NCBI GenBank assembly: GCA_015067025.1
Contig: SVNC01000001.1
Coordinates: forward strand, 62,001 to 126,000
DNA: 64,000 nucleotides
Direction: 5' to 3'
From: Oscillospiraceae bacterium
GTDB taxonomy: Bacteria > Bacillota > Clostridia > Oscillospirales > Ruminococcaceae
Under the pieces are notes generated by a model. The model saw only the letters and a program-made list of their open reading frames with translations, did not search any database and was not told where the DNA came from. Below are positions 1 through 64,000 of the stretch, piece by piece; positions within the stretch are counted from its first letter, which is position 1, and every line of letters begins with the position of its first letter. The position numbers and the translations under genes were made by a program.

Positions 1-1
1 G

Positions 2-916
2 TTTTGCGGTATTGACGGTATATGTGAAGTGGCTACGGTAAAGGCTGATATGACAGTAAATGCAGTTGTCGGTATGGTTGGACTTCGTCCAACTCTGTCC
101 GCTCTTGACAGCGGAAATATGGTTGCCCTTGCAAATAAGGAAACTCTTGTTACAGGCGGCGAACTTGTAATGAAAAAAGCGGCAGAAAAAAATCTCCCGA
201 TAATCCCCATAGACAGCGAACATAGTGCAATTTTCCAGTCACTTATGGGTAATGAAAAAAATAAAATTGATAAAATTCTTCTTACTGCTTCAGGCGGTCC
301 TTTTTACGGTTACAGCTATGAGCAGTTAAAAGAAGTTACAAAGGCTCAGGCGTTAAAGCATCCTAACTGGGCAATGGGACAAAAAATAACCATTGATAGT
401 GCTACACTTATGAATAAGGGGCTTGAGCTTATAGAAGCGGTGTGGCTTTTTGACGTTGCACCCGATGATATAGAAATACTTGTACATCGTCAGAGTATTC
501 TTCATTCTGCGGTACAGTACGCAGATGGTTCGATTATCGGTCAGCTTGGTGTACCGGATATGAAAATACCGATACAGTTTGCCCTTACCTATCCCGAAAG
601 ACATTCTTGCGATGTGAAAAGACTTTCTCTTTCGGATGTGGGTACTCTCACCTTTGCAAAAGCAGATGAAGAAACCTTCCTTTGTCTTGCATCTGCAAAA
701 AAAGCTATAAAGAGAAAGGGGACTGCCTGCACAGTGCTAAACAGTGCTAACGAAACGGCAGTAGAGCTTTTCCTAAAGGATAAGATACCATTTTATCGCA
801 TAGGAGAGCTTGTAGCAGACGCTTTGCGTGACGTAAAGCCTGAAGATAAAGTAACGCTTGAAGCGGTGCTTGAAACAGAAAAGACAGCTAAGGAATACGT
901 TCTTGGCAGAGTATAA
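2..916 (+). CDS. dxr: 1-deoxy-D-xylulose 5-phosphate reductoisomerase (5' end outside window)
   Basis: Converts 1-deoxy-D-xylulose 5-phosphate to 2-C-methyl-D-erythritol 4-phosphate with NADPH, the committed step of the MEP isoprenoid pathway. The frame is open from base 2, so the N-terminal NADPH-binding part lies outside the window. What remains begins at the substrate-domain lead-in (GLRPTLSAL) and includes the catalytic-domain segments ALANKETLV, IDSEHSAIFQ, LTASGGPF and the HRQSILHS block, which are typical of Dxr. The C-terminal helical domain is complete. It is followed after 35 bases by rseP and then ispG, a gene order common in Firmicutes; ispG acts later in the same pathway. Confidence 0.96.
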   Translation, partial: FCGIDGICEVATVKADMTVNAVVGMVGLRPTLSALDSGNMVALANKETLVTGGELVMKKAAEKNLPIIPIDSEHSAIFQSLMGNEKNKIDKILLTASGGPFYGYSYEQLKEVTKAQALKHPNWAMGQKITIDSATLMNKGLELIEAVWLFDVAPDDIEILVHRQSILHSAVQYADGSIIGQLGVPDMKIPIQFALTYPERHSCDVKRLSLSDVGTLTFAKADEETFLCLASAKKAIKRKGTACTVLNSANETAVELFLKDKIPFYRIGELVADALRDVKPEDKVTLEAVLETEKTAKEYVLGRV

Positions 917-951
917 AATGAAAAAAGTAGTTTTGATATAAGGAGTAAGCT

Positions 952-2184
952 TTGGATATTTTAGGCATAATTCTTGGAATAGTAATGTTCCTGCTTATAA
1001 TTTTAATACACGAGTTCGGACATTTTGCAGTAGCAAAGCTTTGCAAGATGAAGGTAAACGAGTTTTCGATAGGTATGGGTCCCGTTATTTTGAAAAAGCA
1101 GTCAGGACAGACTCAGTATTCCTTAAGACTTTTACCTATAGGCGGATTTGTTTCACTTGACGAAGACGTGGAGTCGGATGACCCGAACAGCTTTCGCAAT
1201 AAGCCTGTATGGATGCGAATACTTGTTATAGCCGCAGGAGCATTTATGAATTTTGTGCTGGGCTTTATCTTCTGTCTTGTATCTGTCCTTTGCAGTAACA
1301 GTATAACAACTACCACAGTTGCTGGCTTTCACGAGGGTGCGGTAAGCTCTCAGCATCTTATGCCCGGTGATAAAATAGACAGTATAAACGGCATGAAGAT
1401 ATTCACGACTATGGATATTTCCTTCCAGCTTACAAACTCCGAATCAAGAGAAGAAGGCACAGGTTTTTATAAATACGACTTTGTAGTTATCCGTAACGGA
1501 GAAGCGGTAGAGATAAAGGACGTACGCTTTGCATCAAAGGCTTATTCTCAGTTCATCGCAGATTATAAGGCACTTGTAGGAGAAAAGACAGGCTATGCAG
1601 AGTTACCTACAGAGTATTTTGATATTTCCGATAACAGCTATACAGAAAAGTTTGTAGCTTTAGAAGAAAGTGACGGTACCTTTGCAGGAGAATTCAAGAC
1701 TATTGCAGAAAAATATAAGGCCGATTACGAAACGGAAACCAACAATCTCTTCCTTGATTTTATAGTGTATGGCGTCGGCAAGGATTTCGGAAGTGTTATT
1801 TCTGCAACCTTTGCTTCCTTTGTGTCAGACGCAAGACTTATCTGGATATCGCTAATAAACCTTCTCACAGGCACTTACGGACTTAACGAAATGTCAGGTC
1901 CTGTAGGTGTTGTACAGAGCGTCGGAACAGTTGCCGCCTTCGGACTTGGTTCACTTCTCACTTTAGCGGCACTTATTGCAATAAACGTAGGTATAGTAAA
2001 TCTTCTGCCTATTCCTGCAATGGACGGCGGCAGACTTGTATTCCTTATTATCGAAGCGATAAGAGGAAAGCCTATAAAGGCAGAGCATGAGGGACTTGTG
2101 CATTTTATCGGTATCGTAGCACTTATGCTGTTAATGGTGATTGTAACCTTTAACGATATAGTAAGAATTTTCACAGGCGGATAA
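952..2184 (+). CDS. rseP: RIP zinc metalloprotease (site-2 protease family)
   Basis: Membrane-embedded protease that cleaves transmembrane substrates such as anti-sigma factors or signal-peptide remnants. The zinc motif HEFGH is at residues 20-24 inside the first membrane segment. The distal metal-ligand motif MDGGR (Asp near residue 358) lies in a C-terminal membrane segment. A PDZ-like domain occupies roughly residues 115-200 (GDKIDSINGMKI). The start is TTG, chosen because AAGGAG sits just upstream and the HEFGH motif must be close to the N-terminus. Length 410 aa is normal for the family with one PDZ domain. It ends 12 bases before ispG, so co-transcription is likely. Confidence 0.95.
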   Translation: MDILGIILGIVMFLLIILIHEFGHFAVAKLCKMKVNEFSIGMGPVILKKQSGQTQYSLRLLPIGGFVSLDEDVESDDPNSFRNKPVWMRILVIAAGAFMNFVLGFIFCLVSVLCSNSITTTTVAGFHEGAVSSQHLMPGDKIDSINGMKIFTTMDISFQLTNSESREEGTGFYKYDFVVIRNGEAVEIKDVRFASKAYSQFIADYKALVGEKTGYAELPTEYFDISDNSYTEKFVALEESDGTFAGEFKTIAEKYKADYETETNNLFLDFIVYGVGKDFGSVISATFASFVSDARLIWISLINLLTGTYGLNEMSGPVGVVQSVGTVAAFGLGSLLTLAALIAINVGIVNLLPIPAMDGGRLVFLIIEAIRGKPIKAEHEGLVHFIGIVALMLLMVIVTFNDIVRIFTGG

Positions 2185-2196
2185 CAGGAGAATAAA

Positions 2197-3234
2197 ATGA
2201 GTGAAAAAAAGGTAAAGCTTGGCAACTTACTGCTTGGCGGCGAAAAAATATACATCCAGTCAATGCTTAGCGTTCCTGCTCACAATATAAAGGGTAATGT
2301 TGAGCAGGCGATTGCACTTGAAAAAGCGGGTTGTGAAATAATCCGTACCGCTGTCCCTACAGTAGAGGATGCAGAGCTTATAACCGCCCTTAAAAACGCA
2401 GTAAATGTTCCTATTGTTGCAGATATACACTTTGATTACAGAATAGCTCTTCGCTGTGCAGAGCTTGGAGTTGACAAGATAAGAATAAACCCCGGAAATA
2501 TCGGCGGAGAAGACAGAGTAAAGGCGGTAGCCGATATCTGCAAGAGTAAGAATATCCCCATAAGAATAGGTGTAAACAGCGGCTCACTTGAAAAGGATCT
2601 GCTTTTAAAATACGGCAGTCCCACACCTGAAGCCCTTTGCGAAAGTGCAGAAAGACACATCGCACTCCTCAGAAAATTTGATTTTGACGATATCGTGCTA
2701 TCGGTAAAATCCTCTGACGTAAGACTTATGATAAACAGCTACAGAGCAATACGTGAAAAATACCCCTATCCTCTTCATTTAGGTGTTACTGAGGCAGGAA
2801 CACAGCATATGGGTATTTTAAAATCCGCAGTAGGCATAGGCTCTCTTTTATCTGACGGCATAGGTGATACCATAAGAGTATCCCTTACCGCCGATCCCAT
2901 AAACGAAGTGTATGCCGCAAAGGATATTTTAAAAGCTGTTGGCAAGGGAAACGGAGTAGAGATAGTATCCTGTCCCACCTGCGGCAGAACCTCTATCGAC
3001 CTTATCGGTCTTGCTGAAAAGGTAGAGGATGCAACGAGAGATATAAAGAAGAATATAAAGATCGCCGTTATGGGCTGTGTTGTAAACGGACCGGGAGAAG
3101 CAAGAGAGGCTGACATCGGTGTTGCAGGCGGCAAGGGCGAGGGAATTATATTCAAAAAAGGCGAGATAATTAAAAAGGTTAAAGAAGATGAACTGCTTTG
3201 CGAGCTTCTTCACGAGATTGAAAAGATTTTATAA
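2197..3234 (+). CDS. ispG: 4-hydroxy-3-methylbut-2-en-1-yl diphosphate synthase
   Basis: Penultimate MEP-pathway enzyme; reductively opens 2-C-methyl-D-erythritol 2,4-cyclodiphosphate to HMBPP using a [4Fe-4S] cluster. The three cluster cysteines are visible: C259 and C262 in SCPTCGRTS and C294 in GCVVNGPGE. The conserved Glu (E301) completes that motif. The N-terminal TIM barrel covers about residues 1-240. Length 345 aa matches the bacterial form without the plant insert. It lies between rseP and polC in what looks like one operon. Confidence 0.97.
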   Translation: MSEKKVKLGNLLLGGEKIYIQSMLSVPAHNIKGNVEQAIALEKAGCEIIRTAVPTVEDAELITALKNAVNVPIVADIHFDYRIALRCAELGVDKIRINPGNIGGEDRVKAVADICKSKNIPIRIGVNSGSLEKDLLLKYGSPTPEALCESAERHIALLRKFDFDDIVLSVKSSDVRLMINSYRAIREKYPYPLHLGVTEAGTQHMGILKSAVGIGSLLSDGIGDTIRVSLTADPINEVYAAKDILKAVGKGNGVEIVSCPTCGRTSIDLIGLAEKVEDATRDIKKNIKIAVMGCVVNGPGEAREADIGVAGGKGEGIIFKKGEIIKKVKEDELLCELLHEIEKIL

Positions 3235-3249
3235 AGGATGGTAAGTAAA

Positions 3250-6200
3250 ATGGCAGCAAAGCTGAAAGAAGTACTGAATAGCGTAACCTTCAGTGAGGCA
3301 GTAGGAGAAGGCAGACTGTTATCGATCCTGTGTGATGATAACGATAAAAGTCTTATCCTACAACTTGAAGCGGACGAGCTTATTCCTGCATCGTTTCTGT
3401 CAGAGGGTGCAGACGCTGTAAGAAAATATCTTAACGTACCCTCGGTAAAGATCTACCCTAAATATGACGAGGGTCTTTTTGAGGTGTCCTATCTTCGTGA
3501 TATCGTGGATATTATGAAAAGCTCTTATGGTATGATAAACGGCTATCTTGATGATGCAGAGATAAGCGATGACGGTGATACCTTCGAGTTTTCACTTATG
3601 CACGGTGGCTATGACCTGCTTATCAGCGAAAAGATAGATAAGGAAATTGAAAAGTTTATAAAGGGCGTATTCGGAAAATCTGTCCATATTGCTTTTAATG
3701 AAGTAAAGGCAGTTGATTTTGAAGAACTGGACAGAATATATTATGAAGAGCTGGCTTCTCAGCCTTTACCCGATTTTGACGCTATAAATAAAAGAGCGGC
3801 AGAACGTGCGGCTGAAGGGAAGAAAACAGGCGGTAAGAGAAAAAGCCGTCCCACGCCTTATGAAAAGCCTAAGAATAAGAGCTTTTCATATGAAAGCGAC
3901 AAGTATGAGCAGAATGCTCTTTTATATCTCGGTGACACTATTGAAGAACAGCCTACCGATCTGTCAGCCTTAAATGGTGAATATGACAGCGTAGCAATAT
4001 GGGGCGAGCTTTCAGACGTAGAACGCAGAGACACAAGAAACGGCGTCTATACTATAATTTCTGCAAATCTTTATGATGGTACTGCAAAGATATCTGTAAA
4101 AATGTTTGCACAGACTGAGGAAATTGACAAGTACGCCTTTTTTGATGACTATGCAACGGTAGTTATGAAGGGTAGCTACAAGCTTGATACATACACAAAT
4201 CAGAACTGCTTTATGGCAGAAGATATAATGCAGGTACAGATGAAGGAAGGCTACACAATGGCAAAGCCTAAAGCGGACAGCTTTGCCCCCCCTTTTGGTG
4301 CACCGCCACAGCAACAAGGCGGAGGTTTTGGCAGTCGTCTTAACGTGCTTGAAGCCCCTGAAGAGATGGAACTGATGTTCGATACAACTCTCTTTAACAG
4401 TACTGCAACTCTTGTTATGGGAAAGCCGATAAACGACCACCCTGTAGCAATGGAAGCTGTAACCACAGAGCGTGACGAGGTTACCGTATGGGGTGAGATA
4501 TTTGAAGTTGAAAAGAAGGAAACAAAGACAGGTAAATCTGTAATTGTTACTGCCGCCTTCAGCGACAAAACAAACTCTATGATGTTGAAGCTCTTTGTCC
4601 CCGCAAACAAAATGGACAGCTTCGGCTTTATCTCAAAGGGTACAAAGATACTTGCAACCGGAAGCTTCAAGGCTGACGAATTTATGAAGTGCAACGTCTT
4701 TAATCCTACTTCTGTTATGCTTGTTACAACAACTGTAAAGAAGGATAATGCAGAGGTTAAAAGAGTAGAACTTCACCTGCATACAAATATGTCGGATATG
4801 GACGCTATTACAGCCCCTGCCGACCTTATAAAGCAGGCTCACAAATGGGGTCATAAGGCTATTGCGATAACCGACCACGGCAACGCCCAGGCGTATCCCG
4901 AAGCTATGAACACAGTCGAAAAGATAAACAAGGACGACCCTGACTTCAAGGTCATCTACGGACTTGAGGCTTACTTTGTAAATGACGGCAGTACCATTGT
5001 AGAGGGCTGTGACAACATAGATATAAACGATGATATCGTAATATTTGATATAGAAACAACAGGACTTCATCCCGCAAGTGAAAGAATAACCGAAATCGGT
5101 GCGGTAAAGCTCCGTAATTTAGAGGTGGTTGAGGAATTCTCCACTTTTGTAAATCCTATGATGCCTATACCGACAAATATTCAGAATTTAACAGGCATCA
5201 CCGACGATATGGTAAAGGATGCTCCTACAGAAGATAAGGCAGTAGCAGACTTTATGGCGTTCGTGGGAACAGCACCCGTTGCGGCTCACAATGCAAAGTT
5301 TGACGTTTCCTTTATAAAGAGTGCCCTTTCCAGAATGGGCAGGGAATTTACAAATCCCGTAGTGGATACTCTTGCGATAAGTAAGGCGTCCTTAAAGGGT
5401 CTTAAAAACCACAAGCTTGATACGATAGCAAAGTATTATAAGTTAGGTGATTTCGATCACCATAGAGCAGTAGCAGACGCAAAAATGCTCTGCGACATTT
5501 ATCTGCATATCGTAAACGATACAAAAAAGACTGTAAAGCTTGAAAAAGTGGGCGACTTCAACAAGGCGTTCGGTGAAGTAGACGTAAAGAAACAGCCATA
5601 CTATCACCAGATAATACTTGTAAAGAATAAGGAAGGCTTAAAGAACCTTTACCGCCTTATTTCAGCTTCAAACCTTGACTACTTCTATAAAAAGCCGAGA
5701 ATACCAAAGTCACTGCTTGAAAAGCACAGAGAAGGACTTATAATCGGTAGTGCCTGTGAGGCGGGTGAGCTTTTCAGAGCGATTTTAGAAAATGCTCCTC
5801 AGGAGAGAATTGACGAAATCGCATCCTTCTATGATTATCTTGAAATCCAGCCCATCGGCAACAATATGTTCTTATACCGCAACGGCACAGTTCAGAGCGA
5901 AGAGGGACTTAAGGACCTCAACAGAAAGATCGTAGAGCTTGGCGACAGACTCGGAAAGCCTGTAGTTGCTACCTGCGACGTACATTTTATGAATCCTGAG
6001 GACAGCGTGTTCCGTGAGATATTACAGGCAGGTCAGGGCTACGGCGACTTTGCAAATCAGGCACCTCTTTATTTCAGAACTACAGAAGAAATGCTGGAAG
6101 AATTCAGCTATTTAGGCGAAGAAAAGGCATACGAAGTAGTTGTAGAAAACACAAATAAAATAGCTGATATGGTTGAAGCGGTAAGACCTATCCCAAAGGG

Positions 6201-8088
6201 TACGTACACTCCTCACATTGATGGTGCTGACGAAGAGCTTCAGCAACGTTGCTGGGACAGAGCAATGGACTGGTACGGCTATAACGGCGTTATTCCTGAA
6301 GTAGTTGAAACAAGACTTAAAAAAGAGCTTGACTCTATTATAAAATACGGCTTCGGCGTACTATATATGATCGCACAGAAGCTTGTAGCATATTCTGAAC
6401 AGAACGGTTATCTCGTAGGTTCCCGTGGTTCCGTAGGTTCGTCTGTAGTTGCTATAATGGGCGGTATTTCAGAAGTAAATCCTTTACCTCCCCATTATCG
6501 TTGTCCAAAGTGCCGTTACAACGAATTTATCACAGACGGCTCAGTAGGCTCAGGCTTTGACTTACCGCCAAAAAAGTGTCCTCACTGTGATATTGATATG
6601 ATCCGTGACGGTCACGACATCCCCTTTGAAACCTTCCTTGGCTTCAAGGGTGACAAATCACCTGATATCGATCTTAACTTCTCCGGTGAAGTTCAGGGTA
6701 AGGTACATAAATATACTGAAGAATTGTTCGGTAAGGACCACGTGTTCAAGGCGGGTACGATTTCTGCGGTGCAGGAAAAGACTGCTATCGGCTTTGTAAA
6801 GAAGTGGCTTGAAGTCAAGGGTATGACTGCCTGCAATGCAGAGATCTCGAGACTTGCGGCAGGCTGTACAGGCATCAAACGTACAACCTCTCAGCATCCC
6901 GGCGGTATGGTCGTTGTGCCCAGCGAATTTGACGTATACGACTTTACGGCAGTTCAGCACCCCGCTGAAAAGGCTGAAAGCGATATGGTAACAACTCACT
7001 TCGACTTCCACGCACTACACGATACTATCCTTAAGCTTGACGAATTGGGACACGATGTGCCGACCCTTTACAAGCACCTTGAAGATATGACAGGTGTTAA
7101 AATTGCCGACGTACCCCCGTCTGATCCAAAGGTAATGCAGCTCTTTACATCTACAGAGCCGCTCGGTATTTCAGAAGAGGAACTTGGCGTTTCGAGTGGT
7201 ACTTACGGTATCCCTGAATTCGGTACTTCCTTTACGTTACAGATGTTAAAGGATGCTCAGCCTAAGAAATTCTCTGACCTTTTACAGATCTCAGGTCTGT
7301 CACACGGTACAGACGTATGGCTTGGTAACGCACAAGAGCTTATTGCCAACGGAACTTGTACGATTTCAGAGGTTATCGGATGCCGTGATGATATAATGGT
7401 TTATCTGATGCATAAGGGTGTTGAACCCGGTCTTGCCTTTAAGATCATGGAAATTACCCGTAAGGGTAACGCTATGAAGCTTTTTGATGATGATATCTAC
7501 AAAGCTTTTGAAGAAAACAACGTACCCCAGTGGTATGTAGATAGCTGTAAGAAGATAAAGTATATGTTCCCCAAGGCTCACGCCGCCGCATACGTAATGG
7601 GTGCGACAAAGCTTTGTTGGTTCAAGGTATATTATCCTTCTGAATTCTATTCAGCAATTCTTACAAAACATACGGAAAATATTGACGTTGAAACTGTTCT
7701 TGGCGGCAAGGATGCTGTTAGAAGAAAAATTCAGCAGATACAGAGCAATCCTGACGCCACACCAAAGGATAAGGCAATGGTAGAAGCACTGCTGTTAGTA
7801 CACGAAATGATGTTAAGAGGAATCAACTTCCTGCCCGTTGATTATAAGAAGTCAAGGGCTACCACCTACGCAATCGAGGACGGCAACCTCCGTCTGCCCT
7901 TTATGGCTGTTGCCGGTTGTGGTGAAAATGCGGCTATAAGGCTTAAAGAGGTAATAGACGAGGGCGATTATATTTGCGTTGATGATATCCAGTTCAAATC
8001 AGGTATCAACAGTACAGTCCTCGCAAAGCTCAGTGATATGGGGGTATTTGGAGATCTGCCACAGTCGGCACAGATATCCTTCTTTTAA
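3250..8088 (+). CDS. polC: DNA polymerase III alpha subunit, Gram-positive PolC type, with a duplicated OB domain
   Basis: Replicative polymerase with built-in 3'-5' exonuclease. Order seen: N-terminal domain, OB fold 1 (about 244-336), Pro/Gln/Gly-rich linker, OB fold 2 (about 407-497), first PHP part (HLHTNMSD near 507), DEDD exonuclease (D600 and E602 in FDIETTG), second PHP part, polymerase core with zinc-binding cysteines (C1085, C1088, C1110, C1113) and catalytic PDIDLNF (D1139, D1141). The protein is 1612 aa, against about 1440 for Bacillus PolC; the second OB fold explains the excess. An ATG at 3238 is also possible. I chose 3250 because AAGGATGGT at 3234-3242 is correctly spaced for it, and it would overlap the 3238 start codon. 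Confidence 0.97.
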
Positions 8089-8102
8089 AATCTGAAATCG
8101 CA

Positions 8103-8129
8103 TATCATCGCCCCTTGTGGGCGGTGATA
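8103..8129 (+). terminator. Hairpin after polC
   Basis: Eleven-base stem (8103-8113 with 8119-8129, one G-T wobble) around a five-base loop. It is followed by A/T-rich sequence without a clean T run. It lies 15 bases after the polC stop and before the hisZ promoter, so a terminator is the natural reading. Confidence 0.6.
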
Positions 8130-8204
8130 TTGCATAAAAATTATAATCATAAAAAAGTCAATTTGGTTTTTCTGCTGAAATACAGGCAGAAGATATGTAT
8201 TTAG

Positions 8205-8233
8205 TTGACAATTTAGCTGTAATGTGTTATCAT
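8205..8233 (+). promoter_or_regulatory. Sigma-A promoter of the his operon
   Basis: TTGACA at 8205-8210 and TATCAT at 8228-8233, separated by 17 bp. This is a near-perfect housekeeping promoter 108 bases upstream of hisZ. The -10 box lies inside the dyad described at 8220-8253. Confidence 0.85.
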
Positions 8234-8267
8234 AGTATCGTGATAACACATTAGCACGCTAAAGTGT
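8220..8267 (+). promoter_or_regulatory. Two interlocking operator-like dyads over the his promoter
   Basis: Dyad 1 has perfect 13-bp arms (8220-8232 and 8241-8253; core AATGTGTTATCA, N8, TGATAACACATT) and covers the -10 box. Dyad 2 (8246-8267; ACAC-A-TTAGC-AC-GCTAA-A-GTGT) shares the right arm of dyad 1 and continues into the transcribed leader. Repression of histidine genes by a TrpR-like HisR (YerC) protein is known in some Firmicutes. No such regulator gene is in this window, so naming the binding protein is inference. Confidence 0.7.
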
Positions 8268-8340
8268 TTAAGAGATCACCCTATTAATTACGGAAATAAA
8301 ACAAATTTACATAGAAAGAAAACCGAAAGGAAACAGCATT

Positions 8341-9558
8341 ATGAAAGGCTATGATTTAATTACTCCCGAGGGCACGAGAGATCTGCTCTTTGATGAATGT
8401 GTAGCAAGAAAGAGAGAAGAAGACAGATTAAGATATCTCTTTATAATGAACGGCTACAGCGAGGTAATAACTCCCGCCCTTGAATTTTACGACGTGTTCA
8501 ATATGAAAGCGAGAAGCTTCCGTCAGGAAAGTATGTACAAGCTTGTAGACGGTAAGGGCAGACTTATGGTTATGCGTCCCGACAGTACAATGCCTATTGC
8601 GAGAATAGTTGCCACAAGATTAAAGGACAGAAATAAACCCTTAAAGCTTTTTTATTCACAGAATATCTATCGTTGTAATCCCAAGTTATCGGGCAGAGAT
8701 GACGAGATACTCCAGACCGGTATCGAAATCATCGGCGGTGATGAAAAGAGAGCCGATTTAGAGGCGTTAAGCCTTGCGGCAAAGGTGCTTTGCGAATGTG
8801 GAAGTACTGATACAAGACTTGAGATAGGTGATAACACCTTCTATAAATATCTGCTTTACGCTTTATCTCTTCAGGATGATGAGGAAACAGTAAGAGCATT
8901 TATTGAAAGCAAGAACACTCCCGAGCTTAAAAACTGGATTGCCGAAAAGACAGAAAAGATTACAGACGGCAATAAAAGGAAGTATGCAGAGTTACTTCTT
9001 ACACTTCCTAAGCTCTTTGGCGGCGAAGAGGTATTTGATACTGCAGAAAAGCTCTTCAGCAACACAGAGCTCGCTGACAGACTTACAGAGCTTAAGGAAA
9101 CCTACAACGCATTATGCAGACTTTATGATAAGAACAGCATAACAGTGGATTTAGGTCTTGTAAATAAGGCTGAATATTATACAGGAATTATCTTCAGAGG
9201 TTATATTGAAGAATACGGTCAGGCGGTAATCTCAGGCGGCAGATACGATACGCTTATTGGTAGCTTTGGCGCGGCTGATACAGGAGCTATCGGTTTTGCG
9301 GCAAACGTAAACGCCATAGCGGCGGCAACGCTTCAAAGGGCAAACGAACCGCTTTCAAAGAGTGCAGACGTATTGGTGTTTGCAAAAGATGGTTATCTCA
9401 CTGAGGGTATCCGACATTGCGATAATATGACTGAAACAGGCGTTATTGCAGAATTCTGCACCTGTTCAGACGTGGAAAGTGCAATCGCTTACGCAAAGGA
9501 AAACGGTATACAAAAGCTCATCGTTATAGATGAAAATACACAAACAATAGAACTTTAA
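8341..9558 (+). CDS. hisZ: ATP phosphoribosyltransferase regulatory subunit
   Basis: Histidyl-tRNA-synthetase-like protein that binds short HisG and confers activity and histidine feedback on the first step of histidine synthesis. Class II synthetase features are present (TPEGTRDLLF start, motif-2-like FRQESMYKLVD and RPDSTMPIARI, YYTGIIFRGY, GGRYDTLIG). At 405 aa with no anticodon-binding domain and immediately before a short hisG, it is hisZ and not hisS. It is first in the operon, behind a promoter with operator dyads. Confidence 0.95.
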   Translation: MKGYDLITPEGTRDLLFDECVARKREEDRLRYLFIMNGYSEVITPALEFYDVFNMKARSFRQESMYKLVDGKGRLMVMRPDSTMPIARIVATRLKDRNKPLKLFYSQNIYRCNPKLSGRDDEILQTGIEIIGGDEKRADLEALSLAAKVLCECGSTDTRLEIGDNTFYKYLLYALSLQDDEETVRAFIESKNTPELKNWIAEKTEKITDGNKRKYAELLLTLPKLFGGEEVFDTAEKLFSNTELADRLTELKETYNALCRLYDKNSITVDLGLVNKAEYYTGIIFRGYIEEYGQAVISGGRYDTLIGSFGAADTGAIGFAANVNAIAAATLQRANEPLSKSADVLVFAKDGYLTEGIRHCDNMTETGVIAEFCTCSDVESAIAYAKENGIQKLIVIDENTQTIEL

Positions 9559-9571
9559 TAAGGAACAGAAG

Positions 9572-10207
9572 ATGAACAGTAATAAAACTATAAGAATAGC
9601 CCTTACAAAGGGCAGACTTGAAAAGGACACGGTAAATCTTTTTGATAAGATAGGCTACGACGTTTCACAGCTTCGTGACAAGGGTAGAAAGCTTATTCTT
9701 GAAATACCCGGTGCAGATATCGAAGTAGTACTTGCCAAGGCGGCTGACGTTATTACCTACGTTGAGCATGGTGTATGCGATATGGGCGTTGTAGGCAAGG
9801 ATACGATAGACGAGTATGGTGGCAAATTCTTTGAAGTATGTGACCTCGGCTTCGGCAGATGCCGATTTGCACTTGCAGTAAAAGCAGGTACAGACTTTTA
9901 CGAGGGCTACGGTGTAAAGACTATCGCTACAAAATATCCCAACGTTACAAGACGATTTTTTGAAGCAAAGGGCATGGACGTTGATATAGTAAAGATCGAA
10001 GGCTCTGTAGAGCTTGCTCCGTTATTAAGTCTCTCAGACGGTATCGTTGATATTGTAGAAACCGGCACTACCTTAAAGGAAAACGGACTTGCAGTATATG
10101 AGGACGTATCTCCTATTTCTGCAAGAGTTATCGTAAACCCCGTAAGTATGAAGCTTAAAAAGAACGATATAGAAACACTCCTTCAGAAGATGGAGAGCAA
10201 TTTATAA
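9572..10207 (+). CDS. hisG: ATP phosphoribosyltransferase, short form
   Basis: Condenses ATP and PRPP to phosphoribosyl-ATP. At 211 aa it lacks the C-terminal regulatory domain of long HisG and so depends on the adjacent HisZ. The PRPP-binding loop is visible near the end (DIVETGTTLKENGL). Fourteen bases separate it from hisZ and nineteen from hisD. Confidence 0.97.
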   Translation: MNSNKTIRIALTKGRLEKDTVNLFDKIGYDVSQLRDKGRKLILEIPGADIEVVLAKAADVITYVEHGVCDMGVVGKDTIDEYGGKFFEVCDLGFGRCRFALAVKAGTDFYEGYGVKTIATKYPNVTRRFFEAKGMDVDIVKIEGSVELAPLLSLSDGIVDIVETGTTLKENGLAVYEDVSPISARVIVNPVSMKLKKNDIETLLQKMESNL

Positions 10208-10226
10208 TAAAAGAAAGGCAAAGATT

Positions 10227-11513
10227 ATGATAAAGATAATTAAAGCAGACGGTGCAGAAAAAGAATTCTTAGCCGATATGAAAAAAAGAAGCGGCGAAGT
10301 AAATTTTGAAGTTGAAAAGACAGTAAAGGCTATTTTAGCCGACGTTGCCGAAAGAGGTGACGAAGCTGTAAAGGAGTACACCGCAAAATTTGACTGTGCA
10401 AACGTACAGTATTACAGAGTACCTGATGAAGTAATTCAGGATGCTCTGACAGAAGCAGACCCCGAATTTGTAAACTCAATGCTGAACTGCCTTGAAAATA
10501 TTACAAAGTTCCACGAAAAGCAGAAGCAGAACGGCTATATGATGACCGATGAAAGCGGATGTATCTTAGGTCAGCGAGTAAGAGGTCTTGACAGAGTAGG
10601 CTTATACGTACCCGGTGGTACGGCGGCGTACCCCTCTTCCGTTCTGATGAACGCCGTACCTGCAAAGATTGCAGGAGTAGGCGAAATCGTTATGGTAACA
10701 CCACCCTTAAAGGATGGTACACCCAATAAGGATATCTTAGTTGCAGCGGCATTATGCGGTGTTGACAAGATATTTATGTGCGGCGGTGCTCAGGCTGTTG
10801 CGGCTTTAGCATACGGTACAGAAGAAATACCTAAGGTATCAAAGATAGTAGGCCCCGGCAACATATTTGTTGCAACTGCAAAGAAGCTCCTTTACGGAAC
10901 AGTTGACATTGATATGATTGCAGGTCCCAGCGAGATCCTTATAGTAGCTGACGAAGGAGCTAATCCTAAATATGTAGCCGCTGACCTTATGTCCCAGGCA
11001 GAACACGACAAGCTTGCAAGCTCTGTTCTTGTAACAACAAGTATGACAGTGGCAGAAGAAACGGTAAAGGAAATCGAAAGACAGAGTGCTTACCTTTCAA
11101 GAAAGGAAATTATTGATATTTCTCTTGACAACTATGGTGCAATCATTGTATGCGATGATATGGACAAAGCTTGCGAAATAGCAAACGAAATTGCCCCCGA
11201 ACACCTTGAAGTACTTGTAAAGAATCCTCTCGAATATATCGGAAGACTCACAAATTGCGGTTCGTTATTCTTAGGCGACTATGCTCCCGAGCCTCTTGGT
11301 GACTACTATGCAGGTCCTAACCATGTTTTACCTACCAGCGGTACTGCAAGATTTTTCTCACCCTTATCAGTAGACAGCTTTATTAAGAAGTCAAGCTATA
11401 TCTACTACACAAGAGAAAAGCTCTTTAACGCAAAGGACGATATCGTATTAGTGGCAGAAAGAGAACAGCTTACTGCACACGCTAATGCTATAAAGGTAAG
11501 ATTTGAGGACTGA
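10227..11513 (+). CDS. hisD: Histidinol dehydrogenase
   Basis: NAD-dependent oxidation of histidinol to histidine in two steps, with zinc. Family blocks are present: [36 protein letters not shown], the zinc and catalytic region SQAEHD, and IAPEHLEV with the catalytic Glu-His pair. Length 428 aa is standard. Its last codons contain the ribosome-binding site of hisC. Confidence 0.98.
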
Positions 11514-11517
11514 TATA

Positions 11518-12576
11518 ATGAATAACAACTGGGAAAACAATATCCGCAGGGTAGTACCCTATACCCCGGGCGAACAGCCTAAAATAGCGGATATTATAAA
11601 GCTCAACACAAACGAAAACCCTTTTCCGCCATCTCCTATGGTGACAAAGGTGCTGGATGAATTTAATACGGATAAGCTCCGTATCTACCCCGATACAGAT
11701 TCTACAGTGCTTGTAAACGCTCTTGCAAAGAGATATGGTGTAAAATCATCACAGGTGTTTGTTGGCGTAGGCTCAGATGATGTTTTATCAATGGCGTTTA
11801 TGACCTTCTTCAACAGCGATAAGCCGATACTTTTCCCCGATATTACATATTCCTTCTACGATGTATGGGCGGATGTATACAGAATACCCTATAAGACCTT
11901 CCCGCTGGATGATGATTTCAAGATCAACAAAGAGGATTATAAGTGCGAAAACGGCGGTATAATTATCCCTAACCCCAATGCACCCACAGGTGTATTAGAA
12001 AGCACGGCATTCTTTGAGGAAATAGTAAAGGCTAATCCTGACAGCGTTGTTATTGTCGATGAAGCGTATATTGATTTCGGCGGCGAAAGCTGTATAGGTC
12101 TATGCGAAAAGTACGAAAATCTGCTCGTAGTACAGACCTTCTCCAAGTCACGCTCAATGGCTGGTATGAGAATAGGATTTGCAATAGGCAGTGAAAAGCT
12201 GATAAAGTATATGAACAACGTAAAGTTCTCTGTAAATTCCTATACAATGAATCCCGTTTCTCAGTACTGCGGTGCGACGGCAGTAGAGGATGAGGAGTAC
12301 TTTAAAAAGACTGTGGATGAAATAATTGCAGTCCGTGAGTATTCAAAGGAAAGACTTACAGCACTTGGCTTTACTTTCCCTGATTCCTACAGTAATTTCA
12401 TCTTTGCTTCTCATAATAAAAAGCCTGCAAAGGAAATATTTGAAGCACTTAAAGAGCGTAAGATATTCGTAAGATACTGGAATAAGGAAAGAATAAATAA
12501 TCATCTTCGTATTACCATCGGCACAAGAGAACAGATGGATAAGATGTTCAAGGCTTTAGAAGAAATATTAGCTTAA
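11518..12576 (+). CDS. hisC: Histidinol-phosphate aminotransferase
   Basis: PLP enzyme converting imidazole acetol phosphate to histidinol phosphate. The Schiff-base lysine is K210 in FSKSRSMAGMRIGF. NTNENPFPPSP at the N-terminus and NPNAPTG are typical of fold-type I aminotransferases of the HisC group. A TTG at 11503 is in frame, but ATG 11518 has GAGGA at a proper distance and is preferred. It is the last gene before a hairpin at 12586. Confidence 0.96.
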   Translation: MNNNWENNIRRVVPYTPGEQPKIADIIKLNTNENPFPPSPMVTKVLDEFNTDKLRIYPDTDSTVLVNALAKRYGVKSSQVFVGVGSDDVLSMAFMTFFNSDKPILFPDITYSFYDVWADVYRIPYKTFPLDDDFKINKEDYKCENGGIIIPNPNAPTGVLESTAFFEEIVKANPDSVVIVDEAYIDFGGESCIGLCEKYENLLVVQTFSKSRSMAGMRIGFAIGSEKLIKYMNNVKFSVNSYTMNPVSQYCGATAVEDEEYFKKTVDEIIAVREYSKERLTALGFTFPDSYSNFIFASHNKKPAKEIFEALKERKIFVRYWNKERINNHLRITIGTREQMDKMFKALEEILA

Positions 12577-12585
12577 TAAAGCACA

Positions 12586-12613
12586 AGGGTGGAAGGAAAA
12601 ACCTGTCCGCCCT
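12586..12613 (+). terminator. Hairpin between hisC and hisB
   Basis: Eight-base stem (12586-12593 with 12606-12613), with a smaller inner AGG/CCT stem in the loop, followed by only a weak T-rich stretch. It lies 10 bases after hisC and 12 bases before the -35 box of the hisB promoter. It may be a partial terminator dividing the his cluster into two transcription units. Confidence 0.5.
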
Positions 12614-12624
12614 GTTGCTGTTAT

Positions 12625-12653
12625 TTGACACATAGCTTTTAGTATGGTAAAAT
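12625..12653 (+). promoter_or_regulatory. Internal sigma-A promoter before hisB
   Basis: TTGACA at 12625-12630, 17-bp spacer, TAAAAT at 12648-12653, 39 bases before hisB. The dyads of the hisZ promoter are not repeated here. Confidence 0.8.
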
Positions 12654-12691
12654 GATAGTATATTTTTATAATCAGGAAAGGAATGATTTAA

Positions 12692-13267
12692 ATGAGCGTT
12701 ATCGAAAGAAAGACAAGAGAAACAGATATAAAAGCTGATTTATCTGTATACGGCTCTTCAAAGGCAGAAATTGATACAGGTATAGGCTTTTTTGATCATA
12801 TGCTGACCGCTCTTACAGTACACGGCGGTTTTGACCTTAAATTATCCTGTATTGGAGATTTAAAAGTTGACGGTCACCACACGGTAGAGGACTGCGGAAT
12901 AGTGCTTGGTAAGGCTCTTGCCGAGGAACTTGGTGACAAGAGCGGTATTGTCCGTTTTGGCAGTGCCTTTATCCCTATGGACGAGGCTTTATCCTTCTGC
13001 TCTGTGGATATCAGCGGCAGACCCTATCTTGTATTCAATGCAGAATTTTCTGATGACAGAACAGGCGAGTTTGACAACTGCCTTACAGAAGAATTCTTCC
13101 GTGCTTTTGCGTTTAATGCAGGCATTACTCTCCACATAAGAAACGAATACGGAAAGAACGACCACCACAAGATAGAATCTATCTTCAAGGCGGTGGCTTA
13201 TGCATTAAAACAGGCTGTAAAGAAGAATGAGGACGGCTCTGTTGTTTCTACGAAAGGAACGCTTTGA
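12692..13267 (+). CDS. hisB: Imidazoleglycerol-phosphate dehydratase
   Basis: Manganese enzyme that dehydrates imidazoleglycerol phosphate. The two metal-binding histidine motifs are visible (HHTVEDCG and DHHKIES), as is FDHMLTAL. At 191 aa it is the monofunctional form, without the phosphatase domain of the enterobacterial bifunctional protein. It starts a new transcription unit and is followed 3 bases later by hisH. Confidence 0.98.
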   Translation: MSVIERKTRETDIKADLSVYGSSKAEIDTGIGFFDHMLTALTVHGGFDLKLSCIGDLKVDGHHTVEDCGIVLGKALAEELGDKSGIVRFGSAFIPMDEALSFCSVDISGRPYLVFNAEFSDDRTGEFDNCLTEEFFRAFAFNAGITLHIRNEYGKNDHHKIESIFKAVAYALKQAVKKNEDGSVVSTKGTL

Positions 13268-13270
13268 TTT

Positions 13271-13870
13271 ATGATAGCAATAATTGATTACGGTGCAGGA
13301 AATCTGTTCAGCGTACAGAATGCACTTAACTTTCTTGGTATAGAAAATAAGGTCACTAAAGACCCCGAAGAAATAAGAAATGCTGATAAGCTGATACTCC
13401 CGGGAGTAGGTGCTTTCCCTGATGCTATGAGAATGCTTTATGAAGCAGGTCTTGTGGATGTCATCAAGGAACAGGTAAAGACAAAGCCTCTTATGGGTAT
13501 CTGTCTTGGTATGCAGATGCTTTTTGAAAAGAGCTATGAATTCGGCGAAACCGAGGGACTCGGTTTTATCCCCGGCACAGTAGAGCTTATGAAGCCTGAA
13601 AACGACCTGCTTATTCCCCATATCGGCTGGAACGCTTTAGAGAAAAACGAAGCTTGTCCGCTTTTAAAGGAAGTGGAAGAGGGCGATTACGTTTACTTCG
13701 TACATTCCTTTGCGGCGGTAACTGACGGTAAAAACGTAGCGGCATACTGTGACTACGGAATGAAAGTACCTGCTCTTGTTGCAAAGGGAAACGTGTACGG
13801 CTGTCAGTTCCACCCTGAAAAAAGCGGCAAGACAGGACTTGATATACTGAAAAACTTCGCAATGCTTTAA
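13271..13870 (+). CDS. hisH: Imidazole glycerol phosphate synthase, glutaminase subunit
   Basis: Class I glutamine amidotransferase that feeds ammonia to HisF. The nucleophile C78 is in GICLGMQML, and the His/Glu pair is in FHPEKSGKTG near the C-terminus. The 199-aa length is normal. Confidence 0.98.
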   Translation: MIAIIDYGAGNLFSVQNALNFLGIENKVTKDPEEIRNADKLILPGVGAFPDAMRMLYEAGLVDVIKEQVKTKPLMGICLGMQMLFEKSYEFGETEGLGFIPGTVELMKPENDLLIPHIGWNALEKNEACPLLKEVEEGDYVYFVHSFAAVTDGKNVAAYCDYGMKVPALVAKGNVYGCQFHPEKSGKTGLDILKNFAML

Positions 13871-13882
13871 GGAGGTTTTATT

Positions 13883-14104
13883 ATGGAAGAAAAAATTTGC
13901 AGCTGTGGTGAAAAGATGGTAAAAGCCCAGTTATCATCAGGACTGTTTGGTAGTACAAATATCGTAATACAGGACGAAAAAAATAATATGAACGAATACA
14001 GACTTGTCCCATATGTATGTGTAAAGTGCGGAAAGACAGAGCTTTACGCTGATTTTAACAATCAGAACGGTGACAACGTATTTGTCGGAGGAGTGTTTTT
14101 TTAA
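13883..14104 (+). CDS. Small zinc-ribbon protein inside the his operon
   Basis: A 73-residue protein of unknown function between hisH and hisA. It has a good AAGGAGG ribosome-binding site 12 bases after hisH, and its stop touches the hisA start. Two cysteine pairs, CSC near residue 6 and CVKC near residue 47, suggest one structural zinc site with the charged middle as a spacer. No catalytic motif, membrane segment or signal peptide is seen. Tight packing on both sides argues for a real gene co-expressed with histidine biosynthesis. A link to histidine metabolism is inference only. Confidence 0.8.
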   Translation: MEEKICSCGEKMVKAQLSSGLFGSTNIVIQDEKNNMNEYRLVPYVCVKCGKTELYADFNNQNGDNVFVGGVFF

Positions 14105-14821
14105 ATGATAATTTTACCTGCAATTGATATAAAGGACGGCAACTGTGTCCGTCTTGTAAAGGGCGACTACGGCACAGCCCACAAGGTAGCGGATAGCTAT
14201 ATGGATACAGCCTTAGGCTTTGTAAAGGCTGGGGCAGAGTGGATACATATGGTTGACCTTGATGGTGCAAAGGACGCCAGCACAGCCAATAAGGACGTTT
14301 ATCTTGACGTTGCAAAGAATACCTCTCTTAAAGTAGAGGTGGGCGGCGGTATCCGCAGTCTTGATACAGTAGAAATGTATCTTTCTGGCGGTATTTCCCG
14401 TGTTATCATAGGCTCTGCGGCTGTGAAGAACCCTCAGCTTGTAAAGGACGCCGTAAAGGAATACGGAGACAGAATTGCAGTAGGTATAGACGCTAAGAAC
14501 GGCTATGTAGCAACGGAGGGCTGGCTTGAAACCTCTGACGTACATTTTACCGACCTTGCAAAGACTATGTCCGATATAGGTGTAAAGTATATCATATTTA
14601 CAGACATTTCAAAGGACGGCACTTTATCAGGTGTAAACGCACAGCAGTTAAAGCAGATAAACGAGGCTTGCTCTGCAAATATCATTGCCAGCGGCGGAGT
14701 ACACACTATAGAGGATATAAAAATCTGTAAACAGTTAGGACTTTACGGTACTATCTGTGGTAAATCTCTTTACAGCGGTACGCTTGATTTGGCTGAAGCT
14801 ATAAAGGAAAGTCGTGAATAA
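14105..14821 (+). CDS. hisA: ProFAR isomerase
   Basis: TIM-barrel isomerase 1-(5-phosphoribosyl)-5-[(5-phosphoribosylamino)methylideneamino]imidazole-4-carboxamide isomerase. The catalytic base is D8 (PAIDIKDG). VGGGIRS and FTDISKDGTLSG, with the second catalytic Asp, are present. The start codon directly follows the stop of the small zinc protein, so translation is probably coupled. Confidence 0.97.
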   Translation: MIILPAIDIKDGNCVRLVKGDYGTAHKVADSYMDTALGFVKAGAEWIHMVDLDGAKDASTANKDVYLDVAKNTSLKVEVGGGIRSLDTVEMYLSGGISRVIIGSAAVKNPQLVKDAVKEYGDRIAVGIDAKNGYVATEGWLETSDVHFTDLAKTMSDIGVKYIIFTDISKDGTLSGVNAQQLKQINEACSANIIASGGVHTIEDIKICKQLGLYGTICGKSLYSGTLDLAEAIKESRE

Positions 14822-14874
14822 TCGCTAAAATTAATTTAGTTTTGGTATAAATCTATCTTTTTGTGCCATTTTAC

Positions 14875-14902
14875 TTGATTTTAAAGCAATATTCAGTATA
14901 AT
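14875..14902 (+). promoter_or_regulatory. Possible promoter before hisF
   Basis: TTGATT at 14875-14880 and a perfect TATAAT at 14897-14902 with a 16-bp spacer, in a 105-bp gap between hisA and hisF. Confidence 0.6.
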
Positions 14903-14926
14903 AAATACATACCGAAAGGAAAAATT

Positions 14927-15685
14927 ATGCTTGCAAAAAGAATAATACCTTGCCTTGACGTAAGAGACGGCAAGGTGGTAAAGGGTATAAATTTCGTTGG
15001 AATAAAAGAGGTCGGCGACCCTGTAGAATGTGCGGCAGAGTACAACGATCAGGGTGCAGACGAAATATGCTTTCTTGATATAACTGCAACTCACGAGGGC
15101 AGAAAGACAATGGTGGACGTGGTACGTCGTACTGCACAGAGGGTGTTTGTTCCCCTTACAGTAGGCGGTGGAATATCCAGCGTAGATGATTTCAGAGAAC
15201 TGCTCAGAAGCGGTGCAGATAAGGTTTCTGTAAACTCTGCGGCGGTAAGAAATCCAAATCTTATAAAAGAAGCGGCTGAGATATTTGGCAGTCAGTGCGT
15301 AGTCGTTGCCATTGACGCAAAGAAAAAGGGCGATAGCTGGACTGTCGTTGTAAACGGCGGCAGAATTGATATGAATATCGATGCTATAGAATGGGCACAG
15401 AAAGCCGAAGAGCTTGGCGCAGGTGAGATACTTCTTACGTCCATGGACACAGACGGAATGAAGCAGGGCTTTGATATTGAACTGTTAAATGCCGTTTGCG
15501 ATAAGGTAAAGATACCCGTAATTGCCAGCGGTGGTTGTGGTACGTTACAGCACTTCTCCGACGTGTTTAAAGAAACTAAGGCTTCTGCGGCTTTAGCGGC
15601 TTCGCTTTTCCACTATAAGGAGCTTACAGTAAGCGAAGTAAAACAGCATCTTAAAGATAACGATATCCCCGTGAGAAATTTTTAA
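14927..15685 (+). CDS. hisF: Imidazole glycerol phosphate synthase, cyclase subunit
   Basis: Uses ammonia channelled from HisH to cyclise PRFAR into imidazole glycerol phosphate plus AICAR. Catalytic D11 lies in IPCLDVRDG, and the second Asp in [19 protein letters not shown] and [10 protein letters not shown] are the phosphate-binding loops. Length 252 aa is standard. hisI and hisE follow closely. Confidence 0.98.
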
Positions 15686-15698
15686 AGAAGGTATAAAA

Positions 15699-16025
15699 AT
15701 GGATTTAGATATTTATTTTAAAAAAGCAGAGCTTATCCCTGCCATTGTAACTGATATAGACACTGGTGCAGTACTAATGCTTGCGTACATGAGTAAGGAA
15801 AGCTTAAAGCTTACTCTTGAAACAGGCTATACCTGGTTCTGGAGCAGATCAAGAAAAGAACTGTGGAACAAGGGTGCAACCTCAGGCAATATGCAGAAGG
15901 TTATTGAAATCCACGCAGATTGCGACGACGACACTTTACTTGTAAAGGTAAAACCCGCAGGTCCTGCCTGCCATACAGGAAGCTATTCCTGCTTCTTTAA
16001 AGAAGTAATAAAAAACGAAGAATAA
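15699..16025 (+). CDS. hisI: Phosphoribosyl-AMP cyclohydrolase
   Basis: Zinc/magnesium hydrolase opening the purine ring of PR-AMP. The metal-binding residues are in ADCDDDTLL and [11 protein letters not shown]. At 108 aa it is a stand-alone cyclohydrolase; HisE is encoded separately by the next gene. Confidence 0.97.
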
Positions 16026-16037
16026 GAGGAATTTGAT

Positions 16038-16376
16038 ATGTCACTTTATGAAGAAATTTTTGCAGTATTAAAACAGAGAAAAGCTGATTTTGACAGCGGT
16101 AACGCACCGGAAAAATCCTACACCTGCTATCTTTATGAGAAAGGTGTGGATAAAATATGCAAGAAGATAGGCGAGGAAGCCTCCGAAACTATCATTGCGG
16201 CAAAGAATAATGACAACGAAGAGCTTATGAACGAAATAAACGATCTGCTTTATCACATCATGGTTCTTTGCGTAAATCAGGGACTTGACTGGTCAGACGT
16301 TGAAAAGGTCCTTGATGAAAGAAACGAAAAGATTGGAAACTTAAAACAGTTCCACACAACAGACAAGCTTTCATAA
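16038..16376 (+). CDS. hisE: Phosphoribosyl-ATP pyrophosphohydrolase
   Basis: MazG-fold enzyme removing pyrophosphate from PR-ATP, the second histidine step. The Glu/Asp metal cluster is in KKIGEEASETIIAAKN and NEINDLLYH. The 112-aa length is typical. It completes the pathway set, except for a recognisable histidinol-phosphate phosphatase, which I do not see in the window. Confidence 0.96.
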   Translation: MSLYEEIFAVLKQRKADFDSGNAPEKSYTCYLYEKGVDKICKKIGEEASETIIAAKNNDNEELMNEINDLLYHIMVLCVNQGLDWSDVEKVLDERNEKIGNLKQFHTTDKLS

Positions 16377-16392
16377 ATTACGAGGTGTAAAA

Positions 16393-17685
16393 ATGAAAAA
16401 GCAACTTAAAACCAAAATCTTAGCAGCGTTTATGAGCATTGCTATGCTTGCAGCCTTTGCAACAGGCTGTACAGACAGTAGCAACAACTCATCAGCAGAT
16501 AACAGTACAACATCAGATAACAGTTCAGTAACATCAGAAGACACAAACTCGCAAACAGGCACACCTGAAGCTATCCGTGATATAAGCTCTATGGAGCTTG
16601 TAAAGGAAATGAAGGTGGGCTGGATTCTCGGTAACACACTCGACGGCGGCGGAAAGCACCTGAAGGGTGCATCGGTTCAGTCGCTCGAAACTGCATGGGG
16701 TAATCCCGTAACCACAAAGGAAATGATAGATGCAGTTGTAGCTGCAGGCTTCAATATTATAAGAATTCCTGTAACCTGGGACTGGAGCACGGGCGAAGCG
16801 CCTGACTATAAAATAAGCGACGCCTGGATGAACAGAGTTCAGGAGGTTGTCGATTATGCTATCGACAACGACGTTTTCGTCATCCTTAATATACATCACG
16901 AGACCTGGCATTATCCCACAGAGGATAATTACGAAGCGGCAAGCGACAGACTGAAAAAGATCTGGACTCAGATAGGCAACCACTTTAAGAATTACGATGA
17001 AAAGCTCATATTTGAAGGTATGAACGAGCCTCGTGTAATTGGCACAAGCGAAGAATGGAACGGCGGCAGTCCTGCTACAAGAGAGATCGTAAACAAGCTG
17101 AATTTCGACTTTGTTGAAACTATCCGCAGTCTTGACGGCAATAACAAGCTTCGTCATCTTATGATTCCCGGTTATGCGGCATCTTCTTCAACTGCAGCAC
17201 TTAAGGATATCAAAGTTCCTGAAAATGACGATAAGATAATCGTTTCTGTTCACGCATACACACCTTATAATTTTGCATTAAGTCAGGAAGCGTCAGCAAG
17301 CAGTAAGTGGTTCGCACAGAATAAGGGTCATACAAATGAAATTGACAGAATAGCAGAGGATATAAAAACACTCTTTATAGATAAGGGTACGCCTGTTATC
17401 ATCGGTGAATTCGGTGCGGTAAACCGCAACAATGAGTTATACAGAGCTGACTGGGTAAAATACTACATTGCAAGAATGAAGCAGGTTGGCGTTCCTTGCG
17501 TATGGTGGGACAACGGTGCTTTTAACGGCGGTGGTGAGAACTTTGGCTTTTTTGACCGTAATTCACTTACTTTCAGATATCCCAAAATACTTGAGGCTAT
17601 GATGACAGCGGTAAATACCGACGTTGATCTTGAAGAAATGAGAACAGCTCCTTTACAGATATATGATAATGATAAGGCGGCTTGA
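16393..17685 (+). CDS. GH5 family glycoside hydrolase lipoprotein (cellulase-like)
   Basis: Predicted secreted, lipid-anchored endo-beta-glucanase-type enzyme. A signal peptide ends in a lipobox (FATGC, about residue 26), followed by a Ser/Thr/Asn-rich linker to about residue 56. The GH5 barrel shows GWILGNTLDG, IIRIPVTW, NIHHETWH, acid/base E212 in FEGMNEPR, VHAYTPY and nucleophile E339 in IIGEFGAVN. Both catalytic residues are intact. It begins 16 bases after hisE with a GAGGTG ribosome-binding site and no visible promoter of its own. It has no carbohydrate-binding module or dockerin. Confidence 0.92.
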   Translation: MKKQLKTKILAAFMSIAMLAAFATGCTDSSNNSSADNSTTSDNSSVTSEDTNSQTGTPEAIRDISSMELVKEMKVGWILGNTLDGGGKHLKGASVQSLETAWGNPVTTKEMIDAVVAAGFNIIRIPVTWDWSTGEAPDYKISDAWMNRVQEVVDYAIDNDVFVILNIHHETWHYPTEDNYEAASDRLKKIWTQIGNHFKNYDEKLIFEGMNEPRVIGTSEEWNGGSPATREIVNKLNFDFVETIRSLDGNNKLRHLMIPGYAASSSTAALKDIKVPENDDKIIVSVHAYTPYNFALSQEASASSKWFAQNKGHTNEIDRIAEDIKTLFIDKGTPVIIGEFGAVNRNNELYRADWVKYYIARMKQVGVPCVWWDNGAFNGGGENFGFFDRNSLTFRYPKILEAMMTAVNTDVDLEEMRTAPLQIYDNDKAA

Positions 17686-17698
17686 TTGTAAATAACAT

Positions 17699-17734
17699 AA
17701 GACCTGATTTACTAAAGTAAATCAGGTCTTTTAT
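17699..17734. terminator. Bidirectional terminator between the GH5 and CotH genes
   Basis: Perfect 14-bp stem (17699-17712 with 17717-17730), TAAA loop and flanking A and T runs on both sides. It serves the two convergent genes. Confidence 0.9.
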
Positions 17735-17739
17735 ATTAT

Positions 17740-19455
17740 TTACTTGTGAAATTCTCCATTAAGAAATTCTACTCTGCTTGTAAGCCAGCTTTTGAGGTAT
17801 TCTGCCGCCTGTTTATGCGTTTTGCATCTTTTAGCACCAGACGAAAGTTCTCCTGCAAAGGAGCTGTTGTTTCTTATATTATCCCATTTGTCATAATTTC
17901 TGTCAAACATTTCGGCATAGTTGCTTGCGGTGTCGTCTATCATCTGATATACACGGGTGAATACTCCGTTATCGTAGGTCTTTGTCCAGGTATCTGATAT
18001 CATGTCTCTGTACCAATCCTCGTAAGCAAGAACGACAAGCCAGGGATTTAAGGTTTCAAAAGAACCGCCACCGTATGGTCCTCCGTTTACGTCAGGTACT
18101 ATATTGGATGCATAGTAACCTTTGCCGTTTGCACAACGATTTTTGTTACCGAGTCCTGAGTCAAAATCCCATGGTGCACAGAATGTGAGCTTTTTATCTC
18201 CTTCTTCACCAAAGTCAACGCTCATATAAAAGCTTGACCAGTATATATCGGCATCGCAACCGATTTCGTTTATAATATAAGTATCAACAAGAGATTTTAC
18301 GTTTATTACTCTTTCTATAGCTTCTCTTGGTGTGATGGTTGTCGTTTTTGTTATAGCCGTGTAATCAGAATTGAAAACGTAAGCCTCGTCCTTATATGCG
18401 GCGTAGTATAGAATATCATAAACACCGTCAACAAAGCCTTTTATAAAATCTCTTTGTTTTTCAGAATAGACGTCGCTTTTTATTGTAAATCCGACTTTGG
18501 CATCATCGAGGTATCTGATCGTTCTGCCGCTACCGCCTTTTCCATCGTAAGGGGTAAGGGGAGCGTTGTTTGCATAGTCAATATAGAACTGCTGGAGCGG
18601 GTCTTCGGTATTGCAGTAACCGTCAAGTTCAAGGAAGTATCCTATATCTGTTCCTGTGTAGTCCTTTTCAGCTTCTGTTATATTAACACGGTTTTCGTTT
18701 ATCTGCTGATATTCTGCAAGAAGATAAACACCCCAGTATTGCTCGTTGATATACACCTCTACAAACTCCGAATCGGATACGTAAAAGCCATCCTTACCGA
18801 GTATCTCCTCGGCTATCTGAAAGGTCGCCTTGTTACGAAGCATTGAGGCGTCCTTGTATTCGGCAATAAGCACCCAGTTTTTCATCTGTGCGCCGTCGTT
18901 AAGACCTGCCATATTCTGTTTTTCCGTAAACTTTATGCGTAAAGGCTTTTTATCATAGGTGGTAGTCCAGTTACCTCTTACCTTTACTTCAGCTTCCGTA
19001 TTGTCAAGAAGTGTATTACCGTTATCCTTAAGAGTGATAGTGCAGTTTTCGTAATAGGGTGCAGGAGGCATTCTGTAGCCTGGAGTCCAGGATGCTATCT
19101 GCTCGGAAACGTGAGGAGCAACCGGCTTTGTTACAAAATCAATGGCGTTCTTATCGGTACTTGCCGTATTTATATAAAGAACGGGCATTGTAGTATCATT
19201 GCTGATTTCAGGCGGTGCGGTAGTGACCGCAGTTGTAGTTTCAGGCTTTGGTGTTGCCGTAGTCGTGGTTTCAGGCTTTGACGTTGTTGTAAGCTCTGTT
19301 TCAGGCGTGTCTGACGGCTTTTCCGTCACTCCTGTTCCGGTATTTACACTACTGCTCTCGGGAGAGGGTATACTTACGGGAAGTCCGCTTTCCGAACAGG
19401 AACAAAGCATAGAAATCATCATAAAGGGCAATATAAATTTTACGAGCTTTTTCAT
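17740..19455 (-). CDS. CotH-domain lipoprotein
   Basis: Signal peptide with lipobox (MLCSC), then a low-complexity linker of Thr/Pro/Glu repeats (about residues 45-85), then a CotH domain. Family marks include VRGNWTTTYDKKPLRIKF, LIAEYKDASMLRNKATFQIA, YINEQYWGVYLLAEY and the DFDSG block (CAPWDFDSGLGN). CotH was first known as a spore-coat protein kinase; homologues also occur in extracellular and cellulosomal proteins of ruminococci. The lipobox and linker favour a surface protein over a spore-coat one. It is convergent with the GH5 gene. The start follows GGAGGATC. Confidence 0.88.
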   Translation of the reverse strand: MKKLVKFILPFMMISMLCSCSESGLPVSIPSPESSSVNTGTGVTEKPSDTPETELTTTSKPETTTTATPKPETTTAVTTAPPEISNDTTMPVLYINTASTDKNAIDFVTKPVAPHVSEQIASWTPGYRMPPAPYYENCTITLKDNGNTLLDNTEAEVKVRGNWTTTYDKKPLRIKFTEKQNMAGLNDGAQMKNWVLIAEYKDASMLRNKATFQIAEEILGKDGFYVSDSEFVEVYINEQYWGVYLLAEYQQINENRVNITEAEKDYTGTDIGYFLELDGYCNTEDPLQQFYIDYANNAPLTPYDGKGGSGRTIRYLDDAKVGFTIKSDVYSEKQRDFIKGFVDGVYDILYYAAYKDEAYVFNSDYTAITKTTTITPREAIERVINVKSLVDTYIINEIGCDADIYWSSFYMSVDFGEEGDKKLTFCAPWDFDSGLGNKNRCANGKGYYASNIVPDVNGGPYGGGSFETLNPWLVVLAYEDWYRDMISDTWTKTYDNGVFTRVYQMIDDTASNYAEMFDRNYDKWDNIRNNSSFAGELSSGAKRCKTHKQAAEYLKSWLTSRVEFLNGEFHK

Positions 19456-19506
19456 TTCAGATCCTCCGTATTTTCGGTCTTAATTACCTATCTGTTACAG
19501 ATGGCA

Positions 19507-20046
19507 TTACTGTTTTAATAAAAGTAAATAATTTAAAGTGTTCTTACCTTCAAGAATATATATTTCGCAGGAATCTCCGACGCTTGAGCTGGGATCATAG
19601 CTTAAAAACTGTGAACAGAAAACGGTAGACGGTACAAAATCAGCGTCTGTTATCTGACATTCCAGATGGTACTTACTATGAGTTCTGCCGGATGAAGTGG
19701 TATTCTCGTGGCGGACTGCCTTTTTCACTTTTCCGGGGTATTTTCTGCCCTTCTTCATCATAGCGGTATAGGTAAAAAGATTTCTTAACACATTTATTAT
19801 ACCGACAACTCCCGCAATAGCCATAAGTGATACAATAACGATTCCTGAAACGGGACCGAACAGATCTGTTTCGTTGTTACCCTTATCAGGGTAAAGATCG
19901 GGCGGCTTCGGTGCATTCATAGAATTTACGATAAGTACGATAATAAATACACAGAATGCTATCCAGCAAAGACACAGTAAAAAGGTTGATATCTGCGGCT
20001 TTCTGCATTCCTTAAGCTTCAGAATTTTCAGATTGTTCGTTTTCAT
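19507..20046 (-). CDS. Small membrane protein, DUF3592-like
   Basis: 179 aa with two membrane segments (about 20-42 and 65-88) and a soluble C-terminal domain of about 80 residues. The domain pattern (GKVKKAVRHENTTSSGR, YHLECQITD, VGDSCEIYI) resembles the second-domain family at 39396-41727, so it may be a dispersed paralogue. Function unknown. AGGAGT precedes the ATG. Confidence 0.75.
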   Translation of the reverse strand: MKTNNLKILKLKECRKPQISTFLLCLCWIAFCVFIIVLIVNSMNAPKPPDLYPDKGNNETDLFGPVSGIVIVSLMAIAGVVGIINVLRNLFTYTAMMKKGRKYPGKVKKAVRHENTTSSGRTHSKYHLECQITDADFVPSTVFCSQFLSYDPSSSVGDSCEIYILEGKNTLNYLLLLKQ

Positions 20047-20125
20047 GTATTACTCCTATAACAAGCGTTTTATTCATTTTATCACATAAATTTCTATCGG
20101 TCAATAAATTTTTTTGCCAAACCTC

Positions 20126-20160
20126 TTGACAAGTTAATAATAATATGATATTATCATATT
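20126..20160 (+). promoter_or_regulatory. Promoter and palindromic operator of the NAD salvage operon
   Basis: TTGACA at 20126-20131, 17-bp spacer, TATTAT at 20149-20154. A perfect palindrome with 9-bp arms (AATATGATA at 20142-20150, T, TATCATATT at 20152-20160) spans the -10 box. The first gene encodes an NrtR-type regulator, so autorepression through this site is the simplest model. The ribosome-binding site downstream (AAGGAGGTGA at 20179) is a complete match to the anti-SD. Confidence 0.75.
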
Positions 20161-20192
20161 GTAAATAACAAATACGTTAAGGAGGTGAGAGC

Positions 20193-21008
20193 TTGGAATC
20201 TGAAAAGAAATTTCTTGAAGTGTATGATATAGAAAGCTACGACAGACCATCGGTAGCAACCGATATTGTAGTCTACGCCATACGGGAGGATGACAGCGAC
20301 AGCTTCCGCAAGGATCCCGAAAAAAAGCTGTCGGTACTAATGATAGAACGTGGCGAGTATCCCTTTAAGAATAAATGGGCGCTTCCCGGAGGATTTGTCA
20401 GAATGGACGAAACAGTACCTGAAGCGGCTCTCAGAGAAGTGAGAGAAGAAACCGGTGTAAATCCATCCGCACTTATCTATACGGGAGTATTCAGCAATCT
20501 TAATCGTGATCCAAGAGGAAGAATAATATCAAACGCATTTACTTGTATATTAAAGGATTGCGAAAAGCTTACTGCGGGCACAGACGCTAAAAACGCACAG
20601 TGGTTTGATATAAGACTAACTGAAGAAAATAAAAAATACAAACTCACCCTTACAAACGGTGATATCATACTCTCTGTTGAAATTTGTGAAAGTAAAAGCA
20701 AGGAAGGGATGAAGGAATACACCGTAGCTGATAATCCCCCTTTTGCCTTTGACCACGCAGAAATAATCCTGACATCTTTAAAACAGATAAGAAGTAAGGC
20801 GGAGAATTTCGGACTTATCTTTGATTTTCTACCCGATGAATTTACCCTTGCAGAGCTACAGAGGGTGCAGGAAGTGATAACGGGTAAGACTTCCGTCCCT
20901 GCAAATTTCAGACGAAAGGTCTGCGAATACGTTGAAGAAACAGGCAATATGTCAGGCGGTGCAGGACACAGACCCGCAATGCTCTACAGAAAGAAGGTGC
21001 TTTTATGA
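20193..21008 (+). CDS. nrtR: NrtR-type NUDIX transcriptional regulator of NAD metabolism
   Basis: N-terminal NUDIX domain (about 20-160) fused to a C-terminal winged-helix-like region (about 185-260; FTLAELQRVQEVITG, VPANFRRKV, HRPAMLYR). This is the NrtR arrangement, in which ADP-ribose binding relieves repression of NAD genes. The NUDIX box is intact (G-x5-E-x7-REVREETGV), so hydrolase activity may be retained, unlike in some NrtR proteins. TTG start, set by a perfect ribosome-binding site. The gene opens an operon with three NAD-linked genes, and its stop overlaps the next start (ATGA). Confidence 0.88.
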   Translation: MESEKKFLEVYDIESYDRPSVATDIVVYAIREDDSDSFRKDPEKKLSVLMIERGEYPFKNKWALPGGFVRMDETVPEAALREVREETGVNPSALIYTGVFSNLNRDPRGRIISNAFTCILKDCEKLTAGTDAKNAQWFDIRLTEENKKYKLTLTNGDIILSVEICESKSKEGMKEYTVADNPPFAFDHAEIILTSLKQIRSKAENFGLIFDFLPDEFTLAELQRVQEVITGKTSVPANFRRKVCEYVEETGNMSGGAGHRPAMLYRKKVLL

Positions 21009-21583
21009 AGCTAAGTAAAAAGCAGGCTTACGAGCTTTTGATAAGCGGACTAAGTAATCCCGATGAGATACGCTACGTGGCACATTCAAAGTACGTGGGA
21101 GATTTAGCAGGGATGATTGCAGAAGAGCTTTCTCTTGACAGTGAATATGCATCAGTGCTTGGTTATCTTCACGATATCGGAAGAAAGTATGAATCTGACA
21201 ATCACATTTACGCAGGCTATGAATATCTTAAGGACAACGGATATGACGAATACGCCTTTATCTGTCTTACCCACTCCTTTTTAAATAACGATATAGAGTG
21301 TATTTGCGGATGTTTTTTAAGTCCCGATAGCAGAGGGTATAGTGAAGTAAAGGAGTTTGTAAAAAATCACCCTTATACTATATACGATAAGATAATACAG
21401 ACCTGTGATCTTCTGTGCCTACACTCAGGCGGTACATCCTTAGAAGACAGAATAGAGGATATTGAGCAGAGAAAAGGAACGCATTATAAATCGATGTATC
21501 ACAAAGAAACGGCATTTTCTCAGAAAGAAGAAATAGAAAAGCTGCTCGGGCATTCAATTTACGATTTTTATGACAGCTTATAA
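21005..21583 (+). CDS. HD-domain hydrolase in the NAD operon
   Basis: 192-aa HD-superfamily phosphohydrolase. The metal motif is in YLHDIGRKYE, with further histidines in NHIYAGYEYL and LTHSF. It resembles YqeK-type HD proteins, but its substrate cannot be told from sequence. Start overlaps the nrtR stop by four bases, so the two are translationally coupled. Placement between the NAD regulator and the salvage enzymes suggests a role in nucleotide or NAD turnover. Confidence 0.8.
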   Translation: MKLSKKQAYELLISGLSNPDEIRYVAHSKYVGDLAGMIAEELSLDSEYASVLGYLHDIGRKYESDNHIYAGYEYLKDNGYDEYAFICLTHSFLNNDIECICGCFLSPDSRGYSEVKEFVKNHPYTIYDKIIQTCDLLCLHSGGTSLEDRIEDIEQRKGTHYKSMYHKETAFSQKEEIEKLLGHSIYDFYDSL

Positions 21584-21600
21584 GCAGAAAGGAAAAGGTT

Positions 21601-22128
21601 ATGAAAAAGTTTTTGATAGTTATAGATATGCAGAAGGACTTTGTAGACGGTGCTTTAGGAACAGAAGAAGCGGTTAAGATAGTTCCTTTTGTAGAAGAAA
21701 AAGTAAGGAGCTTCGATGGTGAAATAATAGTAACCTACGATACACATTTTGAAAACTATATGGATACGGCAGAGGGCAAAAAGCTCCCCGCACCTCACTG
21801 CATAAAGGGAACGGATGGTTGGAAGCTTGATAGCACAGTTGCAGATGCTCTTTCGGGCAGAAGCTACATAGAAGTTGAAAAGCTTACCTTCGGCTCAGCA
21901 GATCTCCCTGCGATAGTAAGAACAGCGGCGAGAAATGAGGATTTTTCGATAGAGCTTATCGGACTTTGCACAGATATATGTGTTGTAAGTAACGCACTTT
22001 TATTAAAGGCTAATTTCCCTGAAGCAGAAATCTCCGTTGATGCGAAATGTTGTGCAGGAGTATCGGTAGAAAGCCACAATGCGGCACTTTTAACAATGAA
22101 ATGCTGTCAGATAGATATAAAGGAATGA
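21601..22128 (+). CDS. pncA: Isochorismatase-family cysteine hydrolase, probable nicotinamidase
   Basis: Probably deamidates nicotinamide to nicotinate for the downstream PncB. The catalytic triad candidates are Asp in DMQKDFVDG, Lys in EKLTFGS and Cys in LCTDICVVS. PAPHCIKGTDGW matches the nicotinamidase substrate block. The metal-binding DxHxxH stretch reads DTHFEN, so the middle histidine is missing and a related amidase cannot be excluded. Operon context with nadE and pncB is the main support for nicotinamidase. Confidence 0.78.
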   Translation: MKKFLIVIDMQKDFVDGALGTEEAVKIVPFVEEKVRSFDGEIIVTYDTHFENYMDTAEGKKLPAPHCIKGTDGWKLDSTVADALSGRSYIEVEKLTFGSADLPAIVRTAARNEDFSIELIGLCTDICVVSNALLLKANFPEAEISVDAKCCAGVSVESHNAALLTMKCCQIDIKE

Positions 22129-22140
22129 GAGGTATATAAT

Positions 22141-22869
22141 ATGAATTTCAATGCAGAAAAAGTAAAGAATGATTGCGTACAGTGGATAAGAGATTTTTTT
22201 GAAGAAAACGGCAAGGGCTGTAATGCAGTTGTCGGTATATCAGGCGGCAAGGATAGCTCTATAGTAGCGGCACTTTGTGTAGAAGCACTGGGCAAAGACA
22301 GAGTAATAGGAGTGCTTATGCCTTGCGGAGAGCAACACGATATTGATATGGCACAGCTTCTTGTTGATACACTTGATATAAAGCATTTTGTAGTAAATAT
22401 CAAGGACGCAGTTGAAGGAATTACCAAGGCTATCCCCTTTGAAATGTCTAATCAGAGTGTTGTTAATCTCCCTCCCCGTATCAGAATGGCAACGTTATAT
22501 GCAGTATCCCAGAGCCATAACGGACGAGTTGCAAATACCTGCAATCTGTCTGAAGACTGGGTAGGATATTCTACCCGTTACGGTGATGCGGCAGGTGATT
22601 TCTCCCCCTGCTCAAATCTCACAGTAGCAGAAATGAAGCAGATAGGCAGACTTTTAGGACTGCCTGACGTGCTTGTTGATAAAGTCCCCATCGACGGACT
22701 TTGTGGTAAAACTGACGAAGAAAACCTCGGATTTACCTACGCAGAGCTTGATTTATATATAAGAGAAGGAATTGAACCGGCTCCCGAAAAGAAGGAAAGA
22801 ATAGATCATCTTCACAGAATAAACCAGTTCAAATTACAGCTTATGCCAAGCTTTAAGCCCGAATTTTAA
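22141..22869 (+). CDS. nadE: Ammonia-dependent NAD synthetase
   Basis: Amidates nicotinate adenine dinucleotide to NAD+. The ATP pyrophosphatase P-loop is GISGGKDSS near residue 33, and NLSEDWVGYSTRYGDAAGDFSP is the NaAD-binding block. At 242 aa it lacks the glutaminase domain, so it uses ammonia. It sits between the pncA-like gene and pncB. Confidence 0.95.
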   Translation: MNFNAEKVKNDCVQWIRDFFEENGKGCNAVVGISGGKDSSIVAALCVEALGKDRVIGVLMPCGEQHDIDMAQLLVDTLDIKHFVVNIKDAVEGITKAIPFEMSNQSVVNLPPRIRMATLYAVSQSHNGRVANTCNLSEDWVGYSTRYGDAAGDFSPCSNLTVAEMKQIGRLLGLPDVLVDKVPIDGLCGKTDEENLGFTYAELDLYIREGIEPAPEKKERIDHLHRINQFKLQLMPSFKPEF

Positions 22870-22889
22870 TTTGCGAAAGGATTTTTGAT

Positions 22890-24083
22890 ATGAAACTACA
22901 GCCTATCGTTATATCTTTACTTGATACTGATTTATACAAGTTCAATATGAATCAGGTAATATTTCATAAGCACACAGACTTATGCGGACAGTATTATTTC
23001 AAATGCCGCAATACCGACGTGAGATTTACAAAGGAAATGGCACAGGAAATAAGCGAGCAGGTGGATCACCTCTGCACGCTTAAATTCACAAATGACGAGC
23101 TCAGCTACCTTCGTTCCATCCGCTTTATCAAGGATGACTACGTGGAGTTTTTAAGACTCTGGCATCCTATAAGAGATTACGTAACAGTAAAGTTACTCGA
23201 AGATGGCGAGCTTCAGATAGTTGTTGACGGACCTTTATTCTCTGCAATGCAGTTTGAAATTTATCTGCTTGAAATAGTAAACGAAGTATATTTCAGAATG
23301 AATTATGATTATGACGTACTTTTAAAATCAGCAGAAGAAAAGCTTGATGCTAAGATAAAGGCTCTTAACGACGGTACGTATAACTTTATCTTTGCAGAAT
23401 TCGGTTGCCGCAGAAGATTATCAAGAGAGTGGGAGAACGTGGTTGTAAAGCGTTTTGCTACAGAAACAAAGAACTGTATCGGTACGTCCAACGTTTATCT
23501 TGCAAAGAAGTATGGAATTACTCCCATAGGTACTTACGCCCACGAATTCGTGCAGATGTATCAAGGCATTGATTCTATCCCTCTTGCATATACAAACCAT
23601 TTTGCAATGCAGGACTGGTATGATGAATATAAGGGTGATAACGGTACGGCACTTACCGATACTATAACAACGGATTTATTCCTGCTTGATTTTGACAGAT
23701 CTATGGTGAATAACTATACAGGTGTCCGTCACGACAGCGGAGATCCATACGCCTGGGGCGACAGAATGATAGAGCATTATAAGAAGTATGGAGTTGACCC
23801 CAAAACAAAGCTTCTATTATTCAGTGACAGCCTGAATTTTGACAAGGCTCAGGCGTTACATAACTATTTTGCCGATAAGACAAAGGTTTCCTTTGGTATA
23901 GGAACGTTTTGCTCAAACGATACCTGCGAAAAGGCACTGAACATAGTTATAAAGCTTCAGTACGTAAACGGCAGACCCGTTGCAAAGCTCTCCGACACAC
24001 CCTCTAAGGCAATGTGTAAGGATGAGCAGTATCTCGATTACTTAAAACGCTCTGTTGAATTCAGACTTGGCAGGGAGAAATGA
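22890..24083 (+). CDS. pncB: Nicotinate phosphoribosyltransferase
   Basis: Forms nicotinate mononucleotide from nicotinate and PRPP. Family blocks seen: LLDTDLYKFNMNQVIFH at the N-terminus, EFGCRRRLS, GTSNVYLAKKYGI, GTYAHEF and VRHDSGDPYAWG. The 397-aa length matches the short bacterial form. With nadE and the nicotinamidase it makes a salvage route from nicotinamide to NAD that lacks only the adenylyltransferase (nadD), not seen here. Confidence 0.95.
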   Translation: MKLQPIVISLLDTDLYKFNMNQVIFHKHTDLCGQYYFKCRNTDVRFTKEMAQEISEQVDHLCTLKFTNDELSYLRSIRFIKDDYVEFLRLWHPIRDYVTVKLLEDGELQIVVDGPLFSAMQFEIYLLEIVNEVYFRMNYDYDVLLKSAEEKLDAKIKALNDGTYNFIFAEFGCRRRLSREWENVVVKRFATETKNCIGTSNVYLAKKYGITPIGTYAHEFVQMYQGIDSIPLAYTNHFAMQDWYDEYKGDNGTALTDTITTDLFLLDFDRSMVNNYTGVRHDSGDPYAWGDRMIEHYKKYGVDPKTKLLLFSDSLNFDKAQALHNYFADKTKVSFGIGTFCSNDTCEKALNIVIKLQYVNGRPVAKLSDTPSKAMCKDEQYLDYLKRSVEFRLGREK

Positions 24084-24087
24084 ATTG

Positions 24088-24429
24088 ATGATACAAAAGT
24101 ACAAACTTCGTTTCTTTATTGAATGGGGTGGAAGTATTCTATGGGCTGATGCTTCTGATAAAGCTACGTATAAAAAGTTTAACATCGGTCCGATAGAGCC
24201 TGAGCAACTGAACGTATCAGAAGAATTATGTATGGAATTGCACAGTCTGGAAGATGAGTGGCAGACCTCACTGAATTGGGAATATCCCCCCGATCCATCT
24301 CCGTGGAGTGATGAGCAATTTGATGATTTTTTCAAAAGGTTGAAATCTGCTTATCAAAAATTGTGTGATGAGTTGAAAGATAGTTGTGATATCGCTTTTT
24401 GTATGGCGGAAGAGAATGACGAAACATAA
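24088..24429 (+). CDS. Hypothetical acidic protein after pncB
   Basis: 113 aa, acidic and rich in Trp and aromatic residues (FFIEWGGSILWA, DEWQTSLNWEY, PWSDEQFDDFFKRL). It starts 4 bases after the pncB stop with AGGGAGA at proper spacing and ends just before a strong terminator, so it is the last gene of the NAD operon transcript. I do not recognise the family and see no signal peptide or membrane segment. Confidence 0.65.
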   Translation: MIQKYKLRFFIEWGGSILWADASDKATYKKFNIGPIEPEQLNVSEELCMELHSLEDEWQTSLNWEYPPDPSPWSDEQFDDFFKRLKSAYQKLCDELKDSCDIAFCMAEENDET

Positions 24430-24430
24430 A

Positions 24431-24463
24431 AACAAAGCCATCGGCATTGCCGATGGCTTTGTT
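24431..24463 (+). terminator. Terminator of the NAD operon
   Basis: Nearly perfect 15-16 bp inverted repeat (24431-24446 with 24448-24463) starting one base after the last gene. It begins with AACAAAGCC and ends with GGCTTTGTT. Confidence 0.8.
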
Positions 24464-24595
24464 GTATAGTAATGACACAGGACTTACGAATTGGATGGTT
24501 TCAACTCCTGAACGGTATAACAAAAGATTTTTTTATGTTTATAGGTATGAATTCTCACAGTTTTAGTGAAATCGTTCGCTAATGCTCACGGTGAA

Positions 24596-24780
24596 ATAAT
24601 TTACTTCGTAAATTATGAAATTTGATGCTGTCGCATCAAGTGAAATTAAATCCGTCCTACTTCCCGACAAAGTCGGATTTCGTCACGCTAGTGATTTCAT
24701 CCCACGAAAGTGGGATTTATCCCGTCCGCAAGGACGGATTTAGTTGAAAAAAGCTCATTGCTTTCGCAATGAGCTTTTTT
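24596..24780. repeat. Array of seven consecutive unrelated hairpins
   Basis: Hairpins at 24596-24616, 24622-24639, 24664-24676, 24683-24694, 24699-24716, 24722-24737 and 24747-24780. Stems are perfect but differ in sequence; loops include stable GAAA and GCAA tetraloops. Several are joined by a shared TGAAAT spacer or its complement. The last has a 15-bp stem with A and T runs and works as a terminator on either strand. Confidence 0.8.
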
Positions 24781-24781
24781 C

Positions 24782-24864
24782 TGGTACGGGTAACAGGAAT
24801 CGAACCTGCACGGTCTCCCGCCAGAACCTAAATCTGGTGCGTCTGCCAGTTCCGCCATACCCGC
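24782..24864 (-). tRNA. tRNA-Leu (anticodon TAG)
   Basis: Cloverleaf read on the minus strand. Acceptor GCGGGTA pairs with TACCCGT, anticodon stem CCAGA/TCTGG with loop TTTAGGT, short variable arm, T arm GGTTCGATTCC, CCA end encoded. Confidence 0.93.
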
Positions 24865-24900
24865 ATATTAACTTACTTTATAACACCTGTAAAAATAAAA

Positions 24901-24927
24901 CTACGCTGAATAAAATATTCAGCGTAG
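24901..24927 (-). terminator. Terminator between tRNA-Ser and tRNA-Leu
   Basis: Perfect 12-bp stem (24901-24912 with 24916-24927). On the minus strand it follows tRNA-Ser by two bases and is followed by a T-rich run. tRNA-Leu would therefore need read-through or its own promoter in 24865-24900, where only a weak TATAAA-like box is visible. Confidence 0.75.
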
Positions 24928-24929
24928 AA

Positions 24930-25021
24930 TGGCGGAAAGAGAGGGATTCGAACCCTCGAACGGGTATTAGCCGTTACACGATTTCCAATCGTGCGCCTTA
25001 GACCAGCTCAGCCATCTTTCC
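24930..25021 (-). tRNA. tRNA-Ser (anticodon GGA)
   Basis: Minus strand. Acceptor GGAAAGA/TCTTTCC, discriminator G, encoded CCA, anticodon stem CACGA/TCGTG with loop TTGGAAA, and the long variable arm typical of serine tRNAs. Confidence 0.94.
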
Positions 25022-25110
25022 ACGACTTTAATATTTTATCACATTTTTTTGAAATAGTCAAGTCTTTTTTGAAATTTTTTTGTATTTGTGTTATGTAAAA
25101 AATTCTACCC

Positions 25111-25139
25111 TTGATTTTTTTAAAAACCTGTGCTATTAT
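25111..25139 (+). promoter_or_regulatory. Promoter of the two-component operon
   Basis: TTGATT at 25111-25116, 17-bp spacer, TATTAT at 25134-25139, 33 bases before the response regulator. The ACCGCTT repeats of the lipoprotein promoter are absent here. Confidence 0.7.
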
Positions 25140-25171
25140 ATTCTAAAATTAAGACAGAAAGAGGTGGTATT

Positions 25172-25876
25172 ATGAAAATTTCGGTATGCGATGACGAAAA
25201 GAGCTTTGCAGAGGGACTTATATCAGAAATATCAGCCTTTTTCCTTGAAAGAAATATCGAATGTGAATTCCGTTATTTCTCTGAGGGAGAAGAATTTTTA
25301 TCGTCAATAAAAGAAAATAATGATTACGAACTTATCTTTATGGATATAAACCTTATCAGTGCCGATGGGGTAAATATCGTATCGAAGCTTCGTGATATGG
25401 AAATAACCACTCCCGTTATATTTGTTACGAGCCTTGAGAATAGAGCCATAGACGGTTATGACGTAGATGCCTTCGGCTTTGTGGTAAAAAAGAGCTATAA
25501 GGAAAAGCTACCCCGTGTTCTCACAAAGCTTTACGATAAGCTTTATAATAAAAAAACAATGGCAATACACGAAAAGGACAGCACCGAGATTATGAACACC
25601 GAGGATATTTTATATATCGAATCGGACAAGCGTGCAAGTGTAGTCCATACTTTAACAGGAATTTTAAACGATATCCGCCCTATAGGACAGATAAGCACAG
25701 AGCTTTCGGCAGATGATTTTGTTGAGGTGTTTAAATCTGTCTACGTAAATATAGCAAAAATAAAAAGAATAAATAACGATACGGTAATTCTTGAAAATGA
25801 AGATTCCTTGCCGCTCAGCCGACGCAACAGAAAGAACGTTATGTATGCAGTTATGAAGAAGGTGGGCGGACGATGA
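25172..25876 (+). CDS. LytTR-family response regulator (AgrA-like)
   Basis: Receiver domain (about 1-120; acidic pair in VCDDEK, phospho-acceptor D58 in IFMDINL, VTS and the KKS lysine region) followed by a LytTR DNA-binding domain (about 130-234; DILYIESDKRASVVHT, FVEVFKSVYVNIAKI, LPLSRRNRKNVM). LytTR proteins bind pairs of short direct repeats one face of the helix apart. Such a pair lies at 27777-27809 before the lipoprotein genes. ATG 25172 is chosen for its GAGGTGG; upstream in-frame codons are unlikely. Its stop overlaps the kinase start (ATGA). Confidence 0.92.
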   Translation: MKISVCDDEKSFAEGLISEISAFFLERNIECEFRYFSEGEEFLSSIKENNDYELIFMDINLISADGVNIVSKLRDMEITTPVIFVTSLENRAIDGYDVDAFGFVVKKSYKEKLPRVLTKLYDKLYNKKTMAIHEKDSTEIMNTEDILYIESDKRASVVHTLTGILNDIRPIGQISTELSADDFVEVFKSVYVNIAKIKRINNDTVILENEDSLPLSRRNRKNVMYAVMKKVGGR

Positions 25877-27771
25877 AGAGTTATAAAAAAAGCTTGCTTT
25901 TCTTTATGCTTGCGATCTTATTTATAGTGAGCATAAACAGTGCTATCTTCTACTATACCGCCTGCATAGGCAGCACTGTAAAAAGCACGGATTGTTACGG
26001 TCAGACCTATGAAACGGATAAGGAGACTGTATCACAGATAATAAGCATTACCGAAAAATATGGTGATAATTATGTTGTTATGGCACAGGAGCTTCATGAA
26101 GAATGGTCTGTATTGTCTGAGCTGCTGTATAACCTCAGAGAACTTCAGAAGTACGGCTCTACCCTTGAAGAGGTTAAGAAAACCGAAAATCTCAGCACAG
26201 AAAAAAAGGAAATGATTAATAATCTTATTTCCTACTATGGAAATGAGGATGTCAATATAGCGTCAGCAATAGAGAATATAAGTAAAAAGACGACTATATT
26301 CAATGCGGCGGTAACTAATACGGATAAATATACCGACTATGACAGCTTTATAAAATCCGTATCTGATAACGCAGACTTTATGCTGGAAATTTCAATCTAT
26401 AAAAATGACCTTTTCGCCGTAAACAATATAGAAAAAACAAAATCTGACTATAATGCTTTGAGCGGACTCTCTCCGAAATATGCTGACGACAGTGGGCTGA
26501 GTTCGTTTTTAAATTACAGAATAACGGATATCATTGCCATTTTGTCGGTGCTTTTGCTACTTCCGTTTTTTGCGGGAATGATAAAGAGTGCAGACTCCAC
26601 CCTCACTCTTGACAGAAGATATGCGGTGATATTTCCGCTTATCCTTACAGGTGCTGTTATAGTAATGCAGGGGGCAAATCTTCTTTTTTCCGTGCTTTTT
26701 ATCGGAAAGATAGATATTTCTCTCCCGGTTCAGTCCTATCCTATACTGTTTTATTCGGGAGAAAAAATAAGTACCGGTTTACTAATTCTGCACTTTTTCC
26801 TGTCAAAGATAGTCGGTACAGTGATATTCCTGCTTTTAACTTCCTCCCTCGTTTGTATCGTTAAGGGCAGTAAGGGAGCGAAAAAGCTTGTCGGCAGTCT
26901 TGCAATAATACTTTTTGTGGTATTTGAAGCAGTTACGGTTATCTTTATGGGTGACGGCAATATTTTAAAGGAACTTAATATATTTTCCTGCTTTATGCCT
27001 GAACGTTATTTTATAAGATACATAAACGTTGATATCCTGGGTAATGCAGTATCAAGAACGGGCGTGTTTTGGGGCTTTGCTCTTGCGGTACTTCTGATAT
27101 CACTGATAGTCTTTATAAGAAGTCTTGGCAACTTTATGAAAATAGCAAGAGCAGACGCCGAGCAAAGCTATTATGACGAAATAAACAGAAAGTACGAGCA
27201 ATCCCGTGCTATCCGTCACGATATCAATAACCATCTGACTGTAATCAGCATGCTTATTGAAAAAGGCGACAGCAAGGGAGCGTTAAAGTACATAAATGAG
27301 GTCTTTGATGAAACAAGCCTTGCAATGCAGCCTCTTAAGACAGGCTCCAGCGTGCTTGACGCCTTACTGCATAAAAAGACTGAGCAAGCGTCAAAAAGCA
27401 ATATAACCTTGTCTTATGAAGTAAATGCATCGCTGAACGTGGGTATATCCGATTACGATATGTGCGTTATCTTCGGTAACATTCTTGATAACGCTATTGA
27501 AGCGGCAAAGAAAGCCGATGAAGATAAAAGAGATATAACGCTTACAGTCGGCACACAGCACGATATGCTCTATATATCCTGTCATAATTTCCATAGCAAT
27601 GATATAAAGGAGCAGGGTGACAGACTGATGACCACAAAATCAGATACCTCAATGCACGGAATAGGACTTTCCCGCATAAAGACCGTAGCGGCAAAATATG
27701 GCGGTACGGTGAAGGTAAGCTATGATGAAGCAAACTTTATGATTGAAGTATTAATACACAAAATTAAATAA
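25873..27771 (+). CDS. AgrC-like histidine kinase with a permease-like sensor region
   Basis: 632 aa, longer than usual for AgrC-type kinases. One membrane segment (about 7-29), a large outside loop (30-215), then about five more membrane segments to about residue 415. The cytoplasmic kinase has H449 in RHDINNHL (HPK10 type), N box FGNILDNAIEAAKKA and HGIGLSRIKTVAAKYGG. Residues 156-199 match the loop of the ABC permease at 35861 (residues 52-95) at about half of positions, including FAV-NI-KT--DY--LSG. The following membrane region aligns too. The sensor therefore appears to be an ABC-2 half-permease fused to a kinase. Confidence 0.9.
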   Translation: MKSYKKSLLFFMLAILFIVSINSAIFYYTACIGSTVKSTDCYGQTYETDKETVSQIISITEKYGDNYVVMAQELHEEWSVLSELLYNLRELQKYGSTLEEVKKTENLSTEKKEMINNLISYYGNEDVNIASAIENISKKTTIFNAAVTNTDKYTDYDSFIKSVSDNADFMLEISIYKNDLFAVNNIEKTKSDYNALSGLSPKYADDSGLSSFLNYRITDIIAILSVLLLLPFFAGMIKSADSTLTLDRRYAVIFPLILTGAVIVMQGANLLFSVLFIGKIDISLPVQSYPILFYSGEKISTGLLILHFFLSKIVGTVIFLLLTSSLVCIVKGSKGAKKLVGSLAIILFVVFEAVTVIFMGDGNILKELNIFSCFMPERYFIRYINVDILGNAVSRTGVFWGFALAVLLISLIVFIRSLGNFMKIARADAEQSYYDEINRKYEQSRAIRHDINNHLTVISMLIEKGDSKGALKYINEVFDETSLAMQPLKTGSSVLDALLHKKTEQASKSNITLSYEVNASLNVGISDYDMCVIFGNILDNAIEAAKKADEDKRDITLTVGTQHDMLYISCHNFHSNDIKEQGDRLMTTKSDTSMHGIGLSRIKTVAAKYGGTVKVSYDEANFMIEVLIHKIK

Positions 27772-27776
27772 AATTG

Positions 27777-27809
27777 ACCGCTTTTGCAGGAAAAACGACC
27801 GCTTGTGCA
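27777..27809 (+). promoter_or_regulatory. Putative LytTR binding site: two direct repeats at 21-bp pitch
   Basis: ACCGCTTTTGCA at 27777-27788 and ACCGCTTGTGCA at 27798-27809. AgrA-type sites are two ~9-bp repeats separated by about 12 bp, the same 21-bp pitch. The second copy ends 7 bp before the -35 region. A third, inverted copy (TGCAAAAGCGGT, 27806-27817) pairs with the first and could form a terminator-like hairpin behind the kinase gene. Confidence 0.65.
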
Positions 27810-27816
27810 AAAGCGG

Positions 27817-27845
27817 TTTACTTTTTTTGTTTCAGTTGATATAAT
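27817..27845 (+). promoter_or_regulatory. Promoter of the lipoprotein and ABC operon
   Basis: TATAAT at 27840-27845 with a weak -35 (TTTACT, 27817-27822) at 17 bp, as expected of an activator-dependent promoter. The start codon of the first lipoprotein is 31 bases downstream of the -10 box. Confidence 0.65.
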
Positions 27846-27876
27846 GCAGATAAGACGATAAAAGGAGTGTATCTGT

Positions 27877-29262
27877 ATGTTTAAAAGAATAATATCAGCA
27901 ATACTTATCTGTGCGATGGCGGTGTCCTTTACCGCTTGTTCGGAAAATAATACGTCGGGTGGAAATATAATTTCACTCACAGGAGAAGAAAATATACCGA
28001 CAAACAACCCAAACGTGAATTACGGCGGCACACCTATAATGAAAACAGAAAATGGATATTATTTTTTTTCATCCGCTGGCTCTCTTATGTTTTATGACAA
28101 TCAGGCTGATCAGAATATTTATTTATGTAATAAACCTGAATGCCTTCACGATGGCAACGACTTTTGCGTATCAACAAAAGATCGGCTCAGCAGAAGAGCC
28201 GGAATGTTATATAACGATCACATATACATTGTAAACGTGGAAGAGGAAGAGGAAAAAAAGACCTATAAGCTTTTGCAGGCTGACTTATACGGTAGCGAGC
28301 TTTCAGAGATATGCACTTTCTTCTCTGCGGTTGAAGGTGATATGAACATAAGCACCGCACATTCCATAATCCATAAGGGTAAAATGTTTGTAACGGTGCA
28401 GCTGCATAAAAATCCTTTGTCGCAAAATACCGAGCTTAATGAAGGAATTGGTATGAAGATATTTATGATAGACCTGAAAAACGGCAGCTATCAAGAAATA
28501 CAGATAGACAACAGCGGCGAAAACGAAGGGCAATATGTCTATGACGGCTTTTTGTCGGCAGACAAGGATAATATATACTACCTTACCTCATCTAAAGAAA
28601 ATATGTTCAGACCGAGGTTACAGTGTTATAATATCACAACAGGTGAAACGAAAGTTGCATATTCCTTCGAAAGGGCTGTAGCAAGCTTTACAGTAAATAA
28701 TGACAAGCTTTATTACACATCCACTTGCTATAAAGACAGCAGTTCATCGGATTATCTTTCAAAATTTAAATTCAGCCTTTATTCAGTTGATCTTAAAACA
28801 GGAGAAGAGAAAACCTTTATAGAAGAAAAAGAATCTGAAAAGCCGTTAAGTCCGTATGTGTTCTTTGGAAACTATGTCGAGGTCACTACAGACAGAAACT
28901 ATCTTTATGTCTGCACTGCGTCTTCTACAAGCTACTCAGCAGATTTATACCCGATAGGATTTTATATTTATGATTTTAATGGAAAAGAGCTTGCCGCCTT
29001 TAATGGCAACGGTCAGTTTGACTGGGAAAATAAGCATAAGGGATATATATTTAACGTTCTTGACGGTGTGGCGTATCTCAGAGTGTTTGAAGAGTTTCAG
29101 CAATTTGAAACCTATTCATGCTCTGTAGAAGATATTTTAAACGGTAAAGAAAAATGGACAAGAATTTTTGATTATACCGTACCGACTCCCCCAGAAAGCG
29201 AAGAAGACGAAGAAAACAGCGTTAATAGCGAAGGAGAAAATGTAATTGAAACAGAAAGCTAA
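27877..29262 (+). CDS. Lipoprotein 1 of a five-gene paralogous array
   Basis: 461 aa. Signal peptide with lipobox (FTACS, cysteine about residue 21), then repeated short beta segments ending in aromatic pairs (NGYYFF, DNIYYLTSS, NDKLYYTS, RNYLYVCT) that suggest a beta-propeller, possibly DUF5050-like. It carries the array motif LCNKPECLHDGNDFC (C-x4-C-x7-C with invariant HDG), but lacks the PQCEPAN segment of copies 2-5. It is the most divergent copy, with an acidic C-terminal tail. AAGGAG near its 3' end is the ribosome-binding site of copy 2. Function unknown. Confidence 0.87.
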   Translation: MFKRIISAILICAMAVSFTACSENNTSGGNIISLTGEENIPTNNPNVNYGGTPIMKTENGYYFFSSAGSLMFYDNQADQNIYLCNKPECLHDGNDFCVSTKDRLSRRAGMLYNDHIYIVNVEEEEEKKTYKLLQADLYGSELSEICTFFSAVEGDMNISTAHSIIHKGKMFVTVQLHKNPLSQNTELNEGIGMKIFMIDLKNGSYQEIQIDNSGENEGQYVYDGFLSADKDNIYYLTSSKENMFRPRLQCYNITTGETKVAYSFERAVASFTVNNDKLYYTSTCYKDSSSSDYLSKFKFSLYSVDLKTGEEKTFIEEKESEKPLSPYVFFGNYVEVTTDRNYLYVCTASSTSYSADLYPIGFYIYDFNGKELAAFNGNGQFDWENKHKGYIFNVLDGVAYLRVFEEFQQFETYSCSVEDILNGKEKWTRIFDYTVPTPPESEEDEENSVNSEGENVIETES

Positions 29263-30730
29263 AAGATTATCAGCGTTTATTTTAACAGTGGCAATGATAT
29301 TATCATTAACCGCCTGCTCAGAAAACACTACCTCTGTAACAAGTGGTACAAGTATTAATGAGAGCGGTAACGAAAGTGTGGATAATTCAGAAATCACATC
29401 AGAAACTTCTTCAGATGTAAATGAAAACATCACAGTTCAGAATTCGCCGAATAAGGTGGATGACACCCTGCCTCAGTGCGAGCCTGCGAATATGAGGATC
29501 GTATTGGGTAATAGAACTCAAAGCATAATGAAGGGCAACGAGGGATATTATTACAGCACCGTATATGAGTCTATGAACGGTTGGAGAACCCTTAATGCAT
29601 TACACTATTATGATAATAAAACAGAAAAGAGCCTGATACTTTGCAGTAAGCCCCAATGCACGCATGATGGTAACGAGTTCTGTACTGCTACCGCAACCGA
29701 TAAGATGAGTGTATCTTTCGATTCGGCGTATTATTGTTACGGTAACTTTATATATAAGGTTTTCAGCACTCGACCGACCGCTGATAATTCTACTCAGGAA
29801 TTCAAGCTTTACAGATACGATCTTATGGGCAATGAACGGTCGGAAATAGCTACGCTTGCTACCCCTGTAGTGACGACCGAAGATATGCCTCATACTTACA
29901 TAACCCAGTCTGTTTTCCATTACGGTAAAATGTTTTATGTAATACACGGTGATGTCGGTATGAAGGCAGATATTTATATGCTTGATCTTGAAAGCGGAGA
30001 ATCAAAGAGGATAATGACGCCCACCACTGAAGATGGGGCAAAAAGAATTAGCGACGCTTTTGGCTTTATTACCGCCGACGGAGATTGGCTGTATTACCCG
30101 ATAAGATACGGCAAATATAACAGCAACGGGCAACAGACAGATGCCAATATGTCATATGATAAAACCTTTTTATACAGATTCAATATAAAGACAGGTGAAA
30201 CGGAAACAGTATCAGCTATGCCGGATATCTATTCTTCTTATACTGTTAATGACGGTATTGTATATTATACTGTTGTTGACAGAAAGAATAACACCTTCAG
30301 CCTTTATTCCTATGACATTACGGCAGATAAAACGGCAACCCTTGCGGAAAATATTCAGCAGAACTATCTGGATGGAAAATATATTGTAAGCAACAATCCG
30401 GTAACGGTATATACGGACAGACAGTATCTTTATATCAGTACCTGCGGTGATACCCAGCACTATAGAGAGGATCTGACCGATCGCGAAAGGGATTTCTATA
30501 TATACTCCTTTGATGGAAAACAGCTTTTACACGGTCTTAAAGGGTTACCGACAGACCGAGAAGAATGGAGTTTTGTTTTTCACGCACTGAATGGTGAGAT
30601 ATATCTGAACTTTAACGCTTGTCCTAAAGAGGGTGAAGAGGATGTATTATCGGGCGTGTACATGATAAAGACAGAAGACCTGATAAACGGCGGTACGGAG
30701 TGGAAAAAGCTCTATAAAGCAATAAACTAA
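29246..30730 (+). CDS. Lipoprotein 2 of the array
   Basis: 494 aa, TTG start overlapping copy 1 by 17 bases and placed 9 bases after AAGGAG. Lipobox LTACS. Mature part has DDTLPQCEPAN, then KGNEGYYYS, LCSKPQCTHDGNEFC and propeller-like repeats (FTV/YTVNDGIVYYTVVDRKN, TDRQYLYIST). The C-terminal KTEDLINGGTEWKKLYKAIN is nearly the same as in copy 4, and the DNA there is almost identical too. Function unknown; its genomic neighbours are an exporter and a two-component system. Confidence 0.87.
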   Translation: MKQKAKRLSAFILTVAMILSLTACSENTTSVTSGTSINESGNESVDNSEITSETSSDVNENITVQNSPNKVDDTLPQCEPANMRIVLGNRTQSIMKGNEGYYYSTVYESMNGWRTLNALHYYDNKTEKSLILCSKPQCTHDGNEFCTATATDKMSVSFDSAYYCYGNFIYKVFSTRPTADNSTQEFKLYRYDLMGNERSEIATLATPVVTTEDMPHTYITQSVFHYGKMFYVIHGDVGMKADIYMLDLESGESKRIMTPTTEDGAKRISDAFGFITADGDWLYYPIRYGKYNSNGQQTDANMSYDKTFLYRFNIKTGETETVSAMPDIYSSYTVNDGIVYYTVVDRKNNTFSLYSYDITADKTATLAENIQQNYLDGKYIVSNNPVTVYTDRQYLYISTCGDTQHYREDLTDRERDFYIYSFDGKQLLHGLKGLPTDREEWSFVFHALNGEIYLNFNACPKEGEEDVLSGVYMIKTEDLINGGTEWKKLYKAIN

Positions 30731-30768
30731 GGAGAGATAAACAAAATGAAAATGGAAAAAGTATTAAG
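30723..30768 (+). repeat. Junction repeat, copy 1
   Basis: 46-bp sequence running from the stop region of one lipoprotein through the shared ribosome-binding site (AAGGAGAGATAAAC) into the next signal-peptide codons. Copies at 32078-32123 and 33515-33560 match with one difference. It marks recent tandem duplication. Confidence 0.85.
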
Positions 30769-32059
30769 CGTAGTTTTAGCAGTAGCAATAACATTAACTT
30801 CAACCGCCTGTGCGGGCAGTAGCACAATTGGATATGATGATACTATGCCGCAGTGCGACCCTGCAAATATAACGCATCGGACGATATTAAGAAATGAATA
30901 CGCAACAATGAAAGGCACAGATGGGTATTATTATACTGAATCGCCAACAGGTAAGCATAAGCAGACCGTATTTTATTACGATATAAACACTAAAGAATCT
31001 ATTCCGCTTTGTGCAAAGCCTCAGTGCGTGCATGACGGAGGTGATTTTTGTGTTGCTACCGGTGGAGAATTCATGGTATATACTCTTTTTTATAATAATT
31101 ACATTTACAAGCTGTGTTATGAAAATGCCGACGCAGAGATGTATTCCTATAAGCTGTTAAGAGGTGATATGCAAGGAAATGAATTATCGGTGGTATCAGA
31201 TATATTCACGTCGCCTGTCGGACTTCAGATAGATATATCAAACGTATTCTGCCATTATGGTATGATGTTTTTTGCCGCAAAGAAATATTATGAAAATAAG
31301 CCGACAAATCATATATACTCAGTAAATCTCAATTCGGGAGAGGTAAAGGAAATAGAAATACCAAATGCAGAAAAATATGAGCGTTATCCTTATATGACGG
31401 CTGATAAAGATTATCTCTATATCGCAACTGAGGATGAAGTGATGGCTCCAAATCAGTCAGGGGTCAAGATGGACGCTGATACTGTAATGCACCGTTATAA
31501 TTTAAAGACGGGTGAGATCGAAACCATTCCCGAAATGCCGAAAATATATTCTTCCTTTACAGTTGATAATGGTATCATTTATTATACTACAGTAAACAGA
31601 AGCGACAACACCTTCAGCCTTATTTCCTATGATACAGAGAAAAAGGAAACAAAGACCCTTGTAGAAAACAGACAGATGGTATATATGGATAGTAAATTCA
31701 TTTCGGGAAATGGTGCAAAGGTCGTTACTGACAGAAAGTATCTTTATATCACTATGCCTTGCGGTAGTGGTTTTGCCGAGGTGAAGGACAAGAGAGGTAT
31801 GGAATTATACATATATGATATGGACGGAAAGCAACTGTATGAAGGAGTGCTAAGCACAAAGGAATCAAAAGATAGCGAAACGTATGCTTTTTCTGCTATT
31901 GATGGAGAAGTATACCTTTTATGCAGATTTATTGAGAATGTAGGAACTAACGGATTTAAAATAGATGAAGCGTCAGGGCTTTATACCATAAAAACTGAGG
32001 AGCTTGCAAAAGGCACTACAGACTGGCAAAAGCTCTTTCAGTTAAAGGAAATGGATTGA
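30746..32059 (+). CDS. Lipoprotein 3 of the array
   Basis: 437 aa, the shortest copy. Lipobox STACA at about residue 22, almost no linker, then DDTMPQCDPAN, KGTDGYYYT, LCAKPQCVHDGGDFC and the same propeller-like blade pattern (FTVDNGIIYYTTVNRSD, TDRKYLYIT). The C-terminus (KTEELAKGTTDWQKLF) is a divergent form of the shared ending. Same start context as copies 4 and 5. Confidence 0.87.
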   Translation: MKMEKVLSVVLAVAITLTSTACAGSSTIGYDDTMPQCDPANITHRTILRNEYATMKGTDGYYYTESPTGKHKQTVFYYDINTKESIPLCAKPQCVHDGGDFCVATGGEFMVYTLFYNNYIYKLCYENADAEMYSYKLLRGDMQGNELSVVSDIFTSPVGLQIDISNVFCHYGMMFFAAKKYYENKPTNHIYSVNLNSGEVKEIEIPNAEKYERYPYMTADKDYLYIATEDEVMAPNQSGVKMDADTVMHRYNLKTGEIETIPEMPKIYSSFTVDNGIIYYTTVNRSDNTFSLISYDTEKKETKTLVENRQMVYMDSKFISGNGAKVVTDRKYLYITMPCGSGFAEVKDKRGMELYIYDMDGKQLYEGVLSTKESKDSETYAFSAIDGEVYLLCRFIENVGTNGFKIDEASGLYTIKTEELAKGTTDWQKLFQLKEMD

Positions 32060-32077
32060 TAAGATTCACTAAAGTGG

Positions 32078-32123
32078 TAAACTAAGGAGAGATAAACAAA
32101 ATGAAAATGAAAAAAGTATTAAG
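32078..32123 (+). repeat. Junction repeat, copy 2
   Basis: Second copy of the 46-bp lipoprotein junction sequence (see 30723). Identity with the first copy continues about 14 bases further into the signal-peptide codons. Confidence 0.85.
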
Positions 32124-33522
32124 CGTAGTTTTAGCAATATTTACAGCCCTTGCTGTTACTGCTTGCTCGGGAGAAAGCACGTCGGCAAGTTCTGTAGGCG
32201 GCAACTTAACAAGCGAAAATAGTAGCGCTATAGAAAATACAGGTAATAAGGTGGACGACACCTTACCCCAGTGCGAGCCTGCAAATCTGCCGTCTTATGT
32301 TTTTGACGCCCGAAACGTTATGAAAGGAAAAGAGGGTTATTATTATACCTCTACGTTAAGCTCGGGCGATAAATTCAGCAATGCTCTGTATTATTATGAT
32401 CTGGCAACGGGTAAGTCTATACCTCTTTGCAGTAAGCCTCAGTGTATACACGACGGAAATGATTTCTGTACTGCGACAGGTGGATTTTTCTTTATAAACG
32501 GAAACGGCAATGCAGACGTTCTTTATAACGGGTATATCTACCGACTCGGCAATATTGCCGAAGAGCCTGATAAATATGATCTTGCCCTTTTTAAAGCCGA
32601 TTTACAAGGTAACGAATTATCAAAGGTGACAGATATACTTTCTGTCTCTATAGGAGAAGATATGTCAGAGCCTGAATTATGGAGTAAAGTATTCCATTAC
32701 GGTAAAATGATCATAACCGTGCAATTTCACGATGATGGCACAGGATTTTCAAACCGATTGTACATCGTGGATATTTCAACAGGTGAAAAGAAAGAGATAA
32801 ATGTACCTGAGCATAAAAAGGGTACAAGGGTAGAATATGAAACAGGTATATCCCTTGTATGTGACGGCGATTGGCTTTACTATACCGCAAGATACGTGGC
32901 ATATAAAAGTCAGGTTCAGTCAGAGGCGAATATGTCCTATAACAGGACCGTAATGTACAGATATAACCTGAAAACAGGAGAAACGACCGAAGTAGAAGAA
33001 ATGCCCGATATCTATTCTTCCTTTACGGTAAATGACGGCATTATCTATTATACGGTAGCAGACCGCAAGAGTAACACGTTTTCTCTTTATTCTTTAGATA
33101 CAAATACAGGAAAGGTCACAACATTAGCGGAAAAGGTACAGCAGACTTATGTTGATGGAAAGTACGTTTCTCATAATAACAAGGTTACAGTTGTTACCGA
33201 TAGAAAATATCTTTATATCTGCACAAGAGGACTTACAGGCTATTATAGCGAGAGTAACGTAAACAAAGAAAAGCAAGACGATATAGATTTTTATATCTAC
33301 AGTCTTGACGGCAAGCAGCTTTTACACGGACTGCCGGGAAAAAGTATAGATGTTGCATACTGGAGCTATAGCTTTGCTGCAGTTGACGGTGAGGTATATC
33401 TGAGATTTTCTGACTATGGACAAGGAGGCGGTGAAAGCTTATCGGGTATGTACACGATAAAAACCGAAGACCTGATAAACGGCGGTACTGAGTGGACAAA
33501 GCTCTATAAAGCAATAAACTAA
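32101..33522 (+). CDS. Lipoprotein 4 of the array
   Basis: 473 aa. Lipobox VTACS, Ser-rich linker, DDTLPQCEPAN, KGKEGYYYT, LCSKPQCIHDGNDFC, blade repeats (FTVNDGIIYYTVADRKS, TDRKYLYICT) and an ending nearly the same as copy 2. The near-identical 3' ends of copies 2 and 4 with their shared downstream repeat suggest that a two-gene unit was duplicated or converted. Confidence 0.87.
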   Translation: MKMKKVLSVVLAIFTALAVTACSGESTSASSVGGNLTSENSSAIENTGNKVDDTLPQCEPANLPSYVFDARNVMKGKEGYYYTSTLSSGDKFSNALYYYDLATGKSIPLCSKPQCIHDGNDFCTATGGFFFINGNGNADVLYNGYIYRLGNIAEEPDKYDLALFKADLQGNELSKVTDILSVSIGEDMSEPELWSKVFHYGKMIITVQFHDDGTGFSNRLYIVDISTGEKKEINVPEHKKGTRVEYETGISLVCDGDWLYYTARYVAYKSQVQSEANMSYNRTVMYRYNLKTGETTEVEEMPDIYSSFTVNDGIIYYTVADRKSNTFSLYSLDTNTGKVTTLAEKVQQTYVDGKYVSHNNKVTVVTDRKYLYICTRGLTGYYSESNVNKEKQDDIDFYIYSLDGKQLLHGLPGKSIDVAYWSYSFAAVDGEVYLRFSDYGQGGGESLSGMYTIKTEDLINGGTEWTKLYKAIN

Positions 33523-33560
33523 GGAGAGATAAACAAAATGAAAATGAAAAAAGTATTAAG
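33515..33560 (+). repeat. Junction repeat, copy 3
   Basis: Third copy of the 46-bp lipoprotein junction sequence. It diverges right after position 33560, within the signal-peptide codons of copy 5. Confidence 0.85.
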
Positions 33561-34998
33561 TATAATCTTAACAGCGACAATACTGCTGACCACTGCTTGC
33601 AGTGATAACAACACATCTTCCGTAAACTCACAGAACAGTACCATCAGTAATTCCTCGGGCGGCGTTACCGACAACACCACAAGCAGTATGGTAGTTGAAA
33701 ATACACCGAATAAGGTTGACGACACCCTGCCTCAGTGCGAGCCTGCGAATATAGGCAATGAGGCAGGTACAAATGTATATAATAGAATAATGAAGGGTAC
33801 GGACGGTTATTATTACAGCCAGCATCCGTGGGAATACAGAGAGAACGCCACAGAAGAAATGAAGGTTTACTATTATGATGAAATGCCTCTTTATTATTAT
33901 GATACTGAAACCGGGAAGAGCATAATACTTTGCAGTAAGCCTCAGTGTCTGCACGATGGCAATGAATTCTGTGCAGCAACAAGCAGTAAAGGTCAGCTAT
34001 ATTACAACTGCCTTTATAATGGATATATTTATAAGATAAATTCGAAGCGTACTGAGGTAGAAGATACCCTTGTTTTACAATTGTTAAGGGCAGATCTTCA
34101 GGGTAATGAATTGTCGCTTGTTACCGATATTGCTCAGTTTATAGATCGGTATCCCCCTGAACTACACAATGTGGTTGTTCATTGCGGTAAGATGTTTATT
34201 GCAATGACTGCCTATGTTGCCGAGGACAGCGGGACGAAGCATCTTTATGTTATAGATCTTGAGAGTGGAGAAGTTAAGGAGATAAATGTCCCTGATGCAC
34301 AAAAATACGAAACCTACGCCTATATGACTGCTGACGGCGATTATCTCTATTATGCTACAGAAGATATAAAATATGACAGTATCAATAAATATATGATTGA
34401 TACTCTTAAAACTGTAACACACCGCTATAACATTAAGACGGGCGAAACCGAAATACTATCTGCTATGCCTGAGGTCTATTCTTCCTTTACTGTAAATAAC
34501 GGAATAGTTTACTATACTGTAGTTGACAGAAAGAACGATACCTTCTGCCTTTATTCCTACGATACCGTAAAAGATGAAAAGAAAACCTTTGTAGAAGATA
34601 AACATCTGAAATATACATCCGGGAAATATCTGTCCGGTCAGAACAGCTTATCGGTTTTTACAGACAGAAAGTATCTTTATATCATTACGTCAGGAGGAGC
34701 AAACAGATATAATGAAGAGGTCGGAATTTATAGCGAGTTCTATATATATGATTTCGACGGCAAGATGCTTTACGAGGGTGTTCCCGGAATTGATCCGGAC
34801 AAAGAATGGTGGGAATATGTGTTTTCTGCAATAGACGGAAATGTATATTTTTATTATAATATTTCTGATAACTCAGATGCTCTTTACTTTGATGAGATAA
34901 CGGGGCTTTACACTATAAAAACCGAAGACCTTATTAATGGTAAAAGCGATTGGACAAGACTATATAAAACCTCAAGCCATAGTGGAGGTATGAACTGA
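33538..34998 (+). CDS. Lipoprotein 5 of the array
   Basis: 486 aa. Lipobox TTACS, long Ser/Asn/Thr linker, DDTLPQCEPAN, KGTDGYYYS, a duplicated YYYD segment, LCSKPQCLHDGNEFC, blades (FTVNNGIVYYTVVDRKN, TDRKYLYII). Its last codons contain GGAGGT, the ribosome-binding site of the ABC ATPase gene, whose ATG overlaps its stop by one base. This places the lipoprotein array and the transporter in the same transcript. Confidence 0.87.
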   Translation: MKMKKVLSIILTATILLTTACSDNNTSSVNSQNSTISNSSGGVTDNTTSSMVVENTPNKVDDTLPQCEPANIGNEAGTNVYNRIMKGTDGYYYSQHPWEYRENATEEMKVYYYDEMPLYYYDTETGKSIILCSKPQCLHDGNEFCAATSSKGQLYYNCLYNGYIYKINSKRTEVEDTLVLQLLRADLQGNELSLVTDIAQFIDRYPPELHNVVVHCGKMFIAMTAYVAEDSGTKHLYVIDLESGEVKEINVPDAQKYETYAYMTADGDYLYYATEDIKYDSINKYMIDTLKTVTHRYNIKTGETEILSAMPEVYSSFTVNNGIVYYTVVDRKNDTFCLYSYDTVKDEKKTFVEDKHLKYTSGKYLSGQNSLSVFTDRKYLYIITSGGANRYNEEVGIYSEFYIYDFDGKMLYEGVPGIDPDKEWWEYVFSAIDGNVYFYYNISDNSDALYFDEITGLYTIKTEDLINGKSDWTRLYKTSSHSGGMN

Positions 34999-35864
34999 TG
35001 CTCGAAATTAAAAATCTTACAAAAAAATACGGCGATTTTGCCGCATTATCTGATTTCAGCTACAGCTTCGGTAACGGTGTTTACGGTCTGCTCGGTGCTA
35101 ACGGAGCGGGTAAATCCACATTTCTTAATCTTATCACAGACAATATAAAGCGAACCGAAGGTGAGGTGCTTTATAACGGTACGGATATTTTAAAGCTTGG
35201 CGGAAAGTATCGCAGAAAGGTAGGCTACACACCTCAGCTTCAGGGTATGTACGAGGATTTTTCCGCAAGACAGTTTTTACGTTATATCGGTGCTTTAAAG
35301 GGTATGAAGCATAAGGAGTGCAAAAAGCAGACCGAAGAATTTTTAGAAATAGTAGGTCTTAAAAAGGTAGCAGGCAAAAAGCTGGGCGAATTTTCAGGCG
35401 GTATGAGACAAAGAGTACTGCTTGCGGCGGCAATGCTTGATAACCCTGAAATAATGATTTTAGACGAGCCAACGGCAGGCCTTGACCCGGAAGAAAGAAT
35501 AAGACTCAGAAACTACATATCCGAAATTTCAAGAAACCGCACGGTACTGCTTGCGACCCACGTTGTAAGCGATATCGAGTCTATTGCGGAAAGTGTTATT
35601 GTGCTGAGCCACGGAAAGATAAAGATCTCAGGCAGCCCTTCAGAGCTTAATAATTCCATCAGAGGTAAAGCGTTCTTTTTTGAAGGAAGCTATGAAGAGG
35701 TCATGGAAAAGAAAAAGCAGTTCCCTAAAGGTGAAATTTCCCTTTCAGGCGACAGCTATAAAATAAGAGTGCTGTGTGATGTTGAGCCTGACGAATTCCG
35801 TCCCTCCGACCAGCCGATAAACTTAGAGGACGTGTACCTTTATTATGCGGAGGGCAGAAGATGA
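34998..35864 (+). CDS. ABC transporter ATP-binding protein
   Basis: 288-aa ATPase of the ABC-2 exporter class. Walker A GANGAGKST (33-41), Q loop TPQL, signature FSGGMRQRV, Walker B IMILDEPTAGLD, H loop ATHVVSD; all intact. The last ~70 residues form the usual C-terminal extension of ABC-2 partner ATPases. Start overlaps lipoprotein 5 and the stop overlaps the permease start (ATGA), so the three are translationally linked. Confidence 0.93.
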   Translation: MLEIKNLTKKYGDFAALSDFSYSFGNGVYGLLGANGAGKSTFLNLITDNIKRTEGEVLYNGTDILKLGGKYRRKVGYTPQLQGMYEDFSARQFLRYIGALKGMKHKECKKQTEEFLEIVGLKKVAGKKLGEFSGGMRQRVLLAAAMLDNPEIMILDEPTAGLDPEERIRLRNYISEISRNRTVLLATHVVSDIESIAESVIVLSHGKIKISGSPSELNNSIRGKAFFFEGSYEEVMEKKKQFPKGEISLSGDSYKIRVLCDVEPDEFRPSDQPINLEDVYLYYAEGRR

Positions 35865-37852
35865 AAGAACTGCTGAGAACCGCATTGTCAAAAAAGATGC
35901 TGTTGCTGACGTTGCTTATGGTGTTTATAAACTGCGTTTTCTTCTCCTATGAGTGTGATACGGAAAAGCAGATAACCCTTACAGGCGATGAACTTAATAC
36001 TTATCTTGTAAGCTACCCTGATTATTTACAGTCAGTGTTTGATAACGCTGAAAATATGGGGACTATCTCTTTACTGCAGGGCAAGGATTCCTTTGCGGTA
36101 AAGAATATAGATAAGACTGTAGCTGATTACAGTAAGCTGTCAGGTAAAGTGCAATTTGGTGAAAACAGAGCGATAGTAGCCTTTTCAAACTATATGACAG
36201 GCGACTTTATGATGATTGCAATAATCATCCTTATCGCAATACGCTTTTCTGAGGAAAGGCGTAAGGGTGTTACAGGGATAGTAAAGACTACCATCAAAGG
36301 CAGAAAAGTACTTGCACTTCAGCGTATAGCAATTATAGCAGGCAGTGCAGTAGTAATAGCATTTCTATTTACTGTAACGGAAATTTTAACAGGTACTGTT
36401 ATGCTTGGCGATATGGAGCTTTCAAGAAGCATACAGTCAGTACCCGAATTTAAAATGTGCTCATTGCCGATAAATATATACGGATATCTTACGATATCTA
36501 CAGTTATGAAGGCGATGACTGTAATGACGATAGGCGTATTTATCTACCTTTTTACATATATTCTGAGCATTACTCCCGCTTCGCTCATAGCGGTGGTGAT
36601 ATTCGGAGTAGAATATATCCTCCACGCTTTTATAATTTCAACCGACCGCTTTAATTTCTTTAAATTTGCAAACATCTTTACAGGTCTTAAAAACGACGTG
36701 TTCTTCAAGAATTATTGCAACCTGAATATTTTCGGTATGCCTTTAGGCTTTATGGAAGCCTGCATAATAATTATAGCTTTTCTTACAGTGCTTTGCTCTG
36801 TGCTTTGCGTGACTCTCACGTCAGGCAATGCAGGATTTTCAATAAAGGGCTTTGCGTTGTTATCAGGCTTCAAAGAAAAAGTTGCGGCAAAATTACCCAC
36901 ATTACCCCTTTTCTTATGGGAAGCGAAAAAGATACTTATAAATCAGAAGGGTATAGTTATAGTAATAGCCGCCGCCTTTCTTGCGATAAGCTCAGTTACC
37001 CAGTATAGCTATTACAGCTATACCGACTACAGCAGGACAAAGATGTATCAGAAATACAAGGGTCCTGTAAACGAGAAGATGATAGAACGCATTGAAAAAG
37101 ATGTTGCAAGCCTTGAGCTTGGTATTGCAAACCTTGAAGAGCTTCTTGCAAAAACAGATCCCGAAAACGAGGAGGAGCTTGACAGACTGGGTCAGCAGAT
37201 AGGAAACCTGACGTCACAGCTTACTCTTACCAACGAATTTTTAGAGCTTGGCAAGGATCGTTTTGATTACTATAAAAAGACGGGAATACCCGTTCATCTT
37301 ATAGATAACAAGCCTTATAAGCTGCTTCTTATCTCAGATACGGCGACTATAAACAAAAACAGTCTTTATATCCTTATTGCACTTATAATCTGTTTTTCGG
37401 GAGTTATCGCTCACGAACGGCAATGCAATATGTACGACATTCAGCGGTCACAGAGAAGAGGCAGGAAAATTCTTATCCTCTCAAAGCTGATACTTGTGTT
37501 TATTATATCGGTACTGCTTTCCGCTTCGGTAAATATAGCACATCTTATAAACTTTACCGACACGGTAGAGCTTACAAATTTAGACGTGCCTTGCCAGAGC
37601 CTTACCTTCCTTGACGGAATACCCTGGCTTAAAGTAAATATTTTAGAGTATCTTATTATAACCTATACTTTAAGAATACTTGCCGCCTTTGCTGTCGGAC
37701 TGCTTATAACCCTTATCAGCAGATTTAGCAAAAGCTCCTCTATGGCAATGGGCGTATCTGCGGGCGTCATACTTATTCCGACTATCCTAAAGGGTGCAGG
37801 TGTAACCTTTATGATAAGCTTTGCAGATTTTGTGTCGCTTGTATTAAAATAA
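35861..37852 (+). CDS. ABC-2 type permease, two half-modules in one chain
   Basis: 663 aa. Each half has a membrane segment, an outside loop and a bundle of membrane segments. Half 1 has loop residues 25-110 and bundle to about 325; half 2 has a coiled-coil-like Glu/Leu-rich loop (about 390-480) and bundle to 660. After the loop each half has a similar cytoplasmic motif (EERRKGVTGIVKTTIKGRK; HERQCNMYDIQRSQRRGRK), indicating internal duplication. Half 1, residues 52-95, is clearly homologous to the sensor loop of the kinase at 25873. Substrate unknown; LanFEG- or bacitracin-type peptide export is a reasonable class guess only. Confidence 0.88.
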   Translation: MKELLRTALSKKMLLLTLLMVFINCVFFSYECDTEKQITLTGDELNTYLVSYPDYLQSVFDNAENMGTISLLQGKDSFAVKNIDKTVADYSKLSGKVQFGENRAIVAFSNYMTGDFMMIAIIILIAIRFSEERRKGVTGIVKTTIKGRKVLALQRIAIIAGSAVVIAFLFTVTEILTGTVMLGDMELSRSIQSVPEFKMCSLPINIYGYLTISTVMKAMTVMTIGVFIYLFTYILSITPASLIAVVIFGVEYILHAFIISTDRFNFFKFANIFTGLKNDVFFKNYCNLNIFGMPLGFMEACIIIIAFLTVLCSVLCVTLTSGNAGFSIKGFALLSGFKEKVAAKLPTLPLFLWEAKKILINQKGIVIVIAAAFLAISSVTQYSYYSYTDYSRTKMYQKYKGPVNEKMIERIEKDVASLELGIANLEELLAKTDPENEEELDRLGQQIGNLTSQLTLTNEFLELGKDRFDYYKKTGIPVHLIDNKPYKLLLISDTATINKNSLYILIALIICFSGVIAHERQCNMYDIQRSQRRGRKILILSKLILVFIISVLLSASVNIAHLINFTDTVELTNLDVPCQSLTFLDGIPWLKVNILEYLIITYTLRILAAFAVGLLITLISRFSKSSSMAMGVSAGVILIPTILKGAGVTFMISFADFVSLVLK

Positions 37853-37877
37853 AATATCCCGATTCTTTTCTTCAGAA

Positions 37878-37907
37878 AGTCTCACCTCTGTTTTTGGGGG
37901 TGGGACT
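37878..37907 (+). terminator. Hairpin after the ABC operon
   Basis: Nine-base stem (37878-37886 with 37899-37907, one wobble) 25 bases after the permease stop, with no clear T run. It probably ends the lipoprotein-ABC transcript. Confidence 0.5.
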
Positions 37908-37934
37908 ATAAATTTGTCGGCATCAACCATAATC
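37906..37934 (+). promoter_or_regulatory. Possible forespore sigma (F/G) promoter
   Basis: CTATA at 37906-37910 and CATAATC at 37928-37934, 17 bp apart, resemble the sigma-G pattern (GHATR, N17-18, CATWHTA) with mismatches. Position 50 bases before the sigma gene fits autoregulation, but the match is imperfect. Confidence 0.3.
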
Positions 37935-37959
37935 TGACAGAATATTTACCACCGCTAAA

Positions 37960-37989
37960 GTCCATACTTTTAACAAGAAAAGTATGGAC
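37960..37989 (+). promoter_or_regulatory. Perfect hairpin over the sigma-factor start codon
   Basis: Twelve-base perfect stem (37960-37971 with 37978-37989) and a six-base loop. The ATG at 37984 and any ribosome-binding site just upstream lie in the right arm and loop, so translation initiation should be hindered. In Bacillus subtilis a leader hairpin is reported to dampen sigG translation; the parallel here is inference. Confidence 0.7.
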
Positions 37990-38769
37990 GGTGATCTTTT
38001 GTATTATAACAAGGTTGAAATAAGCGGTGTAAACACGTCGAAATTAAAGGTGCTTAAGGAATCGGAAAAAATGGAGCTTTTAAATCGCATCAAAAACGGC
38101 GATACAAAAGCGAGAGAAGAGCTTATAAACGGCAACTTAAGACTTGTTTTAAGCGTTATCCAGCGTTTTGCCACAAGAGGAGAAAACCCCGATGATCTTT
38201 TTCAGGTGGGGTGTATAGGGCTGATGAAGGCAATCGACAATTTCAGTACAGAATTCGGCGTTAAATTCAGTACCTATGCCGTGCCTATGATCATGGGAGA
38301 ACTCAGAAGATTTTTGCGTGACTCAGGCTCTGTAAGGGTAAGCAGGTCTATGAGAGATCTTGCCTACAAGGCAATGCAGGCAAGGGAAAAGCTGACTAAT
38401 GAAAACCTTCGTGAGCCTACAATAGAGCAGATTGCAAAGGAAATCGATGCAAAACGTGAAGATGTGGTTTTAGCTCTTGAGGCTGTCAGCGAGCCGGTAT
38501 CACTTTATGAGCCGGTCTTCTCAGAATCGGGAGATACGATCTATATGATGGATCAGATAAGCGATAAGCAGGACGATACCGATTGGCTGCAGGAGCTTGC
38601 ACTTAAGGATGCTATACGTTCCCTTGATGAAAGGGAAAAGCATATTTTAAGCCTTCGCTTTTTCAGAGGTAAAACACAGGTTGAGGTTGCAAATGAGATA
38701 GGTATAAGTCAGGCTCAGGTGTCAAGGCTTGAAAAGGGTGCTCTGACAAAAATAAAAAAGAAGCTATAA
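37984..38769 (+). CDS. sigG: RNA polymerase sporulation sigma factor, SigG type
   Basis: 261-aa sigma-70 family factor with regions 2-4. The N-terminal motif NKVEISGVNTSKLKVLK is the sigma-G hallmark. Core-binding FQVGCIGLMKAIDNF, region 3 and the helix-turn-helix TQVEVANEIGISQAQVSRLEK are intact. Sigma-G directs late forespore transcription. The start is uncertain: ATG 37984 gives eight extra residues before NKVEI, and TTG 37999 would give three. Neither has a well-spaced ribosome-binding site. No spoIIG or spoIIR genes are adjacent. Confidence 0.92.
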   Translation: MDGDLLYYNKVEISGVNTSKLKVLKESEKMELLNRIKNGDTKAREELINGNLRLVLSVIQRFATRGENPDDLFQVGCIGLMKAIDNFSTEFGVKFSTYAVPMIMGELRRFLRDSGSVRVSRSMRDLAYKAMQAREKLTNENLREPTIEQIAKEIDAKREDVVLALEAVSEPVSLYEPVFSESGDTIYMMDQISDKQDDTDWLQELALKDAIRSLDEREKHILSLRFFRGKTQVEVANEIGISQAQVSRLEKGALTKIKKKL

Positions 38770-38772
38770 GGC

Positions 38773-38808
38773 AAAGCAAGGTAGTCAGTTTCCTACCTTG
38801 CTTTTTTA
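38773..38808 (+). terminator. Terminator of sigG
   Basis: Twelve-base stem (38773-38784 with 38793-38804) and a T run. Its falling arm supplies the -35 box of the next promoter (38798). Confidence 0.9.
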
Positions 38809-38826
38809 ATTGTGTAATGCTATAAT
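38798..38826 (+). promoter_or_regulatory. Promoter overlapping the sigG terminator
   Basis: TTGCTT at 38798-38803 lies in the terminator stem and T run, followed after exactly 17 bp by a perfect TATAAT (38821-38826), 29 bases before the next start codon. Confidence 0.65.
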
Positions 38827-38855
38827 AGGTACATTACGAATAAGGAGGGAATTAT

Positions 38856-39305
38856 ATGTTTAAAAATTTACATATTCCAAGCAAATTCATTTTAATTATT
38901 TTAACACTCGTCTCCGCGGCCTTTATTATCGTCGGAATTGTCGGCAGCGTTTCTACTGACAATTTTACAGGCAAAGCGGAAAAGACTTACGCCAAAGTGA
39001 CTGATATTGATTCACAAAGAGATATAATCGCTACAAGCAAAAGGCATAAGACAAAGTATGTTGTATACGTTGATTTTATGGTGAATGGCGTGACTTACAG
39101 CCGTGTAAAGCTTGGCACGTATAATTCGCCAATGGGACTTGGAGAACATATTGAGATATATTACGATCCTGATGATCCCAATCGTATATCAGACGGTAAA
39201 AAGTCGAGCAATTACGTTTCTATTTGCACCGGTGTTATTATGTTTATAGTTGCGATTTTTGTATTTATAAAGAAACGTAAAGAGGAAACGGAAGATCTGG
39301 AGTAG
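38856..39305 (+). CDS. DUF3592-type membrane protein
   Basis: 149 aa: membrane segment (about 13-33), extracytoplasmic DUF3592 domain (about 40-105; KTYAKVTDID, VVYVDFMVNGVTYS, IEIYYDPDDPNRI), second membrane segment (117-136) and a charged tail. Function of DUF3592 is not known. It is transcribed from its own promoter and followed by its own terminator, upstream of four relatives. Confidence 0.82.
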   Translation: MFKNLHIPSKFILIILTLVSAAFIIVGIVGSVSTDNFTGKAEKTYAKVTDIDSQRDIIATSKRHKTKYVVYVDFMVNGVTYSRVKLGTYNSPMGLGEHIEIYYDPDDPNRISDGKKSSNYVSICTGVIMFIVAIFVFIKKRKEETEDLE

Positions 39306-39312
39306 TTTGTTT

Positions 39313-39343
39313 AGCAAGGTGATAACTTCACCTTGCTTTTTTT
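39313..39343 (+). terminator. Terminator after the first DUF3592 gene
   Basis: Perfect 10-bp stem (39313-39322 with 39328-39337) and a run of seven or more T. Its falling arm again supplies a -35 box (39333). Confidence 0.9.
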
Positions 39344-39361
39344 ATTATAATATGATAGAAT
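39333..39361 (+). promoter_or_regulatory. Promoter overlapping the previous terminator
   Basis: TTGCTT at 39333-39338, 17-bp spacer, TAGAAT at 39356-39361, 34 bases before the start at 39396. It has the same terminator-promoter overlap as at 38798. Confidence 0.6.
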
Positions 39362-39395
39362 AATACCAATAAATGACTTCTGGGGGTAACTTTAT

Positions 39396-40145
39396 ATGAA
39401 AAAGAAAACCAATGTCGGAAGTATCTTGGTTATAGTTATTTTCTCTCTTTTTTCGGCAGTATTCTTATGTATAGGCATATTCGGTAAAATGAGTGTTGAT
39501 AGTTTTATGAGTACGGCTCAAAAAACAGATGCAATGATAACTGAGATAGAGGTATATTATCACAGGGACAGCGATGGCGACAGACATAAGCGACATAACG
39601 TTTACGTGGAATATACCGTTGATGGAAAGCCCTATGAGGCAAAGCTTAACAGCTATAATTCCACGATGTACAAGGGGAAAATAATCGAGGTATATTATGA
39701 CCCTTATAATCCCGAAAAAATTATGTCTGATGACACAACGCTCTTTATTATCTTTATGTGTGTAGGTGGTGTGTTTGCTGCTGTAACTATTGCTGTGGCA
39801 GTAATGTTGATCGTAACTCGAAAAAAACAAAAAAACCTTATAACCGCGGGAACACCCTATACAGGCACTATTATAGATGTAAGAGTGATTACAAATATAA
39901 AGGTTAATGGCAGACACCCATACAGGGCCGACTGTGAGGTAATAAATCCTATTACGCAGGAAAAATATCTTTTCAGTTCAGAAAACGTCTATAGTGATAT
40001 AAGACATCTGATAGGCTCTCCGATAATAGTTTATATTGATGATACCAATCCTGCAAATCATTTTGTGGATATAAACAGAGCTATAGCGGATAGTCATATA
40101 AATACCGGCGTTGCTGATTACAGAAGGGAAGAGACTGTGCTATGA
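39396..40145 (+). CDS. Two-domain membrane protein: DUF3592 plus a second related domain
   Basis: 249 aa. Membrane segment, DUF3592 domain (VYVEYTVDGKPYEAKL, IEVYYDPYNPEKI), second membrane segment (about 110-133), then a cytoplasmic domain (YTGTIIDV, VNGRHPYRADCEVINP, GSPIIVYIDDTNPANHFVDI). The second domain is what the next three genes encode, so this gene joins the two halves of the family. Stop overlaps the next start (ATGA-type overlap). Function unknown. Confidence 0.82.
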   Translation: MKKKTNVGSILVIVIFSLFSAVFLCIGIFGKMSVDSFMSTAQKTDAMITEIEVYYHRDSDGDRHKRHNVYVEYTVDGKPYEAKLNSYNSTMYKGKIIEVYYDPYNPEKIMSDDTTLFIIFMCVGGVFAAVTIAVAVMLIVTRKKQKNLITAGTPYTGTIIDVRVITNIKVNGRHPYRADCEVINPITQEKYLFSSENVYSDIRHLIGSPIIVYIDDTNPANHFVDINRAIADSHINTGVADYRREETVL

Positions 40146-40666
40146 AACTCAAAAACGAAAAAGGGTCGTCACTTGTTGGTACAACAATTTTCTTTATAGT
40201 AGGAGTTGTATCTGTTGTTGCAGCTACGTCACTGCTATCAGGAGATGTTCCTGAAAAGTCACGGATACCATTTATTGTTTGGGCTGTGATGGGTGGAGTT
40301 TTTGCGATAATAGCACTGATAGGATATGTCACCTTTTTAAAACAGAAGCTCGACAAAGAAAGGCTTTTAAGTGGAGGAATTCTTTATAAAGGTACTATCA
40401 TATCGACAGAAGAACATCCAACGGCACATATAAATCACGTTCGCCCCCAGGCTGCTATATGTCAGTATTCGGACAATATAACAGGTGGATTGAAAACGGT
40501 AAAGAGTGAGTATTTTTACAACAACCTTACTCTTTGTGTAGGCAGGGAAGTTGATATCTACATAGACAGAAGCAACTTTGAAAAATATTACGTGGATATG
40601 TCAAAGCTTGTAAATTCCTATACGGACAACGAGTCACAGACTAAGGTACACGATTTCAGAAATTGA
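40142..40666 (+). CDS. DUF3592-related membrane protein, paralogue 3
   Basis: 174 aa with two membrane segments (about 12-32 and 40-61) and a soluble domain homologous to the C-terminal half of the previous protein (LYKGTIISTE, ICQYSDNITGG, REVDIYIDRSNFEKYYVDMSKL, ending VHDFRN). Translationally coupled to the gene before. Function unknown. Confidence 0.78.
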   Translation: MKLKNEKGSSLVGTTIFFIVGVVSVVAATSLLSGDVPEKSRIPFIVWAVMGGVFAIIALIGYVTFLKQKLDKERLLSGGILYKGTIISTEEHPTAHINHVRPQAAICQYSDNITGGLKTVKSEYFYNNLTLCVGREVDIYIDRSNFEKYYVDMSKLVNSYTDNESQTKVHDFRN

Positions 40667-40675
40667 GAGGTATAT

Positions 40676-41191
40676 ATGAAACTGAAAAATACAATCGCAA
40701 CTACCATATTTTATTTATCAATATTCGTTATAGTCGGTGCACTGCTTATAGTGTTTGGTGTGCATATGATAATCGAACAAGAAGAAGCAGGTCCCTTTAT
40801 GATTTGTTTTTTTATTGGTGGCTTGTTTATATTTGCGGGAATTTTTGCAATAGTAAGCACCGTAAAAAATCGTCCCGACAGGGCATATCTTAAAAAATCG
40901 GGACAAAAATGTAACGGAATTATAATAGAAATTGTTCCGGACAGTAGCACTACACTTAACGGCAGACATCCCGATATGGCACGGTGCCACGTAGTCGACT
41001 GTTATACGGGCGAGCCTTTTGAGGTTACAAGTACCGGGTATATGAGTGATCTTTCGAAATTCGTAATGCGAGAAGTAGACGTATATATAGACAGACGTGA
41101 CAGAAAGAAGTACTTTGTAGATATTGAAAAGCTGGTTCAGGAAAATTCCGAACTGCCTGATACGACAGGTGTTCACGACTACAGAAATTGA
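40676..41191 (+). CDS. DUF3592-related membrane protein, paralogue 4
   Basis: 171 aa, two membrane segments (about 9-30 and 40-60), then CNGIIIEIVPDSS, LNGRHPDMARCHVVD, REVDVYIDRRDRKKYFVDIEKL and the ending VHDYRN, the same ending as paralogue 3. Nine bases after the previous stop. Function unknown. Confidence 0.78.
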   Translation: MKLKNTIATTIFYLSIFVIVGALLIVFGVHMIIEQEEAGPFMICFFIGGLFIFAGIFAIVSTVKNRPDRAYLKKSGQKCNGIIIEIVPDSSTTLNGRHPDMARCHVVDCYTGEPFEVTSTGYMSDLSKFVMREVDVYIDRRDRKKYFVDIEKLVQENSELPDTTGVHDYRN

Positions 41192-41202
41192 GGTGTTGAT
41201 GT

Positions 41203-41727
41203 ATGAAGCTTAAACATACCATTGCTCCTGCGGTGTTTTATTCATCAGTTTTCCTTGTAGTAGGTATAGGCATTATTCTGTTCGCAATCAGAATAATTAT
41301 GTCAGGAGAAGCAAAGCTTTCCACTTTGTCGTTTGTTATAATGTTTGTCGGGATAATAATAGTAGTAATTTCTCTTTTATCTATAAAAAGCACGTTAAAA
41401 AAGGTAAAAGTTACTGACGACTTAAAGCAAACGGGATATAAATGCCCCGGTGTTATCATTGAGATAGTGCCGGACTACAGTATGGCAATCGACGGCAATC
41501 ATCCCTTTATTGCAAGATGTCACGTAATGGACAGCGTTACGGGTGAAATAATGGTGCTGAAAAGCGATCCGTATTTTAACAATCTTTCAAAGCTTATGTA
41601 TAAGGAAGTTGACGTGTACATAGACGATCTTAAAAAGGGTAGATATTTCATAGATATGGATAAGCTGATAAGTGAAAATCCGGGACTTGTCAGCGAAATA
41701 GCTTCCTATGATTATACGCCGTATTAA
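41203..41727 (+). CDS. DUF3592-related membrane protein, paralogue 5
   Basis: 174 aa, closest to paralogue 4: two membrane segments (about 10-30 and 45-65), CPGVIIEIVPDYS, IDGNHPFIARCHVMD, KEVDVYIDDLKKGRYFIDMDKL. Last gene of the array; a bidirectional terminator follows about 75 bases later. Confidence 0.78.
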   Translation: MKLKHTIAPAVFYSSVFLVVGIGIILFAIRIIMSGEAKLSTLSFVIMFVGIIIVVISLLSIKSTLKKVKVTDDLKQTGYKCPGVIIEIVPDYSMAIDGNHPFIARCHVMDSVTGEIMVLKSDPYFNNLSKLMYKEVDVYIDDLKKGRYFIDMDKLISENPGLVSEIASYDYTPY

Positions 41728-41801
41728 AACCGAACAAGATAAATAACGGGCATATTGCTATTTTATCGTCTGACAGCGTGCAGATAAATGACTTTGGATA
41801 C

Positions 41802-41840
41802 AAACAGAAAGCTCCGATATCATATCGGAGCTTTCTGTTT
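41802..41840. terminator. Bidirectional terminator between the DUF3592 array and murC
   Basis: Almost perfect 19-bp inverted repeat (41802-41820 with 41822-41840) with A-rich and T-rich flanks. It overlaps the murC stop by two bases. Confidence 0.9.
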
Positions 41841-43215
41841 ACTTATTTTTTAACATTTCAATCATTTTAAAGGCTACCTTGTAGACGTCACCACAACCGA
41901 AGGTTATGATAAGATCACCGCTTTCAGCGTTATCCACTACGTACTGTGCAACCTCTTCAAAGGTTGAGAACCATACTGAGCCATCGATCTTCTTTGCCAA
42001 ATCGGAAGTATAGATATTATAGGTGTTCTTCTCTCTGCCGCCCATTATTTCTGTAAGGACTACCTTGTCAGCAATACTTAGAGCCTTTGCAAAGTCATCT
42101 AAAAGAGTTGCTGTTCTTGAATAAGTAAAGGGCTGATGTACTGCCCATACTCTCTTAAAGCCCTTCATTGCCTTTGCGGTTTTAAGAAGTGCAGTTACTT
42201 CTGCAGGATGGTGGGCATAGTCATCAACAATTGTTATTCCGTTTATCTCAGCCAGTCTTTCAAAGCGTCTGCCTGCACCCCAGAAGGTTTCAAGTCCCTT
42301 ATTGATGCTATCTACACTACAGCCTGTGATTATTGCCGCCGCAGATGCCGCAACCGCATTAAGGACGTTATGACTACCGGGAACGTGAATTGAGATAGTA
42401 CCCAATTTTACGCCCTTTTCCATAAGGTCAAAGTCTGTCTGAAAATCTGATATCTGAGTGATATTCTGAGGATAAAAACGGTTTTTATCGCTATAGCCAA
42501 AGGTTACTATTTCCTTATCAACGGTTGAAGCCTTTACTGCAAGCATTGTATTTTCATCATCGCCGTTTACTACAAGTGCCTTGCTTGTGTTATCGCAGAA
42601 CTTTGTAAATGACGCTCTTAAATTATCCATGTTACCAAAGAAATCAAGGTGGTCGGCATCAATATTAAGAATTATAGAAACATCGGGATAAAGCTTTAAG
42701 AAGGTATTTGAAAACTCGCAAGCCTCGCATACCATAGTTTCGCTCTTTCCCGCTCTGCCGCTACCGCCTATAGCCTTGAGCTTTCCGCCGATAACTGTTG
42801 ATATATCCACGTTCTCGGCAAGATAGATATGTGTAAGCATTGAGGATGTGGTGGTCTTTCCGTGAGTACCTGAAATACATACAGCGTTACTGTACCAGCT
42901 TGTAACCAAACCTAAAAGCTCACTTCTTTCAACGCATACGGCGTCACTCGCCTTTGCCGCTATAAGCTCAGGATTATCACTCATAATTGCGGCAGTATAT
43001 ACTATAAGGTCTGCACCTTCAATATTTTCTGCCGCCTGACCCATAAACACCTTGATGCCCATATTGCGAACCGCCTTTAAGGTCTCGGTCTCATTATTGT
43101 CAGAGCCTGTAAGATAAAAGCCCTTACTATGAAGTATCTGTGCCAGCGGATACATACCGCTGCCACCTATTCCTATAAAATGAATGTGTTTCTTACCTGT
43201 AAGAAAGTCTTCCAT
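41839..43215 (-). CDS. murC: UDP-N-acetylmuramate--L-alanine ligase
   Basis: Adds L-alanine to UDP-MurNAc, the first peptide step of peptidoglycan synthesis. N-terminal Rossmann motif HFIGIGGSGMYPLA, ATP loop SGTHGKTTTSSM, YAHHPAEV in the central to C-terminal part. About 458 aa, normal. An ATG at 43224 is in frame, but AAAGGA (43225-43230) directly abuts it and is correctly spaced for ATG 43215, which I prefer. It stands alone, divergent from spoVG. Confidence 0.97.
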   Translation of the reverse strand: MEDFLTGKKHIHFIGIGGSGMYPLAQILHSKGFYLTGSDNNETETLKAVRNMGIKVFMGQAAENIEGADLIVYTAAIMSDNPELIAAKASDAVCVERSELLGLVTSWYSNAVCISGTHGKTTTSSMLTHIYLAENVDISTVIGGKLKAIGGSGRAGKSETMVCEACEFSNTFLKLYPDVSIILNIDADHLDFFGNMDNLRASFTKFCDNTSKALVVNGDDENTMLAVKASTVDKEIVTFGYSDKNRFYPQNITQISDFQTDFDLMEKGVKLGTISIHVPGSHNVLNAVAASAAAIITGCSVDSINKGLETFWGAGRRFERLAEINGITIVDDYAHHPAEVTALLKTAKAMKGFKRVWAVHQPFTYSRTATLLDDFAKALSIADKVVLTEIMGGREKNTYNIYTSDLAKKIDGSVWFSTFEEVAQYVVDNAESGDLIITFGCGDVYKVAFKMIEMLKNK

Positions 43216-43346
43216 ATATCTCATTCCTTTCGGAGTTTATTTAAATTTTAGACGACGTTCGCTTTTTTATACAGATATATGTGTATAAACTGTGCCCTTA
43301 TGCTTAAAATAGAATTGAAAGCTATAAGCGAAAGGACGGTATTTAA

Positions 43347-43616
43347 ATGACAGTAAGCGATGTCAGAATAAGAAGAACGGTACAGGATGGCAGACTCAGA
43401 GCAGTGGTATCAATAACTCTTGACAACTGCATTGCGGTACACGATATAAGACTCGTACAGGGTGACGACAGACTGTTTGTGGCTATGCCCAGTCGCCGAG
43501 ATGACGAGGGGAGATATCGTGATATCATCCATCCTATAAACTCTGATATCAGAAATCAGATAGAGGACAGGATAATCGAAGCATATCAATCTCTCGAAGC
43601 TGCCGCAGATATCTGA
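43347..43616 (+). CDS. spoVG: SpoVG regulatory protein
   Basis: 89-aa RNA/DNA-binding regulator conserved in Firmicutes; affects sporulation, division and, in several species, virulence and cell-wall genes. Starts with MTVSDVRIRR and has the conserved AVVSITLDNCIAVHDIRLVQG and VAMPSRR segments. GAAAGGACGG precedes the ATG. It shares a 130-bp divergent region with murC, which contains a TTATACA-N8-TGTATAA dyad (43267-43288). Confidence 0.96.
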   Translation: MTVSDVRIRRTVQDGRLRAVVSITLDNCIAVHDIRLVQGDDRLFVAMPSRRDDEGRYRDIIHPINSDIRNQIEDRIIEAYQSLEAAADI

Positions 43617-43624
43617 TTTTCTTT

Positions 43625-43655
43625 AGACGGTGATATTTTCACCGTCTTTATTTTT
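43625..43655. terminator. Terminator after spoVG
   Basis: Perfect 9-bp stem (43625-43633 with 43639-43647) followed by a T run, 9 bases after the spoVG stop. It adjoins the end of the convergent NUDIX gene. Confidence 0.88.
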
Positions 43656-44187
43656 TTGTAATAAGCATTTTTGTTTTAAGGATAGCAAGTTGAGTTTTAG
43701 CGTCCTCAATCTCGTTGTTCATAACCATTTCAACAGCCTTGTCGAGGGGGATTTTTTCCACCTCTAAGAATTCATCCTCATCAAGGTTCTGCTCTCCGCT
43801 TGTGAGTCCCTTTGCAAGATACATATGAATTACCTCGCTGCAATAAGCAGGTGTAGGATAAAGACAACCAAGATAACTGTAATTTTCTGTAGTACAGCCG
43901 GTTTCTTCCTTTAATTCTCTCAGTCCGCAGGCATAGTGGTCTTCGCCGTAGTTAAGCTTGCCTGCAGGTATCTCTAAAAGAACCTTGCTATGAGGGTATC
44001 TGAACTGACGGACGAAAAGCACCTCGTTGTTTTCAGTAAGAGGAACAACGCATACTCCGCCGCTGTGCTTTACGACTTCTCTTTTGGCAAGAGAGCCGTC
44101 TTCAAGCTCGGCGGTGTCCTCTGTGACTTCTATTATCCTGCCGTCAAATATCTGTTTACTATCTACTGTTTTTTCAAATAAATGCAT
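43648..44187 (-). CDS. NUDIX hydrolase, ADP-ribose pyrophosphatase type
   Basis: 179 aa. NUDIX box GKLNYGEDHYACGLRELKEETG follows the IPAGK motif characteristic of ADP-ribose pyrophosphatases (NudF), and GCLYPTPAYCSE downstream supports that class. ATG 44187 is preferred; a start at 44280 would lie inside the preceding gene and add an unrelated N-terminus. The start is one base after the stop of the YfhO-type gene, so they are co-translated. Confidence 0.88.
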   Translation of the reverse strand: MHLFEKTVDSKQIFDGRIIEVTEDTAELEDGSLAKREVVKHSGGVCVVPLTENNEVLFVRQFRYPHSKVLLEIPAGKLNYGEDHYACGLRELKEETGCTTENYSYLGCLYPTPAYCSEVIHMYLAKGLTSGEQNLDEDEFLEVEKIPLDKAVEMVMNNEIEDAKTQLAILKTKMLITKK

Positions 44188-44188
44188 A

Positions 44189-46666
44189 TTACTGTACTTC
44201 TTTCCGTTTTTCTCTGTCTGCTTTTCTTGTGAGAGTTCTGATATAAGCATCGTGATTATTAAGTGTATCAAGCTGTTCATTTTCGTAAAGATGGCAGTTT
44301 ACGTTTGCTTTATACTTAAACACCTTTTTAAGCACAATATAGTAAGCTATAAGCAGTAATGCGGTTGCAACTGTTATAACGGCACCTGCCTTAAGACCTG
44401 GGGTTACGTAGTCAAATTTTATTTCACATTCGCCCTTAGGTACTTTTATACCCATTACACCGCCGTTTACTTTTTCAATTTTCGCTTCTTCTCCGTTTAT
44501 GGTAGCAGTCCAGCCACTTTCAAAGGGGACTGTAAATACTACAAAACGGTCTGTATTAAATGAAGAATGAGCGATGAAGCCGTTTGCAACGGGTGTAAAG
44601 TCATCAACACAGGTCTGCGACAAAGCCTTTGCATCTGCCTCATAATCATCATAGGATAATGCATTGGAATTGTCTACAGGCAGATAAGTCATTATATCGT
44701 TATATTCTTTGATCTGCTCATCGTCTAAAACACACGCCTTTAAAAGAGTATTATCACGGTACGCAGAGCCTAAGGCACGGTATTCCTTATTGGTTATAAA
44801 ATAATCATAGGAATATCCGATAGGCACGAAGGCTTTGTTTTCATAAATCGTAAAGCCGTCCTGCTCATCTATCTTTTCAAAGCTTCTCATATTTTCAAGG
44901 AGCTTTTTGGTATCGGAATAACCCACCTTATAGCTTTGTACTATAAGATACTTTGTGGAGTTTACTGAACGCATTGCATAGAAGGTGCCGTCAGGGTCGG
45001 TATTTACGCTTCGGTTAAAGCCCATACCCTCGTAATATTCAAACGCCGCACCGGGAACGATACTGTGGAAACTTCTGAAGCCGTACATATCCCACAGCAT
45101 ATTTGCATTATTGGTAACGCCAAAGGTCTCTACTCTGTAGAATTCATCATCAGGCAGTTCTATCTGAGCGTTTACTATATTGTTATAATCTCCCACCTTA
45201 GGGCCGAGTGATCTGCCGTAAATCAAAGTGTAGTAGGAGAAGCCAAGACAAGCTACTACCGTAAAGCAAAACGCCTTATGAAGAAATGCAGATTTTCTGA
45301 TTTTAACCTTATTGCGTACCAGCCACCAGCAGACTATTATAGCGGTAATGGCAAGTATAACCGAGATCCAATAGGGTAACTTTTCATTGGGGAGCTGGAA
45401 AAGCTCTGTTACCTTTACATCAGACTCATCGCCTGTGATGGGGTCTGTGATAGTCTTTTTGACTTCTGACGGAAGTATACCGACAACGGATATAAGTGCC
45501 ACTGCAAGAGAACACCATTTAAGTCCGTAACGGATATCAATACTGTCATCCTCAAGAGCGTGTGCTGTCATAAAGCAACCTATCAGGATAGGCATATAGA
45601 ACCATCTTGTATAGTAGTTGTTATTGAATAAAACAAAGGAAGCGTTAAGCACGGGAACAAGTGCGAAAAGGAGCATTATCGGCATTAAAAGTTTTGCCCA
45701 GTGCTTTTTCTTGTATCTTATAAAGGAGATGACGCCTGCCATTGAGAATAGTGGCAGATATGCGGTAACGCTTGACCATCTCGCTGAAGTGTTCGGGAAG
45801 AAATTCTGTCTTGCAGGTACGTCGCAGGGGAAGAACAGACTCTGGAATACAAGTCCGTATCTCTGCTCGCTGGAGTAGAATACAAGATCCCAGCCGTTAA
45901 GCATATTATCGCTTCTTGGTACGGCAAGACAAGTCAGTATTGCAGGCAGGAACATTACACCTGAAAGTGCTACGCCTGCCACCGCCTCAAAGGCAAGGGT
46001 AAAGAAGGTCTTTACCGTGATCTTGAAATTCTTGTCTGTAAGTCTGCACAGGAAATATGCCACGAGGAAGATACATTCTCCGATAAAGAAGAAGTAATTC
46101 ACATATGCGTTAAGAGCTACTGTAAGAGCAAAGAACACGTGACGCTTGTTTACTACGGTTTCTTCAAGAGCAATAAGCATAAGCGGGAATACAACCATAG
46201 CTTCGTGGAAATGATTGAAGAATACGTTGTACATTGAAAATCCCGAAAATGCATATAAAAGTCCGCCTATAAGCGCCGCTTGCGGCTTTTTCACAAATCG
46301 TCTTATAAAGGCAAAGGCGAAAAGGCTGCAGCAGGAAAATTTAAGCACTAAAAGCGGTGCCATAAGGTACTTCGCAAATTCTGCAGGGAAAGGCAGAGTC
46401 AGTAAAAAGAAAGGGCTACCTATAGTGTAGAATGAATATGAACCGATAAAGTTTACACCTAAATCGGTATACCAGTCCCACATAAACGAGCCTGTTTTAA
46501 GAGCCTTGTTACATAAAGTGTAAAAGGGTATCTGCTGTGCATTGTAGTCGCCGTAATAAATAAAATATCCGCCGTCTATAAGCACAAAGGGGAGCAATAA
46601 GATCACTCCCATTATCATAGCTGTAAAAAATGCTTTTTTATAATACTTTAGTTCTGATTTGTACAT
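44189..46666 (-). CDS. YfhO-family large membrane protein
   Basis: 825 aa with about a dozen membrane segments in the first 480 residues, a large extracytoplasmic domain (about 500-780) and a final membrane segment. Family marks are FVLIDGGYFIYYGDYNAQQIPFY, the WDWYTDLGVNFIGSY loop and the late FDTDRFVVFTVPFESGWTATINGE-like region (here starting FNTDRFVVF). YfhO proteins are GT-C-fold candidates for glycosylation of lipoteichoic acid. That activity is inferred from the family only. Confidence 0.88.
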   Translation of the reverse strand: MYKSELKYYKKAFFTAMIMGVILLLPFVLIDGGYFIYYGDYNAQQIPFYTLCNKALKTGSFMWDWYTDLGVNFIGSYSFYTIGSPFFLLTLPFPAEFAKYLMAPLLVLKFSCCSLFAFAFIRRFVKKPQAALIGGLLYAFSGFSMYNVFFNHFHEAMVVFPLMLIALEETVVNKRHVFFALTVALNAYVNYFFFIGECIFLVAYFLCRLTDKNFKITVKTFFTLAFEAVAGVALSGVMFLPAILTCLAVPRSDNMLNGWDLVFYSSEQRYGLVFQSLFFPCDVPARQNFFPNTSARWSSVTAYLPLFSMAGVISFIRYKKKHWAKLLMPIMLLFALVPVLNASFVLFNNNYYTRWFYMPILIGCFMTAHALEDDSIDIRYGLKWCSLAVALISVVGILPSEVKKTITDPITGDESDVKVTELFQLPNEKLPYWISVILAITAIIVCWWLVRNKVKIRKSAFLHKAFCFTVVACLGFSYYTLIYGRSLGPKVGDYNNIVNAQIELPDDEFYRVETFGVTNNANMLWDMYGFRSFHSIVPGAAFEYYEGMGFNRSVNTDPDGTFYAMRSVNSTKYLIVQSYKVGYSDTKKLLENMRSFEKIDEQDGFTIYENKAFVPIGYSYDYFITNKEYRALGSAYRDNTLLKACVLDDEQIKEYNDIMTYLPVDNSNALSYDDYEADAKALSQTCVDDFTPVANGFIAHSSFNTDRFVVFTVPFESGWTATINGEEAKIEKVNGGVMGIKVPKGECEIKFDYVTPGLKAGAVITVATALLLIAYYIVLKKVFKYKANVNCHLYENEQLDTLNNHDAYIRTLTRKADREKRKEVQ

Positions 46667-46713
46667 CTTTTTTTACCTTCCTTTCAGACTGAAGGCGTTA
46701 TGTCTTTATATCT

Positions 46714-47958
46714 TTAATAAACGACAGCACCGTATTTCTGTGCTATCTCTTGTAATTTTTCCTCTTCGATAAGGGATTTACCATCAACGATCGCTCTTCC
46801 CTGATAAAGCATAAGTGCCATTTTAAGTGATATTTCATCATCAGACAGGAAAGCTACAGGAAGTGTTGACATATGCATATTCTTTGCAAAGTCTATTGCA
46901 TCATCAGGGGAATTTATCGCTACTGTGAGTATGTCATAGCTTTCTTCACACATATCTGATATTTCCTCCGACATATCGGGAGCACATTCAATAGCAGGTG
47001 AAAACTCGGTCGTATCAGGCTCTAAGAAAAATATCTGATTTTCGTCCGCAAAGGCGAGTGACATATCCTGCTTTTCTATTTCAGGCATTGTATATTCTTC
47101 TTCTGAAAGCATATCAGCGATAGCCTGTTGACAAACGTTATCGGAATAATTGCTTCCGCCTATTATTATTGCACCGTTTTCAATGCATAATCTTAAATTA
47201 TCAGCAAACTCCTTTGGGGAAAGTCTGTGCTTGTTTCCGTCTTCATCAACGTATTCAGCAGAAGGCTTTGCTATAAGGGGAATTTTAGCATAGGGTGATA
47301 TTTTTCTTATAAGCTCTGCTGTAATATCTGCTGCTGTACTGCTGATGCCAAAGGCACTTATACCAAGCTCCTGAAGTATTATGAGCGTTGAAAGTACGTT
47401 TGTGCCGACGTCGGTATCACCATCCTCATCAACACACATCGTTACCATTATAGGCTTATTCTCCTTCTTGCAGGCAAGGACAGCCGCACGCATATTCCAT
47501 ATTGCAGGAACGTTCTCGATTGAAAACATATCGCAGTAGGGGGATAACGCCTTGACCTGCTCACGATACACGGACATAAGCTCTGTAAAGGTGCTTTCTC
47601 CATAGGGCTCTATGTAAAGTCCGCTGGTAGAAATACAGCCTGCTATTATTGCCTTTTCGTGAAAAGCGTCATAGGTTATTCTTGCCGCCTGCTCATTTAA
47701 GAATGCAGTTTCTTTCTGAAGTCCGAAACGGCTTAATATAGCACTGTTTGCACCAAAGGTAGCTGTACGGATTATCTTTGCACCGCTGTCAAGATAGCCC
47801 TGCTGTAAGGCTATCACTGCATCCGGATTTTCTACGGCAAACTTTACGACGGGTGTATCGCCTTTGTAGCCGTATTCTGTAAGTCCTGTGCCAATACCGC
47901 CGTCAAGCAGTATCGGCATCTGTATAGGTATATCCTGTAACGGAGGGTAACTGTCCAT
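46714..47958 (-). CDS. Homocysteine S-methyltransferase-like protein lacking the zinc cysteines
   Basis: N-terminal barrel like the homocysteine domain of MetH (LLDGGIGTGL, RTATFGANS, IPLIAKPSAE, EFADNLRLCIENGAIIIGG). The residues that hold zinc in active enzymes are absent: the GxNC position reads GISS (S207), and the GGCC pair reads GGSN (S269, N270). The C-terminal ~110 residues (from about 310) resemble the end of a pterin-binding barrel (LYQGRAIVDG, EEKLQEIAQKYGAVVY), as if a larger MetH-like protein had lost its middle. It probably does not transfer methyl groups in the usual way. Not a pseudogene: the frame is intact and well spaced. Confidence 0.83.
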   Translation of the reverse strand: MDSYPPLQDIPIQMPILLDGGIGTGLTEYGYKGDTPVVKFAVENPDAVIALQQGYLDSGAKIIRTATFGANSAILSRFGLQKETAFLNEQAARITYDAFHEKAIIAGCISTSGLYIEPYGESTFTELMSVYREQVKALSPYCDMFSIENVPAIWNMRAAVLACKKENKPIMVTMCVDEDGDTDVGTNVLSTLIILQELGISAFGISSTAADITAELIRKISPYAKIPLIAKPSAEYVDEDGNKHRLSPKEFADNLRLCIENGAIIIGGSNYSDNVCQQAIADMLSEEEYTMPEIEKQDMSLAFADENQIFFLEPDTTEFSPAIECAPDMSEEISDMCEESYDILTVAINSPDDAIDFAKNMHMSTLPVAFLSDDEISLKMALMLYQGRAIVDGKSLIEEEKLQEIAQKYGAVVY

Positions 47959-47979
47959 TTTATTTCCTTTCGATATAAA

Positions 47980-49734
47980 TTACATTTTTTCGGGTGCTTC
48001 GACCTTTAAAAGATCAAGCATATTCTTGAATACTGTTCTTGTAGCAACACAAAGTGAAAGTCTTGACTGGATAACATCCTCACTTTCACCCTTTATCTTG
48101 CAGGTATCATAGAACTTGTGGAAAAGCTGAGCTAAATCGTAAAGATATCTTGTTATCTTTGCAGGGTTGTAATCCTTCGCCGCTTCGTTTATTGTGCCGG
48201 GTAATGCGGCAATGTGTCTTATAAGAGCAAGCTCTGCGGGTTCTGTGAAGCTAAGCTTATCCGCAGGAACGTTCTTGTACTCTGTTCCTTCTTCGCTGAG
48301 TCTTCTTAAGATACTGCATATTCTTGCATGAGCGTACTGAACGTAGAATACGGGGTTGTTACTGCTTTCTTCGATAGCGAGCTCTAAGTCGAATTCGAGA
48401 TGTGTGTTGGGATCTCTTAAGTTGAAGAAAAATCTTGCCGCGTCAATAGGCACTTCGTCAAGGAGTGTTGAAAGGGTTATCGCTTTGCCTGAACGCTTTG
48501 AAAGCTTTACAGTTTCACCGTTTCTTACAAGCATAACCATCTGCATAATAACGACGTCAAGCTTTGCACTGTCAACTCCTAAAGCTGTAAGAGCCGCCTT
48601 CATTCTGGGCACGTAGCCGTGGTGGTCTGCACCTAAAATATCAATAGCCTTATCAAAGCCTCTTGTTACAAGCTTGTTGTAGTGGTATGCAATATCGGGT
48701 ACAAAGTAAGTAGGAATACCGTTTGCTCTTACAAGTACTCTGTCCTGGTCGTCACCGAAATCGGATGCCTTGAACCAGATAGCACCATCCTGCTCATAGG
48801 TATGGCCCTTTTCTGTAAGGAGCTTTACAACTTCCTTTACAGAACCGTTTTCATGGAGTGTGCTTTCTCTGAACCAGGTATCATAAACGATGCGGTATTT
48901 CTTTAAGTCTCTTTCAAGTCCTTCAATGTTGATAGGAAGTGCATATTCTACAAGAGCACTCTTGCGTTCTTCTTCATTCACGTTTACAAGCTTATCGCCG
49001 TTTATCTTGTAGTAGTTATAAACGTGTTCAATAATATCAACGCCCTTGTAAACGTCATCGGGCATAGGGAAGTTTTCTTCATCTGCAAAGATCTTTGAGC
49101 AGAATTCTTCACCTTCATATGTCTTAAGTACGTCTGCCTTGTTACCGTCTGCAATCTGCATATAACGGAGTGATAAGGACTTGCCGAACTTTTCTATCTG
49201 GTTGCCTGCGTCGTTGATGTAAAATTCTCTTTCAACGTAAAAACCTGCATACTGTAAAAGGGATGCAAGGCTGTCACCTAAAGCACCGCCTCTTGCGTTA
49301 CCGATATGCATAGGACCTGTGGGATTTGCGGACACGAATTCTAAAAGTATCTTCTTATCACAGCCGTAATCCGTCTTACCGTAATCAGCACCCTCTTCGA
49401 TTACAGAAGCTACTGTCTGTCTGAACCAGTCATCGCTGATGTAGAAATTTAAGAAGCCGGGGCCGGCTACGTCTACCTTGTCAAAAACGCTGTCCTGAAG
49501 ATTTATTTCTTCTGCTATCATCTGTCCTATTGCTCTGGGGTTTGACTTTAAGGTCTTTGCAAATGCCATAGCCGCATTGCAGGAAAAATCACCGTGGGAT
49601 ACGTCTGCAGGACGCTCGATATTGAATGCAGGAAGGGGTACGTTTTCAATCTTGCCCTTTGCCACAAGCTGGCCGAGTGCGTCCATTACCATTTCTCTTA
49701 CCTGGCTTTTTGCCATTTCTATCATGTTGCTCAT
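47980..49734 (-). CDS. argS: Arginyl-tRNA synthetase
   Basis: Charges tRNA-Arg. The HIGH motif appears as PTGPMHIGNARGG and the KMSKS region as KLSKRSGKAITL. The C-terminal anticodon-binding helical domain (ALPGTINEAAKDYNPAKITRYL) ends in the usual short DLLKVEAPEKM. 584 aa, normal length. Starts one base after DUF1934, a pairing seen in many Firmicutes. Confidence 0.97.
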   Translation of the reverse strand: MSNMIEMAKSQVREMVMDALGQLVAKGKIENVPLPAFNIERPADVSHGDFSCNAAMAFAKTLKSNPRAIGQMIAEEINLQDSVFDKVDVAGPGFLNFYISDDWFRQTVASVIEEGADYGKTDYGCDKKILLEFVSANPTGPMHIGNARGGALGDSLASLLQYAGFYVEREFYINDAGNQIEKFGKSLSLRYMQIADGNKADVLKTYEGEEFCSKIFADEENFPMPDDVYKGVDIIEHVYNYYKINGDKLVNVNEEERKSALVEYALPINIEGLERDLKKYRIVYDTWFRESTLHENGSVKEVVKLLTEKGHTYEQDGAIWFKASDFGDDQDRVLVRANGIPTYFVPDIAYHYNKLVTRGFDKAIDILGADHHGYVPRMKAALTALGVDSAKLDVVIMQMVMLVRNGETVKLSKRSGKAITLSTLLDEVPIDAARFFFNLRDPNTHLEFDLELAIEESSNNPVFYVQYAHARICSILRRLSEEGTEYKNVPADKLSFTEPAELALIRHIAALPGTINEAAKDYNPAKITRYLYDLAQLFHKFYDTCKIKGESEDVIQSRLSLCVATRTVFKNMLDLLKVEAPEKM

Positions 49735-49735
49735 T

Positions 49736-50158
49736 TTAATTATACTCCTTAACGTTTATTCTCATTTCGTTTTCTGACATTAAACTTGAATTTATATCAA
49801 GCGTATATTTAAGATATACTTCACCGCCATTTTCGGTAAGGTTATTTTTTATCTCGTCGGTGTTTACACCGATAAGGAAATCGCCGAACTCTGTACCGTA
49901 ATGGCAATGATGTTTTTTACCACGTTCTATTATAAGCGTGCTTACTGCTTTTCCCGTACGCATAACGGTAACGCTGTCAGGTAGAAGCTTTACAGTAACC
50001 GAGCTTCCTTCAAAACCGGTAGCTTCGCTTTCGTCATAACAAAGCTTGTAGCCGTCAGCATCAGCTTCAAGTATACCGACTGTAAAAAGCTCTGTCTTGT
50101 CGCTTTCACCATCGACTGTCTGGGTACTGTCAATAGTAATTGATACTTTTTTAGTCAT
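49736..50158 (-). CDS. DUF1934 protein (YwiB-like)
   Basis: 140 aa predicted beta-barrel protein of the DUF1934/YwiB family, which in Bacillus subtilis also lies directly before argS. Alternating beta strands end in YLKYTLDINSSLMSENEMRI. Function unknown. Its end carries the ribosome-binding site of argS. Confidence 0.87.
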   Translation of the reverse strand: MTKKVSITIDSTQTVDGESDKTELFTVGILEADADGYKLCYDESEATGFEGSSVTVKLLPDSVTVMRTGKAVSTLIIERGKKHHCHYGTEFGDFLIGVNTDEIKNNLTENGGEVYLKYTLDINSSLMSENEMRINVKEYN

Positions 50159-50181
50159 CTTTTTTCTTCCTTTGTTTCTTT

Positions 50182-51240
50182 TTATCTTTTATCTATTGCC
50201 GAGGATATGAGATAATCCAGCATTTCACTATATTCAAAACTGCTGTTTGTCATAAGTCTTGTGAATATGTTATTATCTTCAAGACCGGGGACACCTCTTA
50301 CCCTTCTTACGTATATTTTATCTTCGCATAAAAGCAGATCTATTCGTGCATAGCATCGGCAGGAAAGTACCTTGAAGGCTGACTTTGCCACTTCCTTTAC
50401 CTTTTGTGCCATATCACTGTCAAGTGCCGCAGGGATAACAAAATCATAGGTAGCCGCCACGAATTCTGAGCTATCTGTATCTGCATCAGGAACAAGCTCA
50501 CCAAGCTCAATATAATCCTCTGCACGCTCTCTTGTGATTATGGCACATTCTATAATTCTGCCCTTAAGCTCATTTTCTATTATAATGACGGGATGATGCG
50601 AAAAGGCAGTCTTTATCGCTTCGCAAAGCTGCTCCTTATTTTCTGCACGATATGCACCTATTGAACTGCTGCAGCTTGTTGCAGCGACGTATAAGGGGAA
50701 AGAAAAGCTTTTCATAACCTTTTCCATAGCACTTTCAATATCGTCTATCTCATCTCTTGAAAGCGTCATATAATCAGCTACGTCAAAGCCTGCATCTTTT
50801 AATACGATATTTGTAAGCTTTCTGTCCTGTGTTATATTTGCAGAACTCATATCGTTACCGATAACGGGAAGCCCTGTCATTCTGCAAAGGCCCTGTATTC
50901 TTCCGTCTTCGCCGTATTTACCGTGAAGAACGGGGAAAATAGCATCCACTCTGCTGATTGATGAGCTACCGTCCGGAAGAATTTTTACAACGCCCTTATG
51001 AAGTGCATCAGGACTTAGTATGCAGGAACAGCAGTCGCTGTCCGTTTCCCAGCTGCCATCGAGGATGTTTTCGTAAGCACCCGGATAGAAAAGCCATCGA
51101 CCTGCTCTTGTAATACCTATAGGCATAGGCTCATATATATCTTTAGGTATGCCGTTTAAAACGCTGTAAGCTGTTTTCAGCGATGCATTGTGGTCTGCTG
51201 ACACGCCGCCGAAAAGAACAGCAACCTTCTTTTTTGCCAT
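50182..51240 (-). CDS. D-alanine--D-alanine ligase-like ATP-grasp protein with lost catalytic residues
   Basis: 352 aa with the Ddl fold order: N-terminal KVAVLFGGVSADHNASL, VFP-like IFPVLHGKYGEDGRIQG, central and C-terminal ATP-grasp parts. Key positions are replaced. The ATP lysine of the VKP motif is A186 (YVAATSCSSSIG), and the Mg ligands of the LNEINT motif are R313 and R315 (VRRVRGVPG). Only the first Mg Asp (D301) remains. The reading frame is intact and it heads the DUF1934-argS group, so it is expressed but probably not a working ligase. ATG 51240 is preferred over upstream in-frame starts. Confidence 0.85.
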   Translation of the reverse strand: MAKKKVAVLFGGVSADHNASLKTAYSVLNGIPKDIYEPMPIGITRAGRWLFYPGAYENILDGSWETDSDCCSCILSPDALHKGVVKILPDGSSSISRVDAIFPVLHGKYGEDGRIQGLCRMTGLPVIGNDMSSANITQDRKLTNIVLKDAGFDVADYMTLSRDEIDDIESAMEKVMKSFSFPLYVAATSCSSSIGAYRAENKEQLCEAIKTAFSHHPVIIIENELKGRIIECAIITRERAEDYIELGELVPDADTDSSEFVAATYDFVIPAALDSDMAQKVKEVAKSAFKVLSCRCYARIDLLLCEDKIYVRRVRGVPGLEDNNIFTRLMTNSSFEYSEMLDYLISSAIDKR

Positions 51241-51427
51241 AGTTTTTCCTTTCTGCATAAAAATTGCATTTTCCATATAAACATATATCATTTATTATAC
51301 CACGCTTTATGCTTTTTTTCAAGTAAAATAAGCAGTTTTTACAGTCGTCTCATAAAAAATCAGTAAAGAAATTTTCCTTCATTCTCCTCAGGTTATTATG
51401 TATCTCGTCAAATTTAAGGAAAAAGTC

Positions 51428-51456
51428 TTGACAACCACCGCTTTGTATGATATAAT
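51428..51456 (+). promoter_or_regulatory. Consensus promoter of tRNA-Thr
   Basis: TTGACA at 51428-51433, 17-bp spacer, TATAAT at 51451-51456: full consensus, 29 bases before the tRNA. The bases between the Ddl-like gene and this promoter (51241-51427) show nothing else I can support. Confidence 0.92.
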
Positions 51457-51485
51457 AAATATCCGTCAGGACGATTACAGACAAT

Positions 51486-51561
51486 GCTAATATGGCTCAG
51501 TCGGCAGAGCACATCCTTGGTAAGGATGAGGTCCCCGGTTCGAATCCGGGTATTAGCTCCA
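51486..51561 (+). tRNA. tRNA-Thr (anticodon GGT)
   Basis: 76 nt with CCA encoded. Acceptor GCTAATA/TATTAGC, D arm GCTC/GAGC, anticodon stem CATCC/GGATG with loop TTGGTAA, T arm CCCGG/CCGGG. Confidence 0.96.
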
Positions 51562-51571
51562 CATTAAATAG

Positions 51572-51605
51572 AAAAGCGCTATCCTTGATTGGACAGCGCT
51601 TTTTG
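51572..51605. terminator. Terminator after tRNA-Thr
   Basis: Stem AAAAGCGCT-A-TCC with GGA-C-AGCGCTTTT (one mismatch) followed by T residues. It also ends the convergent XRE gene. Confidence 0.85.
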
Positions 51606-51608
51606 ATT

Positions 51609-52220
51609 TTACTTTGTCATTACCTTCTTATGATAGCCCTTTTTATTGCAGTGCGGGCAACGCATTTTTCGCGTTGATCCATAATGAATAGCCAGAACAA
51701 CAGCTCTCATAGAAGGTACATATCTGGTCTTGCATTCCGGACATTCGTAGTATCCTACATCGTGTTCCATTTTAACACCATAAGCAACACCTAAAAACAC
51801 TATCAGTGAACCGAGCGAGCATAAAATAATACCTATCGTCGGATTAAGTTCCGCAATCAATACTCCTGAAATAATAAGAGCAAGCGAAGCAACGATAGTC
51901 AGGACTATTAAAAAACTTTCTGCCTTCATCAATTTCTTGTTTGCCTTTTCTTCCTGAGTTCTCATTTCAACGAGATTCTGTTCAGCAATTTCTTTGTAAT
52001 TATCCATAATAATATGCTCCCCTGTCAGGAGTTCATTTGCATTGATTTTCAATAATTCACAAAGCTCAAGCATAATAGAAGCGTCAGGCATACTTTTACC
52101 TGTTTCCCATTTAGATACCGCACGGTCTGTTATACCAAGTTTCTCAGCAAGAGAAGCCTGTGTATATTCGTTTTCTTTTCTGCATTCAGCTATGAATTTT
52201 CCGATTTTTTCCTGATTCAT
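51609..52220 (-). CDS. XRE-family regulator with membrane segments and a zinc ribbon
   Basis: 203 aa. N-terminal helix-turn-helix (about 5-60; TQASLAEKLGITDRAVSKWETG), a linker, two membrane segments (about 103-150) and a C-terminal zinc ribbon (YECPECKTRYVPS and MRCPHCNKKG). A membrane-tethered DNA-binding protein with an extra metal site; targets unknown. AAAGGAGGG precedes the ATG. Confidence 0.88.
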   Translation of the reverse strand: MNQEKIGKFIAECRKENEYTQASLAEKLGITDRAVSKWETGKSMPDASIMLELCELLKINANELLTGEHIIMDNYKEIAEQNLVEMRTQEEKANKKLMKAESFLIVLTIVASLALIISGVLIAELNPTIGIILCSLGSLIVFLGVAYGVKMEHDVGYYECPECKTRYVPSMRAVVLAIHYGSTRKMRCPHCNKKGYHKKVMTK

Positions 52221-52281
52221 TCGGGAACCCTCCTTTCATTACCGATTATACAGAATTATTGCTGTTTTACCACACACCAAC

Positions 52282-52367
52282 AGTTGATATGCCGCAAAGC
52301 CGATTAAATCCGCTGTCCCAACCGGTGGTTGAGTAAGAAATAACTGGTTTCAGCCTTCATATCAACT
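52282..52367. other. Structured intergenic region with a long-range inverted repeat
   Basis: AGTTGATATG (52282-52291) pairs with CATATCAACT (52358-52367), closing a 66-base region that contains a CAACC-GGT-GGTTG hairpin. It lies between the divergent XRE and metallo-hydrolase genes. It could be an RNA element on the minus strand leader of the XRE gene or an operator region. I do not recognise a known riboswitch. Confidence 0.4.
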
Positions 52368-52513
52368 ATCATTATACGCTAATATCGGCAAAAGGTCAAG
52401 GGATAAAATCTATTCCAACCACCACTTATAGTCAGAGATTCTGACAATGGTAAAATTCAGTTTTATACTGAGCTTTATTTTTCGCTATAAATATAATATT
52501 AGAAAGGCAAAAT

Positions 52514-53380
52514 ATGATTAACATAAAAATAACAGACGTAAGATGTGACAAGGGCGACAGCGCCTTTTTACTGGATGATGGTAAAACTGCGATACTTTAT
52601 GATACGGGCTTTGGATTTACTGGTTTTGAAGTAGCAAAAAACATCAAAAATAATTTAGGCGACAGACCGCTTGACTATATATTCCTCACCCATTCTCACT
52701 ACGATCACGCTCTTGGCAGTGCGTATATACTACGTCATTATCCTGATGCAAAGGTAGTTGCAGGAGCTTATGCTGTTGACATCTTTAAACGTGACGGTGC
52801 CAAGAGAACAATGAAAGAGCTTGATTCAAAACATGCGGAAAAATGCGGAGTATATGACTACGAATTCTTAGGTGACGAGCTGAGAGTGGATATTCCCGTT
52901 AATGACGACGATATAGTAAATGCAGGTGATATGAGCTTTGAGGTGCTTTATCTTCCCGGTCACACTCGTTGCTGTGTGGGGTATTTCTGCAAAGAAAAGG
53001 GGCTTCTTCTTTCAAATGAGACCTTAGGTGTGTATGACGGAAAAGAAACTATAGTTCCTTCTTATCTTGTAAGTTATAAGGATTCTATCTCTTCTATCGA
53101 AAGAGTGGAAAAGCTTGATATCAGTTATATTCTTGCTCCTCATTACGGAATTTTAAGTAAGGAACAGTCGGAATTTTTCCTTGGCAATATGAAAAAAGCT
53201 TCACGAAAGGTTGCTGATGATATTCTGATAAGCCTTAAAAACGGAAAAAGTGATGGAGAGATAATTGCAGATTTCAAAGCCCGATACTGGCACGGATATA
53301 TAAAAGAGATTTACCCTGAGGATGCTGTGAATTTAAATACATCCATAATGATTGGGCTTATAAGAAAAGAATTACTGTAA
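52514..53380 (+). CDS. Metallo-beta-lactamase-fold hydrolase
   Basis: 288 aa. The metal motif HSHYDHALGS (HxHxDH) lies near residue 60, with further ligands in LPGHTRCCVGYF and APHYGI. No signal peptide, so cytoplasmic. The family covers glyoxalase II, lactonases and many others; the substrate cannot be assigned. It stands alone, divergent from the XRE regulator, which might control it. Confidence 0.87.
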   Translation: MINIKITDVRCDKGDSAFLLDDGKTAILYDTGFGFTGFEVAKNIKNNLGDRPLDYIFLTHSHYDHALGSAYILRHYPDAKVVAGAYAVDIFKRDGAKRTMKELDSKHAEKCGVYDYEFLGDELRVDIPVNDDDIVNAGDMSFEVLYLPGHTRCCVGYFCKEKGLLLSNETLGVYDGKETIVPSYLVSYKDSISSIERVEKLDISYILAPHYGILSKEQSEFFLGNMKKASRKVADDILISLKNGKSDGEIIADFKARYWHGYIKEIYPEDAVNLNTSIMIGLIRKELL

Positions 53381-53385
53381 AAATA

Positions 53386-53680
53386 AATCGGACAAGCATA
53401 GCTTGACCGATTCAGCGTGTAGACAAAGTCTTTGTCTACACGCTGGCAGACGAAGAAAAACGCACGCAGACGAGGAAACAGCCATCGTCGGCGTACGATG
53501 GTACGGTAGATGGATGTTGACGAAGTAAGCAAAAATGCTTTAGGGGAGCCGTTTGCGGCTCCCCTAAAATTTTATGTTGCAATTTTTATTTATACACTTA
53601 AATCAATATAAATTGCCTGTATTTTTGCGGTGCGTGAGCTTGTCTTCAGTCTGAATCGGACAAGCATCGCTTGTCCGATT
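53386..53680. repeat. Palindrome-rich intergenic element bounded by two copies of one hairpin
   Basis: AATCGGACAAGC hairpins lie at both ends (53386-53412, slightly decayed; 53654-53680, perfect). Between them are a perfect 15-bp palindrome (53414-53444), CATCGT/ACGATG (53483-53500) and a 13-bp stem with TTTG loop (53539-53568). No open frame. It looks like a composite of interspersed repeats; the hairpin at 53539 can end the metallo-hydrolase transcript. Confidence 0.65.
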
Positions 53681-53685
53681 TTGTA

Positions 53686-54624
53686 TTACAATTCTGTATC
53701 TATTACCAGATCCGTAAGCTTACCCTTGACGTCAAAATATTCTCTTCTTTTTTCATCATACACTTCTATAAGCATAAATTCAAGAGAGGATACCCTGTCT
53801 TTGTTTTCTTTTGCTTTTTCATAAATATTGTGAACCGGTGCAAGAGCTGAAGAAGATGAAAAAAGCAGTAACATTCTGTCTGCGAATGTACGAAGCTCTT
53901 TAAGTTCTGCTTTAATTTTATCATACGAATAAGTTAAGACAGCCGCTTGTTCTTCCAGTTTTTTCAGTTGTTCTGAAAACAATTCAGAAAGCGTTTTGCC
54001 GCTTTTCACGCTTCCGCCAAACATAAAGTCCACACTTCTCCACTCGCAACCACGGTCACGTGTGGCATAATAAAGAGTTTCTATATTATCATAAAGATCT
54101 GCCATACGTTCTTTCATTTCTTTTACCGTGTAAAAAGCCTGTTCCGCACTCTGTATCTCCTTTGAAAGAGGTAAAAGCATTTTTTCTGATTTTTCTATTT
54201 CCTCTGTGAGTGGATGACCTGCCTTTTTCATATCAAGTTTTTTCTCACCGATAAGAGTATCGAGAGTTTTTTCGCATTCGTCAAGCTCTTTTAATTCGTT
54301 AAGGTAAAATTCAAGATTATCACAGATTGCAGAATATTCTTTGTAAACGGCATCGTATTTCTTTTGGGCTTCATAAGCCTCATTCTTTTCCTTGTTCAGC
54401 TTTTCTACTTTTTGTCCTGTAAGGCTGTAGAAAAGGGATTTTATCCCACTCTTTTCAAGCTTTTCTATATCTGCCTGCTCCTTATTCCTGGATTTTTCAA
54501 GAGGATCAAGTCTTTTTTCAACTTCTTCTTTTTTGAGCAATAGCGTTCGTAAGGTTTTATTAAGATTTTCTCTGCCGTTAAGCTTTTTCCTGAGTTCTTT
54601 AAGCTGTTCGTCTGTATATCCCAT
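53686..54624 (-). CDS. Coiled-coil protein of unknown function
   Basis: 312 aa, very rich in Lys, Glu and Leu, with long predicted coiled coils (about 1-160 and 215-260). A central segment (about 165-210; MADLYDNIETLYYATRDRG, VDFMFGGSVKSGKTLSE) looks more globular. SGKT there is not in a convincing P-loop setting. No signal peptide or membrane segment. I do not recognise the family. Confidence 0.75.
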   Translation of the reverse strand: MGYTDEQLKELRKKLNGRENLNKTLRTLLLKKEEVEKRLDPLEKSRNKEQADIEKLEKSGIKSLFYSLTGQKVEKLNKEKNEAYEAQKKYDAVYKEYSAICDNLEFYLNELKELDECEKTLDTLIGEKKLDMKKAGHPLTEEIEKSEKMLLPLSKEIQSAEQAFYTVKEMKERMADLYDNIETLYYATRDRGCEWRSVDFMFGGSVKSGKTLSELFSEQLKKLEEQAAVLTYSYDKIKAELKELRTFADRMLLLFSSSSALAPVHNIYEKAKENKDRVSSLEFMLIEVYDEKRREYFDVKGKLTDLVIDTEL

Positions 54625-54784
54625 AAAGTTTCCTACTCTTTTTTTGTTTTTTTACAATTATATACTTTATCTGATATATTGTCAAGAGATGGGGATTAAG
54701 CGGTAAAAACACAACGGACGCCCATTAAGAGCATCCGCCGTGTTTTGATAATTTATCTGTTATCCCATTATTTTTTTAAACTTT

Positions 54785-55582
54785 TCATAAGCTGTTGCGA
54801 AACTGGGTAGGAGTTTTACCCTCTTTTTCTCTGAATTGCCGCATAAAGCTGTATTCGTTAGTATATCCACACCTTGTCGCAATCTCCCTTATTGTGAGAT
54901 TTGTGGCGGAGAGCAGTCTTTTTGCCTTTTGTATGCGGGAAGAAATAACATCGGTCATCACACTGACACCGAACATTTTTTTATACAGATGCTGAAAGCC
55001 TGAACGGCTCATACCAAGTCGTTTTGCCATTTCATCCACATCAGGCACCGCATCAGGCTGAGTGAATATCTCGTTTCTCAGCTGTGTAAAACGATAATTC
55101 TTTTCACTGAGAGCTTCTGAAAAAGCACACCTCTTCTGCTTTAAAAGGCGGGATAGCTTTAAAAATAGAATTTCAGTGTATCTTTCCTCAATTTCGCTAT
55201 GGTATGCATCAGAGGTGTATCGCTCGTAACAGAGAATATGTACAAGCTGAGAAATTTCTTCCACATCGTTGCCTAAATGAACAGGAGTATCTACAGGTAT
55301 TTCAAGATTGTCTATGAAATTCTGGTCCCAATAATCATTTTCAAAATACACCCAGTCATCCGTATACACGTCATCCTTTGCAGTATATCTGCATGGGGTG
55401 TCTGCCTTTAAAAGCACAAAGGAATTAGGCTTAACAACGTATTCCTTGCCGTTTATTGTGAAGAGTGCAGTTGTTTTCACGATAAGAAACAAAGGTGCTC
55501 CCGTACCTTTTGGTCTATCCATCTCAAAATGTTCTTTTTTCATATCGTGAATGTAATTATAACCGATGGTCCCTATCTTCAA
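54785..55582 (-). CDS. AraC-family transcriptional regulator
   Basis: 265 aa. N-terminal cupin-type sensing domain (about 25-110; FLIVKTTALFTINGKEYVV, NSFVLLKADTPCRY) and C-terminal double helix-turn-helix (about 165-265; VDEMAKRLGMSRSGFQHLYKKMFG, TIREIATRCGYTNEYSFMRQFREKEG). TTG start, 9 bases after GGAGAT. It lies directly downstream of, and in the same direction as, a GH43 gene, so sugar-dependent control of that gene is likely. Confidence 0.9.
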   Translation of the reverse strand: MKIGTIGYNYIHDMKKEHFEMDRPKGTGAPLFLIVKTTALFTINGKEYVVKPNSFVLLKADTPCRYTAKDDVYTDDWVYFENDYWDQNFIDNLEIPVDTPVHLGNDVEEISQLVHILCYERYTSDAYHSEIEERYTEILFLKLSRLLKQKRCAFSEALSEKNYRFTQLRNEIFTQPDAVPDVDEMAKRLGMSRSGFQHLYKKMFGVSVMTDVISSRIQKAKRLLSATNLTIREIATRCGYTNEYSFMRQFREKEGKTPTQFRNSL

Positions 55583-55615
55583 CGTATCATATCTCCTTTT
55601 CAGTGATATGATTCT

Positions 55616-55651
55616 ATTTTATCATACAGTTACCTTTTGTGCAACAGTTAC
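55616..55651 (-). promoter_or_regulatory. Promoter and direct repeats before the AraC gene
   Basis: On the minus strand: TTGCAC (55639-55644), 17-bp spacer, TAAAAT (55616-55621). GTAACTGT occurs twice at 18-bp pitch (55644-55651 and 55626-55633), flanking or touching the -35 box. It overlaps the end of the GH43 gene. Confidence 0.55.
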
Positions 55652-56997
55652 TTTGTAAAAACAAACTTTTTTAGTGCAAATAAGGTTCTGTTTTTGAAAT
55701 AACCCGCAGGCCAACCTTCGTAATCCGTTGTTATTTTAAAGAATACAGAATGTCTGCCTGTTACCGCCTTTACAACTGTTGTAAGAATTCCACCGTTTCT
55801 GCCGATATCAAGACAGCCTATTTCTTCTCCATCCTCGCCGTCAATAAGAATATGCATACGGCAGTCAAGTCCGAGTCCTTCAATATCAGCTGAAAACTCC
55901 ATAGTCTTACTGCCGAAGTCATCACCAAAATCAAAGTACTTGTAGCCGATAACTGTGCCTTCCCGAATATCAGTTATCGCTCTTTCAAAGATGTTCTTTT
56001 CAATAATTGTTCCGCTGTATTTAAGCACACAGGCGATATCCGCTTCTGTGATTTTATAAGGATTCAGAGAATCTTCAAAGCCAAGGGAGGTCATCTCTAC
56101 CGGAGGAATCGTTCCATCGGGAAGAATTTCAATCTTTTCTACGCAGGCTCTTCTTGACATTATGGAATTGTTGGTCATTCTGTGATAGAAGATATACCAC
56201 TGACCATTTATCTGTGCAATTGAGCCGTGATCGTTGCCGCCGGGATAATCAATTCCGTTATCCACTATATAACCTCTGTAGGTAAAAGGGCCTGTTGGCT
56301 TGTCTGAGGTTGCGTAAGCAAGACGGCAACCTCTTTTTGGCGAATAGATAAGATAGTAGGTATCTCCTACCTTTCGCGGTGAACAAGCCTCAAAGAACAA
56401 CTCATCATTTTCTGAAAAGCCGTATTCTTCTCTTGGTTCGATGGGGATAATATGTTCAACAACGGTATCTCCTGATACCTCGTACATATTATCAGGGTTT
56501 ACCTGTGCTATAAAGGAACGTTCAAAACCACAGTAAATATAAACCTTTCCGTCATCATCGACCAGCACCCCCGGATCAATAAACCAACCATTGCAGCAGA
56601 TCTCGTCAGGTACTGTGTATTTGTATTTTGAAAGGAGCTTGAACGGACCTTCAGGACGGTCGCTCACACCCACACAACCGATAGAATTTATGATATATGC
56701 GTAAAGATAATACTTGCCGTCCTTTTCCACCACATCGGGTGCATAAAGTTGCTGATTTTCTCCTGTCCAATCGGTATCAGAAGGGTGATCTCTGTCAGCC
56801 ATTGTATGGAATATATCTCCGTGACACACCCAGTTATTGAGGTCGTTTATCGGGGCACTCCAGCATTTCAGCACATAATCACAGAACGAGGGCGAACCTG
56901 CCTTGTCGTGAGAACCGTAGACATATACTCTGTCCCCGAATACTCTTGGTTCTCCGTCGGGGATATACTCCCAGTTAGGTAAATATGGATTTGCCAT
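55648..56997 (-). CDS. GH43-family glycoside hydrolase (cytoplasmic)
   Basis: 449 aa. Five-bladed propeller domain (about 1-310) with the three acidic catalytic positions in DGEPRVFGDRVYVYGSHD (base), FIDPGVLVDDDG and FFEACSPRK (acid). C-terminal beta-sandwich of about 130 residues (TVIGYKYFDFGDDFGSKTME onward) resembles a carbohydrate-binding module. No signal peptide, so it probably acts on imported arabino- or xylo-oligosaccharides. Its own promoter lies at 57033-57061. Confidence 0.88.
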   Translation of the reverse strand: MANPYLPNWEYIPDGEPRVFGDRVYVYGSHDKAGSPSFCDYVLKCWSAPINDLNNWVCHGDIFHTMADRDHPSDTDWTGENQQLYAPDVVEKDGKYYLYAYIINSIGCVGVSDRPEGPFKLLSKYKYTVPDEICCNGWFIDPGVLVDDDGKVYIYCGFERSFIAQVNPDNMYEVSGDTVVEHIIPIEPREEYGFSENDELFFEACSPRKVGDTYYLIYSPKRGCRLAYATSDKPTGPFTYRGYIVDNGIDYPGGNDHGSIAQINGQWYIFYHRMTNNSIMSRRACVEKIEILPDGTIPPVEMTSLGFEDSLNPYKITEADIACVLKYSGTIIEKNIFERAITDIREGTVIGYKYFDFGDDFGSKTMEFSADIEGLGLDCRMHILIDGEDGEEIGCLDIGRNGGILTTVVKAVTGRHSVFFKITTDYEGWPAGYFKNRTLFALKKFVFTK

Positions 56998-57032
56998 TTA
57001 AAAATTCTCCTTATGTTTTTTGTTATATTCAC

Positions 57033-57061
57033 ATTATAGAACCTAAGACCGTTTTTTTCAA
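57033..57061 (-). promoter_or_regulatory. Promoter of the GH43 gene
   Basis: On the minus strand: TTGAAA (57056-57061), 17-bp spacer, TATAAT (57033-57038), 36 bases before the start codon. Confidence 0.75.
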
Positions 57062-57144
57062 TGTCCTAATGTAGCCGAAAAGGTGACGTTTTGTGCAAAA
57101 GCATATACAACAAAAAAAGGGGCTGTTTTTTAAGGCTCCATTTC

Positions 57145-57172
57145 TTGACATTTAGGTGTTATATGCTATAAT
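57145..57172 (+). promoter_or_regulatory. Promoter of the leucine-rich-repeat gene
   Basis: TTGACA at 57145-57150 and TATAAT at 57167-57172 with a 16-bp spacer, 43 bases before the start. Confidence 0.78.
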
Positions 57173-57214
57173 TATAGTAAATTTAAATGCGAAATTTCTA
57201 CAAGGAGCAGTACG

Positions 57215-57823
57215 ATGAAAAAGCTTAAATTATTATCCGTGTTATTGTCAGCATTTGCTTTTATCTTTTTCTGTGCAGATATGGTAGCCTTTGCGGACGA
57301 AACCAACGTTTTTGATTATAGAATAAATGCAGACGGAACAGCCACTATAATTGGCTTTAAAGCAAATGATATAAATATAGTCATTCCCGAAACTGTAGAT
57401 GCCTACAAGGTAACTGCAATAGGTGATTATGCTTTTTCAGGTATGAATGGAATTGAAAAGTTGACGATCAACGCAGAAATCACTTCTATCGGCAATTCAG
57501 CCTTCTATGGTTGCACTTCGCTTAAAGAGGTTGAAATACCGGATACTGTTACACAAATAGGCGAATATGCCTTTGGCAATTGCCCCTTGCTCATACCCGA
57601 TATAATACCCGATAGCGTTCAGAATAAAAATGATAAAATTTTTGCACTTCGTGATGATATAGCTGACGATACCGCCTCATCTGATACAGAATCCGAAACA
57701 GACAACGAAAATGATAATACACCTATAATAGTTATGTTGGTGATTGTATCTGCTTTCAGTGCAATCGCTTGTGGAGTATGTGTCTGGATGTTTGTAAAGT
57801 CAAAAAGAAATAAAACAAATTGA
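57215..57823 (+). CDS. Membrane-anchored BspA-type leucine-rich-repeat protein
   Basis: 202 aa. Signal peptide (cleavage about VAFA-DE, residue 27), a short run of LRR_5/BspA-type repeats (VTAIGDYAFSGMNGIEKLTI, TSIGNSAFYGCTSLKEVEIP, TQIGEYAFGNCPLL), an acidic Ser/Thr/Asp/Asn spacer, and a C-terminal membrane segment (about 169-193) with a positively charged tail. An exposed binding protein is likely; its partner is unknown. Much shorter than typical BspA proteins. Confidence 0.87.
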   Translation: MKKLKLLSVLLSAFAFIFFCADMVAFADETNVFDYRINADGTATIIGFKANDINIVIPETVDAYKVTAIGDYAFSGMNGIEKLTINAEITSIGNSAFYGCTSLKEVEIPDTVTQIGEYAFGNCPLLIPDIIPDSVQNKNDKIFALRDDIADDTASSDTESETDNENDNTPIIVMLVIVSAFSAIACGVCVWMFVKSKRNKTN

Positions 57824-57882
57824 GGGTGTGACTTTTTATACGATCCACCTCCGAAGTCAGAATGTATTGGAGAAAGTTATTC

Positions 57883-58053
57883 GGGCGAATACAATTCGCC
57901 CCTACAGAATGGTAGAATAATAATGTAGTAGATTGTCCGTAATACCGATGCAAACAAGTTTTATAGTGCCATTCCCACGAAATCGCAAAAGGAAAATGTA
58001 GGGGTCGGCGAGCAGAATTGCGGCGCCCTTCAGGGCATGTCCTCGACGACCCG
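57883..58053. repeat. Intergenic palindromic repeat elements
   Basis: Hairpin GGGCGAAT-ACA-ATTCGCCC (57883-57901) runs into CCCCTACA (57899-57906), whose complement TGTAGGGG lies at 57997-58004. The latter opens a second hairpin (GGGTCG-G-CGAG with CTCG-A-CGACCC, 58002-58053) with an inner GCCCT/AGGGC stem. Such motifs look like interspersed repeats; copy number cannot be judged here. Confidence 0.6.
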
Positions 58054-58108
58054 TTATTGTAATCGCAATTTTTTTGATAAAAAAAGAGACAATTAGGATG
58101 AATGTATA

Positions 58109-58501
58109 ATGAAATGTGTTTTTTGTCATAAAGAGAAAATTATAACAGATATTATTTATGAAGATGAATCGGTGATGGCATTTATGGATATGGAGCCTAT
58201 TAACGAGGGGCATATATTGTTAGTTCCCAAGGAGCATTACCTTGATGTTGATGAGATTCCTGATGAAACACTCTCCCGTTTAATGATAGTATCAAAGAAA
58301 ATAGTGGCAGTCTTAAAAGAAATATATAAACCGGACGGATACACCATAATACAGAACGGTGGAAGATTTAACGACGTAGGCCACTATCATCTGCATATTT
58401 TCCCGAGATTTGTCAGCGATGGATTCGGGTGGATCTATGGTGATAATTCAATGAATTTAAATTCTGAAATAGCAAGAAGAATCAGAGATAGGTTAACATA
58501 A
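58109..58501 (+). CDS. HIT-family nucleotide hydrolase
   Basis: 130 aa. The histidine triad HYHLH appears in VGHYHLHIFPR near residue 93. CVFCHKE at the N-terminus is the zinc-like pair of Hint-type proteins, and INEGHILLVPKEHY is typical. Hydrolyses purine nucleoside phosphoramidates in characterised relatives. It stands alone between two repeat-rich gaps. Confidence 0.9.
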   Translation: MKCVFCHKEKIITDIIYEDESVMAFMDMEPINEGHILLVPKEHYLDVDEIPDETLSRLMIVSKKIVAVLKEIYKPDGYTIIQNGGRFNDVGHYHLHIFPRFVSDGFGWIYGDNSMNLNSEIARRIRDRLT

Positions 58502-58607
58502 AAAGAGAGAAGTCTGCTTAAAATCACCGTCAGAGTGCCGTTTTTGTGTTTCCTTACGGGTGTTAAATATAATAAAGGAAAATGAAAAATCGGTGTTTAT
58601 CGGGGAT

Positions 58608-58690
58608 ACCTCATCCGTCAAATGAAATTTTAATGCCATTTGCCACCTTCTCCTCGAGGAGAAGCTGTCACCGAAGGTGACTGATGAGGT
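58608..58690. repeat. 83-bp composite palindromic repeat
   Basis: Outer arms ACCTCATCCGTCA (58608-58620) and TGACTGATGAGGT (58678-58690) pair with one mismatch. Inside are a perfect palindrome CTTCTCC-TCGA-GGAGAAG (58647-58664) and TCACC-GAA-GGTGA (58668-58680). No open frame. The rest of the 58502-58805 gap shows nothing else I can support. Confidence 0.65.
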
Positions 58691-58805
58691 GTTAATATAC
58701 AAATAAATCTTCGCACATATAAATAATCCCGCCGTTTTGCAACTGCGGGATTACGTATTTCTTATAAAAGGCGGAAATCGGGAGCGGCGACACGCCACAA
58801 CCTTC

Positions 58806-59336
58806 TTACTGCTCCATACCGAGCTTTATAGCCTTGAGGTTTACTTCAATAAGGTGAGCCTTCTTAGGAGGAATAACCTTGTTCATTGCCTTTTCTACAG
58901 TTTCCATGGAAGCAATGCCTGTTTCCTTTAAAAGCTTACCTAAAAGGATGATGTTAGCCATACCCTTCATATTGTTTTCTGCGGCAAGACCTGTTGCAGG
59001 TACGTAGTAGCAGTCGATATCTGTTCTGTCGCACTTTGCGTCAACAAGTGTGCTGTCGATGAATACCTTACCGCCCTTTACAACAGTATCAATGAACTTG
59101 TCGTAGCTGGGAGTATTCATAGCGATGAGAAGGTCAGGCTCATCAACGAGGGGAGAACCGATAGGATCATCACTTACAACTACTGAACAGTTGCAAGTAC
59201 CGCCTCGCATTTCAGGACCGTAGGAAGGAAGCCAGGAAACTTCCTTTTCGTCTATAAGACCGAAGTAAGCCAGCATCTTACCGATAAATAAGATACCCTG
59301 ACCACCGAAGCCTGCAAGTAAAATATTGTTTGTCAT
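58806..59336 (-). CDS. 2-oxoacid:ferredoxin oxidoreductase, gamma subunit
   Basis: 176 aa. Gamma-subunit motifs [14 protein letters not shown] at the N-terminus and [19 protein letters not shown] are visible. It joins the CoA-binding part to the complex. Four-base overlap with the beta gene, the last gene of the operon. Confidence 0.93.
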
Positions 59337-60073
59337 CTTACAGCACCCTCCTTATATACACCGAGAGGATAGTAAGGAATCATCTCTGTTTTAACTCTTT
59401 CAAGAGCTTCAACAGGTGTCTTACCCCAGTTTGTAGGACAAGTTGAGAGAACCTCAATGATTGAGAAGCCCTGCTTGTTCTTCTGGAACTCAAAGCCCTT
59501 TCTGATAGCTGCCTTTGCTTTTCTTACGTTGGCAGGATCAATAACGGTTACGCGTTCTGCTAAAGCTACACCATCAAGCTGAGAAAGCATTTCACAAACC
59601 TTTACAGGGAAGCCTTCGTTTGAGGTATCTCTACCATAAGGAGTTGTCTGTGTAACCTGACCGGGAAGAGTAGTAGGAGCCATCTGACCACCTGTCATAC
59701 CGTAGGTTGTGTTGTTGATAAAGATAACTGTGATGTTTTCGCCTCTTGTTGCAGCGTGTACTATTTCAGCAGTACCGATAGCAGCAAGGTCGCCGTCACC
59801 CTGATATGTAAATACAAACTTATCGGGGTTAGCTCTCTTTACACCTGTAGCTACCGCAGGAGCACGTCCGTGTGCAGCTTCAAGCATATCACATTCAAAA
59901 TAATCGTAAGCCATAACGGAGCATCCAACGGGGCAAACACCGATTGTTTCGCCTTCAATACCCATTTCGTCGATTACCTCTGCTACGAGTCTGTGCACGA
60001 TACCGTGTGTACAGCCGGGGCAGTAGTGGGTGGTTACGTCCGCTAAAGCGTGAGGTCTTTTAAATTCAGGCAT
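59333..60073 (-). CDS. 2-oxoacid:ferredoxin oxidoreductase, beta subunit (TPP-binding)
   Basis: 246 aa. Thiamine-pyrophosphate motif GDGDLAAIGTAE ending in NNTTYGMTGGQ, with cysteines CPGCTHG and CPVGC near the N-terminus. Members are annotated as 2-oxoglutarate (Kor) or branched-chain (Vor) oxidoreductases; substrate cannot be decided from the motifs. Overlaps the alpha gene by one base. Confidence 0.93.
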   Translation of the reverse strand: MPEFKRPHALADVTTHYCPGCTHGIVHRLVAEVIDEMGIEGETIGVCPVGCSVMAYDYFECDMLEAAHGRAPAVATGVKRANPDKFVFTYQGDGDLAAIGTAEIVHAATRGENITVIFINNTTYGMTGGQMAPTTLPGQVTQTTPYGRDTSNEGFPVKVCEMLSQLDGVALAERVTVIDPANVRKAKAAIRKGFEFQKNKQGFSIIEVLSTCPTNWGKTPVEALERVKTEMIPYYPLGVYKEGAVR

Positions 60074-61140
60074 TAGTTCTTACCTCCCATTTCCTTGATT
60101 TTTGCGAGAATTTCAGCAGGCTTGGGGATAATACCGCCTGTTCTGCCGTAGAATTCTACAGGCTTTGAGCAGTTAAGTGCAAGCTTAACGTCCTCAACCA
60201 TCTGACCCATTGACATTTCAACAACGAGAACGTTCTTTGCATTCTTGCAAGCTTCGTTGATTTCGTTAACAGGGAAGGGCCAGAGTGTTACAGGTCTTAC
60301 GATACCTGCCTTGATGCCTTCTTTTCTTGCAGCTTCTACAGCGGACTTTGCAAGTCTTGCTGTAGAGCCGTAAGCTATTACAACCGTCTCAGCATCGTCA
60401 CAGTAGTCGCATATAGCTTCTGTGTGCTTAGCCTTAACGTCTTCATATCTCTGGAATCTTTCGCGAACCTTATCTTCAAGCTCATCGGGCTTTAAGTAAA
60501 GTGAGTTGATGATTGTGTGCTTTCTCTTACCACCGTGACCTGATGCAGCCCAGGGCTTACCAGAAGCGTCAGACATCTTGATTTCAACATCTTCAAAAGC
60601 AACAGGTTCCATCATCTGACCGAGCAGACCGTCTGCTAAGATAACAGCAGGCATTCTGTATTCATCTGCTAAATCAAAAGCCTTTGTAACTGTGTCAACC
60701 ATTTCCTGTACGGAAGCGGGAGCAAATACGAGAGCGTGGAAGTCACCGTGACCTAAAGCGTGAGTAACCTGCCAGTAGTCTGCCTGAGAGGGCTGAATAC
60801 CGCCAAGACCGGGGCCGCCTCTCTGTACGTTGATGATAACGCAGGGAAGATCAGCACCTGCTATGTAAGAGATACCCTCTGTCTTAAGAGAAATTCCGGG
60901 AGAAGAGGAGGATGTCATACATCTGATACCTGAACCTGCACAGCCATAAACCATGTTGATAGCTGCAACTTCGCTTTCAGCCTGTAAGAATACACCGCCA
61001 ACCTTGGGCATTCTCTTGGATAAATATGCTGAGATTTCTGTCTGAGGAGTGATAGGGTAGCCAAAGAAGCACTTGCAGCCTGCTCTGATGGCAGCCTCTG
61101 CTAACGCCTCGTTACCTTTCATTAAGCTCTTTTCTGCCAT
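60073..61140 (-). CDS. 2-oxoacid:ferredoxin oxidoreductase, alpha subunit
   Basis: 355 aa. FFGYPITPQTEISAYL, QAESEVAAINMVYGCAGSG, TSSSSPGISLKTEG and the QRGGPGLG motif define the alpha subunit of the Kor/Vor group. With delta, beta and gamma it forms a four-subunit enzyme that converts 2-oxoacids and CoA to acyl-CoA and reduced ferredoxin, or works in reverse for amino-acid synthesis. Confidence 0.94.
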   Translation of the reverse strand: MAEKSLMKGNEALAEAAIRAGCKCFFGYPITPQTEISAYLSKRMPKVGGVFLQAESEVAAINMVYGCAGSGIRCMTSSSSPGISLKTEGISYIAGADLPCVIINVQRGGPGLGGIQPSQADYWQVTHALGHGDFHALVFAPASVQEMVDTVTKAFDLADEYRMPAVILADGLLGQMMEPVAFEDVEIKMSDASGKPWAASGHGGKRKHTIINSLYLKPDELEDKVRERFQRYEDVKAKHTEAICDYCDDAETVVIAYGSTARLAKSAVEAARKEGIKAGIVRPVTLWPFPVNEINEACKNAKNVLVVEMSMGQMVEDVKLALNCSKPVEFYGRTGGIIPKPAEILAKIKEMGGKN

Positions 61141-61352
61141 TAGTTGTCACCTCCTATTGTAATTGCACAATCGGGACACATAACTGCACATAATGCACAA
61201 CCGATGCAAGCGTCATCGTCTATACATACCGCTGTGTAATAGCCCTTTTTGTTCAGTTTTTCCGTCTGCAGTTCCACAATCTTCTTGGGGCAGGATGTGG
61301 TGCAAAGTCCACAACCCTTGCAGCGGTCAAAGTCAACCTTCATTTTAGCCAT
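61140..61352 (-). CDS. 2-oxoacid:ferredoxin oxidoreductase, delta (2[4Fe-4S] ferredoxin) subunit
   Basis: About 70 aa with two cluster motifs, CKGCGLCTTSCP and CIGCALCAVMCP. ATG 61352 is chosen because AAAGGACAGG precedes it; an in-frame ATG at 61373 has no ribosome-binding site. First gene of the operon. Upstream are two small dyads of identical geometry (61384-61400 and 61424-61440). Confidence 0.9.
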   Translation of the reverse strand: MAKMKVDFDRCKGCGLCTTSCPKKIVELQTEKLNKKGYYTAVCIDDDACIGCALCAVMCPDCAITIGGDN

Positions 61353-61448
61353 TGTTCTGACCTGTCCTTTCATAGTTTAAGTCTTTCCGTTTGTCGGAAA
61401 ACATTTAATTTACATAATTTATATTAACCTTTACGGTTAAAATCGAAA

Positions 61449-62111
61449 TTAACCTTCAAACTCTTCCCAGAGCTTCTTTACGTATACCTCTACGGGATAG
61501 CCCTTGTCTATACCCTCTAAAAATTCTGCCTTACCGCAGTTTGCTACAAGAGGAAGGTCTGCCGTCTTTGCAACCTCATTTGCATAAGCAAGAGAGTTTT
61601 TTATCGTGTCAGCGTCAGTTTCGTTTCCTAAGTTGGAATTGTTGATAATGCCACCGCATTTAAGACCTGAAGAAAATTCGATATCCTTCATAAGCTGTAA
61701 TGCTTCACAAGGCTCTTTTGTGAGATATCTGTAGCAGTTTATTACGTAAAGCATCGTCGTATCATGATTTTTAAATACGGGTAAATATCTGCCCAGTGCC
61801 TTTGCACCTTCATCATCGCCGCCTACGTCTATTATGATGTAGCCCTCTTTATCTGCAATACTGCGTATATCAAAGTTAAGGGCAGGTATATCGAGGTTAG
61901 AGTTTGCGTACATCGGTACAGTAAGAGTCACGTTGCGACTTTTAAAAAGCTCTTCAAAATCTGCTGTACGGAAATAAGGATTTACGATATCAAGGTCTAC
62001 AACCGTTACCTTTTCTCCTTTTGCCGCAAGCTCTAAAGCCATATTGACGGAAATATTTGTTTTTCCTGAGCCGTAATGACCCGTTACTATAGTAACTTTT
62101 GAGTAATCCAT
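61449..62111 (-). CDS. ParA/MinD-type ATP-binding protein
   Basis: 220 aa SIMIBI-class P-loop protein: GHYGSGKTNISVN (P-loop), VVDLDIVNPYFR (switch), IIIDVGGDDEGA. Not a clear ParA or MinD; related proteins are often labelled CobQ/CobB-type ATPases. It sits directly upstream of the 2-oxoacid oxidoreductase genes on the same strand. A maturation or cluster-loading role would fit but is inference. Confidence 0.83.
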   Translation of the reverse strand: MDYSKVTIVTGHYGSGKTNISVNMALELAAKGEKVTVVDLDIVNPYFRTADFEELFKSRNVTLTVPMYANSNLDIPALNFDIRSIADKEGYIIIDVGGDDEGAKALGRYLPVFKNHDTTMLYVINCYRYLTKEPCEALQLMKDIEFSSGLKCGGIINNSNLGNETDADTIKNSLAYANEVAKTADLPLVANCGKAEFLEGIDKGYPVEVYVKKLWEEFEG

Positions 62112-62137
62112 CTTTACTGTCCTTGAAATAAAAAGTA

Positions 62138-62166
62138 AAAGTGCTATATCATAAATATAGCACTTT
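62138..62166 (-). terminator. Terminator after ftsH
   Basis: Perfect 12-bp stem (62138-62149 with 62155-62166), five-base loop and T-rich sequence on the minus strand, 27 bases before the ParA-like start. There is no room for a separate promoter between them, so read-through probably expresses the ATPase gene, unless a promoter lies upstream of the hairpin. Confidence 0.75.
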
Positions 62167-62247
62167 ACATTATACCATTATTTTGCCGATTTGTAAATAC
62201 TTTAACACTACAAATTACTACAGTAAAATGAGGTTTTTTTGTGTATT

Positions 62248-63999
62248 TTATTCGATATTATCGCCATTTTCGGTAGAATTTACATCTTCTTCGGCTTCTG
62301 TTACTTCTTCATTAGCTTCTGAAACCACTGCTTCAGCTTCGATAAGCTCTCCTGCCATCAGCTTGTAGAAGTCGTCACCATCGATCTTTTCGTGCTTGAT
62401 AAGGTATTCAGCAACCTTGATAAGCTGATCCTGATGATCTGTGAGTATCTTCTTACATTCATCATAAGCTTCAGTGATGATTCTCTTTACTTCGCTGTCA
62501 ATGAGGTTTAATGTTTCCTCACTGTACTGAGCTGTATGACCGTAATCTCTGCCAAGGAATACCTCGTTTTGATCGCCACCGTAAAGCACAGGACCGAGCT
62601 TTTCAGAGAAGCCGTACTGTGTAACCATAGCTCTTGCACGCTTTGTAGCCTGCTGGATATCTCCGCTTGCACCTGTGCATACATCCTCAAAGCTGATGCT
62701 TTCAGCAACACGACCACCCATAGTCATTACTATGTTCTGGTACATTTTGCCCTTTGTAACATGGTTATCGTCATTGTCTGGACGGCATACTGTAAGACCT
62801 GCCGCCTGACCTCTCTGAATTGTTGTAACCTGATGAACTCTTTCACATTCAGGCAGATAGTATGCAGCAACTGCGTGACCTGCCTCGTGATATGCTGTGA
62901 TCTTTCTGTCACGCTCTGTAACGATATGTGATTTCTTTTCAGGACCTGCAATAACCTTTAAGGTTGCTTCTTCGATATCGGTTTCTGTGATAGCGTGTCT
63001 GTTTTCACGTGCAGCAAGTAAAGCTGCTTCGTTAAGAAGATTTTCAAGATCAGCACCGGTAAAGTACTGAGTTGTTTTAGCAATTACGTTAAGATCAACG
63101 TCCGGAGCTAAAGGCTTGTTTCTTGCGTGTACCTTTAATATTTCCTCTCTTCCCTTTACGTCGGGGTAGTTTACCATAATTTCACGGTCAAATCTGCCTG
63201 GACGGAGCAGAGCAGGGTCGAGGATATCTCTTCTGTTAGTAGCCGCCATAACGATAATACCCTGATTATCGCCGAAGCCGTCCATTTCAACGAGCAACTG
63301 GTTTAAGGTCTGCTCACGCTCATCGTGACCTCCACCGAGACCTGTACCTCTCTGTCTTCCGACAGCGTCGATTTCGTCTATAAAGATGATTGAAGGAGTA
63401 TTCTTCTTTGCCTGATCGAAAAGGTCTCTTACACGGGAAGCACCAACGCCGACAAACATTTCAACGAAGTCGGAACCGCTTATTGAGAAGAAGGGGACGT
63501 TTGCTTCGCCTGCAACAGCCTTTGCAAGTAACGTTTTACCTGTGCCGGGAGGTCCGATAAGCAGTACGCCCTTGGGAATTCGAGCACCCAGTGTCTGATA
63601 CTTCTTGGGGTTCTTCATATAATCCACTATTTCTTCAAGCTCTTGCTTTTCCTCATCTGCACCGGCAACATCCTTGAAGGTGACTTTCTTGCCGTTTGAC
63701 GGCTGGTTTCTTGTGTTAGCCTTTGAGAACTGTGACATCTTTCCGCCACCGCCGGCCTGACGCATGATAACGAAGGTAAAGCCTATCATTAATGCAATCA
63801 TTAAAAGGTAAGGCAGGAAGCTGAGCAGGAAGGAATTATCAGAGATAGGATAGAAGTCCTCGATAAGTGTAGCACCGGGATTTTTCTCGTTATAATTCTT
63901 TCTGTATTCAAGTGTATCCTGTAAAAACAGATTTACGTTAGGTACAGTATATTTTTCCTGTTTGCCGTCCTTTGTCTTGTAGATAAGCTCACCTGAGCC
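62248..63999 (-). CDS. ftsH: ATP-dependent zinc metalloprotease FtsH (5' end outside window)
   Basis: Membrane-anchored AAA+ protease for quality control. The frame is open to the right edge, so the first membrane segment is missing. The end of the outside domain ([16 protein letters not shown]) and the second membrane segment ([19 protein letters not shown]) are included. Then Walker A GPPGTGKT, Walker [10 protein letters not shown], second region of homology [20 protein letters not shown], zinc motif HEAGH and a Glu-rich tail typical of FtsH. Confidence 0.97.
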
Positions 64000-64000
64000 T

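What the first reader, a model, noticed from the sequence alone, without database searches (positions are those of the whole stretch)
25873..27771. Histidine kinase whose sensor region is homologous to the permease of the neighbouring ABC exporter
Seen: kinase residues 156-199 and permease residues 52-95 (gene at 35861) align with one gap, and about half the positions are the same by my count. Shared pieces include SV-DNA--M--IS, FAV-NI-KT--DY and LSG, and the next membrane segments align in order (NY--D, then a Q-S-P loop, then NIF). Known: AgrC-type kinases usually have a compact 6-TM sensor without such a loop. Inference: the sensor is a captured ABC-2 half-permease, so kinase and exporter may recognise the same ligand by the same fold.
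Basis: partly seen in the sequence, partly recalled or inferred. Interest (0 to 1): 0.85.

Follow-up and report, generated by a model that had tools for sequence, protein, structure and literature searches.

The report
Kinase sensor made from exporter half
In some gut bacteria a signalling protein appears to have borrowed half of a membrane pump for its sensing part, and a conserved DNA switch suggests that it turns on the very gene set that encodes the related pump.

Summary

Twelve such kinases form one clade and come with a LytTR regulator, 1-8 lipoproteins, an ATPase and a permease. All 12 shortened or lost the cytoplasmic loop conserved in permeases but kept the extracytoplasmic signature. 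Behind each kinase gene lies a 21-bp-period direct repeat and promoter; in the genus the repeat occurs without mismatch in exactly the 9 of 71 genomes with the kinase.

Best reading: an ATP-uncoupled half-permease turned receptor that switches on its own lipoprotein-exporter operon. That it reads the exporter's ligand is untested, and a pair-specific similarity test was negative.

The parts
25172..25876 (+). LytTR-type response regulator (234 aa): receiver domain (Asp at about 58 by my count) and LytTR DNA-binding domain
   Evidence: Pfam Response_reg 4.4e-14 and LytTR 6.8e-13
25873..27771 (+). Sensor histidine kinase: residues about 12-412 homologous to an ABC-2/type V half-permease, residues about 425-632 GHKL kinase core
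25873..27147 (+). Half-permease-like sensor, 425 aa: TM1, a helical extracytoplasmic region of about 180 aa, TM2-TM6
   Evidence: AlphaFold2 model pLDDT 82.1, pTM 0.78; fold matches
27776..27809 (+). Direct repeat GACCGCTTNTGCA, period 21 bp, probable binding site of the LytTR regulator
27817..27845 (+). Promoter-like TTTACT-17-TATAAT with TG before the -10
   Evidence: one found; 0.9 expected in shuffles, so the match alone is no evidence
27877..29262 (+). Predicted lipoprotein 1, motif LCNKPECLHDGNDFC
29246..30730 (+). Predicted lipoprotein 2, paralogue (start codon uncertain)
30746..32059 (+). Predicted lipoprotein 3, paralogue
32101..33522 (+). Predicted lipoprotein 4, paralogue
33538..34998 (+). 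Predicted lipoprotein 5, paralogue
34998..35864 (+). ABC exporter ATPase
   Evidence: Pfam ABC_tran 4.1e-29
35861..37852 (+). ABC-2/type V exporter permease, two homologous halves in one chain; the N-half is the homologue of the kinase sensor

Best explanation
The kinase is a receptor made from an ABC type V (ABC-2) half-permease joined after TM6 to a GHKL kinase core. As a kinase dimer it would hold two half-permeases and so could rebuild a pseudo-exporter membrane domain that no longer takes ATPase drive (inferred). It probably reads an extracytoplasmic ligand, either the exporter's substrate or the lipoproteins that work with it, through the conserved extracytoplasmic segments (inferred). 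A change at TM6 would pass down the following helix to the kinase core (inferred). The LytTR regulator then binds the 21-bp-period direct repeat behind the kinase gene and activates the lipoprotein-ATPase-permease operon (site and linkage shown, binding and activation inferred). The result is a sense-and-export module whose sensor and exporter are relatives. Shown from sequence: homology, predicted fold, one clade, linkage, shortening of the coupling loop, conservation of the site.
Confidence: 0.62

Rival explanations
1. Partner sensing, Bce-like: the half-permease region of the kinase docks on the exporter or its lipoproteins (perhaps as a dummy half-permease) and reports on their state or flux rather than binding a ligand itself.
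For: Kinase-permease identity is concentrated in extracytoplasmic segments (0.29-0.33 against 0.12-0.20 in membrane segments). Linkage to lipoproteins and exporter. BceAB-BceS is a precedent for an ABC transporter that contacts a kinase (named in the introduction of PMC11109136).
Against: The conserved cytoplasmic loop is shortened in all 12 kinases, so a working mixed transporter is unlikely. No pair-specific similarity. Interaction was not tested.
Confidence: 0.3
2. The half-permease region is only a membrane anchor and dimerisation scaffold; the signal is read by the extracytoplasmic helical insert (about residues 35-150).
For: The insert is about 100 aa longer than in the permease of the same operon.
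Against: Among the 12 kinases residues 47-155 hold no invariant column, whereas Y156, N185, T189, D192, D219, G278, Q287-S288, K312, Y383, N385 and G390 are kept in 11 or 12 of 12 kinases and are the commonest residues in permeases.
Confidence: 0.07
3. Chance or membrane-composition similarity limited to a short loop.
For: Mean kinase-permease identity over the aligned core is only about 0.22.
Confidence: 0.01

Closest known systems
S-component-fold sensor kinases (5TMR cluster, e.g. BtsS, YpdA, KinB; PMC11109136: introduction and passages read)
   Same: Membrane domain of a histidine kinase shares the fold of a transporter membrane subunit (ABC type III, ECF)
   Different: Different transporter class (type V exporter here); here the link is visible in sequence too, and a related transporter is encoded in the same operon
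CbrA / SLC5-STAC kinases (PMC13022988: passages; PMC7096432: search listing only)
   Same: Transporter domain joined to a histidine kinase
   Different: SLC5 symporter with STAC and PAS linkers, and by the title of PMC7096432 it has transport activity; here an ABC half-permease with its cytoplasmic loop shortened, followed directly by the kinase core
BceAB-BceRS modules (recalled; BceAB-S also named in PMC11109136)
   Same: Two-component system with an adjacent ABC transporter
   Different: BceS is recalled to have two TM helices and no sensor of its own; here the kinase carries a half-permease
AgrC-type and other ordinary GHKL kinases
   Same: Kinase core and LytTR-type partner
   Different: Sensor unrelated in profile comparison; 598-632 aa against 417-457 aa for the complete ordinary ones annotated
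ABC type V exporters such as NosDFY, PmtCD, ABCG
   Same: Predicted fold of the sensor and of the neighbouring permease
   Different: Cytoplasmic loop shortened; a kinase core follows TM6
LytTR Regulatory Systems (PMC6193735, passages read)
   Same: Direct repeats mostly 12 bp apart and 10 bp before the -35; some linked to ABC transporter genes
   Different: Those use a membrane inhibitor protein, not a histidine kinase

Membership tests
GHKL (HATPase_c_5) histidine kinase | GHKL ATPase domain with N and G boxes and an H box | tested here: met
   Pfam PF14501 6.5e-26; HDIxNH, FGNIxDNA and HGxG segments shared by the three kinases aligned; the box names are recalled
AgrC-type kinase | Sensor related to those of other GHKL kinases | tested here: not met
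   hhalign probability 0.2 against sensors of 10 ordinary GHKL kinases; AgrC itself was not compared
ABC type V (ABC-2) half-permease | Sequence homology to a permease half | tested here: met
ABC type V (ABC-2) half-permease | Type V membrane fold | tested here: met
ABC type V exporter, functional | Cytoplasmic loop between TM2 and TM3 that couples to the ATPase (role recalled) | tested here: not met
   0 of 12 kinases have the Glu or Gly at those columns; span shortened in 12 of 12
Transceptor (transporter membrane fold with receptor role) | Receptor function | not testable with these tools
   Needs assays; sequence is consistent with it
SLC5-STAC kinases | SLC5 and STAC domains | tested here: not met
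   No such Pfam hit at E up to 1
5TMR / S-component-fold kinases | PF07694 membrane domain | tested here: not met
   No such Pfam hit at E up to 1; by fold not tested separately
Bce-type module | Kinase with two TM helices and no sensor of its own (recalled) | tested here: not met
   The model has six long membrane-type helices and a large extracytoplasmic part

The most novel reading that the evidence does not exclude
A second class of prokaryotic receptors built on a transporter membrane fold: an ABC type V half-permease, cut off from ATP drive, that homodimerises as a pseudo-exporter, binds the same extracytoplasmic cargo or lipoprotein as the true exporter of its operon, and switches that operon on through one dedicated operator per genome.
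Probability: 0.4. Interest if true: 0.88.

Novelty: new variant of a known kind. Interest (0 to 1): 0.77.

Why it matters
[quoted passage not shown] Here the change can be read from sequence, with a member of the likely source family in the same operon, so the steps from exporter to receptor (shortening of the cytoplasmic loop, retention of the outer face, fusion after TM6) can be tested directly. It also gives a handle on what a widespread lipoprotein-exporter family does: find what the kinase senses.

Tried and rejected
Chance similarity: rejected. Reverse origin (permease from kinase): unlikely. Among 93 distinct sensor-homologous ORFs (E<=1e-5) in the loci fetched by then, 12 carry GHKL, all in the one kinase group, and 81 do not; the permease also holds two homologous halves.

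Kinases of this kind elsewhere: the order search (394 genomes) and the class search (391 genomes, E<=1e-6), both samples and both including the own genome, gave no other hit read as a kinase; rows without a locus were not all read. Seven places with odd frame lengths or partial matches were fetched; no GHKL match to the window's kinase core was found there. The scan that gave L086-L096 used two peptide patterns from the kinase core and so finds close relatives only. The other 12 of the 13 GHKL hits in the own genome were not read one by one (one lies in a 636-aa frame, L151); the sensor profile finds only the kinase and the permease there.

Pair-specific similarity of kinase and own permease: none overall (p=0.87; non-redundant set 0.93). 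Of eight segments TM2 (p=0.014) and the TM5-TM6 loop (p=0.026) were nominally positive, not convincing for eight tests. Sister relation of kinase clade and cognate permeases: in the best tree but unsupported (57/45). Sequence search against PDB: no hit below E 0.13 for either profile. Pfam and NCBIfam: no credible family for sensor or permease. N-terminal Glu: 74 of 75 permeases by alignment column, but only 63 of 75 have a Glu in residues 3-12 of the ORF as cut, since starts are uncertain.

No listed title or abstract start named a kinase with an ABC-2 permease sensor. Listings were capped (15 of 320, 12 of 45, 8 of 23 and 10 of 26) and the library lacks most subscription papers, so this is no proof of absence in print. 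A peptide gene was looked for only by gene order: from regulator to permease no gap exceeds 41 bp except the 105 bp with the direct repeat.

Rows dropped: duplicates (L001-L003, L017, L019-L021, L031, L063-L068) and hits with domain E above 1e-15 or spans under 230 were left out of the tree; the 75 permeases are those kept. One search used 40 of 87 rows, picked by me. The tree is the quick one, the careful search not having finished.

Full report
What is there. The window carries, on the + strand, a LytTR response regulator (25172-25876), the kinase (25873-27771), five paralogous predicted lipoproteins (27877-34998), an ABC ATPase (34998-35864) and a 663-aa ABC permease (35861-37852). Pfam recognises the kinase core (HATPase_c_5, 6.5e-26), the receiver, LytTR and ABC ATPase domains, but gives nothing credible for the kinase's first 420 residues or for the permease; NCBIfam likewise.

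The observation. The sensor alone, searched in 60 genomes, hits 14, with kinases in three (the own one and two others) and permeases in the rest.

Extent of the homology. Twelve kinases (window and L086-L096, the latter from one pattern-based scan of named genomes) give profile A3. Against the permease N-halves of eight of these operons: probability 99.8, E=5.9e-30, 247 columns. Against ten longer permease N-halves from other loci, chosen for matches that reach far towards the N-terminus: probability 100, E=1.9e-40, 375 columns, kinase profile positions 12-406, that is TM1, the extracytoplasmic region and TM2-TM6. Against the C-halves: probability 83.6, E=8e-6; the two permease halves match each other, E=2e-11. 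Against the sensors of ten of the fifteen ordinary GHKL kinase loci fetched: probability 0.2. These E-values are for single comparisons.

Distribution and origin. Kinases of this kind occur in 9 of 71 genomes of the genus (E 8.6e-204 to 2.7e-134; next hit 4.7e-28, a permease; three of the nine built the profile) and in three further records (L093, L095, L096). Record titles name uncultured Ruminiclostridium, Oscillospiraceae and Clostridia, several from deer or goat gut. In samples of 394 genomes of the order and 391 of the class the only kinase seen was the window's own; the other hits that were read are permeases. Regulator, kinase, lipoproteins, ATPase and permease lie on one contig in 9 of 12 cases (in two of these an end gene is cut by the contig); in the other three the contig ends inside the operon and the remaining genes were found on another contig of the same genome, matched by coordinates. 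Those nine operons hold 1 to 8 lipoproteins. All 12 kinases are one clade in the quick tree of 87 rows (SH-aLRT 99), and the 9 kinases of the careful 40-row tree are one clade (100/99); the cognate permeases are one clade too (99; 100/98), with compatible branching inside; the sister relation of the two clades is unsupported (57/45). One fusion event, then joint descent, is the simplest reading. The kinase keeps a long extracytoplasmic region like that of permeases elsewhere, while the permease of the same operon has a short one, so the source may be an older or different family member.

What was kept and what was lost. In a common alignment (12 kinases, 75 permeases) Y156, N185, D192, L196, D219, G278, Q287, S288, K312, Y383, N385 and G390 (window kinase numbering) are in 12 of 12 kinases and are also the commonest residue in permeases; Q-S is in 75 of 75 permeases. 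On the cytoplasmic side, the Glu of the TM2-TM3 loop (69 of 75 permeases), the Gly of the GR pair (73 of 75) and the N-terminal Glu (74 of 75 by column; less certain, as starts vary) are in 0 of 12 kinases at those columns, and the span from D219 to G278 is 49-59 residues in kinases against 67-70 in permeases. The alignment inside the loop is uncertain for the kinases; the shortening is not. That this loop contacts the ATPase in ABC-2 permeases is recalled, not tested.

The switch. Behind the kinase stop codon lies GACCGCTTTTGCA-N8-GACCGCTTGTGCA (27776-27809), then TTTACT-17-TATAAT with TG before the -10 (27817-27845). With 9-bp cores ACCGCTTNT, my choice, the repeats are 12 bp apart and end 10 bp before the -35, the commonest layout of LRS operon promoters in PMC6193735 (passages). 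The pair recurs behind all 12 kinase genes with period 21 and zero or one mismatch per repeat; in 11 it starts within 15 bp of the stop codon or overlaps it, in G430 (L067) it lies 278 bp further on (the G432 copy, suppressed as a duplicate, is listed). In 71 genomes of the genus, searched with up to three mismatches, it is found with none in exactly the nine that carry the kinase, once each; one further hit has three mismatches (G014), and the reversed control pattern gives two hits. The system therefore looks like a closed circuit with one target. The second repeat is also a terminator-like hairpin with a T run, which may end the regulator-kinase transcript.

Mechanism. Shown: homology, predicted fold, linkage, one clade, shortening of the loop, conserved site. 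Inferred: dimer as pseudo-exporter, ligand or lipoprotein binding on the outer face, signal through TM6 into the kinase core, activation of the lipoprotein-exporter operon. Against a simple shared-ligand claim: kinases are no more similar to their own operon's permease than to others (0.213 against 0.218, p=0.87). In favour of an outer-face partner: kinase-permease identity is 0.29-0.33 in the three extracytoplasmic segments and 0.12-0.20 in the five membrane segments.

Comparison. Transporter-derived sensors are a known kind: CbrA (SLC5; PMC13022988, passages; PMC7096432, listing) and S-component-fold kinases (PMC11109136, introduction and passages). An ABC type V half-permease as kinase sensor was not named in the listings of nine literature searches, several of them capped, in a library that lacks most subscription papers. 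I file it as a new variant of a known kind.

Noticed in passing
27877-34998; also L088, L089, L090, L092, L093, L095, L096, L140: One to eight tandem paralogous predicted lipoproteins per operon, with a three-Cys motif LC.[KR]P.C.HDG..xC in 15 of 15 sequences checked. Pfam gives marginal propeller-type hits for 3 of 7 and none for 4. Function unknown.
   Followed up: partly
L156:2856-4526, L157:2123-3778, L158:2317-3975, L161:1652-3361: In other genera a half-permease ORF runs on into a lipobox-like stretch and propeller-like sequence (by eye; the lipoprotein profile reports only L158, with domain E 0.04), as if lipoprotein and permease were fused.
   Followed up: partly
27797-27818: The second direct repeat doubles as a terminator-like hairpin followed by a T run.
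   Followed up: partly
24744-25001: The small ORF here overlaps tRNA-Leu and tRNA-Ser genes on the other strand and is probably spurious.
   Followed up: yes
38856-41727: Five consecutive small membrane-protein-like ORFs that look paralogous by eye, behind a gene at 37984 that looks like a sigma factor.
   Followed up: no
L030:7500-10465 and 15283-17306: A relative of the ATPase-permease pair with a 437-aa GHKL kinase and a regulator about 5 kb away.
   Followed up: no
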